The notes below the pieces were generated by a model, which worked only from the letters and a program-made list of their open reading frames with translations, was not told the DNA's origin and made no database searches. A stretch of 64,000 nucleotides of DNA from Earliella scabrosa (taxonomy: Eukaryota; Basidiomycota; Agaricomycetes; Polyporales; Polyporaceae), in contig JABYQQ010000013.1 in NCBI GenBank assembly GCA_022605405.1, positions 124,001 to 188,000 on the forward strand. Reading direction: 5' to 3'. The translations under genes were made by a program, and so were the position numbers. Position 1 is the first letter of the stretch. Every line of letters starts with the position of its first letter. Positions 1 through 64,000 of this stretch are shown here, one piece after another.

Positions 1-2
1 TC

Positions 3-479
3 GCAGAGCATACTCGCTTCGTATACAATCTGCAAGAGCGCATGGCCCAACCAGACTCCGAGTCCGAGTCCGAAGACGAGTCCGACTCCTCCGTGGCTCG
101 TACGCGCTCACGGAGCCGCCGCGCCCAGTCGCGGAGCATCCGCAGCGGCAAGAAACGCATGAGTCTCCTCACAGGGGAGATGTACGACGTCCCTCGGCTG
201 GAAGAGCGCGAAAACGGCTACTACGACCTTGGCTGTGGACATGAGCCATGGGCCAATGGCGACACCGTCGGTCGGGGGACGCGGAGACGCTTCTTCCATG
301 GCGCGGCGACATGGGACTCGTCATTGCATCAGGTCGTGCTGGAACGGGAGAGGTCGGGGGTCCAGGACGGCAGGGTTGACATGAGCAGGCTTATGGCGAT
401 GAGTTTCCGGCATACGGACGAGGAGACTTCGGAGCTCCCTGAGGACGAGGAGATGGACGTCGACGACAAGGACGTCTGA
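3..479 (+). CDS. C-terminal part of an acidic, Ser/Arg-rich hypothetical protein (5' end outside window)
   Basis: The frame is open from base 3 to a TGA at 477-479, so this is the last exon, or most of it, of a gene that starts upstream of the window. An ATG at 42 lies inside the open frame and need not be the start. The visible part begins with a short helical stretch, followed by a Ser/Glu/Asp run, an Arg/Ser-rich basic patch (possible nuclear localisation signal), and an acidic tail ending in an Asp/Val/Asp run. I do not recognise a family. Alternating acidic and RS-like composition is typical of nuclear proteins, but that is inference only. It is convergent with the Pumilio-family gene downstream. 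Confidence 0.6.
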   Translation, partial: AEHTRFVYNLQERMAQPDSESESEDESDSSVARTRSRSRRAQSRSIRSGKKRMSLLTGEMYDVPRLEERENGYYDLGCGHEPWANGDTVGRGTRRRFFHGAATWDSSLHQVVLERERSGVQDGRVDMSRLMAMSFRHTDEETSELPEDEEMDVDDKDV

Positions 480-1138
480 GTTGTCTAACTTATCGCATGC
501 TATGTACCTTTACCCCTACTGTACTATTCCCTGTCCTATTGTATCTCTGTCGAACCTCGAAGATAGACAACCAACCTCCCGTGGCCCTGACATTGCTTCA
601 GGCAACAGGAGGCATTCACGTCGCACACCGAATCGTTGGGCGTTATTCTTCTATGATTCAGTGGCCATATTAACAGCCTCCAGTACGAGATACATAGTAC
701 GCGACCAGGATGGAGAGATGAAAGAGATTGAGAGAAAAGACGAGATGCAAGCCAACCAGTCACCCTTACGTACAGTACCGATTCGATACCGTCCTACGGC
801 CCGAGACCGCGTCCAACTTTTGAGAGGAGTATTGGAACAAATGAGTGAGGTGTGCGCGCGATGACGATGAAGGGGGGCATGGGGAATGAGATTGGAATTG
901 GAATGGAATGGTAACAGTGGCGTGGGTGACAGCAGAGTGTGGATGGGGGGTATCGAGAGAGCGGGGTAGGCACGGGTGCCCGACGACGCGGGCACACGGC
1001 TGCCGCGCGATTCATACTATAACTTGTAGAGACACAGAAGGTATGGAAAGAACGGAGTATCCTCATGGCTCGACAGTATGTTCCGGAGAGCAGTTCGTTA
1101 CAATTCGTGAAACCGGTAGCGGTTGAACGTTGAGGAAT
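480..1138. other. intergenic region between convergent genes
   Basis: About 660 bp between the stop codon of the upstream plus-strand gene and the stop codon of the minus-strand Pumilio gene. It should hold the 3' untranslated regions of both. Open frames here are short, overlap on both strands and have no recognisable motif; I see no further gene or RNA. Confidence 0.5.
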
Positions 1139-4100
1139 CTAAGCGTGGAAGGTGCCCATGTTCGGCGGGTTCTGTTGATACATTTGATACATGTACGCCT
1201 GGTAGACGTGGGGCGGAACGGACTGCGGCGCCATCCCGTTGTACTGCGGCTGGTTCATGTTGAGCATGTTGGCAGCCTGCGTCAAGCTAGGCGACTGGGC
1301 GCCGTAGGGGACTGGAGACGGAGAGACTGCGTTGGTGGACTGCATGACGCCGTTGCGACGAGGGGCGTTGTTTCTGGGGGTCGCGGCATCCGGAGTGCGA
1401 ACAGCGAACGGATTGAAGGGGTCAGAGTTCGGCGAGAATGCGGACGGCGGGTTGGAACGTCCCCCGCGCTGCTGAGGAGCAGGAGCGCCGTTCTGGCCAT
1501 AGCCGGGGTCGATCTGGAGACGAGGAGGTCCAGAAGCAGCATTCTGTCCGCCCATCTGGAGCGCCGCCATCATCGACTGCAGCCCTTGATCGCTGGACGG
1601 ATAGCCCGCGGGCAGGCCTGGCATGCCGAACTGATTCTGCTGGTTGTGCTTCGACCTGCCGCTCGGCTGGGGGATGTTCGTCGTGTACGTAGGCTGCAGG
1701 TTGGGCACAGGCAGGCCGACCTCCTCAATCAAGCGGCGGTACGCTTGGGTGGCAATGACCTTGAGCTCGATGAGCACGCGCTTGGTCGCCTCGACATAGC
1801 TCGGCCGCTGGGTAGGCTCAACGAAGGGGCTGGTGAGGATCTTGTGCACGACAGCGACGCCGTTGACCTGATCGCCCAACACGTCCGTAAGGACGTGGTC
1901 GCCCGGCGAGTTGAACAGCGCCTCGACGATCTGCTTGGACGCCTCAGGCTCCACCTTCTGGTTGACGATCCGCAGTACCGTCAACGATGCAAGCTTGTGC
2001 GTGCACAAGTGCGAGAGATGGGGAGTGAAGCGAGGTGCCAGGAGGTTGTAACGCGATGGGAAGCTCGAGGTGTCGAGGAGCCAGGTCAACAACAGTGCGC
2101 CGTTGGGGTTCGTAGCCAGGGGGATGGAGTTGAGGATGATCGCAGTGGCAATCCGGCGCTGCTGGTTGAGCGTGATGTGGGAGCTCTCGAGGCACGCCCT
2201 CATGCTACGAGCACCGAAACGACCCTGGGCAATCTCCCAAAGGCGGTCCACCATTGCATCGAACAGGAAGTCAGTCGCAGGCGCACCGAAGCGCAAGCAG
2301 CATCTGAAGATGCCGATGAGTACTGCGGCGATCGCGGCGAGCAGGCACTACTCACTGTACAACATAGTTTCCGAACTGATCCAGAAGGAGCGGGGGAACG
2401 TAAGGGCGCAGGTTCTGGGTTACAAGGGCGACCTCTTCCGGCGTCTGGACGCACTCGATGATCTTCTGAGCAGCCCAGGTACCGTTCTTGTGGATACCAA
2501 TCATGGCGAGGTGCGGGGCAATCCGGTCGAGCATCGCCAAGCGGGGGTTGGGAGAGCACTTCTCGAACAGCTTCTGCACCACCTACAACACCACACCAAC
2601 GTCAACAACCAGAGATTGTATGGGAAGTCGCACTGCTCACCGTGTTGCCAAGCCAATCCGAAGCAAGGTCAACGATCTCGCCATCGAGGAAGTCAGCCGC
2701 GACGCTGTCGATCTCCTCAGTTGTGATCGTGCTCGTATCGAGCCTCTTGCGCAGTTCGCGCAGCTTAGACGCGTCCCAGCGTCTGTTGTGCGGTCTCTCA
2801 GAGACCAGGGGAATAGTAGTATAGTACATGGTCGGAGGGCGGAACTCTGCAACGTCACACATCAGCCACTGGACTCATCCGACCGAAGTCAAGGCACGCA
2901 CCCGCAAGAGCCTGTATGTCCGCTTCTGCATCAGGACTCCCTCCGCTCAACTCCTTCATGATCATCTGCTGCTCGGTGACTGACGGGGACCATCCTCCGG
3001 GCTTGCTGATACCGTCGTATCCTGCATGCGCACCCGAGGCGATCATGCTGAGGAGCAAGTTGGACCGGTAGTTCTCCAAGGATCCGCTCAACACCTGCTG
3101 ATCGACAGGGATAGTCGACGCGCCCTTGATGTTGCGGAGCGCGTGGATCGTCGCACCGACGCTCAAATCGCCAATACCCTGCACGCTGACGTTCGCTGCC
3201 TCGTCCTGACCTCCGTTCACGTCTTGCCCATTCTTCACAGGCACCTTGGCGAACCCGATACGGATGGCCCCAACGTCGCTACCGAGAACGTCGCGGCCGT
3301 TGAGGGCCTTGCGAGCCCTGACCGCATCGTCCAAACGCTCAAAGTTGACTAGATGAAAGTCGTCAATGCGGACGACCCAAGCCTAAAAGGGACAGGTACG
3401 TACTGAAGCCACAATTCTTGTGCGTGAGAACCCTCGCCGACTCGATCGGCCCGTAAGGACTGAAGACACTAAGGATAGTGGCGGGAGTAGTGGTGGACGG
3501 GATGGACCCAATCCAGAGTGCACGAGTGGGCGTGGACTGCAGCTGAGCATCTATGCCGGCCAGGCCTGCGTTCGCGCTGCCCGACTTGCCGAGGGCGCCG
3601 CCAGGAGACGTGGCGATGGGGCTGTTCAAGTTTGCACCCTTTGCAGGGGCCACGGGCGCGCTATCGGCCTTTCCGAAACCAATGCGGACGGTTTGACCGT
3701 TCGGCATGCCAATGTCTCCTCCGAGGCGGTTGAGGACGTCATCCTTGGCACGGATAGCGTCGGCCTGGTCGACAAAGTTTACGAACCCACACTCCTACAA
3801 GTCGAAAGGCAAATGGTCAGTGAGAGAATACGGCCGAGCGAGGGTGTGCGAACCTTCTCTGGGAGCAACCGCAGCGACTCAATAGCACCATACGGAGCGA
3901 ACACGTGGATGAGCTGCTCGCTCGTGAACGAACTGTCCAGGTTACCAATCCAGAGAGAGCGAGTGGGAGTCTGCATCTGGGTCGACGAATTCTCCGACTT
4001 CGGAGAAACGGCGCGGTTTTGGTTCGTCGACGGGGCGGCGAGGTATGCTGACGCACGACTCGCAGGCGGCTCCGCGTTAGGGAAATGGACGCTTGCAGTC

Positions 4101-5381
4101 AGGCCGTTCCTAGGCGTGGCGACCTTCTCGGTGCGCAGAATCCCCGCGGGGTTCAGGTTGGACGCTCCGAGACCGGTGTGCAGGGACAGGTCGCTTCCAA
4201 AGTTGGTCTGTAGCTCCCCGACTCCAGCACGGCGGTGAAGCCTGGAGGTCGGGTCGTCGAGGGTACCGACCGAGATGGCCCGAGGACGCGTTCCAAGGCC
4301 TACACCGAGGTGGTCGGAATGCTTGAAGCCTTGTGCCACGTAGTTCGCGGACAGATAACTGCCGGCGTCGGCGTCGCCGTACGAATCCAGGCCTTGGCTC
4401 GCCCGGCGGTACATGTCACTCTCGTACATGTCTTCCTCCTCCTCAGCGTTGGGAGTAGACAGCAGTGAAGCAGCTGAGGGACGGAGATGGTACGGGTTCG
4501 ACACCGTGCTGGCGCGCATGCGGGCGGGGTTGTTGTTCAAGTTCACCGTAATCGCCGCCTGGGCTTGGTTACGCAGCTCAGAGAGCGTCGCAGCAGGGGG
4601 GTGCCGGACGCCATCGTCCAAGCCGAGGTAGTCGAGCGTATGGACGTCAAACTCGTCGTCCATGGATGCCACGGACCGCAAATCGTCCAGAACCGGCAGG
4701 CCGTTCCCTCCATTGCGCGAGGAGAGCCACGAGGAAGAGAAGATGGACGGACCAAATGCGTTTGAAAGCCCACCGGTGGGGAGGGTAAGGGAACCCGACC
4801 TGAGACGACTGTTGCGCTCTGTCAAAGCAGAGGAAGCCACCGATGAAGCGACAGAAGCCGAGTGACGTAAGCCTGGGCGGACTGGGGGCACGGCCGCTGA
4901 CGTGGACGTCGGAGTGCCCAGGTCACCGCGCTGCCTGAGTTGCTCGGAGAAGGACTCGGTCGAGCCGGGAGTGCTGCCCAAATTGCTCGAGGCCGCAGCG
5001 AAGCGCTGTGCGGCAAGCTGCACGTTGGAAGGGAGGGTGCCTGCCCTGGCCCTACGGAACCCCGGGGGAAAGTTGGTGGGGGGCAAGGACGAGGTATCAG
5101 CGGGGGAGTTCGTGGACGGGGGATGCTCGTTAGGAGGGGAGCCACCGGAGGCAAGGGCGCGCAGCGCAGGAGGCCGGTATCTGGCGCCGATGTTTTGCTC
5201 GGCCTCGAGCTCCCTCGCGCTGGAGGAGGCAAGGATGTCAGACGAGAGAGGGGGGCGATGGGGCGGGAAGGGAGGAGGAAAGAGAGACGCACCGTTTGGC
5301 GTAAGCGGCAGAGGGGGCAGGAGGGGGAGTCTTGCCAGAGGACACGCGGGAGAAGGAGTTGTCGTTGGCGGAGAGAGACAT
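1139..5381 (-). CDS. Puf-family RNA-binding protein with two RRM domains (JSN1/PUF2-like)
   Basis: Predicted post-transcriptional regulator that binds mRNA 3' UTRs. I join six exons: start ATG at 5381-5379, a first intron with donor at 5292 and acceptor at 5220, further introns near 3853-3797, 3408-3356, 2900-2863, 2635-2583 and 2355-2305, and the stop at 1139. A long Ser/Pro-rich N-terminal half is followed by RRM1 (RNP2-like LWIGNL, then the RNP1-like CGFVNF after the splice) and RRM2 (LWIGSI ... CGFINF). Next come Pumilio repeats with recognisable helices (for example HKNGTWAAQKII and LDQFGNYVVQ joined across an intron to CCLRFG), and finally a Gln/Asn/Pro-rich tail. RRM plus Pumilio is the layout of yeast Jsn1/Puf2, which regulate mRNAs for membrane and mitochondrial proteins. 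Two RRMs rather than one is the difference. Exon ends are by eye. Confidence 0.88.
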
Positions 5382-6278
5382 GAGGAGTAAGGTGTTGGAT
5401 TAGGTATTACTTGACGATTTTGCGGGGAGAGCGAGTTGCGCGAGAGCAAGCAAGAAGCGGAGAGGGGTAAAAGTAGCAGGAGGAGTCCGATGGGTAACTA
5501 TGAGCAGGGGGGCTATAGGTCGTAATAGGGCGAATTTCTTGAGGAAACCAAGTTTTGAGGCGAAGATAGAGAAGGGGACTGCCCAGGACTACTACAGTAG
5601 GGTGGACTCCAGTAAATAGTAGAGGACTAAGTAGGATGAAGGTCGTCGTCGAGAGAGTTGCAGCCCGTCCGACTCGCCTCTCCTCTCCCTCAAAACTCCG
5701 CTCTCTTCTATAGCCGCCCGCCATATCGCCCAGCCTCCGCTGCCGCCTTCCGCCCCGCTCACACGCCCGCACGGCCTGCCTCCTGCAAACGGTCTGCATT
5801 CACTCCATGGCACTAAACGGTGGATAGCGTGCATGCTGCACATACATCGACTAGACGGCTACTACATACTACGCACGAACTCATACGCATACTTTCGACA
5901 CCACCCGACCCGCCCGCGCCCAATCCGCGAATCGATTTCGCAGGCCAGCAGCCCCCGGATCCCCACCGGTGATTGGGTGCCCATCATCCATCGCACCAGG
6001 AAGGGCCCGGATGATCTGATGCTCGCCTCCGCCAGAAATCAGCAAGAAGCTGCCCTCCCGACCCCAGCGGGGCGGTCGAGCCCGCATCCCGGCGGCGACG
6101 GTGTCAGGTGTGTCCATACGAAGAGAGAGAGGAACAGAGCGGGGAACGGTGACGACCGTGAGGTTAATGGATACACAATCTACGATATACGAACGGCAGT
6201 ATCGAACATGAAGGCAATAAGTTTAGAATTCGAAAAGGGGCAGACTGGGCGTGAATGTCAATGATGGAACAATGGCGA
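5382..6278. other. upstream region of the Puf gene and 3' flank of the GDS1-type gene
   Basis: About 900 bp. Directly upstream of the Puf start codon the plus strand is purine-rich (CT-rich on the coding strand), as is common around fungal transcription start sites. No ORF here has recognisable protein character and no RNA gene is evident. Confidence 0.45.
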
Positions 6279-9200
6279 TCAAGAGAGCGACGTGCGAGAG
6301 CCCCGCCTGCTCGACCGCGTGCGCGACCGTGTGGCCACGGCGTTCGCGACTCGTTTGGATCGCCGTAGAGGCCGCTCTTGCGCGGTCTCCGAAGCCTCCG
6401 CTCGGGCTGACGCCGTCGCCTCGTCTTCCGCGTCTTCTACCGTCTCCGGTGCCTTCTGCGGGGGACAATCCCACTCGGGAGCGGCGCACAGAACATGGAA
6501 CATCTCCTCTTCTGTGGGGCTGAGAGGCGTCTCAACTGGGGCAGGCACCTCCTCTGTCGCGGGTCGGTGACCATCGATGGCGGCCGTGGCGAGAATGAAA
6601 GGGGGGTGCGTGGAAAGGTGATCCTCCCACGAGACTTCGAATTCTCGTGGTGGCAGCTCTAGCCGGTGGGAAGCCATGGATAAGCGCCTTGCGTCTGATG
6701 CCGACTTGAACTGGTGACCGAACACCAGGTGTGGCGGTTCCCGGTGTTCAGTACACAATGCATTGACATCGTCTGGGAACAGCAAGTGCAACTCGTCCGA
6801 CAGGAAGACTTTGAAGGTAGGCTCCGATCCGGCGACTTCCTGCGCGACGCTTAGGGGGACCCAAGTGCCACAGATGGGCGGCGAGCCCGCGGTTATGGTG
6901 ACGGCATTCGGCGCTGACGGGCATGACCCATCGAGATGCTGCATGATTGAGGAGAGGTTCACGAAATGCGTGTCCATTCGGCGGAGGAACATTGTGGAGC
7001 CAATCGTCATCTGATACACCGCAACACCTGAAGGAACCAGATTGGATATGTTAGTCTCACGCGGTTCATGAAAGTTCCTCATCATCGCACCTTCAAACAT
7101 CGTGGCAGTTAAAGCAGGTGTGCAGGGCAAGACAGTGTGAATCACAGGTAGATCGACTTCCGAGATCGCGTGAGACTGCATCGTCCTCTGCGACCCCTGC
7201 GGAGCTACTGCGAGGCTCGACGCAGTTGAGGCCATGGTTTGAGTGGACTGGATGGACAGCGAAGTCAAGGAGGTGATGAGAGTTGGCGAGGTGATCGACG
7301 TATTCCTTCCTGGGCGAAGGAAGGTGTCGCTGGGGGACTGCATGTCTAGGGGAGTAAGGGTGTGCCGTGTAAGCTTCGGAGATGACGACGGAGAAGCAAC
7401 GGCGGCAGTAGAAGGTTCAGGAGATGGAGACTCCATGGACTCCTCTGGCGATACAGCTCGTGCACCGCGGTACTCGTGCCAAGCTCCATCATCCAGGTCG
7501 CGGGGCTTTACGCTGTCAGGGCCCAAAATCTCCACATCCCGCCACTGCATCTCGAAAGCGCGAGGGGGCCTGTGAACATGAAGGGGGCACTCCTCGATGG
7601 GCGACTCGCAGGGGTCAAAAGGTACGAGGGGAGACAGAGACTCGGGAGGTGGCGAACGATGGTCGTCCGGGAAGAACAGACTCGTCTCTACATCCTCCTG
7701 CTTGATATGCTCAGGTTCCTCGGTGTGCAGGCTAGGCCACCTCCACAACGCGAAATCATCCAGCGCAGACTGCTCAGCCTCGCGCTCTTCTGCGGCTGCT
7801 TGCGCTACGATATCGATCACCTTCCTCTCTGTAGCGCGAGATTCCTGGTGTTCCCAAGCATCCAGGAGGCCGCTGACGTCGGTCGGCTCTTCTTTGACGA
7901 TGACGTCGTCCTCAATCTGCACTGAAGGAGAACGGGGCCCTGGACTCTCCCATTGAGTCTCCGTCTCGAGATCGAAGTCGCCCAGAAAGTCGTCGTCCGA
8001 GGCGAAGTCGTCCTCATCAACAGGTGAGCGCAGACGGCCCGAAGGCGAGCGCTGAGCGCCTGTCATGATGGCATGGAAGTCCTCGTCTTCCGGTTCTGAT
8101 TCCGGCGGAGGAGATCCTGAGAACACGCTGTAAGGGACAGACGGCGACCGGCGGCACCCTCCGGGATGGGAATGGAAGCCCGGCGGCGGAGGTGGGAGGA
8201 GATCGGGAAGAGAAGGAGGAAACACAGACATGGATGGTCGCAAGTACGATGGCGATACAGGCGAATCCTCGCTCTCCGAGTCGATAGACATGGAATCCGC
8301 ATCCGACTCGTCCGAAGCCGATTCATCATCGGTGGTGTGAGGATCGAGGTATGGGGGCTGAGAGCCGGAAGCCGGAGACTCGGAGGACGCGCTAGCTGTG
8401 GCGGCGAGACAAGGTTTCAATCTCAGCGTAAGCTTGACTTTGGGGGGCCTCTTCTCTTCTTCGTCTGAAGAGTCGGTCTCTGACTCCGAGCCCTTGTCAG
8501 CGCAAGACCGTAGCAGGCGCTTCCGCTTCTGGCCGGCCGTTTGTGCCGCCTTTCGCAACCTGTCTCGCTCGCGTTTCTTCTCCCGTCCGGGGTTGATTGG
8601 CATGCCGACCTTCCCGTCCTCGTTATAGTCGCATAGTCGGATACCCGCCTTGGCGAAAGGACATGGAGCGCCTGCGGCCTTGCTAAGGTACCACACCATA
8701 GTCCCACGACGGAAGTTTGTCAAACGGTTTTCGCCCTCTGGGTGAGTGCAATGGGCGCCGCCCACACGGGAGTAAAGTGCAGCGACGAAGTCGTCGTCTG
8801 ACGCCGTTCCCGACATGATGTGACGAAGGAGGAGGGGTTGGTCTTGCTGCACTTCACAGCGTTGAAGGTGGGTGCGGATGAAGGTTGTGATTGCTTGTCC
8901 GGCGGCCGACAAGCTGTTTGAGATGGATACATGCGGTCAATAACGGCACCATATGCCACAAATGAATAGACGTACTTCTGGCACTTAAGACCATGCTTCA
9001 TACACAGCTCGGCAAGATCCTTCACGGTCATGGCGCGATTGTCCTAATGAAAGCATGATATGGGTGGGCTGTTGCAGATAAGACAACAGTGAATGTACTT
9101 ACGACAGACATGAATGAACGGCCGATGGCAAGGAAGACCTTACTGCTTGCGTCGTCGGCGTGTAGAACGACATGGGGGGGAGGGAATTGGGGGAGCGGAA

Positions 9201-9405
9201 CCTGAGGAAGAGTAGCTGCAGGTCCTACAGCACCTTGCTTGGACTTGGAACCGGGGATGTGCTTCACGCGTCGCGGAGGAGGTGGCGCGTCGGGCGACTG
9301 TCGAAGACGGATCGAGGGCTTGATGGCGGAGTTGGAGCGTATTCTAGTGTCATACTGGTGCTTGACGGACGGCTGTGTGGGCGCAGGGAGGATGGGCGTG
9401 AACAT
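6279..9405 (-). CDS. GDS1-type winged-helix domain protein
   Basis: Likely nuclear regulator. Three exons are joined: ATG at 9405, intron about 9101-9042, second exon carrying DNRAMTVKDLAELCMKHGLKCQN, intron about 8966-8910, and a long last exon to the stop at 6279. The winged-helix domain occupies roughly residues 85-230 and is split by both introns; its hallmarks are VFLAIGRSFMSV, the helix around QAITTFIRTHL, a DQPLLLRH stretch and a GAPCPFAKAGIRLCDY motif. The rest, about 700 residues, is low-complexity and acidic (Ser/Glu/Pro-rich), ending in an Arg/Ser-rich basic tail. This matches the fungal family named after yeast GDS1, whose role is poorly known (linked to nuclear control of mitochondrial function). 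Family is confident; molecular role is inferred. Confidence 0.85.
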
Positions 9406-11660
9406 GAGGAGCCGGGGACCATTAAGAGATGGATTGAGGTAGGCGTCGACCAGCGAATGGAAGGAGGGAGAGACAAGCAGGAGGGGTGCGGGAGGGAGGA
9501 GGTGGTGGGGAGAGGGAAGTTGAAGAAAGGAAGAGCACGCGCTTCTGAGACCCTAATGGTAACCGTCCCAGGCGTGCCTAATTCGAGCTAGCCTGGTACC
9601 ATGATGGCCGCAGCTCCGATCTAGATGACGCAACCTAATGCGTCCGTCTAATCTCCTAGGCGCTCGCCCCGACCTCGCCCCCCGCCCTCGCCCTCGCCCC
9701 CGCCGCCTCGCCGACGCCCGCGTGTTCGTCTTCGCCAGCGCCAGCCCCTCCGACCGCGCTCGGCGGCTGCAGCGACGACGCGAGCTCGCTGCGGGTGCAT
9801 CGCGGACCCAGTGGCACCGACGTCGCCAACAGTTCCAGAAGCATCAAAAAGTTTATGTCACCCTCTCTCGCCCTGTGTTCCAACACACCACTCACCTTGC
9901 AGCGCTCGCGCTCGGGCATCTTGCAACCACCCGTCCGCCTGATGCGAGATTAGTCCCGCGTCCAGGGGACAAAGGACGTCTAGGGAACACAAGATTCCTC
10001 CCACCCCACGATACGTTCTGCGTCTTCGGAAGTAGACCATTCTGGACGCCGCGGCGACTGATAACGGCATCTGGTTCTTCGCGTCCGACCTACCGTCACC
10101 ATCTCTACGTTTGTACTATTGAAAGCCTATCACATGTCCGTTTTAGTGGCACGCCCTCTGCACATGAAGGGGGGATTAACCATTGCTGCGCACTCACCGT
10201 CGTGTACTTGCAGCCAACGTCTACCGCACATGAGTGATGTTTGAAGTCGCACACCGATCATGGCGAGTCTCTGAGCTGGTCCCATGCCATTGCCCCGCAC
10301 GCCGGCTTGCGGTCCGTGTCATCAACGGCTCAGACCAGATATGAAGCGGCACCAAGGCGCTATAAACATGAGGACCGGGCGAGGGGTGACAAGGTACGGG
10401 GTGTTGATGAAAGACGATTCAAGTAGGAAGGACCTCGCACCTGCGGCGGAGTGCTCAGAGTGGGCCCACGACCGAACGGAAGCACATGGCGAACAACGGT
10501 TGCACCTAGCTTCGCCAGACGGACTTCGGCCAGTTGTTAGAGGGTGGATCTCGTCCACTGGCGTATTGCCCGCCTGCATGATCGAATACTTCGAATAATA
10601 CACTATTGAAGGTCCCATGTCGGGAAAACATATCATATGAGCATTTGCGACAACCAGAGAGCATAGCACACGCACCAGACAACCCGAGCATGTTTGGCAA
10701 CGGTAAAACGGACTTTCGCCATCCACGCCCACTCTCCCACTCTTCCGCCGGTCTGCTTGAGAGAACCTATGACCATCGGAGAAACATACCGATCTCAGTT
10801 CAACGAGGGGCTTCTACGTCAACAAGAGCACGAGCTTCCCCCAAACGGGCCACCCCCCGTCCGCCCGCTCTCATCCGTGTTGCATCCGCACATGCCCAGC
10901 CTCCCCACCATCGTCATTGACTCCTCCGCGTAGTTTGATGAGCTGCGAGAATACGATACCGCTCAGACATTCGACGCAGGATCTGAAGTGACGATGCCAA
11001 AGTGGAGATGGGGCGGCGGCGAACGGTTCTTCGAAGTGAACTTTGTTCATATTGGTTGAGTTCCGCGGTCGGAGCGTGATAGAGTGTCTCGATAACATTG
11101 AGACAAAGGTGGTCGGGTTTAGAGGAAGAGACGAGGATGGTATGGATCATGGTCGATGGTCGAGAATGTTGGGAGTTCGTCGCGGAGGCGCATTTGGACA
11201 ATTTTGACAGATAAGGGGTTAAGTGAGTTCGCTCATCGCAATAAATTATCATTAAGCTGACTTGTATCACCCTCGCCATCGAAATTCATCGCTCGACATA
11301 TTCATACCTTCGAGATCGAGCACATGTGTAGAGCCTCAAAGCAGACTCATACCGACACCGCTACGGGATGGTTCAACATACTTGAACTGAAACTTGTTGA
11401 GGATCTTCGAGTTATCGAAAGTTGTCCTTGTCACATGATCGCGACGCGTCCTGAACGCGTCGGTGGCTGGCCGACTGACAGTGGTACGCGCAAGGGAGTC
11501 CATGCAATCCACAATCCATCGATTCGAGACGAGACGAGATATAGACACATCACAGTACCGTAGGGAGATATAGTAGTACACGATCGGAGCACACTGCGTG
11601 ACGAAACAAAACATGCAAGAGCCAATAATGTAGACGAGCAGACAAGAGAAAGAAAGCGCA
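9406..11660. other. long gene-poor interval between GDS1-type and histone H1 genes
   Basis: About 2.25 kb. It contains the promoter side of the GDS1-type gene and a strongly C-rich low-complexity stretch near 9660-9730 made of repeated CCCCGCC/CTCGCC units. The rest is mixed sequence with scattered short ORFs on both strands that lack recognisable motifs. The 3' end of the H1 gene lies at the right edge. I see no tRNA-like T-arm, no transposon remnant and no convincing coding exon. A fast-evolving small gene or a non-coding RNA cannot be excluded. Confidence 0.4.
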
Positions 11661-12700
11661 TCATGCAGCCGCCTACGGAGACACGTTAGACATCATGCTT
11701 GAGACGTGACAGAGCGATCGACACACCTTCTTGGCTCGTGGCTTTGCAGCAGGCTTAGATGCTGCGGACTTCGTCTTGGTTGCCTTAGTCGCGGCAGCCT
11801 TCGCGGCGGTCTTCTGCAGAGTGTCGTCAACGCATGCCCATGATGGGTTCCCTGACAGACAACGAACCTTCTTCTCAACTGTCTTCGCAGTACTCGTCTT
11901 CTTCGTCGTTGAAGTCTTCGCGGTCTTGGTGGCCTTAGCGGTCTTCGCCGGCGCCTTCTTCACTGCAGGGGCCTTCTTGACCGTCTCCGCCTTCTTCGCA
12001 GGAGCAGCCTTCTTGGCGGGAGCAGGCTCGACGTTCTGTCACGACGTTGAGCTCGTGGACGTGTAGAAAGCCTTCACGACTTACCTCGTTAGCAGGCTTG
12101 GTCTTGGGGGCCAGCTTGACCTTGCCCGAGGGACCCTTCGGCAGAGCAAAGGTACCGTCCTCAGCACCATTGGTGATAGCACGGTTGAGGTGCGACAGGT
12201 TGACAGGTGTAGTGGCATCGACACCAAACTTCTCGGTGATGTACTACGATGTAGATAAATTAGCGCGCTGCCTTGACCATCCAAGAGCCCTAACCATTAC
12301 CTTCTTAATATGCGAGCGCGAGACACCACCGCGCTCCTTCGTCTCAACAATGCACGCCTAGGGACGGGGTCAGCACATGAGCAATGCATGAGATGAAACC
12401 ACCGACCTTGATCATGTCCTTCCAGGAGGGGTGAGCCTTCTCATCAGCCGCAGGCTTCGCCGCCTTGGTCTTCTTCGGAGCAGCAGCAGCTTTGGGCTTC
12501 TTCGCGGTAGCGGCCTTCGCCTTGGTGGTTGTGTCCTTCGTAGCCTTCTCCTTGACCGCCCGCTTGGACTTGGGCTTCTCAGCCGCAGACTTAGGCTTAT
12601 CGGTCGCCGTAGACTTGGGCTTCTCCGCGGCAGACTTGGGCTTGTCCGTCGCAGTGGACTTTGGCTTCTCGGAGGCAGTGGACTTGGGAGCAGTTGCCAT
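11661..12700 (-). CDS. linker histone H1
   Basis: Binds nucleosomal linker DNA in the nucleus. Six exons are joined: start ATG 12700-12698, introns near 12402-12361, 12303-12247, 12085-12037, 11869-11818 and 11722-11674, with a short last exon encoding three alanines and a stop at 11661-11663. The N-terminal tail consists of Lys/Pro/Ser/Thr repeats (EKPKSTATDKPKSAA-like unit twice). The globular H15 winged-helix domain runs from HPSWKDMIK through a short exon with GGVSRSHIKKYI to a NLSHLNRAI helix. The C-terminal tail is almost pure Lys/Ala/Thr/Pro, typical of H1. One globular domain is present, unlike the two of yeast Hho1. The upstream DNA has a TATA box and three ACGCGT boxes, suggesting S-phase expression. 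Confidence 0.93.
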
Positions 12701-12832
12701 TGTAGAGCGAGGTTGGGTTGAGTATGGGTAGGCGATGGGGGTGAAGGAGCTTGGGGGGATGTAGTGCGCAAGCGCAAAGTCAGGGGACCGGGGGTACGAG
12801 GGAAATGGGGAAGGAGGATCCGAACGGCGCGC

Positions 12833-12838
12833 TATATA
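12833..12838 (-). promoter_or_regulatory. TATA box of histone H1 gene
   Basis: TATATA in the context CCTATATAGC on the coding strand, about 130 bp upstream of the H1 start codon and just downstream of the ACGCGT cluster. Confidence 0.65.
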
Positions 12839-12850
12839 GGGACGCGCGCA

Positions 12851-12916
12851 ACGCGTGTCACGTGTGCGCTTGACGCGTTTTGTTTAACGCAAACCTTATT
12901 TCTCGCCTAGACGCGT
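12851..12916. promoter_or_regulatory. cluster of three ACGCGT (MCB-type) boxes upstream of histone H1
   Basis: ACGCGT occurs at 12851-12856, 12873-12878 and 12911-12916, within 66 bp and 15-80 bp upstream of the H1 TATA box. ACGCGT is the core MluI cell-cycle box bound by MBF (Mbp1/Swi6-type) in fungi to drive G1/S genes. It is palindromic, so strand is not assigned. Function is inferred from motif, number and position. Confidence 0.5.
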
Positions 12917-13108
12917 CTGGTCAGGCGCCCGTTCAATCGCGTGTCGGGCACACCGCCTCAGGCCTCCCTTTGGACCCGCGGACGTGATTCATTGAGTAAT
13001 GCAATTCACCCACATGTCGAACGCCGCCAGCCTGTCGCCTCTTCCGACGAGACCCTGTACGCTGAGTCGTATCGAGAGAAGGCCATTCGAGAGTAGTTGC
13101 ACTTAACA

Positions 13109-15278
13109 TCATTCTTCATTCTTTGCGAAAGTACCTAAATCTCGCAATACAAAGACAGCCTCGTCTACCCGCATCTCAAGCACAGTCAACTTTTCCCTCT
13201 TCTTCTCCCACTGTGCTAGTAATTCCCTCTCGTTTCGGGTCAACAGCCGCTCCTCATCCTGACTGACGTCGCTGCGCTGTCTCTTGTCAAGAACAGCCTT
13301 GAGATTAGGCTCGTCTTGTTCAGCTTGTCGACGCGCCGCAATGTTGAACAGTGTTTTGTACATGTTGCCAAGCAGCACATTGTACGCTTTTTGCAAGTCA
13401 ACATACCTAACCAGACAGCGTGAGATATACCACGAGTCGAGAGCAGATTCGACCCACCAAAGATAGAACATCCGCGTGGGATTGCGATCGGCACTCTTCG
13501 GAACCTCCTGCAAACTGACAAGCGATTCTGCGGACATCGCAGATAGTAGAGGGCGGACGTCCTTCGGTGCCATCATACCGACCTTTGATATCTACGCCAA
13601 CTTGAGGACCAACAGAAAGACGATGCTCACGACTGCTTACCTGCTTCTCGTCCATCATCGCGGTGTCCAAGAGCAGACGGATGATTCGTACGCCCTCGTC
13701 TCCGTGCCGTTCACGTGCCACAGCTTCCAGAACGCGACGTCGTAATCTTCGAGCAATGATCTCGAACTCTACTTGGACCTTCGACCCACTCAACGAAACA
13801 AAAGAAGCTGCTCGGCCAGCCGGTGTCGGGTTGTCAGCGGACGCGAGAATGCCTAGGTATTCCTTCAACAACGTCATGGTTGGCGGCGTCTTCGACGTTT
13901 GCATGGCGAGGCCTGCAGCAAGTTCAGCGTCATCTGGTAGATGCATGGCAATGCTGGCCAACGACGCGGGATCTTGTTGCACCACATGAATCAGGAGCCT
14001 GCACAAATACTGACAACGACATGCAACGTACCAGAGCGTATATCTGACAGCTTTCGTTGTTTGGATTCCGTAGCCTTCAGTGTGGCACGTAGAACGAGAC
14101 CAGCGCACTGGTTAAAACGTTCAGAGGCGGCAGCTTCAATGAGCTACGTCAACGAGACAAAATCAGACATGCGACAATCCACCAGTAGTGTCTACGACGA
14201 ACCTTGTTGCGTATATGCACATTGAAACGTTCACAGTTGACACGGAAATGAATATCGTCCTGAGCGATGAAGATGAGCTCGCGGACTGGAAGTACAAGGT
14301 GTCAGTAAACTTACATCCACCTGCAAATCGTCCTCGACGGCCTTACGCTATGTAAGCGAATTAGTGGATTGCCCGCATTCTGTTTGTATCGTGTGCGGCT
14401 GACCTTGGAAGAGGGATATGAATGATCTCTAGCCTTTCGCTTCTGAAGCCTAAGCATATCATCCTCTGCTCCCACATAGAGGTTGAAGCTGTCCTTACCA
14501 TGCCGACTTGCTCCGCCTCTTCTTCCTCTCTCTTCAGTCTAGCCTCGGCGGTCTCCTTCGCCTCACGCAACTCTTTCGCTGTGGGGAAACCTGATATCTT
14601 CCTCTTCTCCTCCGCTTCATATCTTAGACGCTTGTCGCGGGGCGAGAGGTGGGATAGAACTGTGGCTGGCTTGAGGTAACCCCCGTCGACTAGCTTATGC
14701 ATAGTCTGAGCAAGAAGAGCAGGTGCTACAACCCACTGAGTCCATTGTGGAACACATGATACACAAACTGGCACACCTTTGATAGGATCGAACAACGATA
14801 GTTGTGAGATGATGTCTGGAGGACGTAGCTTGCCATGGTCGAGAACAAGTTCCACAATTTCTGCACCCTGTGGGACGTTCAGCCGTCTGTGAGCATATCA
14901 TGACCATTTCACGTACCGTTCTACCATACAGCTGCTCCGCTAGCCAAACATATCTTCCATAGCGCAGCCTCATCAAGCACTCTTCCATGTTCATCTCAAA
15001 TACTTCTCCTTCATCGTCGGATTGAGCATGCCATAATAAGTTATGTTGTACCAGGACAAGGATGGAGGCGCGAACAACGCGAGGCTTCAATTTCGAGAAC
15101 CGAATGAGCTGTGGAAGCCCCAGACGGCCGTGGGTGAGAAGGACAGATGCTACAGTCTATTGAGGTGCCCTCAGAGTCACACTTGCAGCGACAGAGGATG
15201 GGTACTCACAGCGGTCAGAGGTCCGAATACCGAGCGTACGATTTCCGTGCACAAGCGCGCCGCATCTGCATCAGCCAT
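13109..15278 (-). CDS. RPC82: DNA-directed RNA polymerase III subunit RPC3 (RPC82)
   Basis: Subunit of the RPC82/RPC34/RPC31 subcomplex of RNA polymerase III, needed for promoter opening and initiation at tRNA and 5S genes in the nucleus. The start at 15278 gives MADADAARLCTEIVRSVFGPL. After an intron the first winged helix follows (GRLGLPQLIRFSKLKPRVVRASILVLVQHNLL, split here by description only). Later exons include an IVELVLDHGKLRPPDIIS segment, a MHKLVDGGYLKPA helix-turn-helix, a charged Glu/Lys region, REHIFIAQDD-like and FRVNCERFNVHIRNK motifs, and a last exon ending in a coiled coil (LAQWEKKREKLTVLEMRVDEA). The gene has about nine introns, some with very short exons near 14380-14290, so fine exon ends are uncertain. 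It is divergent from the acidic gene at 15537 with 258 bp between start codons. Confidence 0.85.
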
Positions 15279-15536
15279 TCCGTTCTACAGATGTAGCATT
15301 GGAGAGCAAGAAGGGAAGCGGGCTGAACGAGGTTCGACAGTACAGACTGAGAGAGAGCGAAGATGGGCGACAAAACAGGATGTGGCGCTTCAGGAACTCA
15401 GAGTACTAAGTCCAGTCAAACCTGCCCTGAACCACGCCCTCGAGGTCTCGCGCCTGCTCCCAGTTGACTGCTACCGCAAACCTGCCTCCACCACAGTCAG
15501 CACCACCATATTCTACTCCACTGGCTTTTCCACGAC

Positions 15537-18300
15537 ATGACTACGACGATGTCGGAGGCTTTCGACGCTCCGATGACGGACTCTGGGGACATCGACATCT
15601 CGATGTACTCAGGCATCACGACAACCGACTCATGGCACTCGATGGAGGCAAGTATGGGCGATGGGAATCTCCTCGCAGATTCTGCTACGTTTGGCTATAT
15701 GCAGGAGGACGTGGAGATAGAGATGGGCGACGACGATGAGGCGATCACCGAGTACGAAATGGCCGATGAAGGCGATGGGTACGGCGAGGAGTTGCAGGAC
15801 GTCGAGGTCTATGACATATCGCAAGTAGCGTCGCCGTTGCTCATCGACGAGCATGGCGAAATCGACAATCCATATCCTGAAGACACGGTGCTGATGCAAA
15901 TGCCTTCGGACGACCACCCCGTGAACATGTTCCACCCAGGTTCGACCACAGTTGCCCCGGTCGTGGCTTCGGAGACGTACAACGCAGTGGAGGTCCCCGT
16001 TGTTGTGGATCTTCCAAACTCCCTTGTGGTAGTTCACAACGCCCAGGCTCCCTATGACCCGGATCCAGTTGCAATCGAACCGGTGGCGGTGGTTACTGAA
16101 GATGCTACCACTGCCTTTGTCGACATACCTGGCGTGGCTTTCGCGGAAGCTACAGCGGCGGCGACTCTTACGACTTCGGAGGATGTAGCGCCACCGCTGG
16201 AAGAGCCCTCTGAACAATCGCTGTCAACTCTCCCTCAGCCGACGAGCCTCTCAACGAGCTCGGGTGACCACCAGCAGGAGGGCGAATATTCTGACGATAC
16301 TGCAACGGCTATTAACCCACCTCTGGAGGCCCATGCAGAGGCTCTTGAAGGCGCTGAAGCTTCCGTGGGTGGCCCCGGGGATCCTCATGAAATCTCGGAT
16401 GGTGTCTATATCGACCCTCCCCCAGCAGTGCTCTTGTCGCTTCCTCCTGCTGTCCAATATGGAGAGTGTTCGCTGTTCAATCTGCCTACTTCCAGCGTCC
16501 CTCAAAGTCCTTCGAGCAGTGCCAAAACCGACACCGGTGGCGCCCTCCATCTCCTGTTACACGAGCGCCCCACTCTCTACTATGAGCCCCTTTCCGCAGT
16601 GTTCCAGGCTCTCAGACAAGAAACCTTCATACAGAATATGCCGGGATTCGCCGAAGCTGAGTTGATTCTCGATGCATATGATCTGCAGCTCGCGATATCC
16701 GAGGTACGCGCGTAGCCTATCCTCTAATCACGCATTAGCCTGACGCATTCACAGGACAACGTCTACACGCACGAGGTCACATTGCACGAGTTGAATGTGA
16801 TACACGATGGGTCTGATCTCAGCGGGCCGCTCAGACTTCGTCTCAAAGTGTTCTCGCCTCGTTTTGTGACGCGCTACACTACTTTGCGCGACCAGATTGC
16901 CCGATTGAACCTGACGGGAGATGGAGACGCTTCGCATGCGGACGCGCTCGAAGCCGAGCAGCACCGTGAACAAGGTATGTAAGATTTCCACTTTCCAAGT
17001 TGACGTGTGCTCAATTGGGTTATAGAACACGAGAATGAGGCGGCGGAACATGCCCTCGAAACCGAAGCGTCATCCGAGCGTCCTGCTGCAGGGGCGGTGT
17101 CGGAGAACGCTGAATATGCCACTGATCATACAGAGTCTACAGTAGACGATGCTGGTGGCGAGACTCAGGAACAGCCAGCCACGGATGAGTCTAGCGAGTT
17201 TGCTGCTGTTCAACAACAGGCGGAAGCCGACATAGCCGCTGAGTTCGCAGGCAGACCGGATACGGAAGCTGATGGCTCAGGAGAGGAAGAAGAGTTCGGG
17301 GAAACTCTCTCAACGGGGGGTCCTGTAGAGGACACACTTCAGGCCTCAACGGCGACTGAGGGGACCTCGATCGAGGACTCGCGAGAGGATACGGACGCGG
17401 CGTACGAAGAGAGCGAAGAGACACTCGATGCAGATGATGTTCACAGCTACACTGCACACGAAGAAGGTGGCGATTACGTCGAGCACGCAGAGTTCCCGGA
17501 CGATGAAGACGAATTCGGCGAAGACCTTCCCGAAGAGCTCGGCGGACAAGCCAGAGAACAGGCCTACCTTCATACAAGTGCTTCTGAGGGTCCCGTCGAT
17601 GATCAAGCATCTTTTGCTGAAAATGCAAGCGAAGTCACCCGAGAGGAGTTGAATCGTGAGGGATCCGACGAAGGGGCGGGTCACGGTTGGTATCCCGTCT
17701 TTGCCGTATATGCATGCGCTGATGACACTGTTATCAGGTCGTGATGAAGAACGTAGTTTGAGTCAACAAGTGAATACTGATGCAGTTACGCACTTCAACA
17801 GCAGTGAAGGTATAAGCTCCAGTAATACTGGTGGTGGAAAAAGCTGACCTGCGTGCTTGTGCCAGGTCCCGATGAAGACACCAAGCACGAAGACTCAACA
17901 ATCTCGACGACGTTGCAACAGGCTCCATCCAGTATGTTCCTCTAGATGATGTCGTGATCAATGGTTCACTGACCATCACCGTCAGACGCTGTCCCTCCTA
18001 GTGCCCGGCACGACGATACTCTGCTCATTGGGGAAGACGATTTTGACGACGACGACGACTGGGACGATGGAGAGCCTTCTTCTAAGATGCCAGAGGGCTC
18101 TGAAGCTTTATCACGCAAGAGTTCCACTACGACTCTGGCGAGCAGAACATCAAAACGGGCCTATGACGAGGTTGAGCTCGACGACTTTGACGACGATGAG
18201 TTTGAGCCTACATCTCCGGGTGTGTACTCTTTTGACGCTTCGACTCTTGCATTGATGCTGATAGTGCCTTGCAGACGTGAAGCGACCGCGGGTTGAATGA
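15537..18300 (+). CDS. acidic hypothetical nuclear protein
   Basis: Multi-exon gene of unknown function. Exon 1 runs 15537-16703, exon 2 16755-16974, exon 3 starts at 17026, and several small exons follow after 17690. The last exon begins after the acceptor near 18273 and ends in KRPRVE and a TGA at 18298-18300. The first 300 residues are acidic and Ser/Pro/Ala-rich. Around residues 325-460, which cross the first intron, lies the only globular-looking part: a HLLLHERPTLYYEPLSAVFQAL stretch and a beta-rich VYTHEVTLHELNVIHD segment leading to a helix. The rest is an Asp/Glu-rich tail with two basic patches near the end that resemble a nuclear localisation signal. An alternative start lies at 15549. 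I do not recognise the family; nuclear location is inferred. Confidence 0.7.
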
Positions 18301-18984
18301 TATTGTGCCAGACATTCCGATGCCCAATTCGGCGCGATTGTCCGTCAGCTCTTCGTGGTCAAGGTCACATCCACCTCGTCACTTCGGACTGTAGTGCTTC
18401 GTCGTCTCCCGTCGTTTCCATGCCGGCTCCAAGCTCAAGATTTGACAAGACTCTTGATAGGCTGAGTTACCGCTATGCTATGACGCGCGATTTTGCGGCG
18501 CATTCTCCGATATCATGTTTCTCTCCTGTTGTCGTGTTTACTGACCTTGACAGATATGCAACACCATATTTTGACGGCGGGGGGTGTAGGTGACGAGTCT
18601 TGTCTATGACGGGTTCACATCTTGGCACAACCTGTTCATGTTCTTGTTGAAGTGTCGAACGTAGCTCTCAGCTTAGCCAAAAGGTCCCTTGTATCGTGTA
18701 TCACCTGCAATGATCCGGCCTAATTCTAACATAGAAGTCATGTTGTGTGATGCTTCGCACACCTAAGTCTTGCGAAGCGAAGCTTGCGCCCGGACAGAAG
18801 CGCGAGCATGTGTTGGTCGATAGAAGGAATCACTGCCATGATTTGGAGGACGGCAATAGGGCTAATAGCATACAACACACAAACAGCAATACGCCGGTTC
18901 AGGAGAGGGACCTTCGAAGCTCCTTGGTTTTGTTCTGTATTTCACCCAAGCACAGCACTGGATATCGCAGTCGTGCGATAGGGG
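18301..18984. other. intergenic region between convergent genes
   Basis: About 680 bp holding the 3' flanks of the acidic gene (+) and the ligase-like gene (-). Only short overlapping ORFs are present; I see no recognisable gene. Confidence 0.45.
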
Positions 18985-21045
18985 TCAAGCTTTCGACGGA
19001 ACCGATACTTTGAAAGTGCCGTTTGGCGCGACCTTCGCCCGCTCGCCCGTCGCCCGCCACCCCCGCTCTTCCTCGTCCTGTGCCTCGTCCCGGGCGGATA
19101 GGGGCCGCCCAACACTGGGGCCACGCACATGCAGCGCACCGATCGGGTCAGCCCCACCTTCGACGGCGGAGTCGTCCACCCCAGTGAGCTTCGCCTCCAC
19201 ATTGACGGAGGGCGGACCGACGGGGGAGAGATAAGTGAACGCATAGGCATCCGCGGCGGACGCGGAAGGCGTCGAGGGGGTGCTGGCCGGGAAGGTCTGC
19301 AAGTCGAGGGGGTGAGATGCGAAGACAGGACCGGCGACGACGGGGTGCGAGTGCACGTTGATGACTGGGACAGAGAGTGCGATGCGCGAAGGGGTCAGAG
19401 CCTGTGCCTCGAGCGGGCCTGCGATAAGCGGAGCTAAGGTTAGACAAAGGTGGGAGACGCGCAGGACAGGATGACGAGGACGTACCACCGCTGACCACAA
19501 CCGCGCGGACAGTACCGGCGCCCTTGCCCATCACCTTCACGCGGGCGGCGTCGAACACGAGGCGGTCCCAGAGACTTTGCTTTGTCATGTAGCCCTCGAG
19601 GATGCCGGCGAGTTTGTGGCGCCAGGCAAAGTTGAACAGCAGCCAGGACGACGTCCGCGCCTCGTTTAGGATGGCATCGCTGAGGCTGCTGAGATGGTCC
19701 GGACGGATGAAGAGGATGGTCGGAGACGAGATGCGGTACGCAGCAGAGGTACGGAGGTCCTTGAGCCCTGACACAGATGGAGCTGGAAAGAGGGTATTAG
19801 TGTGAGAGACGGGAGGATGAGAATAGGAGATTGAGCACAGACCATCGTCGGCTTTGATCAACTTGGTGCTGTCCACCGTGGCAAAACTGGTGCCCTCGAA
19901 CAAGGCCGTGTACGCCACCACGCGCCCGTACGGTGTACTGAGGGAATATGCGGACAGTATGGTGTCCAATGGGGAGATTGCACTCGAAGGAGGTACGAGC
20001 GCGCGAGCTGCGGCGACACCGGCGGTCAGATTCTGGTGGGTCAGCTGTACGCCGTCCACTTGACCCGATGGCGTCTCGAAGAACGCGACGGTCACAACAT
20101 CGTTGGGATCTAGCCAATCATGTGAGACGCGTAATCCGCAGGATGTAGCCACGAACTGACCGGGGCTAGGAACCGCGTTCTTGTCTAGGGCACTACCTTG
20201 ACGCTCAAGGTCATCCCAGTGGAGAACCTTCATGTTGCGCAGGCCAGAGACTCTCGCTGGATCAACGTCTCCGACAACGACAATGGTGTGATTCTCGTTC
20301 TCGTTGGAGTCGTAGAGGAGTTCCAGCAGGTGGTTGAGGAAGCCAGCATCGGTAATGATCACGGCCGGTTGGTGACTTTCCACGACTGAAGAGAGTAGAG
20401 ATAGCGATGACAGCGTGAAGGATGGGACAGAGTATGAGGCAAGGGCCAGATCAGAGATGAGGAATTCTGAGAGATCGAAGGACGCATTAGACTCGAGATA
20501 GATCATGGTTCGTGAGGTAGAACATACCAATGCCGTCATTGAGCAAGAGCAGTGCACTAGATTCCTGAGGGACGAGACCAGTCGCTTTGATGAGACCAGC
20601 ACCGAAGTTGGCGATGCGTGATCTCAATTGAGGATTGGTGATCTTAGCATCGGCATTCAGAACCAAGCATGTACAAGACGGTGAGCGTCAGACTCACTTT
20701 TGTAGACCATAGTGTCCGAGGAGCATCGGCGTCTGGCTTCACCAGATCAAGCACAACCTGCTGATCCTTTGTGGGGCGCAAGGGGAACTGGGACAGAGCT
20801 TCTAGTGGTGAATGCATGCATCAGAAATGACGACTTACCCGACCAAGCATGCCGGTGCTGTAGTTGCGGTACACCGCGCTCTCAGAGGGGTTCCTCACAC
20901 GTGCGACATCGCTCTGTCGCCCAAGAAGGATAGGGTGCACGAGGGCCTGAGGCTTGTAGAGGTTGTGGAGAAGGAAGAGACCAGCAGCCACGAGCGACAG
21001 GATGATTGTCAAGTCGTCCGTGACGAGGTAGTCGGAGAGCGCCAT
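18985..21045 (-). CDS. acyl-CoA synthetase-like (AMP-binding family) protein, probably catalytically degenerate
   Basis: Start ATG 21045. Residues about 10-35 form a hydrophobic, membrane-anchoring helix (IILSLVAAGLFLLHNLY), followed by LLGRQSDVARVRNP as in long-chain acyl-CoA ligases. Four or five exons continue through the AMP-binding fold to a stop at 18985. Recognisable blocks are a TLWSTK / FGAGL region, WRHKLAGILEG, SLWDRLVFDAARVKVMG, a VVSGG strand, and near the end GPPSVNVEAKLTGVDD and GWRATGERA, the counterpart of the family W-x-TGD motif. Two things are odd. The phosphate-binding loop normally reading Tx[SG]GTTGxPK is replaced by FFETPSGQVDGVQLTHQN. The protein also stops soon after the TGE motif, without the C-terminal lid domain and its catalytic lysine. 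A regulatory or binding role is more likely than thioester formation; that is inference. Confidence 0.75.
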
Positions 21046-21597
21046 GGCCGGCTAGATTGGAGACGAAGTGCAGCACGCCAGTGTGGTCAGGGCTATTGGT
21101 GGGGGAGACACGGTGAACAGCAGATGGTGGTCGGACGAGAAGTGGGGAGATATACGTATGAGGCTTCCGAGTTGCGCACATAGCCGATAGACGCTGTCGC
21201 TGCAAGTAATCGTGCTTGACAGAGCTGGGTCGGCTTCTCACCTGCTCCCGGCTTCCTGACCTCGCGTTCGGTCTCTGTCCCGCGCACGTCTTCGTCAAGC
21301 CGATGACTGAGGGCGCACACGCTCGCCAGCTGGCTTCACGCGCACGGCCGAGCTGCGTCCTGCCATGACCCATTCACGCCGCACGCAGAATGCCTCGATC
21401 GCACCGGAAACACCGGCCCGTCGACGCGTCCAGTCGCGGCGTGACCTGTGTGACCGCACGTGCAGTCACACACCAGTTTCAAACTCCGCCAGACCGTGCC
21501 AGACGCGCCACAACGGACGCGCTCTTCCTTGCGGTCCTCCTCAACTTCCTCCTCTCGTCTCCATAATCCCCGGCGACCCCTCCTTACTCCGACCGCC
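21046..21597. promoter_or_regulatory. divergent promoter region between ligase-like gene and SPT16
   Basis: 552 bp between two start codons pointing away from each other. One ACGCGT (MCB core) lies at 21424-21429, about 170 bp upstream of the SPT16 ATG. The last 70 bp before that ATG are CT-rich on the coding strand. No TATAAA box is evident. Confidence 0.4.
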
Positions 21598-24500
21598 ATG
21601 TCGAACATCAAGCTCAACGGAGAGCTATTCTCAAAACGGCTCCGCATAGTCTATAATTCCTGGAACGTCAGTAGCTTTGCTCAGAACGCGTTTGTGACCC
21701 TTACTAACCAGCCAACTTAATATGTTCTCTTCCCACAGAATGCTCACAAGGAAGATGACTACAGCTCAATATCTGAAGCCGACGCGTTGCTACTTGTTGC
21801 TGGGGATCCTGCTGCCGAAGACGAGCCTATCCGGAAGGGAACTGCATTTCAGGTGAGTATGGCCTTCAATTTACAACTCTACACATCACCAATGTCGTGG
21901 TCTTCTGGCAGACCTGGCTATTGGGCTTTGAGTTCCCTTCCACATACATTATGTTCCAAAAGAATCAACTCTCAGTTCTCTGCTCGGCGTCCAAGGGTAC
22001 GGAACACCTCTGTCCTCTCTATGAGAACCGCACCTAACTTGGTATCCTTGCAACAGCGAAAATACTATCGCAGCTCAAGAACGCTGACTCACCGGTCCCG
22101 ATCGAGTTCTTCGTTCAAGCAAAAGCCAAGGATCCCCCCACCGACGCCCTCCCTCGGTTCCTCCAAGCGTATACATCCCATGATCGGGTCGCAACGTTAA
22201 CGAAGGAGTCACATTCCGGGAAGCTCGTCGATGAGTGGAACAAGGCTGTGTCAGAAGCGGATAAGAAGCCCGCGCTGGTTGACATGGCCCCTGCAGTGGC
22301 TTCGTTTCTTGCAGTGAAAGATGAGGAGGAGTTGGTGCGTCGGATTCCTTTCGTGATTTGTCTGAACCCGTCATGACCGCGTATAGAAATGTCTTCGAAC
22401 TGCGGCCAACCTCACATCCACACTACTCGCCCACTACGTTGCGCCAAAATTGGAGACCATCCTGGACAGGGAGGCGAAGATCTCGCACGAAGCGTTTGCA
22501 ACTCAGATTGAGGCGAGGATTGGTTATGGCGAGGGTGACAAAGCCAAGGGTCCCGATATGAAGGTCTGGAGCAAGGGCCGCGGGCTGAATGACGTGAGTA
22601 ATTTATCGCCACTTCCTACAGTCTTGGTGTCCAATCCCATCTTCCTAGGTTGACTGGGGTTCAACCGAGTTCTGCTATCCTCCAATTATCCAATCCCAGT
22701 CGTCGAGCAGCGGATACGACATCAGTCCTACAGCAGAATCCACGCAGGACGACATCTCGCATAAAGGTGTCCTCCTCGTTGCCGTGGGCATGCGATACAA
22801 GAGCTATTGTGCAAATCTCGGGCGTAGCTTTATCGTTGATCCATCAAAGGTGTGTCGGTCTACCTCTTGTTCAGATAGAGCCTGTCGCCCAACTACTACT
22901 GTTCCAGGAGCAAGAAGCTATATACTCTCTCCTCGTCTCTCTCCAGTCGGAGATGCTGTCCCGGCTGAAGGATGGCGTCATTGCGAAGGACATGTACCAG
23001 CATGCACTTGCCTATGTGAGAGAGAGGAAACCCGAGCTGGAGGCACGGTTCGCGAAGAATATCGGTCATGGCGTGAGTGTCTGTGTGTTGTGATCGGCAT
23101 CGCGCTCTGATATGCTGTGCCGTAGATGGGTATGGAGTTCCGCGATGGTTCCTACGTACTCTCGGCAAAGAACGGTCGGAAGTTGCGGACTGGCATGGTT
23201 TTTAATCTGGTTCTTGGATTCACCGGACTGGAGGAGGGCGGCAAAAAGTGAGTGATGGACTATTATCGACACCACCTCCTTCAATGTTGTGACTGTGTCT
23301 GCTAGGTACGCGCTGCAGCTCATCGACACGGTCCTCATTGGCTCCGACAAGGCCACGTGTCTCACATCTGGCCTCAAATCCATCAAGGACACCATGTTCT
23401 TCTTGAATCAGGATGAAGGAGAAGGTCAGTCGTCCAAGGCTCCTGCCAAGAAGCCGCCCACAGCCAAAGTCGGAGCCAACGGCAACGCATCTCCCTCGAA
23501 GAACAAAATGGCCGGCGGTAAGGTCCTTCGGAACAAGACGCGCAGCGCGGCGCAGGAAGAGCTGGTGCAGTCCATGGCGGCCAAGATCGCAGACCATCAG
23601 AGGGAACTGCACCAGAGACTTCATCAAGAGGGGCTCGCAAGGTTCTCCGAGGGTGGTGGCGGCACAGGCGGCAAGGAAGGGAAGGGGTGGAAGCGGTTCC
23701 AGAGCTACAAGGGTGAGGCCGCTCTTCCGCGCGAGGTCGAGAGTCTCCGTGTACGTCTGCCACACCCGACCTTACTCGACATCCGTGCTGACGGTCAGAT
23801 TTCAGATCTTTGTCGACAGGAAGTCACAGACAGTTGTGCTACCCATTCATGGCTTCGCGGTTCCCTTCCACATCAATACCATCAAGAACGTCAGCAAAAA
23901 CGAGGAAGCTGACTTCACGCTTCTCCGCGTCAACTTCCAGACCCCAGGGCAGCTGGCGGGCAGGAAGGAGGACACAGTAGGTGCCTAGTAGGATCTTGTC
24001 TCTGCTAGCCTCACAATTTTCTGTCTATAGCCTTTCGAAGACCCTGATGCCACCTTCATTCGTTCTATCACCTACCGTTCCCCAGACGGGAGCCGATTCG
24101 ATGCCATCTCGAAACAAATCACGGATCTGAAGAAGGAAGTGAACAAGCGGGAGCAGCAGAAGAAGGAGATGGCCGACGTCATCGAGCAGGATACCCTTAT
24201 CGAGATCAAGGGACGACGCCCCACCAAGTTGCCTGAGGTGTTCGTGCGGCCCGCGTTGGATGGAAAACGTCTTCCAGGAGAAGTGGAGATTCATCAAAAC
24301 GGTCTCAGGTACCAGTCCCCGATGGGCTCGCAGAAGATTGGTATGCCAGCGGTGCCACGATGACGTTGCGAAAGGGAGACTGACGCTGTCCCGTTAGACA
24401 TTCTGTTCAGCAACGTCAAACATCTCTTCTTCCAACCATGCGACCATGAACTCCTCGTCATCATCCATATTCACCTCAAGGCACCCATCATGATTGGGAA

Positions 24501-25786
24501 GAAGAAGGCACATGTGAGTGCGCTTCGAGACTGATCTCGCACATGAATCCAGCTCACCTTGTCTTGCCTAGGACGTCCAATTCTACCGTGAGGCGTCCGA
24601 CGTGCAGTTCGATGAGACTGGGAACCGGAAGCGCAAGTACCGCTATGGTGACGAGGATGAGTTGGAGCTCGAGCAGCAAGAACGGAAACGGCGTCAGATG
24701 CTGAACAAGGAGTTCAAGTTGTTCTCCGAGAAGATCGCGGAAGCTGCCACTGCATCGGTATCTATCATTTATCGTCGTGCGAGCCCCTTATTGCCGAACT
24801 GATAACGGACGTTCCACAGACCGGCGACTCTCTAGAACCGGATATTCCCTTCCGCGAACTCTCCTTCGAAGGCGTGCCGTTCAGGACGAATGTGCGTCTG
24901 CAGCCTACAACGGAATGTCTCGTCCATCTCTCGGATCCGCCGTTCCTCGTTGTTACACTGTCGGACATCGAGATTGCCTCCCTTGAGCGCGTCCAATTTG
25001 GTCTCAAGCAATTCGACATGGTTTTGATCTTCAAAGACTTCACGAAGACACCGCTTCACATCAATTCCATACCTAGTGCCCAATTAGATGACGTGAAGAA
25101 TTGGTTAGAGTAAGTTACGGTTTGCCTGAACACAAGGTCGTCCGGAGGTGACTGACCGGTTGGCAGCTCCGTGGACATACCGCTGAGCGAAGGGCCGGTC
25201 AACCTGAACTGGGGGCCCATCATGAAGACCATCAACGAGGACCCTTACGACTTCTTCCAGCAAGGTGGATGGTCGTTCCTGGGCGGAGCTGCAGGCGGCG
25301 AAGAGGTGCGTTGTACTCCATGTGGATGGGTAACGCCCATGTCCAAATGTTGACCGGTCCCTCTCAGAGTGATGCCGACGACGCCTCAGACACCGAGTCT
25401 GAGTTTGCGGCCGAGTCCGATGAGGTCGAGAGCTCAGAGAGCAGCCAGGATGAGAGCGATTACTACGATGGATCGGACGCAAGTGATGACGAAGGCAGTG
25501 GCTCCGACTTTGGTTCTGAGGATAGCGATGGTACGTGTGTGTAGTGTCGATGTGCGCACCGTGCTCACTTGATGGCAGGCGACGATTGGGATGAGCTGGA
25601 GCGCAAGGCAGCCAAGGGTACGTGTCGGATAGTTCCAGCATTTTGCCACACGTGTCTGATGCGTTCGCTACAGACGACAAGAAGCGCGCTGAGACTGGTC
25701 GGGGCCACGGCTCCGATGACGATTCAGACCGCCCGAAGAAGAAAGCACCGGCGAAGACCAAGGCTAAGGCCAACGGGAAGCGGTGA
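21598..25786 (+). CDS. SPT16: FACT complex histone chaperone subunit Spt16
   Basis: Histone H2A-H2B chaperone of FACT, which moves nucleosomes ahead of RNA and DNA polymerases in the nucleus. The start [15 protein letters not shown] and the following block [39 protein letters not shown] (after a splice) form the aminopeptidase-like N-terminal domain. The middle part has [28 protein letters not shown] and [16 protein letters not shown], matching the Spt16 middle/PH domains. The C-terminus has [18 protein letters not shown] and a long Asp/Glu/Ser-rich acidic tail, ending in a Lys/Ala-rich basic stretch and a TGA at 25784-25786. About fourteen short introns interrupt the gene. Assignment is firm; internal exon borders were only partly checked. 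Confidence 0.95.
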
Positions 25787-26599
25787 ATATCATTCACGGA
25801 CGTTCTTCTGAGTCACTATCTACCTCTTTGTACACTATACTACTCTTGCAGCTATCGTGCCGGTAATCACACAGACATGTGCCGTCACAGGTTACTCGCG
25901 CCAGTGCTATCAACCCGCGCTACCATTGCCAACCGGTAATAGCGCCGAACTGTTCCATGTCACGGAACTGCGTTATGTCTGCTGTTGACCTCTGTCCAGC
26001 ACCTCCCCTTCGCGACAATGTGCGCCTCGAGGACACGAGTTGCGTGCTGCGCACGAACACCGGCGGCGTGAGTGACTCTTTGTCCAATGATCGACCGCAT
26101 TGCCCTCAACTCACCGCTCCCCGTGTTCGGTGCAGGCAATGGGCCGGTTCCGGCCTCAACCGAAGGATTTCCGTGGACTCTTGTGGGCATCCGCATCCGG
26201 GACTCTCCCTCAACCCGGTGAGCATGGATTGACGGCAGTAGGCACGGGTTGTATGAATGTCCGTTGATCCTGACAGAACATAGCGTTGTAGGTCTTACGT
26301 AATGTAGCCAATCCATGCTACTAGCCACGTAGTCTGCAGTGCGTGTGCGTTGGCATCGTATCGGGTGAATCTGGCAGTGCGGCAACACGGGCGTGGTCCT
26401 TGTTGACCCCGCCAGCACAACTCGGCTATGTGGGACAGCTACGTGTCTCGGCTGCAAGCAAGATATAAACACTAGGAAGCACGCCAGGATCGCTGACAAG
26501 GATCTCGTTCCAACAGCAGAAGAGGCTTTCTTTCATATAGGTATCTCGACGTCTCCATCGAGTCTCGTGGCATCGTCTCATCCCACCTTCCAGGTCGCA
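25787..26599. other. intergenic region upstream of accessory gene family member 1
   Basis: About 810 bp. Contains the 3' flank of SPT16 and, at 26464-26469, a TATAAA box about 130 bp before the next start codon. ORFs seen on both strands are short and lack recognisable motifs. Confidence 0.4.
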
Positions 26600-27453
26600 A
26601 TGAACCCTCAGACTCCGATGCAGGGCGGATATCCTTACGCGTACCCCGGCCATTCAGCAGCACACAACTCATGGGAGCCACAATTCACCCCGGAGCAAAT
26701 CCTCTATAACATACAACAGAATAGCAACCAACACTGGAGCGAGATGAAATGGTCCATGCCACCTAACCATGCCGTGAGCATGAGTTCTCAGCCTGCACAA
26801 GTCAAGGTACTTCTGCCTCGACTTCATACGGGATGTATCACTGACTCTAGGGCTCCGATGTAGACCCCTCACGTACGCGAATTGCTACAACGGCCGTATG
26901 AGTCCAGACGCCGCTTTTCCCAGAAGCCAGCCATCAGCTTCCGCACCACCAACGGACTTAACTATGTTCGACTGGAGGACGCATTGAATGGGCGATTGAC
27001 GTGCTTGGAAGGCGCAGAGGATGAGGTGTTCTCCGGAGACGCTGATCTCAGTCAGAAACAATCTCTGCGCTTAGAGGCATGTGCAGTATACCCGTCACCC
27101 CAGTAGCTGGTATACTGATGGGGCGGAGTAGATCATCGGGCCCGAGTGTAGGCCCTGGGAACGGCAGATCAATGTCAGAAACCCAGCAAACAGGACTCGC
27201 TCGGTCACCAGGGCGAGGCTGGCGGAGAAGGTTGCTAAGGAAATATACGATTATATGAAGGTAAGAACTAGCCAATGAATTGTCCGAGGGCTGGCGAAAC
27301 TTACTCTAACCCTCTCAGCGCCTTACTGGATCTCTCGGAGAACCTGCCTTAGGTCTGGGTCCCGAGCTCAGGGGTTTCGAGCGACTCGTCTTGTTTGAGT
27401 TGCGTCACGTCTCTACGTCCAGCTGGCAGCCTATTCTTGGACTTCTGCCGTGA
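26600..27453 (+). CDS. small hypothetical protein, family A member 1 (Agaricomycete-expanded family)
   Basis: Four exons. ATG 26600; first intron 26806 to about 26863 joining VK to TPHVREL; second intron after the SLRLE(ACA) segment with acceptor near 27132; third intron from 27260 to about 27319; stop 27451-27453. The product has a Gln/Pro/Asn-rich N-terminus. A conserved core of roughly 140 residues follows: a beta-rich ISFRTTNG ... VRLEDALNGR segment, a SLRLE end, a C-R-P-W-E-R-Q-I motif, a helix (LAEKVAKEIYDYM) and a last exon ending in SSWQPILGLLP. The same core, with introns at matching places, occurs in the three genes at 29515, 32981 and 35306. I recall similar uncharacterised proteins as large families in Agaricomycetes; no function is known to me. 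Confidence 0.72.
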
Positions 27454-27556
27454 TGTGACTATAAATCATGACGTCGACTCGGTGACAGAGCTGAAAAGTA
27501 CCTGAAATTTCTTGCATACTTCGATGGACTACAGATACACTACAGCATATAATCGT

Positions 27557-27595
27557 CCTTGTATCCTTATACTTGTATCCTTATACTTGTATCCT
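27557..27595. repeat. 14-bp tandem repeat, about 2.7 copies
   Basis: The unit CTTGTATCCTTATA is repeated twice and followed by a partial third copy (CTTGTATCCT). It lies about 100 bp downstream of the stop codon of family A member 1, in an AT-richer stretch. Confidence 0.8.
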
Positions 27596-29385
27596 CAGCT
27601 CATCCTACACTCTAGTATACTCGTAATATAATCTTTCTTGGCATACAGCTGTACAAAGTCGGCGGATGAGCATGATGCTTGTCGGTGACTAGTAACCCTG
27701 TTACATTGGCAGGCTGCAGCATTGCTACGAAGAGGTCTCTTTCAGAGTGAGGCAAGAACAAAAGATGAGCGAGATAGTAACTTTCCTGGTTTGTGGCAGT
27801 CGCCAGCGACTATGAACTTGGATACATAGAGATCAATACCCGATATGAGACGCCCGTCAGTGTTGACATGGCGCTTGCCACTTGTCCGACAACTCCGAGT
27901 CCGTCATGCGGCTCTTACGAAGATACACACTCTTTCTTGCTACGCTCTTCTTGATCCCAGACGGGCCAGGTAGCAGTGCCAAAGTAGCAGTGGACGCTGT
28001 GCTTTGTTACTAGTCCCACTGGGGCCCGCTTGACGGCATTGTTGTCAAGTGCATCGAAGTATCTGCATCCGTGCGTTATACTCGTATATGCGTGAGGCAG
28101 TATACAAGGGAATACGAATACGGTTACTAGGTGAGTTCTTCCCATCTGATCGCTCATGTTTCCTGTGAAGATCGTGACGTTTGTTACAATAAAGGCCATC
28201 ACGACGTGACCTGAATGGGAAAGTTAGTGAACCAAACTCCCCGAGACAAAACAAGACAAACTTACCTCCTCCTAGAAGCTCTGCGTCCGAAGCGAGTGCA
28301 AGCAATCACATTGAGATATTCCCCGGGTGTAGGGCGTAGAGCAGCACGAGTTGTGTGGACCGGGAACGGCAAGCCTAACGGTTCCCACAGGAGTCAGAGC
28401 CAATGTCATACCGAATGTGGTGACTCGGGGTCGAACGACCTCATGTTTTGGATACGGTAAGCACATAGCTCTTGAGCAGACTGCAAATATATAATCTGAA
28501 CAACTCAGGGTCTCGTCTTCCGATGCGTGCCACCTTCCCTTCAGTCATTGACGACATCGCAACTCACCACTTCGCCCCTACACTGCGGGATACAATTCAA
28601 GCTGAAAGAACGCACTCACGGAATATGAATCATGAGAGATTGGGAGGAGAAATCTCCCCGAAGGCCCTCAGGATAGCTGCAGCTGGGTCTCATGACACCC
28701 GTCTGACGTATCCGTGAATATCTCAGTGCACACGGCGCCCCTAACTCTGATACTGTCTTCCCAGCTCGATGTCATGGATTCAGACATATAGAGCCACGCT
28801 TCTACCTCTGGAGGCTGGCGACTTCCGCATCCTGGTCCGGGATAGGTGTCCCGTAAAACTCATCACAATCAGCGAGCCCCATATCCGGGTCTTTGCGCTC
28901 GATTGTGCCAGTGCCTTCTCTGAGAGAGCACGCGTCGCTGGTGCAAGCATATCGCCACAGCTGTCCGCTGGACTCTGATCGGCCTCATCCCTCCATGCAA
29001 TTGCTTTGCTCATCCTCGGGCGGGTCTGGCGGCCTCGGCGGTGAGTCCTCAAACCCTCTCTATCGCAAAGGATCTCACATCAGAACTGGCTCCGTGCGGG
29101 AAACCGACGGAAGTTCCCGCCCCCTTCGTTCTAGCACTGGTCGCCCAAGCGCCTATTGTCGGGAAAGCTCACACATACGGTCCCAGGAAGAAATGCTCCC
29201 AAAGAAACATCGATGTATCCAGATGATCGTATTGCTTCAGAACGCCTCTAGCAGAGGCTCGCTCGAAGCCCCGGTCCCAGGACGTCAGATATCTCTATCG
29301 GGTTAGAACTCTGATCATGTTTCCTGAGCCTCATGGGAACCGCGCCTGCCCCCTGTGTCACGCATCCTCATTCCCATAGGATCCC

Positions 29386-29393
29386 TATAAAGG
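29386..29393 (+). promoter_or_regulatory. TATA box of family A member 2
   Basis: TATAAAGG about 125 bp upstream of the start codon at 29515, with a CT-rich stretch between. Confidence 0.55.
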
Positions 29394-29514
29394 AGACCGT
29401 CTCTAATCTCGACTCCACTCGAGTTCTTGTCCCTCTCATGAGAACTATCAAGATACGGGTTCCTCACAGCTCTTCTCGCCTCTGCTCTGCTACTCTGTGC
29501 ACTTGATATTTCAG

Positions 29515-30191
29515 ATGTCTGAGGTTCAGGCAGTCACTATGAACAGCGAACAGTACGTCGACGTAAGTTTGAACCACTCACTGCATCTACAAGCAGACAT
29601 GCTGACCGATTGAATGCAGGCGTACGCACATCTGGAAGTTCTACCGCAAGAGGGTGACATTCAGCCGCTTTATCCACAAGACACCATTCATTTTATCTCC
29701 CTTCACGGCGTCGGCATCAACCTCGGATCGGCGTTTTTGGGCCGTTGCGATGGCTTGGTTCATCGAGACGAGGGTGCGTTTACTCCAGCTATGGGTGTCA
29801 GCACGAAGATAGGCCTCAAAATACAAGTGAGTCTCTATGCTAACCCGCGATAGAGACTCGGCCAACTTGAACGCGCCCTGTAGGTCGCCGGCTATCAGGA
29901 GTATTCCCGTCAGATCATGGCGAGGCGAGCAAACAGAGGGGCGGATCCCATCTCGATCGGCAGACTTGCCACGAAGATTGCAGAGGAGATGGAGAAGTAT
30001 CTGGTAGGAGAAGGCTCGGCACGGATCACTTGTGATTACCGCTACTAACAAGTGTGCCACAGTCCATCGATGCACCTCACTGGCGTGGACAGCCCCTTAC
30101 CTTGGACCACATCGTTCTCAAGAAACTCTATCGAGTCACCCAAGGTTCCTGGCAGCCAGAATTTGCGGTTATCGCCGCTGCACCCTCGTAG
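29515..30191 (+). CDS. small hypothetical protein, family A member 2
   Basis: Four exons, about 165 residues. ATG 29515; exon 1 ends at MNSEQYVD (donor 29563); introns end at about 29619, 29883 and 30061; stop TAG 30189-30191. Same architecture as the gene at 26600: beta-rich IHFISLHGVG ... LGRCDGLVHRDEGAF segment ending in TKIGLKIQ at a splice site; then Y-x-x-Y-S-R-Q-I-M-A-R-R and a PISIGRLATKIAEEMEKYL helix ending at the next splice site; then a last exon with GQPLTLDHIVLKKL and GSWQPEF. It is the shortest member and lacks the Gln-rich N-terminus. Function unknown. Confidence 0.75.
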
Positions 30192-32980
30192 ACGGAGATA
30201 TACGGCGCTCCCGCCGCTCGAGTGGTGGGTACCCTTGCGGCCAATGCCATACGAAAGCGTTGTACTGACCGCACACCAGCTGGCAAGATGTCGCCGCACT
30301 CACATCATCATTGGTAGTGGCCAACCACTCCTGGTGCTTCACTCACCTTCGGGTCGATACTCTCGCAAACGTTGTGCCCACAACTTGTCATTTAGTTCCA
30401 TTGCTGCTTCGTACGTAAACACTGACAACCCGGAGCTGGAACGCCGTAGTCATAGCGTCAAGTCCTAGTCGAAATGGTACCATACACGTTCGCCGCCCTG
30501 CCAGTGACTACCTAGTATGTGCCACAGGCATTGCCGGCCTCCGAGTCCGTCGCTGATCATATATGTGTATGTCACTCACCTATGTATGCCAATGCACCGA
30601 TGTTGAGTTGTTTGCGGCCTGATGATGGCGCCGATGTTATCTTGGTATGAAGACCAGTTGAGCATTCTCGAAGCTGCTGCAGAAGGTCAGATCTAGTAAG
30701 CGCCCGTGTGGGGTTCCAGCAGAACCACTTGAACCGTGCCTTCGACAACGGCTCACACGGGGCCGCATCATGCTACATTCCTGATACCCTCCACCGCAGT
30801 TTGGCGGCGTTCTTGCAGTCCACCGTTTCTTCTTCATCTCGAGATCTCGCATATACACGGTCTGCAGCGACTCGTCCGCCGGAGCTGCGGTAGTACTAGT
30901 AGTGCCAAGGGTATGCCGCAGGCTCAGAAAGACGACACAAGTTTCCCGGTCGGCAGCAGAGCATCTGGAGGAAATATCTGCTCATGGGAGTGAGTCCCAA
31001 GTTAACGAGATACTACTCACCAGCGATTTTGATAGTCCTCCGCCACGCCGGCAAGTCCACTTCTCATCTCCCTGGGTTCTGGCATGATTGAAGATAGCTG
31101 GAACCGCCGCTCCTGAACGCAAACCAATCAAAGTCCCCATTTCAACTGCGTAACCCATGCAAGTGGCCGTTACGGTCCCAGTCCCCGGCCCGACCATTCG
31201 GTCTACTACACTGTGATGAACGAGCGATAGTACGTGGGCCGGCGGTGGACTCCACCCGGGCTGACTCGGGCCAGAACCTCCACAGGTTGAAGACGATTCT
31301 TCCGTGAGAGTCACTTCCCGGTAGCCACTCTCTAATATTACTCCATCACGGTGAGAGACCATACCAGTGACGGTTCAAGTTGGTCTGCGCGAAGTACTGG
31401 TGGTTGACTGACTTACCTAGCATTATCCCCACTTCACCTATGCCAGCACTTCCCCCTCACATTCTGCACAAACGGCGGCGTCCGAGCAGCATTGACGGCA
31501 TAGAGGACTCTTGTCTAGCGGTGAGCCGTCCGAGCGGTGGGCCGTTGGCAGAGCTGGCGTCGCGAGCAGCTTTCGACAGGTTGGAAATGGGCGAATATAT
31601 CCCGCGCTGTTTCGCTTCTAGAACAAAATAACTTGAAATCGTTCCTTACTGTGCGGACTTATCGCCTACCACACTCGACAAAGGCGACACCCGGGCCGTC
31701 GACTCTGAGTCTCGTAGTACCCGGATAGATGACCGGAACGATGGAGGACAGTTAACCAGGTGCTGGCCGTCATGGGGAAGACAGTAGGGCAGCAGCACCT
31801 CGGAGCAAGCCGCGCGGTGTGCGGCGACTCAAGACAGTGTTTCCCACCCACCCACTTCTGTCGTGAGAGCTCCCCGCGGCTAAGCCCCTTGCACGCTGAG
31901 CCTGCTACTGACGCACTGTTCTCTATATTATCCGGATACAGGAGCCTGGATATACACAGGCGTTCCAATCTATTATATCTGATAGATGTCCTCGATGGAG
32001 TCTGGATAGTCCACCCATATACACGGATATCTGAAGAAGCTTCGGATCGCCGCGCGCGCTCGAGTGTCAGGATGTTCTCGCCAGGACGGCGTTGCGCATT
32101 AGACGGTTCGCCGAAAGGTAGCTCTTGCCTGGCACTACCGACCCGGGAGCAGCGTCGCAGGCAGAGCGGACGCTTACAATCGCGCCGCTACCGCCGCACG
32201 TCCCATGCAAGAGCAATACTGGACACAGCTTATTCGCGGCGACCGACGGTTAGCGGCAGCTCACGCCGCGCTGAGCGCGGCATGCGCGGATGCCTGAGGA
32301 GTATCCGGATCAGAGCCCTCGAAGTTGAACATCTGTTGCGGCTTCTGGAGGGCGGGTGGGAGCAGTGGAAGGGATAAACCCCCGCCACCGATTCGAGTAT
32401 CCGGAAGATGGCATGCTATACGTGAACTGCCATGCGGAAATGGTCAGTTCATACATAAGATGCCTCAGATATCCAAGACGAGCAGGAGATCCCTGCAACA
32501 CGAATAGGTCATCCAGCCGGGGTCTCGCGCGCAGAGAATCCGAGTCTCTAGGACTCGGAAGAGCTCCAACGCTGAGTTAGCCGCTGCGCCTTCCGTCCGA
32601 TGAGGCCCGCAATTCGCCGCTCGTGTTACCTCTCCGTCGTCCGCATGCGGAGGTCGCGTTGAACTACCGCTTGCGTGATGCTGTCCGTCCACCCCAGCGG
32701 CGCGCTTCGCGCGGCGCTACCCATCCGGATGAAGGGCAGATATCTCGGCGGGGCGAATCCCGCCCCCCGAACCGCTGTGATGGTTATCTCACCGGCTGCG
32801 CAGTATACGGCGGCGACGCATCGTTGTACAATCCAGATATCCAAACGCGTGTCCGTCGGCGAAGTGGGCAGTCCATTGGGGTCCTTGAGGAAGGTCTATA
32901 AAACTAGCCCTCGGAATGAGAGGAGGGCATCATCAATCGACTCCTTTACAGTCACATACACGTTCAGCCGTTCCAACACG
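30192..32980. other. gene-poor accessory interval
   Basis: About 2.8 kb. Contains mixed sequence with two CpG-rich patches (about 32030-32330 and 32580-32800). A minus-strand ORF at 30982-31362 and plus-strand ORFs at 31760-32377 and 32623-32901 are present but have no recognisable motif. A short Ala-rich open stretch (MQEQYWTQLIRGDRRLAAA) near 32205-32320 could be the remnant of an exon. The TATA box of the next gene is at 32897. I cannot support a gene here. Confidence 0.35.
32897..32903 (+). promoter_or_regulatory. TATA box of family A member 3
   Basis: TATAAAA, 84 bp upstream of the start codon at 32981. Confidence 0.55.
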
Positions 32981-33939
32981 ATGCACCCTGCGAACTCTTC
33001 TGGTGAACGCGTTCACGACTACAACGTTGTGCAAGGCAGTTACACAATCAAATGCGAGGTTAGTGAGCACTCGATCAGCAACTAGAAACAACGTGCTCAC
33101 CATCCATTCGAAGCAGTACCCAGACGAAACAACAGCCTTAACAGACTGGCATGCCCAACAGCCCCACCCGAACATGAATTATGTGGTCCCCGCGCCCCAT
33201 CATATCAGCCGACTTTCGACCTTGTCGCCAGTCATTTCAGAGATTGCTAGGCAAGCACCGAGAGTGAGCAATCTGTGTTGTAGTAAGATTTAGCCTTACC
33301 TATCTTTAGGCTCGTGTCGAGGAGCGTTGGACCCTGGGCCTGACCACCGAATGGGAACTTCTTCCATGCGCCGAGTACGACCGTGGCAGACCAACCACCG
33401 CCGGCAATCACGTAGTCGACTTCAGGTGCTACGGGGGACAAGAGCTTGTGCTGTCCAACGCATTGAGACGAAACTGTGATGACCTCGTAGATGGAGAGGC
33501 TCCAGCCTTGCCTTTCGATGTCTCCGCCAAGATCTCCATACGGATAGAGGTATAGTGTACTCCTTTATGGGCTGCGATTGAGATCAGTTGCTCACAACAT
33601 CGTGTTAGTTTCCGAATTGCGTACCATACACTAGGCAAATCATGGCTCGGAGGTCAACCAACACTGCCGAGCCTATCTCGCGGAAGGTCCTCGCTTGGAA
33701 GATAGCTGAAGAGATGGACAAGTGCCTGGTACGCTCTCTTCGCCTTGATGTCTGCTCCACTGCACCTAGACCCACACTAACTCTTGATCGTGAAGGATAA
33801 AACCAGAAAAGCAGGCCAGCCGCTGATGTATCGAGGAGAGGTTGTCAACATGGAACATCTGGCATTGTGTGAGCTTCGCAGGGCGTCATCGGGGTCGTGG
33901 GTTCCTGTGTTCAAGATTCTGGTCATGCGCTGTAACTAG
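32981..33939 (+). CDS. small hypothetical protein, family A member 3
   Basis: Five exons with all splice sites visible. ATG 32981; introns 33058 to about 33112, 33263 to about 33308, 33551 to about 33609 and 33730 to about 33796; stop TAG 33937-33939. The N-terminus has a PAPHHISRLSTLSP segment. The conserved core then has VVDFRCYGGQELVLSNAL and DDLVDGEAPAL, a KISIRIE end at a splice site, the CVPYTRQIMARRSTN motif, EPISRKVLAWKIAEEM, and a last exon with GQPLMYRGEVV ... SSGSWVPVFKIL. No frameshift or premature stop. Nearly the same gene lies 2.3 kb downstream (35306). Function unknown. Confidence 0.75.
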
Positions 33940-34412
33940 TATCGAGGCTTCCTATGGTGTGCTGATTGTCCGGGAGACCAATCCACTGTCCGTGAGGGTT
34001 CGTTAGTGCTGGGACGCTTCCACAGCATTTCTACTATGCGCTGCAATCGTCATTGCACAAGTCAGATATGTTTCCCAAGCGCGAATCATCACATAGTACG
34101 GCAGCTCACCTATGGTGTTGGGCGGAAATAGTATAAGACCTTGAGTGCACCGGAAGCCCCCTTGTCTCATCCTCGATTTCGCAACCACACGATGCTTCGG
34201 GTCTTGGATACTGTATGAAATGGATCGATATCGGCCATCGTGATCAGCAAACATAATCAATGACACGTGGCACAGAACCCACTTCCTGCCCGGCAGAGGA
34301 GGGCGAGACGCTCGATGAGAGATATCGGATAGCAGGGTCGGGGCAGGGATGTCCTACTGGTAGAAGTGAGATATCGTCCATCGTTGGTGGCATATATCTT
34401 GGGCGTGAACGC
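32981..34412. repeat. tandem segmental duplication, copy 1
   Basis: About 1.43 kb, including family A member 3 and about 470 bp of 3' flank, is repeated at 35306-36743. The two copies align colinearly with scattered substitutions and small indels; introns are conserved as well as exons, so this is a DNA-level duplication. The spacing between copies is about 2.3 kb. Confidence 0.8.
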
Positions 34413-35305
34413 TGGAGCAACAGCCTTGTGGCGTCCTGACACCTCATGGCGGGGCTCAGAGACCATCCTTGACAGATGAACGCGCATGTAAATGTATCCC
34501 GTGAGGAACATGAACCGCACGGGCGTCCGTACTATGGTCACGGTGCTTATTGCTCGCATTGGTTGAGCTGCACTGAGGGGGAGGAGATCCGATGGCCGAA
34601 GTTCACTTACTCACGAGCCGGCGCGCGCTGGCATCGAGCGGTGCAGCACAGTGGATGTGAACCATGTGGATGACAGGTCCCAGCAGGAGGAGGAGGAGGA
34701 GCACCAATTTCGGTGGGAAAACAGTGCACGCGCCGGATGCCGCGTCCCGGACGCCCGCGGCTTCGATAACCGAGGACTTCGGACGCTCAGCGCTAGCCTT
34801 CAAACTGCGCTGGTGGCTCTGCATACTCACCACGACGAGACGCTCCAGCAGAGTGTCGTCAGAGGCGAGGAGGGGAATGAATGGAGCTACCAGTCTATCC
34901 TGATGCTCGGCCAGGGCGTTGGAGGATCGCTGGGGTGGCACCTATCAATGGACACGATATGACCATGCCACGGGTACTTAATCTCCGCCTTCCCAGTATC
35001 CGCCCAGCTCTGCTTTGTCACGAGGCTGCCGGTGCTAAAACGAACCATCGCATTGCGGCCAATACTTAGAGCCAATGCAGTTACGTTGGACGATCGGACT
35101 TCGTGTGATATTTGGGAGGCACTGCGTCCGTCATATACACACAGCATCTGTCTCGAGGTGGCTATGGATGCTATCGCGAAGCAGGCATGTTATGTAGCGC
35201 TGGGCAAATGAGGGTATATCACTATACCTCTCAAGCCCCATCCTTCGAACCCAATCCCCAACGTACTTTCTACGGCCACCCTGACTCTGAAGTCCGCGCA
35301 CGATC
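33940..35305. other. spacer between duplicated family A genes
   Basis: The left part (to 34412) belongs to the duplicated unit. Minus-strand ORFs at 34003-34266, 34257-34559, 34603-34941 and 34887-35147 exist. The pieces around AFTPKI, DGRYL, STS and GRYRSI recur in copy 2 near 36530-36750, but with indels that break the frame, so I do not call a gene. Nothing else is recognised. Confidence 0.35.
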
Positions 35306-36262
35306 ATGCACCCTGCGAAGTCTTCTGGTAAAAGCTGTCACAATTACAACAATGTGCAAAGCAATCGCACAATCAAATGCGAGGTTAGTGAGCACTCGAT
35401 CAGCAACTGAGAATAACGTGCTCACCATCCATTCGAAGCTGTACCCAGACGAGGAAACAGCCGTGAGGGACTGGCATGCCCAACAGACCCAACAGACCCC
35501 CCTGTACATGAATCATGTGGTCCCCGCGCCCCATCATATCAGCCGACTTTCGACCTTGTCGCCAGCCATTTCAGAGATTGCTAGGCAAGCACCGAGAGTG
35601 AGCAACCTGTGTTGTGATAAGACTTAGCCTTACCTATCTTTAGGCTCGTGCTGAGGAGCCTTGGACCGGTGAATGGGAACTTTTTCCTTGCGTCGAGTAC
35701 GGCCGCGGCAGACCAATCATCTCCGGCAACCACATAGTCGACTTCAGGTGCTACGGGGGACGAGAGCTTGCGTTGTCAAACGCATTGAAACGAAAATGTG
35801 ATGACCTCGTAGATGGAGAGATTCCAGCTTTGCCTTTGGATGTCTCCGCCAAGTTCTCCATACGGCTAGAGGTATAGTATACTCCCCTTTGGCCTGCAAT
35901 TGAGATCAGTTGCTCACACCATCGTGTTAGTTTCCGAACTGCGTACCATACACTAGGCAAGTCATGGCTCGACGGTCAACCAACACTGCCGAGCCTATCT
36001 CGCGGAAGGTCCTCGCTTGGAAGATAGCTGAAGAGATGGAGAAGTACCTGGTACGCTCTCTTTCGCCTTGATGTCTGTTCCACTGCGCCTGGACCCACGC
36101 TAACTCTTGATCGTGAAGAAACAAACTAGAATTGATGGCCGCCCGTTGATGTTTCGAGGAGCGGTTGTCGACATGGAACAGCTGGCATTGTATCAGCTTC
36201 GCAGGGCTTCGTCGGGGTCATGGGTTCCTGTTTTCAAAATTCTACTCGCGGGCTGTAACTAG
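35306..36262 (+). CDS. small hypothetical protein, family A member 4
   Basis: Five exons at the same places as the gene at 32981: introns 35384-35438, 35598-35642, 35872-35930 and 36052-36119; stop TAG 36260-36262. The product keeps every core motif: VVPAPHHISRLSTLSP, VDFRCYGGRELALSNAL, KFSIRLE, CVPYTRQVMARRSTN, EPISRKVLAWKIAEEMEKYL, GRPLMFRGAVVDMEQL, SSGSWVPVFKIL. It differs from its neighbour mainly near the N-terminus and by loss of about four residues after the third exon start. The frame is intact, so both duplicates may be functional. Function unknown. Confidence 0.75.
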
Positions 36263-36743
36263 TGTCGGACCTTCCTATGGTGTGCTAATTTTCTAGGAGA
36301 ACAATTCACTGTTTTTCGGGGTTCGTTTGTGCTGTCACGCTTCCACAGCATTTCTACTATGCGCTGCGATCGCCATTGCACAAGTTAGATATGTTTCCCA
36401 AGCGCGAATCATCACATAGCATGGCCGCTCACCTAGAGTAAGTATGATGTAGGGCGGAGATGATGTAAAAAGCTTAGTAAGCGCCCCGCCGTAAGTACTG
36501 TCTCAACTTCGAGTTCACAACAGGTTCGCAACTTCACGATGCTTGGGGACTTGAGTACCGCAATGGATCGATATCGGCCAACGTAGCGAACATGACCAAC
36601 ACCGCCACTTGCTGCCACCAGAAGAGCGTAGGACGCTCGATGAGAGATATAGGATTATGATAGCAGGGACGGAGCAGGGAAGTCGTACTGGTAGAGATGA
36701 GATATCGCCCATCGCTGGTGGCATCTATCTTGGGCGTGAACGC
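35306..36743. repeat. tandem segmental duplication, copy 2
   Basis: Colinear with 32981-34412, including the complete family A gene and about 480 bp of its downstream flank. See copy 1. Confidence 0.8.
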
Positions 36744-37412
36744 GATTGCAAACGGATGTTCCATCAAAGCCTTTAAGTTTTCCTCGGGGTGTGGTGTGGC
36801 ACCGTCAAACCAGCGCAGGCCGGCCTGTATAGAATTCTGCGATGGAGCTTGCGATGAGCATACTACATAAGTATGACGCACGCCAAGCCTGGTGGACTCG
36901 CGCTCGCGCCATGCCCGCTGCCATCCATCGACACTTGTCACTCAGTATCTTCGAAGTTCGCTCGGACACGACATACACTACGCGCCCGAGAGATCGTAAA
37001 ACGTGAGACTACTGGTCGGACCTTTTGCGCTTGACGATATTAAGTCGGGGCTTGTTCGGCAGTGGTGTTCGGACGGACATAATGACGCACTCGTGAAAGG
37101 CGAACATAGTTCAGTTATAACACGATCACGAGTACCATGCCTGTCACCGGCATTTCCGCAACATCAACATTGGACTTTGTGACATGTATTTACGACCTCA
37201 GCGACCGGACAATTCGGTCTATACGGATGTGGGGGCGCTTACTAGTCATAACTCGGACTCAACTCGCACTGGTGTGCCCCGCCGCGCCTCAAGTTGTTGC
37301 GATGGACTCTCGGGCCAGTGGGGTGAGACTCGGTCGGATACAGATGGGGCAAGACGCAGATACAGATGGGTAGGATTCCAACGCGACTCGGAGAAAGCTT
37401 ACCAACGTTACA
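36263..37412. other. boundary region between duplicated unit and Plavaka transposon
   Basis: About 1.15 kb. To about 36743 it is duplication copy 2. The rest runs to the stop codon of the Plavaka transposase and must contain the 3' end of that element. I searched by eye for an inverted repeat matching the region beyond 54065 and found none I trust. Confidence 0.35.
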
Positions 37413-39051
37413 CTAGCCGTCACCGTCCTGCATGCCGGCCTCCCCAATATACAAGGCTCGTGAGAGCGTCCCACTCCTGTCAATGATCGCATAGCGGCCG
37501 CGGTCCTTGATGCGCCCGACGACGCACTGGATGGTGGTGATGTCGACGTAGTCCAGCGATCCGAGGCGGGTGTAGTAGTGAATATCGAGCGCGTCGTCGG
37601 ACTGCTCAATCTTGCAAGCTTGGATGACGGCGAATACGAGTGGTGTGGGTGTGAGGAGTCCGCATGATGCGTCGGCAGATAGAGTGAACTGGAGGATATG
37701 TTGCAACTGCCCGTAGAAGGTGCGTTTCACAAGTTGAATAGGGCGGTTGCGATAGCGTCTGTTAGTGTCCACCAGGAGCTCGTACTGTACAAACATTGGT
37801 GAGCCTTGTGCGTACAACTCGGCCTGGGCCCCGGAGAAATAATTCACGCACCCGGACATAACTAGCATCACGGCCATCTTGTGACCCTGCGTCCAGACTC
37901 AACGTGCGGATAGTGTCGCCATCTGGGAGAATGCGGACCTTGGCCCATTCCTGAACTTCAAGGGGAAGGCCGCGTCGTAAGTCTGCTGCAGTGAGTGTGT
38001 CAAACCGGGTGCCTAACGCAGAGACGAGCTTGTCCCGTGGGCCGCGTTCTAGAACCACAGCACGACGAGCTGGGAGGAGGACACAAGTGTCGTCTGGCAG
38101 AAGGGAGTGGTGAGAAAGGAGGACAAGGTGAGGGAGAGAATGCCGTACAACCGGTGATCGAGGTGCCACTCGTGAGAGCGCGGGGCGGTGAGAGTCTCAG
38201 CTCCGTCTTGACAGCCTGTCCATATCGGAGCTTGATCTGGTCGAGCCGCGCCCTGTCGAGAACGTGCCGGTTGAGAGAAGCATACGGGAAGCGGCGATTG
38301 GCGATCGCAGGCTGCAATGCGCCGCAATACCGCTCCATAGGGAACGCCCACGCGGCCCAAACAGGTCCGGCTTGTATTATGCTGTCTGCGATGTGGAGAA
38401 GCGCGTGGATCGTTAGCGGGACTGCAGGAAGGCGCTCGGGGTTCATCTGGTAGTAATATCTATGCAATGTATGAGCCAAATAACGGTTCATCTCGAGGGA
38501 ATGGAGAACTCACGTCTCATATGTTTGTACCCAAGAGATGAACCCAGAGCGAATATCCTCAACTTCCTCTACGGTCAGCTCGAATTGAAGGCACTGTCGG
38601 ACGAGCTTTATGAACTGCACAAGATGATCGTAGTACTTCTGTTGCTTGAACCGTCCACGGAGAAGCACGGGGGCGACGTATTGCATCCAGAATGATCGAG
38701 TGTCAGCGGTCCACGAGATCTTGTCGCTTGCAACGTTTGGTGGACGCGGCCCGAAGACATAAGGAATCGTACCTCCGGATTCCTCGCTTGCCAAGCCTAT
38801 AGCCTCCCAGACGGCTGATCCGAACTCGTAGTCTTCGCGGCCAGTATCCATGTCTTTATAGTTGCCTGACCAGAGGGCGATGAGGTTCTTCATGACGTTC
38901 TCGAAGATGAGATGCATGAAGTCGTATGGGAAGGAATGGGGAAACGAGAGGGAATGTAAGGTACTGAGGAGGGAGACACCTTTGACGCCGTACAACTTCG
39001 CCAACCGCTCGCTCTCGGCCGCCGTGGGGGCGAACTGGACGTCACGAGCGT
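37413..39051 (-). pseudogene. Plavaka transposase, C-terminal part (separated by LTR element)
   Basis: Begins in the exon with RDVQFAPTAAESERLAKLYG, then FPYDFMHLIFENVMKNLIALWSG, RSFWMQYVAPVLLRGRFK and VEEVEDIRSGFISWVQTYE. After an intron (38514 to about 38460) follow ERLPAVPLTIHALLHIADSI and FPMERYCGALQPAI. A further intron (about 38167-38098, GTGGCA...TGCCAG) joins the RALT end to CVLLPARR. Another, about 37889-37790, joins DASYVR to YELLVDTNRR. Then come FYGQLQHILQF and the conserved IQCVVGR...YAIIDRSGTLSRA end. These blocks are characteristic of Plavaka transposases. Broken only by the retrotransposon, so marked as a disrupted gene. Confidence 0.83.
39048..39051. other. target-site duplication, left copy
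   Basis: GCGT directly before the LTR that starts TGATGGG; the same GCGT follows the other LTR at 52307-52310. It can be read as 5 bp (AGCGT) if the terminal A of the LTR is assigned to the target. Removing one copy restores the Plavaka frame. Confidence 0.8.
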
Positions 39052-40056
39052 TGATGGGTGTGCTCCGGCTCTGTGTGCGGAAAGAAACAACTAAACCACA
39101 CTAAGAAACCAAGAACTCGAGAAGGTGGTGCGAGGTAGGGGATCTGGTTCCCGGGTTCGCAGGACGCGGACGCGGAGTCGACTCTCGAAAGGCTCTCGCG
39201 AAGGATCGCAGAGACCGCGGGGGAAGACTATGGAAGAGAGCTCGAAGGGGTGTGGCTAACTCAAGCTCTGCGGAGGGAACCCGCAGGACGGTGTTTCGAG
39301 ATGGGAAGAACGCAAATCGCAGGCGCAAACGCAAGTCGCTGTCGCAGACGCAAACGCAGACGCAAACGCACGCGTATTCGCTGAGTCTCGATGGGTGGGG
39401 GATTCGATTCCCTGGGGCTCCTGCCCTCGCACTACTCTAACTACACGATCCTGCGACCGTCCGCAACTCCGGAACGCGACAACCGAAAAACTTCTCGTAT
39501 CAACCCTTCCACCGCCCGCACCGTCCGCCTGATCCTCTCCCAACTGCGCGTGCCTTCGCCACATCCCCGTCCCGTCACCCTCAAACGCGGTCTTCGATCG
39601 CAATCTCGCCTCTCGACGAATCAGCCTCGAGGCTACCGGACGGTGGCTGTGCCCTCGATCCTCGGCACGTCCCTCCGCACGATCGCGTCCTCGCGCTCCC
39701 AAGTCTCGTCCGTCGGTCGCGATAGCTCGCAAGCTCGTGAGTGGCCAGCTTCGCATGACTCGGCCGAATGCCGCGCTCGCGACCCCCGCGCGCGATGTTC
39801 TTCCGCATCCTTGGCTCGCGGAACGTGCGTCCGAGGCTGCCTCGTCCCTCGCGTTGCGGAGCTCCGACCGGACCGTCGGGGAAATGAAGGGGTCTCGAAG
39901 TCGCGCGTGTTTTCGTGTGGTAGGGCCGCGCGCAGTCGGAAGGCTGGTGGGGCGCGGCTGCCGTCCGCGGGAAGGTCGCGCGAAGGGTTCGCGCGAAGGC
40001 GCGTCGCAGAGCGCGGGTCGACGAAATCGGGGCATGGCCGGTGCAGGTGCACAACA
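39052..40056 (-). repeat. 3' LTR
   Basis: 1,005 bp, TG...CA termini (plus-strand ends TGATGGGTG and GCACAACA). Reading base by base it matches the other LTR at a constant offset of 12,250 bp with no difference that I could find. It contains a short array of CGCAAACGCAGA-like hexamer units near 39310-39373. A 259-codon Arg-rich frame on the minus strand (39256-40035) recurs in both LTRs but looks like a product of base composition. Confidence 0.95.
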
Positions 40057-40068
40057 TCTCCCCCCCGC
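40057..40068 (-). promoter_or_regulatory. polypurine tract (plus-strand DNA primer)
   Basis: On the element's sense strand the sequence GCGGGGGGGAGA abuts the 3' LTR, the expected place for the RNase H-resistant primer of second-strand synthesis. Confidence 0.85.
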
Positions 40069-40109
40069 TAATATCGGGACTGTCCCCAGTCCCTCGAAGA
40101 CGGACGGGG

Positions 40110-40117
40110 ATAAAAGG
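40110..40117 (+). promoter_or_regulatory. TATA-like box of antisense gene 1
   Basis: ATAAAAGG, about 42 bp upstream of the start codon at 40152 and inside the element's internal region, just beyond the polypurine tract. Suggests an own promoter pointing away from the 3' LTR. Confidence 0.45.
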
Positions 40118-40151
40118 GGGGAACGCGCAGAAAGGGTTTCCGCACCTAACC

Positions 40152-40738
40152 ATGTCTTCGCCGCTTCCTCCGGACCTTCGCGAACGCGCCATCTCCGTCG
40201 CGATCCAAGCTCTCGAGCGAGCCGTCTTCGACCTCGAAACGCTCGCAGACGCCAACACCGAGTCGGACGCGGGTCACATCGCGGACATGTACATCGGGAT
40301 CATCCAGCTCCTGGTATGTCCTGTCTGTATTCCGTCTCGCGTGCGCTAACCCCTCACTCGTAGCGTCCGCTCATAGTCTTCAACTCCTCGCTTAACGCGG
40401 CGGCGCAATACGTGACTCGCACGCGCGACGCGCTTGAACGCGGTTGGCCCGACTTTGGGACGCGCTTCGCGAACGAGTTCTCGGACCAGGTTGTCGGGGT
40501 CCGCCGCAGCGCGCGTCTCGACAGCTTGATGACCGAGGTTGCCGCCGTCCGCGTTCGACTCCGCGAAGTTCGCCTCATCCGCCAGACCCTAGCCCGCGCC
40601 AACCAACACGACGTCCACTTCCTCATCCGCCTCGACGACGTCATCCTGGCCTTGGACCGCGAACAGACGGGGCTCGACTTCGAAATAGCGGCGTTGCGCG
40701 ACCAGAACAGGCGGGCGCTCCTTGCCGCGGACTGCTGA
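40152..40738 (+). CDS. antisense accessory gene 1 of the LTR element (helical protein, unknown)
   Basis: Two exons, 40152-40313 and 40364-40738, give a 178-residue protein. The 50-nt intron has a GTATGT donor, a CTAAC branch site (GCGCTAACCC) and a TAG acceptor; it is not a multiple of three, so splicing is required for the full product. The ATG sits in CACC-like context (AACCATG). The product is mostly alpha-helical, rich in Ala/Arg/Leu, with heptad-like C-terminal helices (VRLREVRLIRQTLARANQ and LALDREQTGLDFEIAALRDQN). No homology recognised. It runs opposite to gag and pol. Together with the next two genes it forms a compact plus-strand cassette. Confidence 0.72.
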
Positions 40739-40916
40739 GGGATGTTCGCGATGGGCGGCCGCGGCATAGGGGTCGCGGGGAACGGTCCATAGAGGGGATA
40801 GGGTAGATCGCGATTGTCGTTGATACGGAAATTCTGTAGCCCTTGAGACGCCACCAGTGTCGAGGGATTTAAGTCGTCGAGCGTCGCAAAGACGTCCCGC
40901 AACATCCTCTCGCACC

Positions 40917-41561
40917 ATGCCTTCACTGGGTTCCCAGATGGTTGAGCGCGCGATCTCGTACCGCGAAATGATCTCGCGGTTCTACCCTCTCGTCCGCCTT
41001 CGCACTGAGCACCTGCTTGACGCCATCGACGCTCAAGTGGCCCGCGGCCCCGGTCCGGGTCCCGTTGGTGCCGGCACCGCTCTAGACTTCGCCCTTCTCG
41101 TCGACCAGCTTGCGGAGTGTTACGTGAGCGCTGCTTCCATTTTTGATCGCCGGCGCCGCTTAATGAAATCGCAGATCATCCTCACCGCACTCCTCGAGGG
41201 CGACGGCGAATTCCACTCCGGCGTCAAGGATCGACTCCGCCTCGCGTTCGCGTCGGTCGAGGGCGGCCCCACGCTCGTCGAGCAGTTCAACAAGACCGTC
41301 GACGCCGCGCGCCCCGGTATCCGCTTGAGGTACCTCGAGGCGTACCGCGCTGTCTTCGCGTACGAGCAGGCCACCGTCGCTTCCATTCAACAGATCGCCG
41401 CGCGCCAGCTGTCACACGTCGCCGGAGAAGCCCGCGCGCGCGTCAAGTTGCTGCAGGACGACATCCACCGAATTGACCAGGAGACTGCCCGACTTGGGGG
41501 CGCAGTCCCTCAGCGCAGGTCCCTGATTGACCGCCTCGACACTGGTTCTGAGGAGTTCTGA
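40917..41561 (+). CDS. antisense accessory gene 2 of the LTR element (helical protein, unknown)
   Basis: Single open frame. The start at 40917 has good context (GCACCATGC) and a TTTAAG box lies about 45 bp upstream (40866-40873); an in-frame ATG at 40857 is also possible. 214 residues, nearly all predicted helix: SQMVERAISYREMISRF, RTEHLLDAIDAQV, LLVDQLAECYVSAASIFDRRRRLMKS, and a long C-terminal coiled coil around HVAGEARARVKLLQDDIHRIDQETARL. Size and helical make-up resemble antisense gene 1, so distant paralogy is possible, but I cannot align them convincingly. It begins 178 bp after gene 1 and ends 234 bp before the start of gene 3. Confidence 0.7.
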   Translation: MPSLGSQMVERAISYREMISRFYPLVRLRTEHLLDAIDAQVARGPGPGPVGAGTALDFALLVDQLAECYVSAASIFDRRRRLMKSQIILTALLEGDGEFHSGVKDRLRLAFASVEGGPTLVEQFNKTVDAARPGIRLRYLEAYRAVFAYEQATVASIQQIAARQLSHVAGEARARVKLLQDDIHRIDQETARLGGAVPQRRSLIDRLDTGSEEF

Positions 41562-41794
41562 GGAGGAAGGGGCGGCGATGTAGCGTAGAAGCCCGCGACC
41601 CTGTACTTCGCCGTTCGTCGAGCTGAAATTGTAGTGCGCGCGCGCAGCTCTTGTCCGCCGCGCCCGAGTTCATAACGCGTGCCTTCCGTCCGGTTCGCCC
41701 TTCAGCCCCTCTTCTCGTTCCGCCTTCCGCCCCTCGCTCAACTCGTCCCTCGTCTTCTTCGTCTCAGCCCATCCCGCACACCCGCCTCGCCACC

Positions 41795-43825
41795 ATGTCC
41801 TCGCCTCCGCCTCCCGAGTCCTCCAACACCATGGACACCCGCGCCGACGATCCCGCGACCGACGCCGCCGAAGTTGAGCTCCAGTCCAACGACGAAGACC
41901 TGCGCGTCGGCACTCCGTACGCGCCCGACGAGCTGCAAGAGCTCCTCCGCCTGTACACGCCCGAGGAGCTCCAGTCTGGCGGCGAGGAGGCCGCGAAAGA
42001 CTTCGCGCGCCGTTTCGTCCACATCGCCGTAAGTCCCGCGCCCCTTCGCGACTCCTGTCCGCAGCCACTAACCGCTTCGCAGTACTCGCTCGAGGACCCG
42101 TTCCAGTCGGACGACCTCTTCCCGGAGTTTTGGGAGCGGTTCGCTCCGCACGCTTCCCCTCGCTTGCAGGAGGTCGTCCTCCTCGTCTTCTCGGTCCGCA
42201 CTCGCGAGTCCCGGAGCGCCTCGCTCGAGGTGGAGCTCGCGGACTTGGAGACCAGCCGCCCGGACCACACGACTACGCCGCGCCAGGAGAAGGTGGTCAG
42301 GGCCCGCATGTTGGTGACCGACTGGGAGCGTAAGTCCTCGCGCGCCCCTCCTCTCTTGTCTTCTTCAGCTAACCGTCCCTCCTTTTGTCCCCCAGTCAAG
42401 CGCATCCGGGAGATCAAAGACTTCCGCCTGCTCAGGTCGGAGCCCATTCCCCTCCCGGTCGGCCTTGCCATCCTCGCCGGCGGCCTCTCTCGCCACTACC
42501 CTCGCCGCTCGACCGCGGAGCCGCCTAGCGCGCCCGTGACTCCCGGAGCGCCCTCGCGTGCACTGCTCCCTCCCGCGACGATCTCGACTCCGGTGCGCAT
42601 CAAGAAGGAGAAGCCCGATCCCGCGCCGGCTAAGGGCAAGCGCCGCGCGGTCTCGCAAGATGTCTCCGCGGACGAGGCTGATGCGGCCGCTGACTCCGAT
42701 GTCGTCGAGGTGAGCGAGGTCGTCCGTCCCCCTCCTGCCCACGGCACGCGCGCGCAACGCAAGGAGAAGATCGCCGCGCGGCCCGAGTCCGTCCGCAAGA
42801 GGGCCAAGGTCGTCGAGGTCTTGGAGTCCGAAGAGGAGGAGCTCGCGACCGCCGCAAAGCCCGATGACGCCGCAGACGACCCGCCCGCTTCCACTACGCC
42901 CGCCGCCCCCGTCGCCATCCTTCCCAACTCGAAGTACGCGCTCGAGTTCTTCGAGCCCTGCGACGAGTGCAAGACGCGCAAGTTCCCCATCTGCGTCCGT
43001 ACGCACGACGAGCGCGGCCTCTCCTGCGACTTCTGCGGGCACCGCTCGCGGAACATGCAGTGCACCCGCCGCGGCCTGAACTCGTACGGCGAGTTGAAGA
43101 CCAAGAGTAGGTCGACCTCCGTCGCGCTTCGTCGGTTCTACGCTGACTCGTCCCTTGTCGCAGAGAAGGGCGGTCGGCTTCTCGCGCAGTACAACGGCGT
43201 CGGTTTCGTCTTCCGCTCCTTCAAGACTCAGCTGCCCGAGTACCGCGTGCAAGCTGTCCAGGCCGTCCGCGCGTTCGAGAACGACCCGCCCAAGATCCGC
43301 GTCGCGCGCCCGAAGGAGCTGGCCGCGCGCGCCGGGCCTCCCGCTCCCACCGCCTACCCCATCATCGACCAGAACGGGTTCCTCCTTGAGGCCTACGATG
43401 GCGCCGCGCCCGAGAAGTCCGCGAAGGGCCCGCCGCTCCCGGAGTGCTACCCGCCGGAGAAGACCCCCGAGCCGACGCCTGCGCCCGCGAAGAAGAAGAA
43501 GGCCAAGACGTCGTCGGAGGGCGCGTCGGCTTCGGCTTCGAAGTCGTCTCGCGAGGTCGCCCCGCCTGCGGACCTCAGCCCGGCCGTGTCGAAGAAGGTC
43601 GCCGCATGCCGCAAGCGCGCGAACGTTTTGCTCGGCGAGATCGTCGAGCACGTCGAGGAACTCATTGCCGTCCGCGACCAGGAGGAGGAGTACACCGGCC
43701 AGGACTTCGGTGAGGCCGACCTGGACGATTCGGTTCGCGTTCCCGACCTGCTGACCTTCGCGGAGGTCGTCGACTCTCGCGAGTCCGACGCGCGGGTGTG
43801 GACCGTGCTCCGCAAGAATCAGTAG
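41795..43825 (+). CDS. antisense accessory gene 3 of the LTR element (Cys-cluster, possible DNA-binding protein)
   Basis: Start at 41795 (CACCATGTCC); the frame stays open upstream to 41651, so a longer start is possible. Three introns are visible: 42029-42082, 42330-42395 and 43107-43163. All have GTAAGT or GTAGGT donors and CAG acceptors; the first two have a CTAAC branch site and the third a CTGAC one. All are multiples of three (54, 66, 57 nt) and lack stops. The spliced protein has 617 residues. The N-terminus is acidic and helical, followed by basic Lys/Arg and acidic stretches (RKRAKVVEVLESEEEE). A six-cysteine cluster near residue 350 has spacing C-x2-C-x7-C-x10-C-x2-C-x8-C, close to the fungal Zn2Cys6 pattern. 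A KKKKAK patch and a helical C-terminal domain ending FAEVVDSRESDARVWTVL follow. Nuclear DNA-binding is inferred only. Confidence 0.75.
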   Translation: MSSPPPPESSNTMDTRADDPATDAAEVELQSNDEDLRVGTPYAPDELQELLRLYTPEELQSGGEEAAKDFARRFVHIAVSPAPLRDSCPQPLTASQYSLEDPFQSDDLFPEFWERFAPHASPRLQEVVLLVFSVRTRESRSASLEVELADLETSRPDHTTTPRQEKVVRARMLVTDWERKSSRAPPLLSSSANRPSFCPPVKRIREIKDFRLLRSEPIPLPVGLAILAGGLSRHYPRRSTAEPPSAPVTPGAPSRALLPPATISTPVRIKKEKPDPAPAKGKRRAVSQDVSADEADAAADSDVVEVSEVVRPPPAHGTRAQRKEKIAARPESVRKRAKVVEVLESEEEELATAAKPDDAADDPPASTTPAAPVAILPNSKYALEFFEPCDECKTRKFPICVRTHDERGLSCDFCGHRSRNMQCTRRGLNSYGELKTKSRSTSVALRRFYADSSLVAEKGGRLLAQYNGVGFVFRSFKTQLPEYRVQAVQAVRAFENDPPKIRVARPKELAARAGPPAPTAYPIIDQNGFLLEAYDGAAPEKSAKGPPLPECYPPEKTPEPTPAPAKKKKAKTSSEGASASASKSSREVAPPADLSPAVSKKVAACRKRANVLLGEIVEHVEELIAVRDQEEEYTGQDFGEADLDDSVRVPDLLTFAEVVDSRESDARVWTVLRKNQ

Positions 43826-44229
43826 GGGCCTCGCGCTCTCGTCGCGGGGCGCGCCTCAGTCGTGCCGCTATCGCAGCTCCGCTGTTGGCGCGCACATTCC
43901 GCGATCCTGGAGCTCGTGAATGCTGAGGCCGGTCCTCGCAGTCGCGCTTCGCGGGTCGCGGTCGCAGGCCGCTCCGCCGTGGTTCCCGGGCTTCCCTTTC
44001 TCGTCGTCTTCGTCCTCGCGCTCGCCCGTCTCGCTCTCCCTTCGCATCCCGCTCTCGCCATCGCTCTCGCCCGTCCCCCGCATCGCATCGCATCCCAGTC
44101 CCGTCCCGTCTCGAACTCGTGTCCCGTCGTCAAGTATCGTAAAAATGTATCGTAAAAGTAGTCGTAAGCTTCGTTTTGTGGCTGTTGTTTTGTAGTTTTT
44201 GTTTTCGTCATTTGCTTTCTTGTTTTATC

Positions 44230-44235
44230 AATAAA
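44230..44235 (+). terminator. possible polyadenylation signal for antisense gene 3
   Basis: AATAAA about 405 bp after the stop codon, in a T-rich stretch. Position is plausible for a fungal 3' UTR; function is inferred. Confidence 0.35.
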
Positions 44236-44495
44236 CTGTGTGATAGAAAGAGTGTGTGATTGACTTAAGTAAAAGTGTGACTGGTCTTCGAAGTAGTAAG
44301 TAAAGGAATGTCCCGCAGGGAAGTCCCGCGGGACGGTTCTGCGGAAAGAGTTCGCGAAATGGGTATATAGTAAGGAAAGTGTGTCGCAAAACAAGGCCGC
44401 GATAGGCGTTCGCGGGCTGTCGAAAGTCAGAGTTCGGAAATCGAAAAGAGCAAGTGATCGCAGGATAACCGTGTCCGAGTCATGTATCGTACCTC

Positions 44496-44510
44496 CTCCC
44501 CCCCGCTAAT
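44496..44510 (-). promoter_or_regulatory. internal second copy of the polypurine tract
   Basis: The 15-mer ATTAGCGGGGGGGAG on the sense strand is identical to that at 40072-40058 next to the 3' LTR. It lies about 47 bp beyond the pol stop codon, where a polypurine tract would lie if the accessory cassette were absent. Confidence 0.7.
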
Positions 44511-44556
44511 GTTGTCGACGTCCTCGTCGACGTCCCATCTTCGCGCACAAGAGCGC

Positions 44557-47500
44557 CTAATCTTCTTCGGCCTCCTCGGGCTCTCCCAGCCCTTCGTCCT
44601 CAAACGTCTCCTCGCTCTCCTCCATCTCGCGGATTCGTCTCGCGTCGACATCTAAGTCCTCCATCCTAAAAGGTATGGGGCTCTTCCTCGCGAGATACGG
44701 GATCAGTCGGAACGCGGCGATAGGGCGATCGTGCACGGCGCCGTCGAGTTCCGCGACGATGTAAGCGCCGCCCCGGTTGCGCGAGATGACCACCAGCGGA
44801 CCCAAGTATCGCGCGCGCATCTTGCGGTTTAGCGACTTCTCGATCGCAGTATTCCGCATGAGAACCAAACGACCGGGCTTGAAGTCGAAAGCCTTTGTCG
44901 TATACGCGTGGTGCTCCTCGTACAGTTCCGCGGCGCGAACTCGGCTCGCGTAGACCTTCGAGCGCAGTCGCGAGATTTGCTCGGGGCGCTTCTGCAGGGC
45001 GATCGCGCGCTGGGTGATGAGCTCGGTGGTCGAGATCATTTTGTTAGCCGTCGGCAAGAGGTAGGTTGCTTCCGCGATGTCGAGGGGCATGATCGGGTGC
45101 GTGCCTGTGACTGCATAGTACGGCGAGCAGCCCATTCGGCGTCGAACAGTGATCCGGTCCGCCCAGAGGACAGAGTAGACTCGCGAGACCCACTGACTCG
45201 GGTCTCCCTCGCAGGCCTTGTAGAGTGCGTCGCGTACGTGGAAGTGCGGGCGCTCGACGATTCCGTTCGCCTGCGAGTTGTAGCCTGAGATCCGAATGTG
45301 GTAGACGTGGTAGGTCTTCGCGATGTACTCGAGCGCGGCGACAAAGGGCGTCCCGTTGTCCGAGATGATCTCGCAGACGGCGCCCCAGCGACAAAGCAAG
45401 TCCTGGTAGATCCAGTCGCCGATCGCCTTCGCGGTCTGCGCCGTGCTCGCGCGTCCTTCGCAGTAGGTCGTCATCGCGCAGCGCGCGTGGAAGAAGTATC
45501 GGTACCGCCCCGGCATCTCCATGCAGTCGACGTGCACACGCATCATCGGGGGCGCGGGGATGGGGACCGTTGGGGGAATGCGAACTTTGGTGGTCTGTCG
45601 CACTTGGCACTGATGGCACGACCGCACGTACCACGCGATGTCCGCCTTCATCTCGGGCCACCAGAAGCGGTCCGCGAGGAAAGAGGTTGTCGCGGCAATC
45701 CCGCGGTGTCCGACGTAGTCGTGCATCTCGACGAGCGCTTGAGGTCGCTTCTCCGCCTCGAGGACGCGACGATGGTGCCCATCGCGTCCTACTTTCCACA
45801 GGCGGTCGTCGCGGAGGAAAAACTGGGAAGCGTACTTCGCGAACTTATCTGCCTCGCGTGATTCCATCGCGGGTCGTTCGCCAGTCGCGAGCCAGTGTTT
45901 GACTTCTTCGATTCTGAAGTCGAAGTCGCGCGCGATCGCGGTTCGCGGAAAGTCGCTGTACGGCGGCCGCGCGATCACAGGGAGCTTCGCGGCGGTTCCG
46001 CTCGTCTGCTGCATGAGAGTCTCGACTTCGTCGATGCTTCGCGGGACTGAGAAGTCGATCGCAGCGTCCCCGAGTCGCGGAGGAGGGTTTATAAGGTGCA
46101 TGAAGCCGTACATATTGTCGACCCAGTCCTCAAACTCCTCCCCGTCGTCCTCGTCGGGCTTGTCGTCTGGCTGCGCGGGTCGTCTGCTGAGGCCGTCCGG
46201 GGTATGGCTCTTTCCCGGAACGTGCACGAGGTCGAAGTGGAACATCTTGATCGCGATGATCCAGCGATTCATCACCGCAGATGGCGCGACGTCAGGGTTC
46301 GCGAGCATGTCCTTAATCGCGGTCGCGTCCGTCTCGACGACGAGCTTGCGCACGCCTACCAAGTGGAAGCGGAGCGCGCGAAGCGCGCGGAAAAGACCGT
46401 AGAGTTCGAGTTTCGGCTGCGAGAATCTCGCTTCGCGATCGTTCAGGGTGATGGAACAGAACCTGCTGTAGTAGCGCCTCCGCGGGTCCTCTTGGTCTTC
46501 TTGACATAAGTGGAAGCCGACCGCGATCTTAGACGTATCGACGGACAGAATCACGGGAGCGTCGGACTCGTAGTCGATCGCGCGGAGCGCCGGAGACGCG
46601 AGGAGCGCGTCCTTGAGGGTCTGCATTGCGAGCTCTTGTTCCGAGCCCCATTCGAACTGCGCGTCCTTTCGCAGAAGACGGTTGAGAGGGTGCGCCTTCG
46701 TCGCGTAGTCCTTGATAAAGATCCTCGCGACTCCGACGGTCCCTAGGAAAGCGCGAACCTCAGACACATTGGCACACGGGCCCCAGTTCAGGACAGCCTC
46801 GACGCCTTTCGGTTCCGGGACGCGACCTTCCGGGGTGCAGTGGTGTCCGACCGCGGTGAACTCCGGCGCTGCGCACCGAATCTTCTTCCCGCTGAAGGTG
46901 CCTCCTGCGTGCTTGACTCGCTGAACGATCCGATTGACGTCCTGCAGATGCTCCCACACGTAGCGCCGAACTCCGGGATTCTCGGGGATCGTCTCGTAGG
47001 TTCCGTCCTCGCGGCGGTATGCGCTCGCGGGACCGATCACCGTAACGTCGTCGATGTAGGGGATAGTGTACGCGGGGATCTCGGGTTGTAGGATGAAGGT
47101 TACGTCGTCGTGGAATATGGGAACTGAGTTCGCCCAGCCCATAGGAAGTGTGGTGAGGCGCATCGCGCCGAAGGGTGTTTGGAAGGTGGTAAGGTCTCGC
47201 GACTCTTCTTCGAGCTCGCGTTCGTCATAGCCGACGTAGAGATCGAGCGTGGTTCCGCAGGCGCGTCCCGCGAATCTCTCCGCCATATGGTCGGGGATCG
47301 GGGGCACGCCGCTGTGCTGAATCGTGACCTTGTTCAGCGGCTCGAGCGAATGGACGATCCGGATGTTCCCGTCCTTCTTGAGCACGCAGAACCATCGCGA
47401 CCGGTAGGACGCGTTTGACGGCTCGTAAACTCCGGAGTCGATCTTCTTGCGGATGAGCGCGATGACCTGATTGTAGATGCCGGGAGGGATGGGGAAGTTC

Positions 47501-48342
47501 TTCTCGATCCACGGAACATGCGGGATGACCGCGAGCTTAACCGGCGGGAACATGTCGCGACGGAAGTGCCCGCGCTCGGAGTCCTCCCAAGCGAAGCCCT
47601 CGTTCTGCTTGCACATCAAGTCGTCGAAGATCGCGAGTTCCTCGGGCGTCAGCCACTCCGCGTGATCCCCGTGCAGCTTCTCGCGACGCTCCGCGGTGTA
47701 ACGTCCGGTGGGTTCGAAAGGTTTGGGGTTGGGGTCTAGTGTAGGCATGTTCTCGAGAGGGTCGCCGACGTGGTTTCGGACGATGCGGAAGTGTTGTGGG
47801 AGCTCGGTCGGCTTAGGGTTGACCTTGAGCGCTACCGGTTTGTACTTCTTTTTCGTCTTCAGCAGTACTTCGACCTCCTCCTCTTCGCATGTGGGAGTCG
47901 CAGGACGGCCGTCCGGCTTCGCTTCGCGGGGTCTCGAATACGAACCCGATCGCGAGCGCACCGGACGCCGTCCGAGAGATTTCGTAGGGTAGACAGGCCT
48001 GACGCGCCCACGTGATCGCGTCCCGCGGATCGCGTCTGTAGGCGCTCGGGTATCTGGTGTCGCGCGACCGCGCTCCGGCTCGGAAGTCGTCGCATGAGGG
48101 GTATCGGTCGCGCGGGTAGAGTCGAGGGAAACCGAAACTCGAGACTGAGAGTTGAGATATGTATGGATTTCTGGTTTTACGCTGGGGTCGTCGCTCGCTA
48201 ATAAATACGCTTCTTGGATCGCGGTAGCTGAGGTATCTTCGAGGGCTCTATGCGCGGTGACGTATATCTGCCTCGTTTTCGCGTCGTAGTCCAGGACGAG
48301 GGCCACCTCTCCCTGACCGGAAATCAGATCATCGAAGTCCGA
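44557..48342 (-). CDS. pol: Pol polyprotein: reverse transcriptase, RNase H, integrase
   Basis: The open frame runs -1 relative to gag-pro and overlaps its end. There is no ATG near its beginning (first in-frame start-like codon is a GTG at 48306), so it is probably made by -1 frameshifting at 48348-48342. Residue numbers below count from 48306. A linker of about 200 residues is followed by reverse transcriptase (FQTPFGAMRLTTLPMGWANS; catalytic YIDD at about 417), RNase H (ILSVDTSK at about 585 and a C-terminal VVETDA), and integrase. The integrase has an H2C2 zinc-binding region (HDYVGHRG...CHQCQ, about 860-895) and the DDE residues in VDCMEM, SDNGTPF and GIVERPHFH. The C-terminus is acidic and has no chromodomain. 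No stop codon interrupts it; all catalytic residues are present. Confidence 0.95.
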   Translation of the reverse strand, partial: SDFDDLISGQGEVALVLDYDAKTRQIYVTAHRALEDTSATAIQEAYLLASDDPSVKPEIHTYLNSQSRVSVSLDSTRATDTPHATTSEPERGRATPDTRAPTDAIRGTRSRGRVRPVYPTKSLGRRPVRSRSGSYSRPREAKPDGRPATPTCEEEEVEVLLKTKKKYKPVALKVNPKPTELPQHFRIVRNHVGDPLENMPTLDPNPKPFEPTGRYTAERREKLHGDHAEWLTPEELAIFDDLMCKQNEGFAWEDSERGHFRRDMFPPVKLAVIPHVPWIEKNFPIPPGIYNQVIALIRKKIDSGVYEPSNASYRSRWFCVLKKDGNIRIVHSLEPLNKVTIQHSGVPPIPDHMAERFAGRACGTTLDLYVGYDERELEEESRDLTTFQTPFGAMRLTTLPMGWANSVPIFHDDVTFILQPEIPAYTIPYIDDVTVIGPASAYRREDGTYETIPENPGVRRYVWEHLQDVNRIVQRVKHAGGTFSGKKIRCAAPEFTAVGHHCTPEGRVPEPKGVEAVLNWGPCANVSEVRAFLGTVGVARIFIKDYATKAHPLNRLLRKDAQFEWGSEQELAMQTLKDALLASPALRAIDYESDAPVILSVDTSKIAVGFHLCQEDQEDPRRRYYSRFCSITLNDREARFSQPKLELYGLFRALRALRFHLVGVRKLVVETDATAIKDMLANPDVAPSAVMNRWIIAIKMFHFDLVHVPGKSHTPDGLSRRPAQPDDKPDEDDGEEFEDWVDNMYGFMHLINPPPRLGDAAIDFSVPRSIDEVETLMQQTSGTAAKLPVIARPPYSDFPRTAIARDFDFRIEEVKHWLATGERPAMESREADKFAKYASQFFLRDDRLWKVGRDGHHRRVLEAEKRPQALVEMHDYVGHRGIAATTSFLADRFWWPEMKADIAWYVRSCHQCQVRQTTKVRIPPTVPIPAPPMMRVHVDCMEMPGRYRYFFHARCAMTTYCEGRASTAQTAKAIGDWIYQDLLCRWGAVCEIISDNGTPFVAALEYIAKTYHVYHIRISGYNSQANGIVERPHFHVRDALYKACEGDPSQWVSRVYSVLWADRITVRRRMGCSPYYAVTGTHPIMPLDIAEATYLLPTANKMISTTELITQRAIALQKRPEQISRLRSKVYASRVRAAELYEEHHAYTTKAFDFKPGRLVLMRNTAIEKSLNRKMRARYLGPLVVISRNRGGAYIVAELDGAVHDRPIAAFRLIPYLARKSPIPFRMEDLDVDARRIREMEESEETFEDEGLGEPEEAEED

Positions 48343-50906
48343 AAACCCGCGCGCGACGTCTGCGATTGTTTCGGGCCTTCACCTCGCGCATACGTCGGTA
48401 GGGTGAGCTCGCGGCGCGAGTTCGGACAACGAACGGTGATCGTCTGACGACCGTCTGGCTTATTGACTACGGTGCCGGAGACTAAGACGTCGAAGGGTCG
48501 ACCGAGGAGGACGTCGTAAGAGGCGTTCCGCACGACGTGCATCTGTAGGTAGACGACGACTCCGGGGCCGAGTTCGACTGCGACGTTCCTCGCGAGACCG
48601 AGCGTAGGGTCGACTGTGCCGTTCGCGCTGACCATCCGCAGACTAGAGGACGGGTCGTAAGGGATCTTGAGCTCGAAGCACTTCGCCTCGCTGATCGCGA
48701 CAATCTGCGAGCCCGGGTCGAGAACGCATTCGGTCGGGACGTCCGAGTTGTTGACATGCGCGAAGATAGACCTCAACTTGTGAGTCTTATCCCCGACGAC
48801 GATGTCAGGTCCGACGTCCTCATCCTCATCGCGCGAAAACGTTCCGCGGCGTACGCGGTACATCCCGCGGGGTAGCTCCTCGTCTTCATCATCCGACTCC
48901 GCCTCTTCGACCGTCTGGGACGCCTTCTTCTCCCGCGAAAGCTTGAAGGTCTCCGCTTCATCCCCGCTGTGCGTCCACACCGTCGGCTCGTCCTCCTCCG
49001 GACAGTCCTGCACGAACGTCTTGTACGTCCGTCCCTTCCCCTTATCCTCGCCCTTCTTCTTCGTCCTCTCATCTCCCTCGTCTTCTTCGTCCTCTCCCGC
49101 AGCCTTCTCCCGCGCGGCGCGAATCGCGAACCGCCGCGAAGATGTCGCGTCGTTCAGCATCTTCCGGATCCCCGGAGACACGCTCAAGAGCTCGACCGGG
49201 GTCATGGTGACCGACTGCGCTTCGCCGAAGCTCCTCTGAAAGACTCGCTTCTCCGCGTTGGGGTCTACGATCGCGGCGGTGTGACGGTACGCGGGCTCGG
49301 TTCGCGAAGGAGTGTCGGTCGCGCTGTTCGCGCGCCTGTGGTTCCCGAAGGCGAAGTCGCGCGCGATAGGCTCGGCTGTGACTGGGGGTCGCGTCTTCGA
49401 GTACGGGTGGATCGGGATGTTCTCGTCGTCCTTGTCGCGAGAAGGCCCTTCATCCCGCGCGACCCGCTGCATAGCCTCCGCCCGGTCTGACAGGTGCGGT
49501 GGCGCATCGCGCTTCCGCGGCTGCTCGCGATCCTTCTCAGACTCCTCCCGCGTGTGCTTCTTCGGACGCGTCGTGATCTCGACTCCGTCGAACCGGACCT
49601 TGCGCTTCTGTTTCTCGAGCTCCAGCTGACTCTTGAGCTCGCCCGCGCGCTGCATCAAGACTGCGAGTTCCTCCTCGATCGTGCTCTCGCTCTCCTTCGC
49701 GCCAGCGTAGTACGGGTCTTCTTCGGGCTCGACGACTAGCATCATGTGGCCGACTTGGGTAGGGTTCTTCTTGCCGGGATTGAGGTCGTGCCAGACTAGA
49801 ACGCGCTCGCGCATGCAAGTCCCGGGAAGGTTCCGAGGGACGAAGGTGCCTTTCGGAAGGAAGATACGTCCTCCATCGCCGCGTTCGATGAGACCGTTCG
49901 CGAGATCTTCGCGAGCCGCCGGGCAGGTCTTAGAGTGGCACCCAGCGGTCCCGCAGTAGAAACAGTTTTGGTCCTCGCCTGCGAAGCCCAGTCCCGCATT
50001 GCTCAGCCGGACGTTCGCAGGGGGTCCTCGCGGTATGTCGTTCCGCTGCCAGCCTCCTCCTCGCGGCGCGTCGTCGCGCGGGAACCCTCGCTGTCCTCCG
50101 TTCTCATTGCGGAACAGGGTACGAAAGGTCTCCGTCATCGCGCTCAGCATCTCTTGCTTGAAGGACTCCAAAGCCGGCTCCTGCTTGACTTCGCGCGCGG
50201 GCGTCTGCGCGCTCTGGGTCGCGAACGCCGAAGTGCCTAAGAGAGACGACCCCGCGCCGGACCGAAACCGATGGTCGGAGCCCTGAAGGAGTACGCCGAA
50301 AGGGCCTTGGTCTTCGAGGCAATAGGTCATAGCCTCGTGCACTTCCGCGACGGAAAAGGGGTCGCTCGGGTGCTTGTCGGGGACCTTGTTCGCGAGACGA
50401 GCGCTAACGGCTGCGGCCTTCTCGGGCGGGACAAGGCTGAGGAGCGCGGCTGCAGCGTCATCCTCTGCGATGCCGGGTCGCGGCTTCGTCGACAGGTATC
50501 GGAACATAGGATAGAACTTCCGGTAGAACTCGGAGTATTCCTCGAGGGTGTGAATCCCCTTTTCGCGGGTGTCGTTGACTAACTTGTTAAGCTGTGCCCG
50601 TGACCAGACGTGACTAGAGTCCGATCCGACGTAGAACCCCAAGACTTCATCGCGGAACTTCTCGTAGGTGTCGGTAGGTCCCTTGTTCGTGAACGTCTGC
50701 AAGACCTTCCAGGTTTTTGCGACGTCGATAGGCACGTATAGGAGCGCGGCCTTTTTCTTCTCTTCTTCGGATGTCACGCCCTCGCGCGCGAGTAGGCGCT
50801 CGAGCTCCTCGAAGTACTCCGCGACGGCATCTCGCGAAGACGGATCGTACCGCGGAGCCTCCTTGCTTCGCTTCAGGGGCAGCTTGTCGAATCCGGTTGA
50901 AGCCAT
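48324..50906 (-). CDS. gag-pro: Gag-protease polyprotein
   Basis: ATG 50906, stop 48324, 860 residues. The N-terminal part is a Gag capsid-like helical domain (VAEYFEELERLLAREGV, AKTWKVLQTF, YEKFRDEVLGFY, LEEYSEFYRKFYPMFRYL). Near residue 312 lies a zinc-knuckle-like CFYCGTAGCHSKTC, in which the usual CX2CX4HX4C histidine is displaced by one position. A long charged linker follows, then an aspartic protease-like domain with LDPGSQIVAIS at about residue 728 and YDVLLGRPFDVL further on. The active-site triad reads D-P-G instead of the usual D-[ST]-G. I recall the same form in other basidiomycete Gypsy elements, so it may be a clade feature. The last codons carry the frameshift heptamer. Confidence 0.93.
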   Translation of the reverse strand: MASTGFDKLPLKRSKEAPRYDPSSRDAVAEYFEELERLLAREGVTSEEEKKKAALLYVPIDVAKTWKVLQTFTNKGPTDTYEKFRDEVLGFYVGSDSSHVWSRAQLNKLVNDTREKGIHTLEEYSEFYRKFYPMFRYLSTKPRPGIAEDDAAAALLSLVPPEKAAAVSARLANKVPDKHPSDPFSVAEVHEAMTYCLEDQGPFGVLLQGSDHRFRSGAGSSLLGTSAFATQSAQTPAREVKQEPALESFKQEMLSAMTETFRTLFRNENGGQRGFPRDDAPRGGGWQRNDIPRGPPANVRLSNAGLGFAGEDQNCFYCGTAGCHSKTCPAAREDLANGLIERGDGGRIFLPKGTFVPRNLPGTCMRERVLVWHDLNPGKKNPTQVGHMMLVVEPEEDPYYAGAKESESTIEEELAVLMQRAGELKSQLELEKQKRKVRFDGVEITTRPKKHTREESEKDREQPRKRDAPPHLSDRAEAMQRVARDEGPSRDKDDENIPIHPYSKTRPPVTAEPIARDFAFGNHRRANSATDTPSRTEPAYRHTAAIVDPNAEKRVFQRSFGEAQSVTMTPVELLSVSPGIRKMLNDATSSRRFAIRAAREKAAGEDEEDEGDERTKKKGEDKGKGRTYKTFVQDCPEEDEPTVWTHSGDEAETFKLSREKKASQTVEEAESDDEDEELPRGMYRVRRGTFSRDEDEDVGPDIVVGDKTHKLRSIFAHVNNSDVPTECVLDPGSQIVAISEAKCFELKIPYDPSSSLRMVSANGTVDPTLGLARNVAVELGPGVVVYLQMHVVRNASYDVLLGRPFDVLVSGTVVNKPDGRQTITVRCPNSRRELTLPTYARGEGPKQSQTSRAGFRTSMI
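48342..48348 (-). promoter_or_regulatory. candidate -1 ribosomal frameshift site GGGTTTT
   Basis: The heptamer G-GGT-TTT fits X-XXY-YYZ in the gag-pro frame, six codons before its stop. Slipping back one base leads directly into the pol frame (next codon TCG), which is open from there to 44557. A downstream stem-loop was not worked out. Confidence 0.65.
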
Positions 50907-51280
50907 GGGTGGCGTAGTTGCGATAGGAAGTGGATTGAAAGGGATAGGGGGTGGGATAGGGAAAGGGGGTGGAGATTGGGTTCGCGGGTTTGCTCGCGGA
51001 AGGATTTCGCGGAGAGGGGTATGGAACGAATCGCGGGGAGAGTCCTCGAGATCGGTAAGAGGAGACGAACCGAAGATGTCTAAATCGATCCGCGTTCTAG
51101 GTGTGCGGGGGACCTCCAGCTGACTTCCGCGGGGCGGTGAGCCTGCGTCGGAGTCTTCGATGGGGGTTAATTCCGCGTCGAGTTCTTCGCGAAATTGTCG
51201 GAGGGCAGCGGCCGTCCTTTCGATGTAGATGTCGAGGGAATCGTCTAGGGACCTGTTACCGGCGGTGGCAGATTTACTCC

Positions 51281-51298
51281 CCCTCGCGGTGGGCTCCA
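51281..51298 (-). promoter_or_regulatory. primer-binding site
   Basis: On the sense strand TGGAGCCCACCGCGAGGG starts three bases after the 5' LTR. It would pair with a tRNA 3' end reading CCCTCGCGGTGGGCTCCA, which has the obligatory CCA. I cannot name the tRNA. Confidence 0.75.
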
Positions 51299-51301
51299 GA
51301 A

Positions 51302-52306
51302 TGATGGGTGTGCTCCGGCTCTGTGTGCGGAAAGAAACAACTAAACCACACTAAGAAACCAAGAACTCGAGAAGGTGGTGCGAGGTAGGGGATCTGGTTC
51401 CCGGGTTCGCAGGACGCGGACGCGGAGTCGACTCTCGAAAGGCTCTCGCGAAGGATCGCAGAGACCGCGGGGGAAGACTATGGAAGAGAGCTCGAAGGGG
51501 TGTGGCTAACTCAAGCTCTGCGGAGGGAACCCGCAGGACGGTGTTTCGAGATGGGAAGAACGCAAATCGCAGGCGCAAACGCAAGTCGCTGTCGCAGACG
51601 CAAACGCAGACGCAAACGCACGCGTATTCGCTGAGTCTCGATGGGTGGGGGATTCGATTCCCTGGGGCTCCTGCCCTCGCACTACTCTAACTACACGATC
51701 CTGCGACCGTCCGCAACTCCGGAACGCGACAACCGAAAAACTTCTCGTATCAACCCTTCCACCGCCCGCACCGTCCGCCTGATCCTCTCCCAACTGCGCG
51801 TGCCTTCGCCACATCCCCGTCCCGTCACCCTCAAACGCGGTCTTCGATCGCAATCTCGCCTCTCGACGAATCAGCCTCGAGGCTACCGGACGGTGGCTGT
51901 GCCCTCGATCCTCGGCACGTCCCTCCGCACGATCGCGTCCTCGCGCTCCCAAGTCTCGTCCGTCGGTCGCGATAGCTCGCAAGCTCGTGAGTGGCCAGCT
52001 TCGCATGACTCGGCCGAATGCCGCGCTCGCGACCCCCGCGCGCGATGTTCTTCCGCATCCTTGGCTCGCGGAACGTGCGTCCGAGGCTGCCTCGTCCCTC
52101 GCGTTGCGGAGCTCCGACCGGACCGTCGGGGAAATGAAGGGGTCTCGAAGTCGCGCGTGTTTTCGTGTGGTAGGGCCGCGCGCAGTCGGAAGGCTGGTGG
52201 GGCGCGGCTGCCGTCCGCGGGAAGGTCGCGCGAAGGGTTCGCGCGAAGGCGCGTCGCAGAGCGCGGGTCGACGAAATCGGGGCATGGCCGGTGCAGGTGC
52301 ACAACA
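51302..52306 (-). repeat. 5' LTR
   Basis: 1,005 bp, apparently identical to the copy at 39052-40056. It carries the element's promoter; I see no clear TATA box on the sense strand. Confidence 0.95.
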
Positions 52307-52310
52307 GCGT
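52307..52310. other. target-site duplication, right copy
   Basis: GCGT directly after the LTR that ends ACAACA; matches 39048-39051. Confidence 0.8.
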
Positions 52311-54065
52311 GCTGCATGAACTCGTCATGAGTTCGAAGCGGTAGGTGGGCCGGATCATAGCGCCGTATGGCATCGGGAGAACTGCGCACGTCAGGATGTC
52401 GGGCCCGATCGAGCGGAACGTAATGCACCGGATTGCGGGAGTTGGGTATTCGGATGCCTTGGATGTTGCATGCACGACATGGCTTCAGGCCGTTGTGCCC
52501 CTTGATATGCATGAGCATGGACATGGCGGGGATATCCCCGAAGACGAGAATGAGGAACGCGCGGAGCGCAAAGAAATCGTCAGTGAGGAGGTCATATGTA
52601 TGAACACCGATGGCTAGCTGAAGCATCTCCTGCAGAAATGGCCAGAGAAATGAGTCGATGTCTTCGGGCTTCCGCGGACCGGGGATAACGCCGAGGGCGA
52701 GAATGTTCTCAAGGTGGAAGCGGATCTCGGGGGGAAGCGAATAGAGAACAGCAATGAGAGGCCATGCCGTCTTCGTGCGTCGCTTGAAAATAGCGAACCC
52801 GTCGGTGGCAAGTCCCAGGGCGATGTCACGCTCGTCAGCGAAGTACTTGTGCCTGAGGTTCTTCCCGTCAATCTGAACATACTGCTCTGTCAGAGACCGG
52901 TAGTGCTGAGAGTCCATGACGTCTTTGATCTTGCCGGGCTCATGGACGTGCTCTCGAGCGCGGTACAGCAAGAGCTTGGCAAATTCGCGATTGGAGAGCA
53001 TTGCCTTGAGGCGAGGGATGATAGGGAGGTAGACGAAGACTTGACGAGGTCGTCCGCGGCCATCGAGGCGCGATGTCTGGCAGTAAGGACACTCAGTGAG
53101 GTCCGCATGCGGCCCCACAAAGCAGCAACATGATTTGACGCAGCAATGGTAGACCTTGGGCTCGAACCCGGAGAGCTGAGCAACATGCGCCTGAACCTCC
53201 TTCCAACTCCCGAGATTCGAGTGGGGGAACGCATAGGGAAGCTTTGAGAATGTTCGGCCTGGCATATGCTCGTCGACCTTGAGTGCAAATGCCCGCAGAC
53301 ATTGCCGGTCGTAATCGGAGAGGTCGTCCTCTGAGCCTGATAAGCAACTGTTCATACTGAAATGCACAGATATATGACTTACCCGAAACGATGCCTGCCC
53401 GGATGAGTGCCTCCCCCAACTGGTCCCACACTGAGATCGCTTCGTATTCGTCCTCGGAGTCGTCCTCGATCGGGACTTCGCGTGCATGTCGAGCGGAAGA
53501 CTGTTCGGGTTGCGGCATCTCCAAGAACGGATCCTCCTCTTCTCCACGCCTGACGGGACGGACAAACTCCTCGTCGTCTTCATCCTCCACCTCCTCGACC
53601 GTTGTACGGTAACGACGCCCTCGCCAGACCTGCTCCTGAGTACGCTCGGACACTCTTTCCAGATCTACATTGTCACCCTGCTCGTCTGCATCGTCTCCTG
53701 AGTGGTATTCAGTGCACGCCAATGTCAGCATGTCTTGAAACATTCGTACCGGGCGCCCTTAACTCCCAATCAGCATCCTCATAAAGCATCTCGACGTCCA
53801 TGATGTTCCCTGCAGCCTGATCGAGCGGAGCAGCAGGGTTGCCAGGAAGGTCGACATTCCTCTCGGGAGGCGAAGGAGGTACATGGAGTTGCCGCATTGT
53901 GAGTCGTGCCTCGTCGAGACCCTCTGGACGGCGACTGGAACGTGCAGCTGCAATGGAAGCACGGAGGAGAATGGGCCCTTTCCCTAGACGGTGTGCGCGA
54001 AGGGTTTTGCGAGACACCTCGGCTCCACAGCACCCTTCGACGTCGCAGATAACCTTTGGAGGCAT
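52307..54065 (-). pseudogene. Plavaka transposase, N-terminal part (separated by LTR element)
   Basis: ATG 54065. Exon 1 encodes a C2H2-like start (CDVEGC...RTLRAHRLGKG) and a linker, with an intron about 53752-53702 joining RAPG to DDADEQ. Exon 2 is acidic (EVEDEDDEEFVRP). A second intron about 53383-53336 leads to DDLSDYDRQCLRAFALKV. The conserved transposase body follows: KLPYAFPHSNLGSWKEVQAHV, the Cys-rich CCVKSCCCF...CPYCQTSR, FVYLPIIPRLKAM, LGLATDGFAIFKR, PLIAVLYSLPPEIRF, DIPAMSMLMHIKGHNG...CRACNIQGIR. It ends at EFMQHA where the LTR begins. Without the LTR element it continues in frame at 39047. Confidence 0.85.
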
Positions 54066-54482
54066 TATAGAGGAGTCAACCCAGCGAGAGACACGGCAAG
54101 GGAGAGGATATCAGAGGTACCGCAGGATGAGGCCCAACACTAAGTCGAGACAAGTAACGTGCCCTCAGCAGGGTCGGGGCTTAGTCGTAGAGTTGTATTG
54201 CCCAATCACAGCCTCTAGGCCACATGACACTGTTCAACAAACACGACGCGTACCAAAACAAATCAAAACTGACGCGTCAGTATATAAGGCGGTTGGTATC
54301 ACAACATATAAAATAGGCACCACCCACCACCATGTCCCACAGAGAACCGCCCTCCCTTGCTCTTCTCGACCTCCCTTCTCTAGTATCGCCTCTTCAAGTT
54401 CGCTCTGAGTAGCTTCTCTGGCTGCTTGAACACTGTCCATCCACCGCACATCCACCCACTCCCTGTATCAACTCAAGACAAC
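54066..54482. promoter_or_regulatory. divergent region between Plavaka transposase and a small coiled-coil gene
   Basis: 417 bp between divergent start codons. Contains the perfect palindrome TGACGCGTCA at 54270-54279 (with an ACGCGT core), TATATAAGG at 54281-54289 and TATAAAA at 54307-54313, all suited to the plus-strand gene. Confidence 0.5.
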
Positions 54483-55339
54483 ATGGTTCGAGTCGTGCAG
54501 GTACGCACCTCCCATCATCTCAACTCTTTTCATCTTCCATGCCCGAGCGTCGCCCAACCCTCTCTCTGTGTGCTCGCTATAGCCCACTAAGGCTCAACTG
54601 GCCGCTTTGGTCGACGAGCTGACAGCGCAAATTGCTGCGGCTAACATTGGTGAGTGTTCCCTGTTCTATCTCGACTCTGTCACTGCAGTAACCACATCCC
54701 CCACTGTGACGCACCTCTCAGACCGCGAAACAAATGCTATCACTCTAGCGGAAATACAGGCCACGCTCCAGCAGCAGACGACCGCCTTGCATGCCGCTCA
54801 AGCTCGTGCTGAGGCCGCTGAAGCCGACGCCGCTGCAGCTAATGCTGCCGCAACCACCGCTGCCGCAGCGGCCCCTGCCCCTCCGGTGGACGAGCCCATT
54901 GTTCCGAAGCCTGCCGGGTCTCGCTTCAACATCCGCAATGCAATGGGCGTGTCATACAATGAATACTGTGCGATCAGGGTGCGTACCGTATTCATGCGCC
55001 GCTTATGATATGCTAATGGTATCACGCCCATATAGGCGACCATCCATATTTTGGTCAAGGCTTCCCAACTGAAGTGGAAGGAAGACTTCCGTCGTCAGGA
55101 TCCTCAAGATCTCGCCCTGTTCTTTAGAGCTGTAAGTTACTCGTTACTACTCCCGCATGCAGGTTGGTCACTCACCAATGAACGCCACTATGCAGGCTCG
55201 TAAGGAGCACCCGATCCTGAAGAAGTACGCAAACAACTGGGCGGCTGCAGCAATTGCGCGCACTTACATGCAGAACATGCGCAAGCACGCGCGCAAGCAA
55301 GGATACATCCCCCCTCACCGCCGCTCGAGCAGCACCTAG
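54483..55339 (+). CDS. small Ala-rich coiled-coil protein of a repeated basidiomycete type
   Basis: Five exons. ATG 54483 (MVRVVQ), introns about 54501-54582, 54651-54749, 54979-55035 and 55132-55195; stop 55337-55339. The N-terminal coiled coil (AQLAALVDELTAQIAAANIAE and an Ala/Glu/Gln run) leads to a Pro-rich linker. The conserved-looking C-terminal part reads AGSRFNIRNAMGV, LKWKEDFRRQDPQDLALFFRAARKEHPILKKY, then NNWAAAAIARTYMQNMRKHARKQGYIPPHRR. I recall related proteins with a -NDWA- helix in many copies in Agaricomycete genomes, uncharacterised and often next to transposons. It is divergent from the Plavaka transposase, so it might be a cargo or accessory gene of that element; unproven. 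Confidence 0.7.
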
Positions 55340-55971
55340 GGCCTGCCCCTCGCCGCCTAGCTGCCAGTGTTATGGTTCATCTTAGAAGTCGTTATTGATC
55401 CCGGGACCCGCAGGCGTTGTGCGCTCCGAGCTAGTGGGCGCTGATCTCTCTCGAGCTCGCGTACAACGCCCGGGCTCGCGGTTTCCTCTTTTGTTATGTG
55501 TTCTGGCTCCAGCCGTCCTATGCCTTCTATAATATACTGTATACGCTCGTATATCCATATGTTCAAATACATCCGTTTCTGTGTCCCAAATGGCGAGCGA
55601 GTGCACCAATCAAACCAGCCATTGAACCCGTCATATGACGGTACGGCACCCATGATAATACTAGGTATAAGACTACATAGGATCATCATTAGTACAGACT
55701 GCAAACCTGACTATACCATAGACATGTCGGGAAAATAACACAGCTCCTGGATTCTAACAAAGTCGTGAAAGGGAAAGTTTCTTAGTGTATACTGAGGTCT
55801 GGAACTCCAACAACAGGTCGGAAATTTGACGCGGCGCCTAGAGTCTCAAAGCCGGCACTTGCAACGTGTAACATCGTCAAACCGGCATGTCGTTTTCTGC
55901 GAGCATCTAGGCGCACAGTGATATCTCTCCACCACCCCGACGTGTTATTGCTTTTGGAGGGTGTGGTCGAC
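55340..55971. other. intergenic region
   Basis: About 630 bp with AT-rich stretches near 55530-55570 and 55640-55740. Minus-strand ORFs at 55357-55704 and 55782-56075 show no recognisable motif. It holds the 3' flank of the coiled-coil gene and the promoter of the hydrolase gene. Confidence 0.4.
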
Positions 55972-57270
55972 ATGACGAGTGAAGTAATGCCCGCTGCCTC
56001 TTCCTCGGACTTCGAAGTTCCACCTACGATTTTCGACCCCGCAACCTGTACACGCAAGGGTCGCTGCCCGGTCACGCAAATACGGAATCAAGGGGACCCG
56101 CTGGAGAGTCACTCGCTGTACTTCGAGGTACATGGATCAGGTCCGGAGAAAGTTGTATTTATTATGGGGTGCGTGGTCTTGTTCCCTCCATCCGGAGCTT
56201 CGGCATAGACGACAGATGCGCGACTCAGGCTCAACTCGAGTTCGGCGGGTTGGCTGCCTCAAGTGGACCACTTTGGCCGCAAGCCGGAGTACTCCGTCCT
56301 CGTTTTCGATAACAGAGGTGTTGGGAACAGCGGCGCTCCTCGGGGACCATATACGTACGTTCCCCTCTCGTCTTGGTCTACTTGCGACTTTCCCTCCTTA
56401 TGCCTGTCCCACAAGTACAAGCGGTATGGCGCAAGATGTCGTTACTCTCCTTGACTTCGTAGGGTGGAAGGAGAAACAGCAAATTCACGTTGTTGGCGTG
56501 TCTCTCGGTGGAATGATTGCGCAAGGTAAGTCGTGCATCAATCGTATCCGGCACGCCCGTTAACACCGTCCAGAACTTGCAACAAAGATTCCGGAACGCA
56601 TCGTGTCGCTTTCTTTAATCGTCACGAAGCCTGGTAGACGACGCTTGATAGAATTGCCCTCGGTGAGTGCTTATTGAACTGAAGTACACCGTGACAGACG
56701 CCAATGCTGAACCGTTTCACCAAGTACACTGGCTTGAAGAATCTTCTGCGTACTATGATGATCAAGGATCCTGAGCAGAGGATTCCCCTCGTTCTAGAAA
56801 TGCTATTTCCCCAATCATGGCTCGACGCCAAGAACGAGACTGACCCTGAAGGGCGAACAAACAGAGAGATTGAGACAGTAGTGCGTATGCTATTGAGCTG
56901 GCTACTCGAGTCATCATTCAACATGTGTATGCAGGCATACCGCAAACGAATCGCCGTCACTCGGCCGCAAACCATCCTGGGCGCCATCTCGCAGATGGCA
57001 GCGGCCACTACCCACCATGTTTCGCCTGAACGATTAAGGAAGATCTCCTCCGCGATCCCCAAGGTTCTCATCGTGACGGGAGACTCGGACCACCTCATCG
57101 ATCCTGCGAACAGCCACTTCATCAAAGAGCACATGCCGGAAGCGGAGCTGGTTGTGCGTGAGGGAGCGGCGCATGGGTTGACCGTCCAATGCAAGCAGTG
57201 GTTCAACGATCTTCTTGAGAGGACATTCAAGGAGGGTCGTGAGCGATCGAAGCAAAGGGCTGGACAGTAA
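55972..57270 (+). CDS. alpha/beta hydrolase
   Basis: Soluble alpha/beta-fold hydrolase of unknown substrate. Starts at 55972 or 55987 are both possible (upstream ATG at 55918 also in frame). Exons: up to 56168 (LYFEVHGSGPEKVVFIMG); about 56228-56351 (LNSSSAGWLPQVDHF and the VLVFDNRGVGNSGAPRGPYT oxyanion/strand region); about 56422-56524 (DVVTLLDFVGWKEKQQIHVVGVSLGGMIAQ, nucleophile Ser in G-V-S-L-G-G); ELATKIPERIVSLSLIV; then the cap region and the last exon. The last exon has IPKVLIVTGDSDHLIDP (acid Asp) and REGAAHGLTVQ (catalytic His); the stop is at 57268-57270. The complete catalytic triad is visible. No neighbour suggests a pathway. Confidence 0.88.
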
Positions 57271-57451
57271 TGTCCGGGGTGTAAGATGGACATTAGTGCA
57301 GCGGACTGTAGACTATGATATCATGCGTGTAGAGTTAAATGGATCCCAGGGCAGAGCTCAGGCCGAGTAACAAGAGGTAGCCTGTCTCCCTATGAGTGAG
57401 ACGAAGCTGACCAGAGTTATGGAAACGTACTGCTGACCGCCCCGTAGCCCT

Positions 57452-57832
57452 TCAATGCTCCTTCAGCATGTTTGCCAACGATTTCCGTGCTTCCCGAGGC
57501 AGCCCGCGCAGGGCGGTCTTCGTATCTAATGACTCTATCCTGATATTTGGAGGGTAGTTTGCGCCGGCTTCCTCCTTGCGCTTTTGGAGGATCTCGATGA
57601 GTGAGAGTCGAGGTACGTCTGAGCGAACGGGCTCCGGAAGAGGCCGGAGAGCAGGGTCGACCTGTGAGCGCGGAATGACGCGGACAAGGCGTACAAGCGT
57701 AGGGCGCATCCTGTACAGGCCTGAGCGAAGAAAGGGAGATGAGGGCGGCTCAGGGAGAGAAGTGAAGACTCTGAACAGCGCACCAGCAGTGGCAGTAGGA
57801 GGCAAAGGGCGGGCGCTAGCACGGGGTAGCAT
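57452..57832 (-). CDS. small hypothetical, possibly mitochondrial protein
   Basis: 126 residues, single exon, ATG 57832. The first 45 residues are rich in Arg, Ala, Ser and Leu with no acids until about residue 27, as in a mitochondrial targeting sequence. A Pro-rich middle follows, then a conserved-looking C-terminal helix-strand part (SLIEILQKRKEEAGANYPPN, LDTKTALRGLPREARKSLANML). I do not recognise it; a mitochondrial small-protein or ribosome-associated role is only a guess. Its start codon is 165 bp from that of the divergent HRQ1 gene, and its stop is 182 bp from that of the hydrolase gene. Confidence 0.62.
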   Translation of the reverse strand: MLPRASARPLPPTATAGALFRVFTSLPEPPSSPFLRSGLYRMRPTLVRLVRVIPRSQVDPALRPLPEPVRSDVPRLSLIEILQKRKEEAGANYPPNIRIESLDTKTALRGLPREARKSLANMLKEH

Positions 57833-57996
57833 CCCTCGTGACTTGGCGCGACGCGTCTCCGAGTCTCAGCGCTTACGGTGGGCCCCCATTCTCGACGCGA
57901 CCACGACCATCGGAGCTCGTCTCGAAATCACATACCCTCAGACCAGTCTGTCGAATCGTTGCGCTCCACACTACAACAGGAGTGAGGAACTTGGGT

Positions 57997-60900
57997 ATGT
58001 CAACTGCTGTCCGCAAACGGAAGACAACTCCTGGAGATGCTGGGGGAACAAAAAGGGCCCGCACTACGAAGGGAAAGAAGTCGGCTTTGCAAGAAGCTCC
58101 CCCTGTTTGGCCTGAGTACTTCAACTCTGTATGTTGCACATACACATAGCTCCCCTCAATGCGTCTGATCATCCAACTAGCTCTTCAAGGTGTGTGCTGT
58201 CATATTCGCGGTCCCGACCGCGCCGTATGCATTGCCGACATCCGTCACTACATGCAGGTTTTCAAGGTGACATGGCGTTGTACCCTCGTACACGGGATCC
58301 TACTCAACAAACTATATGTATAGGCATTGAACACAGTCCTTGCCTTCTGCTCCTCACGGAAGAACTTTGCCATAACGTTCCCAGTGGTGAGGACTTCGGT
58401 GGAGGCACTACTGCACGAGTAAGCTCCGTGAGATAGCGTGCGTTACCTTTGGGGCTAAGCGTGTTCTGCTTGCCGCTGTAGACCTCTGGAACTGTCAAAG
58501 GTGGCGGAATTGAAGTACGTCCATATCACTGTGATCCATCCGCCTGATTCTAATTCGTTGGGCAGAGCGCTACTCCCTGAGATCGTAAAGTTCGCATACA
58601 CGCCTCGAATAGAACTGCGTATACATGGCGATCAGCAATCCGGTTCCAGTCGGAGAGAACGCTCCCCTGACTTCTCGGCCTTTCGGTCCGCGGGCGCGTC
58701 GAGCTCGCGCGTCCATGATGTCGACGAGGATGAACATGTCTTGGTTCTAGATTTCGTTGACAACTCACGAGGAACAAAACCTATGAATCCTGGTTTTGCA
58801 TATGCCCTACCACCTGCCCTGACTCCAGCTGCAACGAAAAAGCTTGTCGAACGACGGAACGAGCGCTTTGTCGAGGCCGTCAACGAGTGCGTGACTCGGC
58901 ACTGGTCAAGAACTAGACGGCTCAGGTTTCATTACAGGCTATTGAAGGCGACACCGGATGGAGAAGATCCTGTTACGTTATTGCAAGCTGCTGCTAGAGA
59001 TCATATTCCCGTACATCCCGGGTCAAAGCAACCTGCACCTGGCGCAAGTCAAGCAGACTCCAAAGAGAAATACCGTGAGGTCCCCGACTCAAACAAGAGA
59101 CCTTCGATTGAAGAAGTCATCTGTGAGATCGAGCAACAAGATTGGTATAGGGAGCAGATCGTGCACAAACGCGTCTTCGAAGCCAAAGTGGGCCAACCTG
59201 GTATGCGGCCTTTACCTTAATTGTCGCCAGGCCTGGTCCTAACGCCCCCTCACCAGCTGTTGTGAATCCTCCCCTCTCAGCCACGATTGCGCAAGCTCTG
59301 CGAGAATCGCGCAAGATTACATCGTTGTACACGCACCAGGTTGCTGCGATAACCGCCCTGTCGGAGCGCAAGAATGTGATTGTATCAACAAGCACTGCGT
59401 CGGGGAAGAGTGTCATTTATCAGGTTTGTACCCAGTTGTAAAGACGTTCCTCGTTCTCGCTCAGTCTCCCACGCAGGTGCCCTTATTGCAATTCCTAGAG
59501 AATGACCCGCAGTCTACTGCCATATTTGTCTATCCCACGAAGGTGTGTCCCATCGGAACCAGCGACCACATGCCGTCTGACTGTCCGATAGGCATTGGCA
59601 CAAGACCAAAGGGCCGCTCTTGAGCAGCTGCTTTACTCTTGCCCGGGCCTAGAGCATGTAAAAGTGTCGACCTATGATGGCGATACGCCTCACGAGCTGC
59701 GTGCTGGTACGTAACCATCCCATAGCTATTCATAGAGACCCTAGTGTGGCTCATGCGATCTATCGTGAAGGCATCCGCGAAACAGCTTCTGTCATCTTCA
59801 CCAATTTTGTAGGAGATTTACCCATGGATCTGCATGTACCCGCATGTAAGCTTATAGGTCCAATTGTAGGACATGATACATGCGTCAATCCTCCCCCACG
59901 AGGACACATGGAGAAGGCACTTTCCTGCTCCTGGGCATTACGAACCCATGACTCATGGTAATATATCTCAGATTCCTCAAGAACCTCAAACTTGTCGCGG
60001 TTGACGAACTGCATTACTACTATGGGATATTTGGCAGGTGAGGGAATATCTCGGGTTGTTGAGTTCAAGTGCCGCTTACCTTCCGCGCGCAGCCACGTTG
60101 CCCAAGTGGTGAGGAGGCTCAGGAGGGTCTGCGCCGCGGTGGGAAGTAAGTCTCAAATCCGTCCGACTTGCTGCGCACTGTCTTTCTGAGAAATCTATGG
60201 CAGATCGCCGAGTGCGATTCGTCTCCTGCAGTGCGACGATTTCCAAGCCGAAGCAGCACATGAAAAACATATTCGGCATAGAGGTGCGCCGACAACGAAC
60301 CCTCGATCCTGATTCTCATGGAGCGGAAATAGGACATAGAAGAGATCACAGAGGATGGGGCACCTTCCGGGCGTAAGGACTTTCTAGTCTGGAATCCTCC
60401 GCTGAAAGATCCTATGGATCCTTCCCTCGGGAGGGTCCACTCCATGACCGAGGCCACGAGACTCATGCGGTTTCTCATGGTCAGAGGTGTCCGCGTTATT
60501 CTCTTCTGCAAGGTACGCCGCTATTACACACCCTGGACCTGATTGCTCCTGACTCGTCGGAGAATTAGATCAGGAAATCATGCGAACTGGTGAGCTTGCT
60601 CAATGCTTCCGTTCTCTCGGGTATTCAGCGAAGTCGCAGGCTATGAAGGCGCTCCGTCAGGAGTTGTCCACCGACGGCCGCCTAGACATCTTGGAACGAG
60701 TCATGTCGTATCGCGGCGGCTACTCTCAGGAGGTATGTCCCTCCGAGCGGAGTGCGGGAATGTAACCTTAACGGCTTCTGAACCACACTAAATTAAACTA
60801 GGATCGACGGAGAATTGAACGGGAGGCGTTCTCAGGTAGCTTGCTCGGGATAGTCGCTACCAATGCGTTGGAACTGGGCGTCGACATTGGGGTTCTTGAC

Positions 60901-62843
60901 GCCGTCATCATGCTAGGTTTCCCCATGGGCGGCCTAGCTAGCTTCGTGGGTTTTCCTTTCGCACAGTCGGACGCACGCAGTGCTCATGTGTACCACAGCG
61001 CCAGCAGGCGGGACGAGCGGGACGCCGTGCGCGGGATGCCCTGGCCGTGTACGTTGCGGATGCACTGCCTGTGGACCAACACTACATCAATAACCCCGAG
61101 GAGTTGTTCGATCGCTCCACCAGCGACCTCATGCTGGACCTCGATAGCAAAGTGATTCTCGAAGCGCATCTGCAATGCGCCGCCCACGAGATGCCGCTCA
61201 GGGACGAGGACGAAGCATATTTTGGTGTCAACATGAAGGAGATCTGCGAAAGCAAACTCCAGAGAGATAAGGATGGCTGGTGGGTCCCCACAGCCACTGT
61301 GCTGACGGCTGCGTATTCATGTGTGTCTTTGTGTCTCACATAGGTATCACACCCACCCACGATACCTACCTTATCCTGCTAAGCACGTCTCTATACGAGG
61401 CGTCGAGGAGGAGAAGTATAGCGTCGTGGACGTCACGCGGGTCGGCAAACCTGGCGGAAGTGCACATATCCTTGAGGAAATCGAACTCTCGCGCGCGCTA
61501 TTCGAGATCTACGAGGGAGCGGTGGTGCGTCTTCAATCTATATGGTCGTGGAATCGTGCTTCTCACCAATTTGGATACGAACCTTAGTTTATCCATCAAG
61601 GCTTAACTTTCCTCGTCAGTTCATAGCTTTTCAAGTCTACCCCACCTGCATTACAAACCACACTTGACAGGTACAAGAAGTCAGTCATGACTCCAAGATG
61701 GCAAAGCTGGTGCGAACAGACGTAAATTGGATCACTGAGCCAAGGTAAAGCTCAATGGTCTTGCCCACATCATACATCTTTCGCTTACACTGGATACTGG
61801 GCACTACAGGGATTTCACCAATATAGACGCGCTGCAAACCTACCGCATCAGGGAACTCAAAGGCTCGCCGCATCGTGCCTTTTATGGTCGTAAGTTTGAT
61901 TGGGTATATCTGACATGAGCGATTTTGATATCTGTGGTGTGCAGGCGTCGAACTGTTCACTCTGGTTTATGGTGAGACCACTACTCTTTGCCCGAGGAAC
62001 GATGTTAATCTCAGTCATTCACAGGATACTTCAAGATTAGGTATGGGATGTAACCTCTCCAGTTTGACGCACGTATCTCACGATGATCTCGTCAGGAACA
62101 AGGCGATCATAGATGCCGTCGACTTGGACACTCCCCCATGGCAGCGAGAGACTACTGGGCTGTGGCTAGACGTGCCCAAGCCGATTCTCGAACTCATGCG
62201 GGATTCTGGCATGAATGCAGCAGAAGCCATTCACGCAGCACAGCATGCAATCCTGAACCGTTTTGCATTGGCTGCAGATCTCCGTACCGAGTGTAAGGTC
62301 CCTGAGAAGGAGTACAAAGCTTCCGCTTCCCAGCGAAAACGACCAGCACGGTAAGCTTACGTGGCACCATCGCACTCAATGACCAGTATTGACTCCTGGA
62401 TAGACTCATCTTCTACGAGCCTTCTGGCAAGACAGGTGGCGTGGCCGTGAAAGCGTTCGACCATGGTGGGTCAAATCCGGCTCTCCGTCCATCCTTCATC
62501 TCAATATGATGCTCTAGTGAACGACCTCTTGCGAGATGCTCACGAACGAGTAGAATCATGCAAGTGCGAGGAAGGATGCGCCGCTTGTGAGGAGTTATCC
62601 TTCTACCTTCCAGGTTTGATGTAGCTCATCATGATTTCAGGCGTTGATAGCCCCACTTGCAAGGAAGGCAATTTAGTGTCATCCAAAGCAGGTGCTCTCA
62701 TCATCCTCAAGGCCCTCCTGAACTTGCCGATCGACGTCGATCTGTTGCATCAAGAGCCCGGAATAGTCAACGATGCGTTCGAAACTGTAGTCGAAGCGAC
62801 GAGTGTGCGCGTTGCTGAAGGTGTCGAAGTCGAGTCGGCATAA
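57997..62843 (+). CDS. HRQ1: ATP-dependent 3'-5' DNA helicase Hrq1 (RecQ4-like, DUF1998-type C-terminus)
   Basis: Nuclear helicase for DNA crosslink repair and genome stability. ATG 57997 (MSTAVRKRKTTPG, basic). About 18 introns. Seen in order: ALNTVLAFCSSRKNFATTF; motif I TSTASGKS (59389-59410, just before a splice); FVYPTKALAQDQ; Ib/II region with [28 protein letters not shown]; motif III SCSATI; FLMVRGVRVILFCK; RRRIEREAF...GIVATNALELGVDIG; motif VI RQQAGRAGRRARD after an intron; LPVDQHYINNPEELF. At the C-terminus a Cys cluster (CKCEEGCAAC, and C after SPT) precedes NLVSSKAGALIILKALL, the DUF1998/MZB zinc-binding signature of Hrq1 and MrfA. Several very small exons near 59700-60000 and 61600-62050 were not resolved exactly. 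Stop 62841-62843. Confidence 0.88.
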
Positions 62844-62910
62844 ACGCGTGGAGACGAGCAAGAGTCTATAGTGTATGCGACTAGAATACCGGTACCTGCT
62901 AGATCATAAT

Positions 62911-64000
62911 TTAGGCTAAAGGATCGAAGTCTCCCCAATCATCCTTCGACAGCTGTTTGGAGGCCCCTGTCGTACCGGGCCACTGGGGCTGTGCTGGCTT
63001 TGACGGCGCGAGCACGCTTCCCATGGACATCTGTGAGGCGAAAAAGGGTGGAGGAGGGGATGCTGATGTCATGGGCTGCATGGGCTGCATGGGCTGCATG
63101 GGTTGCATAGGTTGGGTCGGTTGTGCGGGAGGCAGCGAGATGTTGTAATTAGGGGCTGAGGGTGCGGCATTGAAACTCGAGACCTGAGGCGCAGCATTAA
63201 ACGTGGAGAACGCTGGTTGCATAGGTGCTATGGGAGTTGATGTCATGAGCTTCGGGGCCGCAGGGGATGGGTCTAGAGGGAATGCGGACGAGTTGAACGA
63301 GTTCGACGGTACACGGGTCGCGCCGAGCCCTGGACCTGGCCGGCCTAGTGGTGATCGTGAAGCATGGGGGTTTAGCCCACTTGATATCTTCGGTGATGAA
63401 GGCAACGACTGAGTCTGCTGATGTGTCGTGAAGGAGGTCGTGCGTTGAGTCTGAGGAGCAAGAGGCGGAATGGGTGGAGACAGTCCAGGACTCTGTATAG
63501 GCGGTGTCTATGTCGGACTCCACGTTAGACTCGAGGTTCAATTACTTGTGCGTGTTAAAGACTCACCGATGCCCCACTTGAGAAGATGCTTCCCCACACG
63601 TCGTCTTCCCAATTCTTTGCAGCATCGGCCGAGGAGTCCGCCTTGGGAGGCGAGGCAGCACCGGTTGTGCCCACGAGACTCTCAAAGTCAACGGCACCGG
63701 TAGGATTTGAGGACAGACTTGTCCGGCCGTTCACAGCAGAACGGTCCTCTATTCGTTGAGAATCGCGGAGGTATTGATCGTGTTCCTTCTCCACACGGTC
63801 ACCTAGCTTCTTGATGACGTCCATGAAGCGTTTGAATTGAGATACTGTCAAGACTGTGGAAATAGTGATGGGCACGAAAGTCGCGCTCTGAGAAGGACAT
63901 ATTACACTCACGCGGTCCCATGGACATTGCCCATAGCTGAGGGAGCACGAGCGTCGCGACGGCTTCGCGGTCGACCTTCATTCCCATGGCTTCTTGGACA
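62911..64000 (-). CDS. SCY1-like (SCYL2-type) pseudokinase, C-terminal part
   Basis: The gene continues beyond the right edge. Three exons are visible: from 64000 to about 63915 (GMKVDREAVATLVLPQLWAMSMGP), 63858 to about 63574 (LTVSQFKRFMDVIKKLGDRVEKEHDQYLRD and an acidic Trp-containing linker), and about 63508-62911 (Ser/Pro-rich tail ending in WGDFDPLA). The first two blocks match the region after the HEAT repeats in SCYL2/Scy1, pseudokinases that act in clathrin-linked membrane traffic at the Golgi and endosomes. The tail has a run of P-M-Q triplets encoded by a 9-bp repeat (about 63068-63112) and a terminal W-x-x-F/DPLA motif of the kind that binds clathrin adaptors. The stop is 67 bp from the convergent HRQ1 stop. 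Confidence 0.82.

Follow-up and report, generated by a model that had tools for sequence, protein, structure and literature searches.

A Ty3/Gypsy element of the polypore Earliella scabrosa carries three genes (g1, g2 and g3) between its pol gene and its 3' LTR, all on the plus strand, opposite to gag and pol. These genes are truly coding and under purifying selection. Taken as a whole, the evidence leads us to lean, if only slightly, towards the explanation that they form an accessory regulatory cassette of the element. Related elements carry versions of the cassette and seem to swap them, which suggests that it controls the element's own life cycle.

The element and its antisense genes

The element, which contains the antisense cassette, spans positions 39052–52306 of the window, i.e., of the whole stretch of 64,000 nucleotides that was analysed. 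It is a recent insertion, with two identical LTRs of 1005 bp and a 4-bp target duplication, GCGT, at 39048–39051 and 52307–52310. Both LTRs (3' LTR, 39052–40056; 5' LTR, 51302–52306) have TG...CA ends and lie on the minus strand, which is the sense orientation of the element. The side of the 3' LTR that adjoins the cassette is presumed to be U3. Also on the minus strand are a gag-protease open frame (48324–51350; in the section aligned across copies, the first methionine is at 50906) and pol (44557–48378). Together, these two contain Pfam domains of reverse transcriptase, RNase H, aspartic protease and the zinc-binding part of integrase. The domain order in pol, i.e., RVT_1 (333–513), RNase H (RT_RNaseH, 577–712) and Integrase_H2C2 (876–929), is that of Ty3/Gypsy.

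The first-pass annotation had placed three antisense genes at 40152–40738, 40917–41561 and 41795–43825, and this is borne out. On the plus strand, g1 (40152–40313 joined to 40364–40738; 178 aa) has one intron at 40314–40363, g2 (40917–41561; 214 aa) has none, and g3 (41795–42028, 42083–42329, 42396–43106 and 43164–43825; 617 aa) has three, at 42029–42082, 42330–42395 and 43107–43163. That is, the cassette has four introns in total. The TATA-like boxes and the AATAAA reported with the genes are present as well. The box of g1 is GATAAA at 40109–40114 (plus strand), 43 nt before the ATG and kept in 15 of 17 element copies, and g2 has ATTTAA 50 nt before its ATG. In the sister genes gA and gB of related families, TATAAA or TATAAG lies 43–56 nt upstream. 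The AATAAA, which resembles a polyadenylation signal, is at 44230–44235 (plus strand) and is kept in 16/17 copies.

In the window copy, all three g3 introns are multiples of three and free of stops, so g3 can be read through in one 732-codon frame. A mere open frame is ruled out, since in three intact copies the second intron measures 64, 67 or 68 nt, instead of 66, while the exons keep their length. Spliced g3 is 1854 nt in 14 of the 17 copies, one copy loses 36 nt in frame, and in the intact copies the frame-shifting indels are confined to an intron. Several introns of the sister cassettes carry stops or shift the frame.

Conservation, selection and homologues

The intact, intron-containing frames described at first are also found beyond the window: each of g1, g2 and g3 is intact in 15/17 copies, and the GT...AG intron ends are kept. 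Loss or breakage of the region in other copies, which had been named as evidence against the genes, is thus not what is seen, and the purifying selection proposed as a check is found. We have counted shared polymorphisms, i.e., those common to at least two of the 15 copies, as synonymous:nonsynonymous, and obtained 19:0 for g1, 20:2 for g2 and 51:20 for g3. The singleton polymorphisms amount to 15:13, 13:12 and 76:56, respectively, and the gag control gives 21:0 for shared and 15:12 for single ones. By the shared ratios, with gag as the reference, g1 and g2 are like gag while g3 shows weaker constraint. Between the window and copy C4, third codon positions account for 15/15 differences in g1, 12/13 in g2 and 53/73 in g3. 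Chance or compositional open frames are ruled out by the selection and intron data, and a single-copy host capture is ruled out by the recurrence of the cassette in other copies.

Related families, with a pol part 74–75% identical, have a similar cassette layout with strongly diverged genes. Their genes gA and gB are paralogues (44% identity, E 2e-39). Both are homologues of g1, with E values of 1e-5 and 5e-4 in a set of seven proteins, and none of 300 shuffles attains either of these scores. Likewise, homology is found between g3 and gC, at E 3e-10 and 7e-10 with composition correction in a set of four proteins. For g2, no homologue was detected outside its own family, sister families included, so it is inexact to speak of the same three genes there. 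A score as high as that of g1 against g2 turns up in 6 of 300 shuffles; a common descent of the two is only hinted at. In two more distant Gypsy families, with one copy each, no such cassette was recognised. A homologue of g3 also stands alone: gD (annotated as C8Q76DRAFT_789688, at C1:2657690–2659636) has two introns that match gC introns, and no pol-like frame was seen in the 7 kb read around it.

Database searches, two of which scored only about 8000 candidates each, a scope too small to show absence in other species, returned for the cassette proteins one 90% identical and four 97–99% identical unnamed ENA proteins, together with gD and one 99% identical ENA fragment. The best match in the PDB sequence search was transcription elongation factor 1, which at E 0.026 is not counted as homology. 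Structure prediction for part of the g1 family gives a helical hairpin (pLDDT 84), for which no specific fold was identified: of the 284 matches listed, none had an E value of 0.001 or below.

The g3 protein has a conserved array of six cysteines at residues 349–383, which resembles the fungal Zn2Cys6 DNA-binding clusters. The pattern of this zinc cluster is C-x2-C-x6-C-x5-12-C-x2-C-x6-8-C, and the g3-type proteins share with it six cysteines in a C-x2-C ... C-x2-C arrangement. With a pattern defined after viewing these proteins, the array occurs in 4/4 g3-type proteins vs 0/20000 shuffles of each, and basic runs like nuclear signals are found in all four. The strict Gal4-type spacing is fitted by gD, whereas g3, gC52 and gC50 need a longer first loop to fit (7–8 instead of 6 in g3 and gC). 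No match to Pfam Zn_clus (PF00172) was obtained for g3 at E up to 1, or for trimmed gC50 and gD at E up to 10. The structure model of gC exon 4, the cysteine region, is unusable (pLDDT 36).

Polypurine tracts and apparent cassette exchange

Two copies of a polypurine tract (PPT) module bracket the cassette. The outer tract, PPT2 (40057–40096, minus strand), reads AGCGGGGGGGAGA in the sense and has a hairpin just upstream in sense orientation. The second copy, the inner tract PPT1 with its hairpin (44492–44535, minus strand), lies between pol and the cassette. The 15-mer CTCCCCCCCGCTAAT starts at 40058 and 44496, and no other site in the window has it with up to two mismatches. At PPT2 it is exact in 15/17 copies, with the hairpin complete in 14/17 (the exceptions are C2b, C8 and C2a), and at PPT1 it is exact in 14/17 and recognisable in 16/17. 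In all three cassette types examined (focal, L051/L052 and C23), PPT and hairpin occur twice and bracket the cassette. Lentiviruses have a central polypurine tract and Ty1 has a second one. Like them, the E. scabrosa element has a second internal copy, but here it follows pol and brackets a cassette, a hairpin lies beside each tract, and its use in priming is putative. Neither the double tract nor the mosaic element described next appeared in the first-pass annotation.

By sequence comparison, C23, the pol of which carries a 3.6-kb insertion, is a mosaic: its cassette and part of its LTR have a history other than that of pol, and one breakpoint is at the inner PPT. The synonymous difference between C23 and L052 is 0.085 at the pol end, and 0.54, 0.64 and 0.55 in gA, gB and gC, respectively. 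On the PPT2 side, the divergent block extends into the LTR, the far 400 bp of which are, in contrast, 95–100% identical. It is scarcely credible that this pattern reflects a faster evolution of the cassette and not recombination. Actually, g3/gC does evolve quickly (dN/dS 0.65 between types), but at the junction the synonymous difference rises abruptly, by a factor of about six or more, and the two LTR parts differ likewise. In addition, the gag and cassette synonymous distances conflict in some focal copies (0.007 vs 0.045 in C11; 0.037 vs 0.010 in C1b). Overall, related elements seem to swap versions of the cassette. The evidence that the cassette and part of the LTR have a common history comes from one mosaic element, C23, and the mechanics of reverse transcription, without co-adaptation, can be sufficient to produce it.

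Known systems and the proposed role

Plant elements and the fungal element Boty are already known to have antisense genes in this position; what is new here is a cassette that is multi-gene, intron-bearing and modular. HBZ of HTLV-1 is a retroviral antisense gene in the 3' region, whose nuclear product regulates the LTR. The E. scabrosa cassette is similar in its antisense position in the 3' region and in the nuclear, LTR-regulating product that we infer for it, while it differs in being multi-gene; the likeness is one of layout. The antisense gene brtn of Boty (BcGypsy1) was reportedly described by Zhao et al. in 2011. The earlier belief that a three-gene case is undescribed in fungi has to give way to the extent that an antisense gene of a fungal element is already known: PMC7264820 and PMC8365987 cite brtn of Boty in Botrytis cinerea, and the former places Boty among the pol-to-3' LTR antisense cases. 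As cited there, Boty is also a fungal LTR retrotransposon with an extra gene antisense to gag-pol, but it has one gene and belongs to an ascomycete, whereas the E. scabrosa element has three genes with four introns and belongs to a basidiomycete. The HTLV antisense promoter is also mentioned in PMC7264820.

The plant aORF-3R elements include Grande (gene23), RIRE2 and the Retand lineage with a TRP28 domain (PMC7264820 and PMC11963269). According to these papers, they have a long pol-to-3' LTR region with antisense genes conserved in most copies, and nuclear or DNA-binding proteins with a regulatory role have been proposed. The E. scabrosa element likewise has antisense genes between pol and the 3' LTR, kept in most copies (15/17 intact) with a conservation like that of gag, weaker for g3. 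On the E. scabrosa side there are three genes with introns, two bracketing PPTs and signs of cassette exchange. No TRP28 domain (PF04195) is listed by Pfam for g1, g2 and g3 at E up to 1, or for gA, gB, trimmed gC50 and gD at E up to 10.

The likeliest role of the cassette, we infer, would be regulation or anti-silencing of its own LTR. The genes would have promoters of their own beside the 3' LTR, and their transcription would not depend on the sense promoter. As the genomic RNA is the other strand, the antisense introns would not be spliced from it and would survive retrotransposition, with the intron-bearing genes riding along. The g3 protein may enter the nucleus, bind DNA via its six-cysteine cluster and act on the LTR of its own family by activation or counter-silencing, with g1 and g2 as probable small helical partners. 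The inner PPT could be the start of a second plus strand and/or a template-switch point, and it is therefore proposed that the cassette and the neighbouring LTR promoter would move as a matched regulator-plus-target unit. Among the roles suggested at first, we would favour transcription and silencing escape over nuclear entry, in view of the six-cysteine array, the basic runs and the history that the cassette shares with part of the LTR. A wider and distinctly more tentative proposal is a replaceable regulator module in fungal Gypsy elements, where a cassette for a Zn2Cys6-like nuclear factor is framed by two PPTs with hairpins, and where strand transfer in the LTR, combined with a switch or the start of a plus strand at the inner PPT, might exchange cassette and LTR promoter between lineages as a matched pair of regulator and target.

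It is unlikely, in our judgement, that the cassette proteins serve not transcription but retrotransposition as such, be it in the assembly of particles, the import of cDNA into the nucleus, the choice of integration sites, or the control of copy number through interference with Gag. Such a role would suit the constraint on g1 and g2, as strong as on gag, the helical hairpin model, compatible with protein-protein interaction, and the fact that within the family the cassette genes stay associated with gag and pol. On the other hand, the cysteines and basic runs of g3 point to nucleic acid or chromatin, and nearly the same pol end is found with very different cassettes, so the cassette need not be closely matched to that part of pol. 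That the antisense RNA is the important product, controlling the sense RNA through double-stranded RNA with the proteins secondary, is quite improbable: the layout makes an overlap with the sense genomic RNA inevitable, and control of this kind has been proposed for plant elements in PMC7264820, but selection acts on amino acids, since the differences between the window and C4 are mainly at third codon positions. Even less probable is that host genes were captured and are merely carried without function for the element. Although gD could be seen as such a host gene, it may equally be a stranded element gene, and mere carriage is contradicted by the selection on shared polymorphisms and by the presence of the cassette in several diverged types.

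That LTR retrotransposons can carry antisense accessory genes is long established, but not what these genes do. For a regulatory cassette, E. scabrosa offers many young copies, selection on the proteins, diverged versions in one genome and a candidate DNA-binding domain. The natural mosaic points to the LTR as the partner. Together, these features make it testable whether an antisense gene regulates its own LTR. The introns show how the antisense orientation can be of benefit, as reverse transcription can leave them in place in genes that run against the genomic RNA, and the doubled polypurine tract hints at a physical basis for modular exchange. If true, this exchange would enable elements to switch their regulatory or anti-silencing specificity in a single step.

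The three antisense genes and their constraint

The focal Ty3/Gypsy element spans window 39052-52306, with two identical LTRs of 1005 bp and a 4-bp target duplication, and is young; its gag and pol are encoded by the minus strand. Three genes had been proposed from sequence alone on the opposite strand (40152-40738, 40917-41561 and 41795-43825), and our plus-strand gene models agree with them: g1 (178 aa, 1 intron), g2 (214 aa, no intron) and g3 (617 aa, 3 introns), together forming the cassette at 40057-44556. The introns of g1 and g3 have GT...AG ends and branch-like CTAAC/CTGAC sites. A Pfam scan of the three proteins gave no domain above its cut-off. On both flanks of the element (38510-39100 and 51883-53664), minus-strand frames resemble one interrupted gene, possibly a transposase, and a domain search of these frames yielded no identification. 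At lower coordinates, direct repeats (32981-34412 and 35306-36743) stand ~2.3 kb apart, with pieces 84-93% identical.

We have searched the genome of the host, the polypore Earliella scabrosa (51.67 Mb, 48 contigs, the window being 124001-188000 of contig C13), at DNA level with the 4.5-kb cassette region, obtaining 21 matches, and 17 copies were retrieved for comparison. Loss or breakage of the region in other copies had been named beforehand as a refutation; each gene is intact in 15 of the 17. The exceptions are copies C8 and C2a for g1 and g3 (broken or incomplete), and C2a and C2b for g2 (broken or incomplete, in C2b by one stop); copy C1c, with an in-frame 36-nt deletion in g3, is counted among the intact. 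The length of the second g3 intron varies: most copies have 66 nt, but C2b has 64, C4 67 and C32 68, with no change in the 1854 nt of their spliced coding sequence; in C2a and C8 the intron measures 65 and 68 nt. Since such length changes would disrupt a read-through frame, they argue strongly for splicing on the plus strand.

Purifying selection among copies had been set beforehand as a test, and it is seen in the variation of the 15 complete copies (C8 and C2a excluded). At shared sites, i.e., with the minor variant in at least 2 copies, the synonymous to nonsynonymous counts are 19:0, 20:2 and 51:20 for g1, g2 and g3 (per-site ratios 0, 0.03 and 0.13). For singletons, they are 15:13, 13:12 and 76:56 (0.29, 0.32 and 0.25), and therefore the constraint on newer changes is weaker, yet still visible. 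The mean dN/dS over pairs with dS > 0.05 is 0.04 for g1 (70 of 105 pairs), 0.07 for g2 (73 of 105) and 0.14 for g3 (43 of 105). As a control, the gag coding sequence, compared over its first 1104 nt among 15 copies, gave 21:0 shared and 15:12 single; by this comparison, g1 and g2 are as constrained as gag, and g3 is somewhat less so.

Sister families and g3-type proteins

With 500 aa of the focal pol as query, relatives at 74-75% identity were found on contigs C23, C11 and C1 (L050, L051 and L052), and all three have antisense genes between pol and LTR. L051 and L052 represent one type, of which C42 holds a third copy known from search matches only, and the C23 element represents another. The sister layout is gA, gB, gC, the first two being tandem paralogues of 44% identity. 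Their homologue in the focal element is g1, which matches gA (E 1e-5) and gB (E 5e-4, both from a small set), its intron position corresponding by eye to theirs, and g3 is homologous to gC (E 3e-10 and 7e-10). Introns 1 and 2 of g3 and gC correspond by eye, whereas the third lies downstream of the cysteine array in g3 and upstream in gC. No counterpart of g2 was detected in the sister families, and no cassette was recognised in the one copy read of the 39% family (L053, 8.5 kb) or of the 29% family (L054, 7 kb, with a chromodomain-like end by eye). In the first intron of L051 gC, AT replaces the donor GT, the remaining modelled frame being open; because of this donor, the gene may be mis-spliced.

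A stand-alone g3 homologue, gD (C8Q76DRAFT_789688), was located exon by exon at 90-99% identity on the minus strand of C1:2657690-2659636. g3, gD and the gC proteins of L052 and L050 resemble one another weakly in the N-terminal part and have in common a six-cysteine array, a C-terminal stretch and the motif A..N..GF. With 1-3 residues of extra latitude, the array C-x2-C-x(6-8)-C-x(8-12)-C-x2-C-x(6-8)-C occurs in all four, whereas none of 20000 shuffles of each protein contains it, for a pattern composed after inspecting the four. The cysteines of gD match the strict Gal4-type spacing, and nuclear-signal-like basic runs are present in all four; Pfam scans of g3, trimmed L050 gC and gD did not recognise the array. 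The public gD model omits half of the array present in ours. Two introns of gD, one following the N-terminal part and one preceding the array, match those of gC, and no pol-like frame or surrounding element was seen in the 7 kb read around it (C1:2655500-2662500). gD may be the host source or, equally, an element gene left stranded.

The dN/dS of gC is 0.65 between types and 0.10 within type, and that of g3 is ~0.14 within the focal family. That is, this gene is constrained within type and strongly altered between types. Unnamed ENA proteins (P0001-P0005 and P0007, the last with the C23-type cysteine region) are 90-99% identical relatives of cassette proteins, so the cassette types probably occur outside this assembly too.

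Doubled polypurine tracts and a mosaic element

A polypurine 15-mer at 40058, beside the 3' LTR (PPT2), has an exact second copy at 44496, where the cassette adjoins pol (PPT1), and nowhere else in the window does it match with up to 2 mismatches. Beside each lies a small hairpin-forming sequence, the stem sequences being different. Across the 17 copies, PPT2 is exact in 15, and PPT1 is exact in 14 and recognisable in 16. In L051 and L052 the two tracts likewise match each other, with a sequence other than the focal one, and the pair of the C23 element is identical to theirs, though the lowest-energy fold of 75 nt at the C23 outer tract is unlike the others. As the two tracts agree within type and differ between focal and sister types, both are either under constraint or kept alike. 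In the genome, PPT2 plus half its hairpin occurs at 17 places, versus 0 in the control; at one of them, C11:454334, gag-like sequence follows directly with no cassette. Since this cassette-less element has PPT2 too, the tract and hairpin module may be a cis requirement for replication. PPT1 would prime a second plus strand. The surrounding locus (L049, C11:453900-454900) resembles the focal family in its LTR end, tract and hairpin, directly followed by a minus-strand gag-like frame, and has the LTR end motif twice, ~400 bp apart; it is probably a non-autonomous derivative.

Over the last 318 pol codons, the C23 element and L052 show a synonymous difference of 0.085, versus 0.54, 0.64 and 0.55 in gA, gB and gC, which almost reaches the 0.66 between focal and sister pol. 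In 80-base steps, their identity is 90-98% towards pol, 77% at the PPT1 step and ~40-80% towards the cassette. This divergent stretch extends across PPT2 and ends inside the LTR, the far 400 bp of which are 95-100% identical. Breakpoints at PPT1 and inside the LTR would be as expected from a switch between co-packaged RNAs, the LTR breakpoint presumably lying in R, the site of first strand transfer. This exchange is seen in one mosaic element, with a 3.6-kb insertion in its pol, and either block may be the one that moved. The insertion (L050, reverse-complement coordinates ~3802-7369) is a long palindrome that matches its own reverse complement at 91% identity along its full length, and contains tandem repeats. 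Among 13 focal-family copies compared, gag and cassette distances conflict in some (e.g., C11, C1b and C4) and are concordant in others (e.g., C3a, C17 and C19).

Proposed role of the cassette

Among the literature matches listed (e.g., the best 20 of 217 and the best 15 of 945, subscription journals being poorly covered), no title or abstract concerns a fungal element with an antisense cassette of several genes, or doubled polypurine tracts around such a cassette, which does not prove absence. The word "antisense" does not occur in the accessible part of the Muszewska survey of fungal LTR elements (PMC3248453). For Retand, antisense TRP28 genes are reported in 97% of clusters, and a regulatory role is proposed (PMC11963269). 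In fungi, the Botrytis element Boty has one antisense gene, brtn (cited in PMC7264820 and PMC8365987). The cassette genes of the focal element would be transcribed from their own promoter, with g3 binding DNA in the nucleus, the LTR of its own family as the putative target, and g1 and g2 in an accessory role. Overall, we lean slightly towards the view that the cassette serves the family as a self-regulatory or anti-silencing module.
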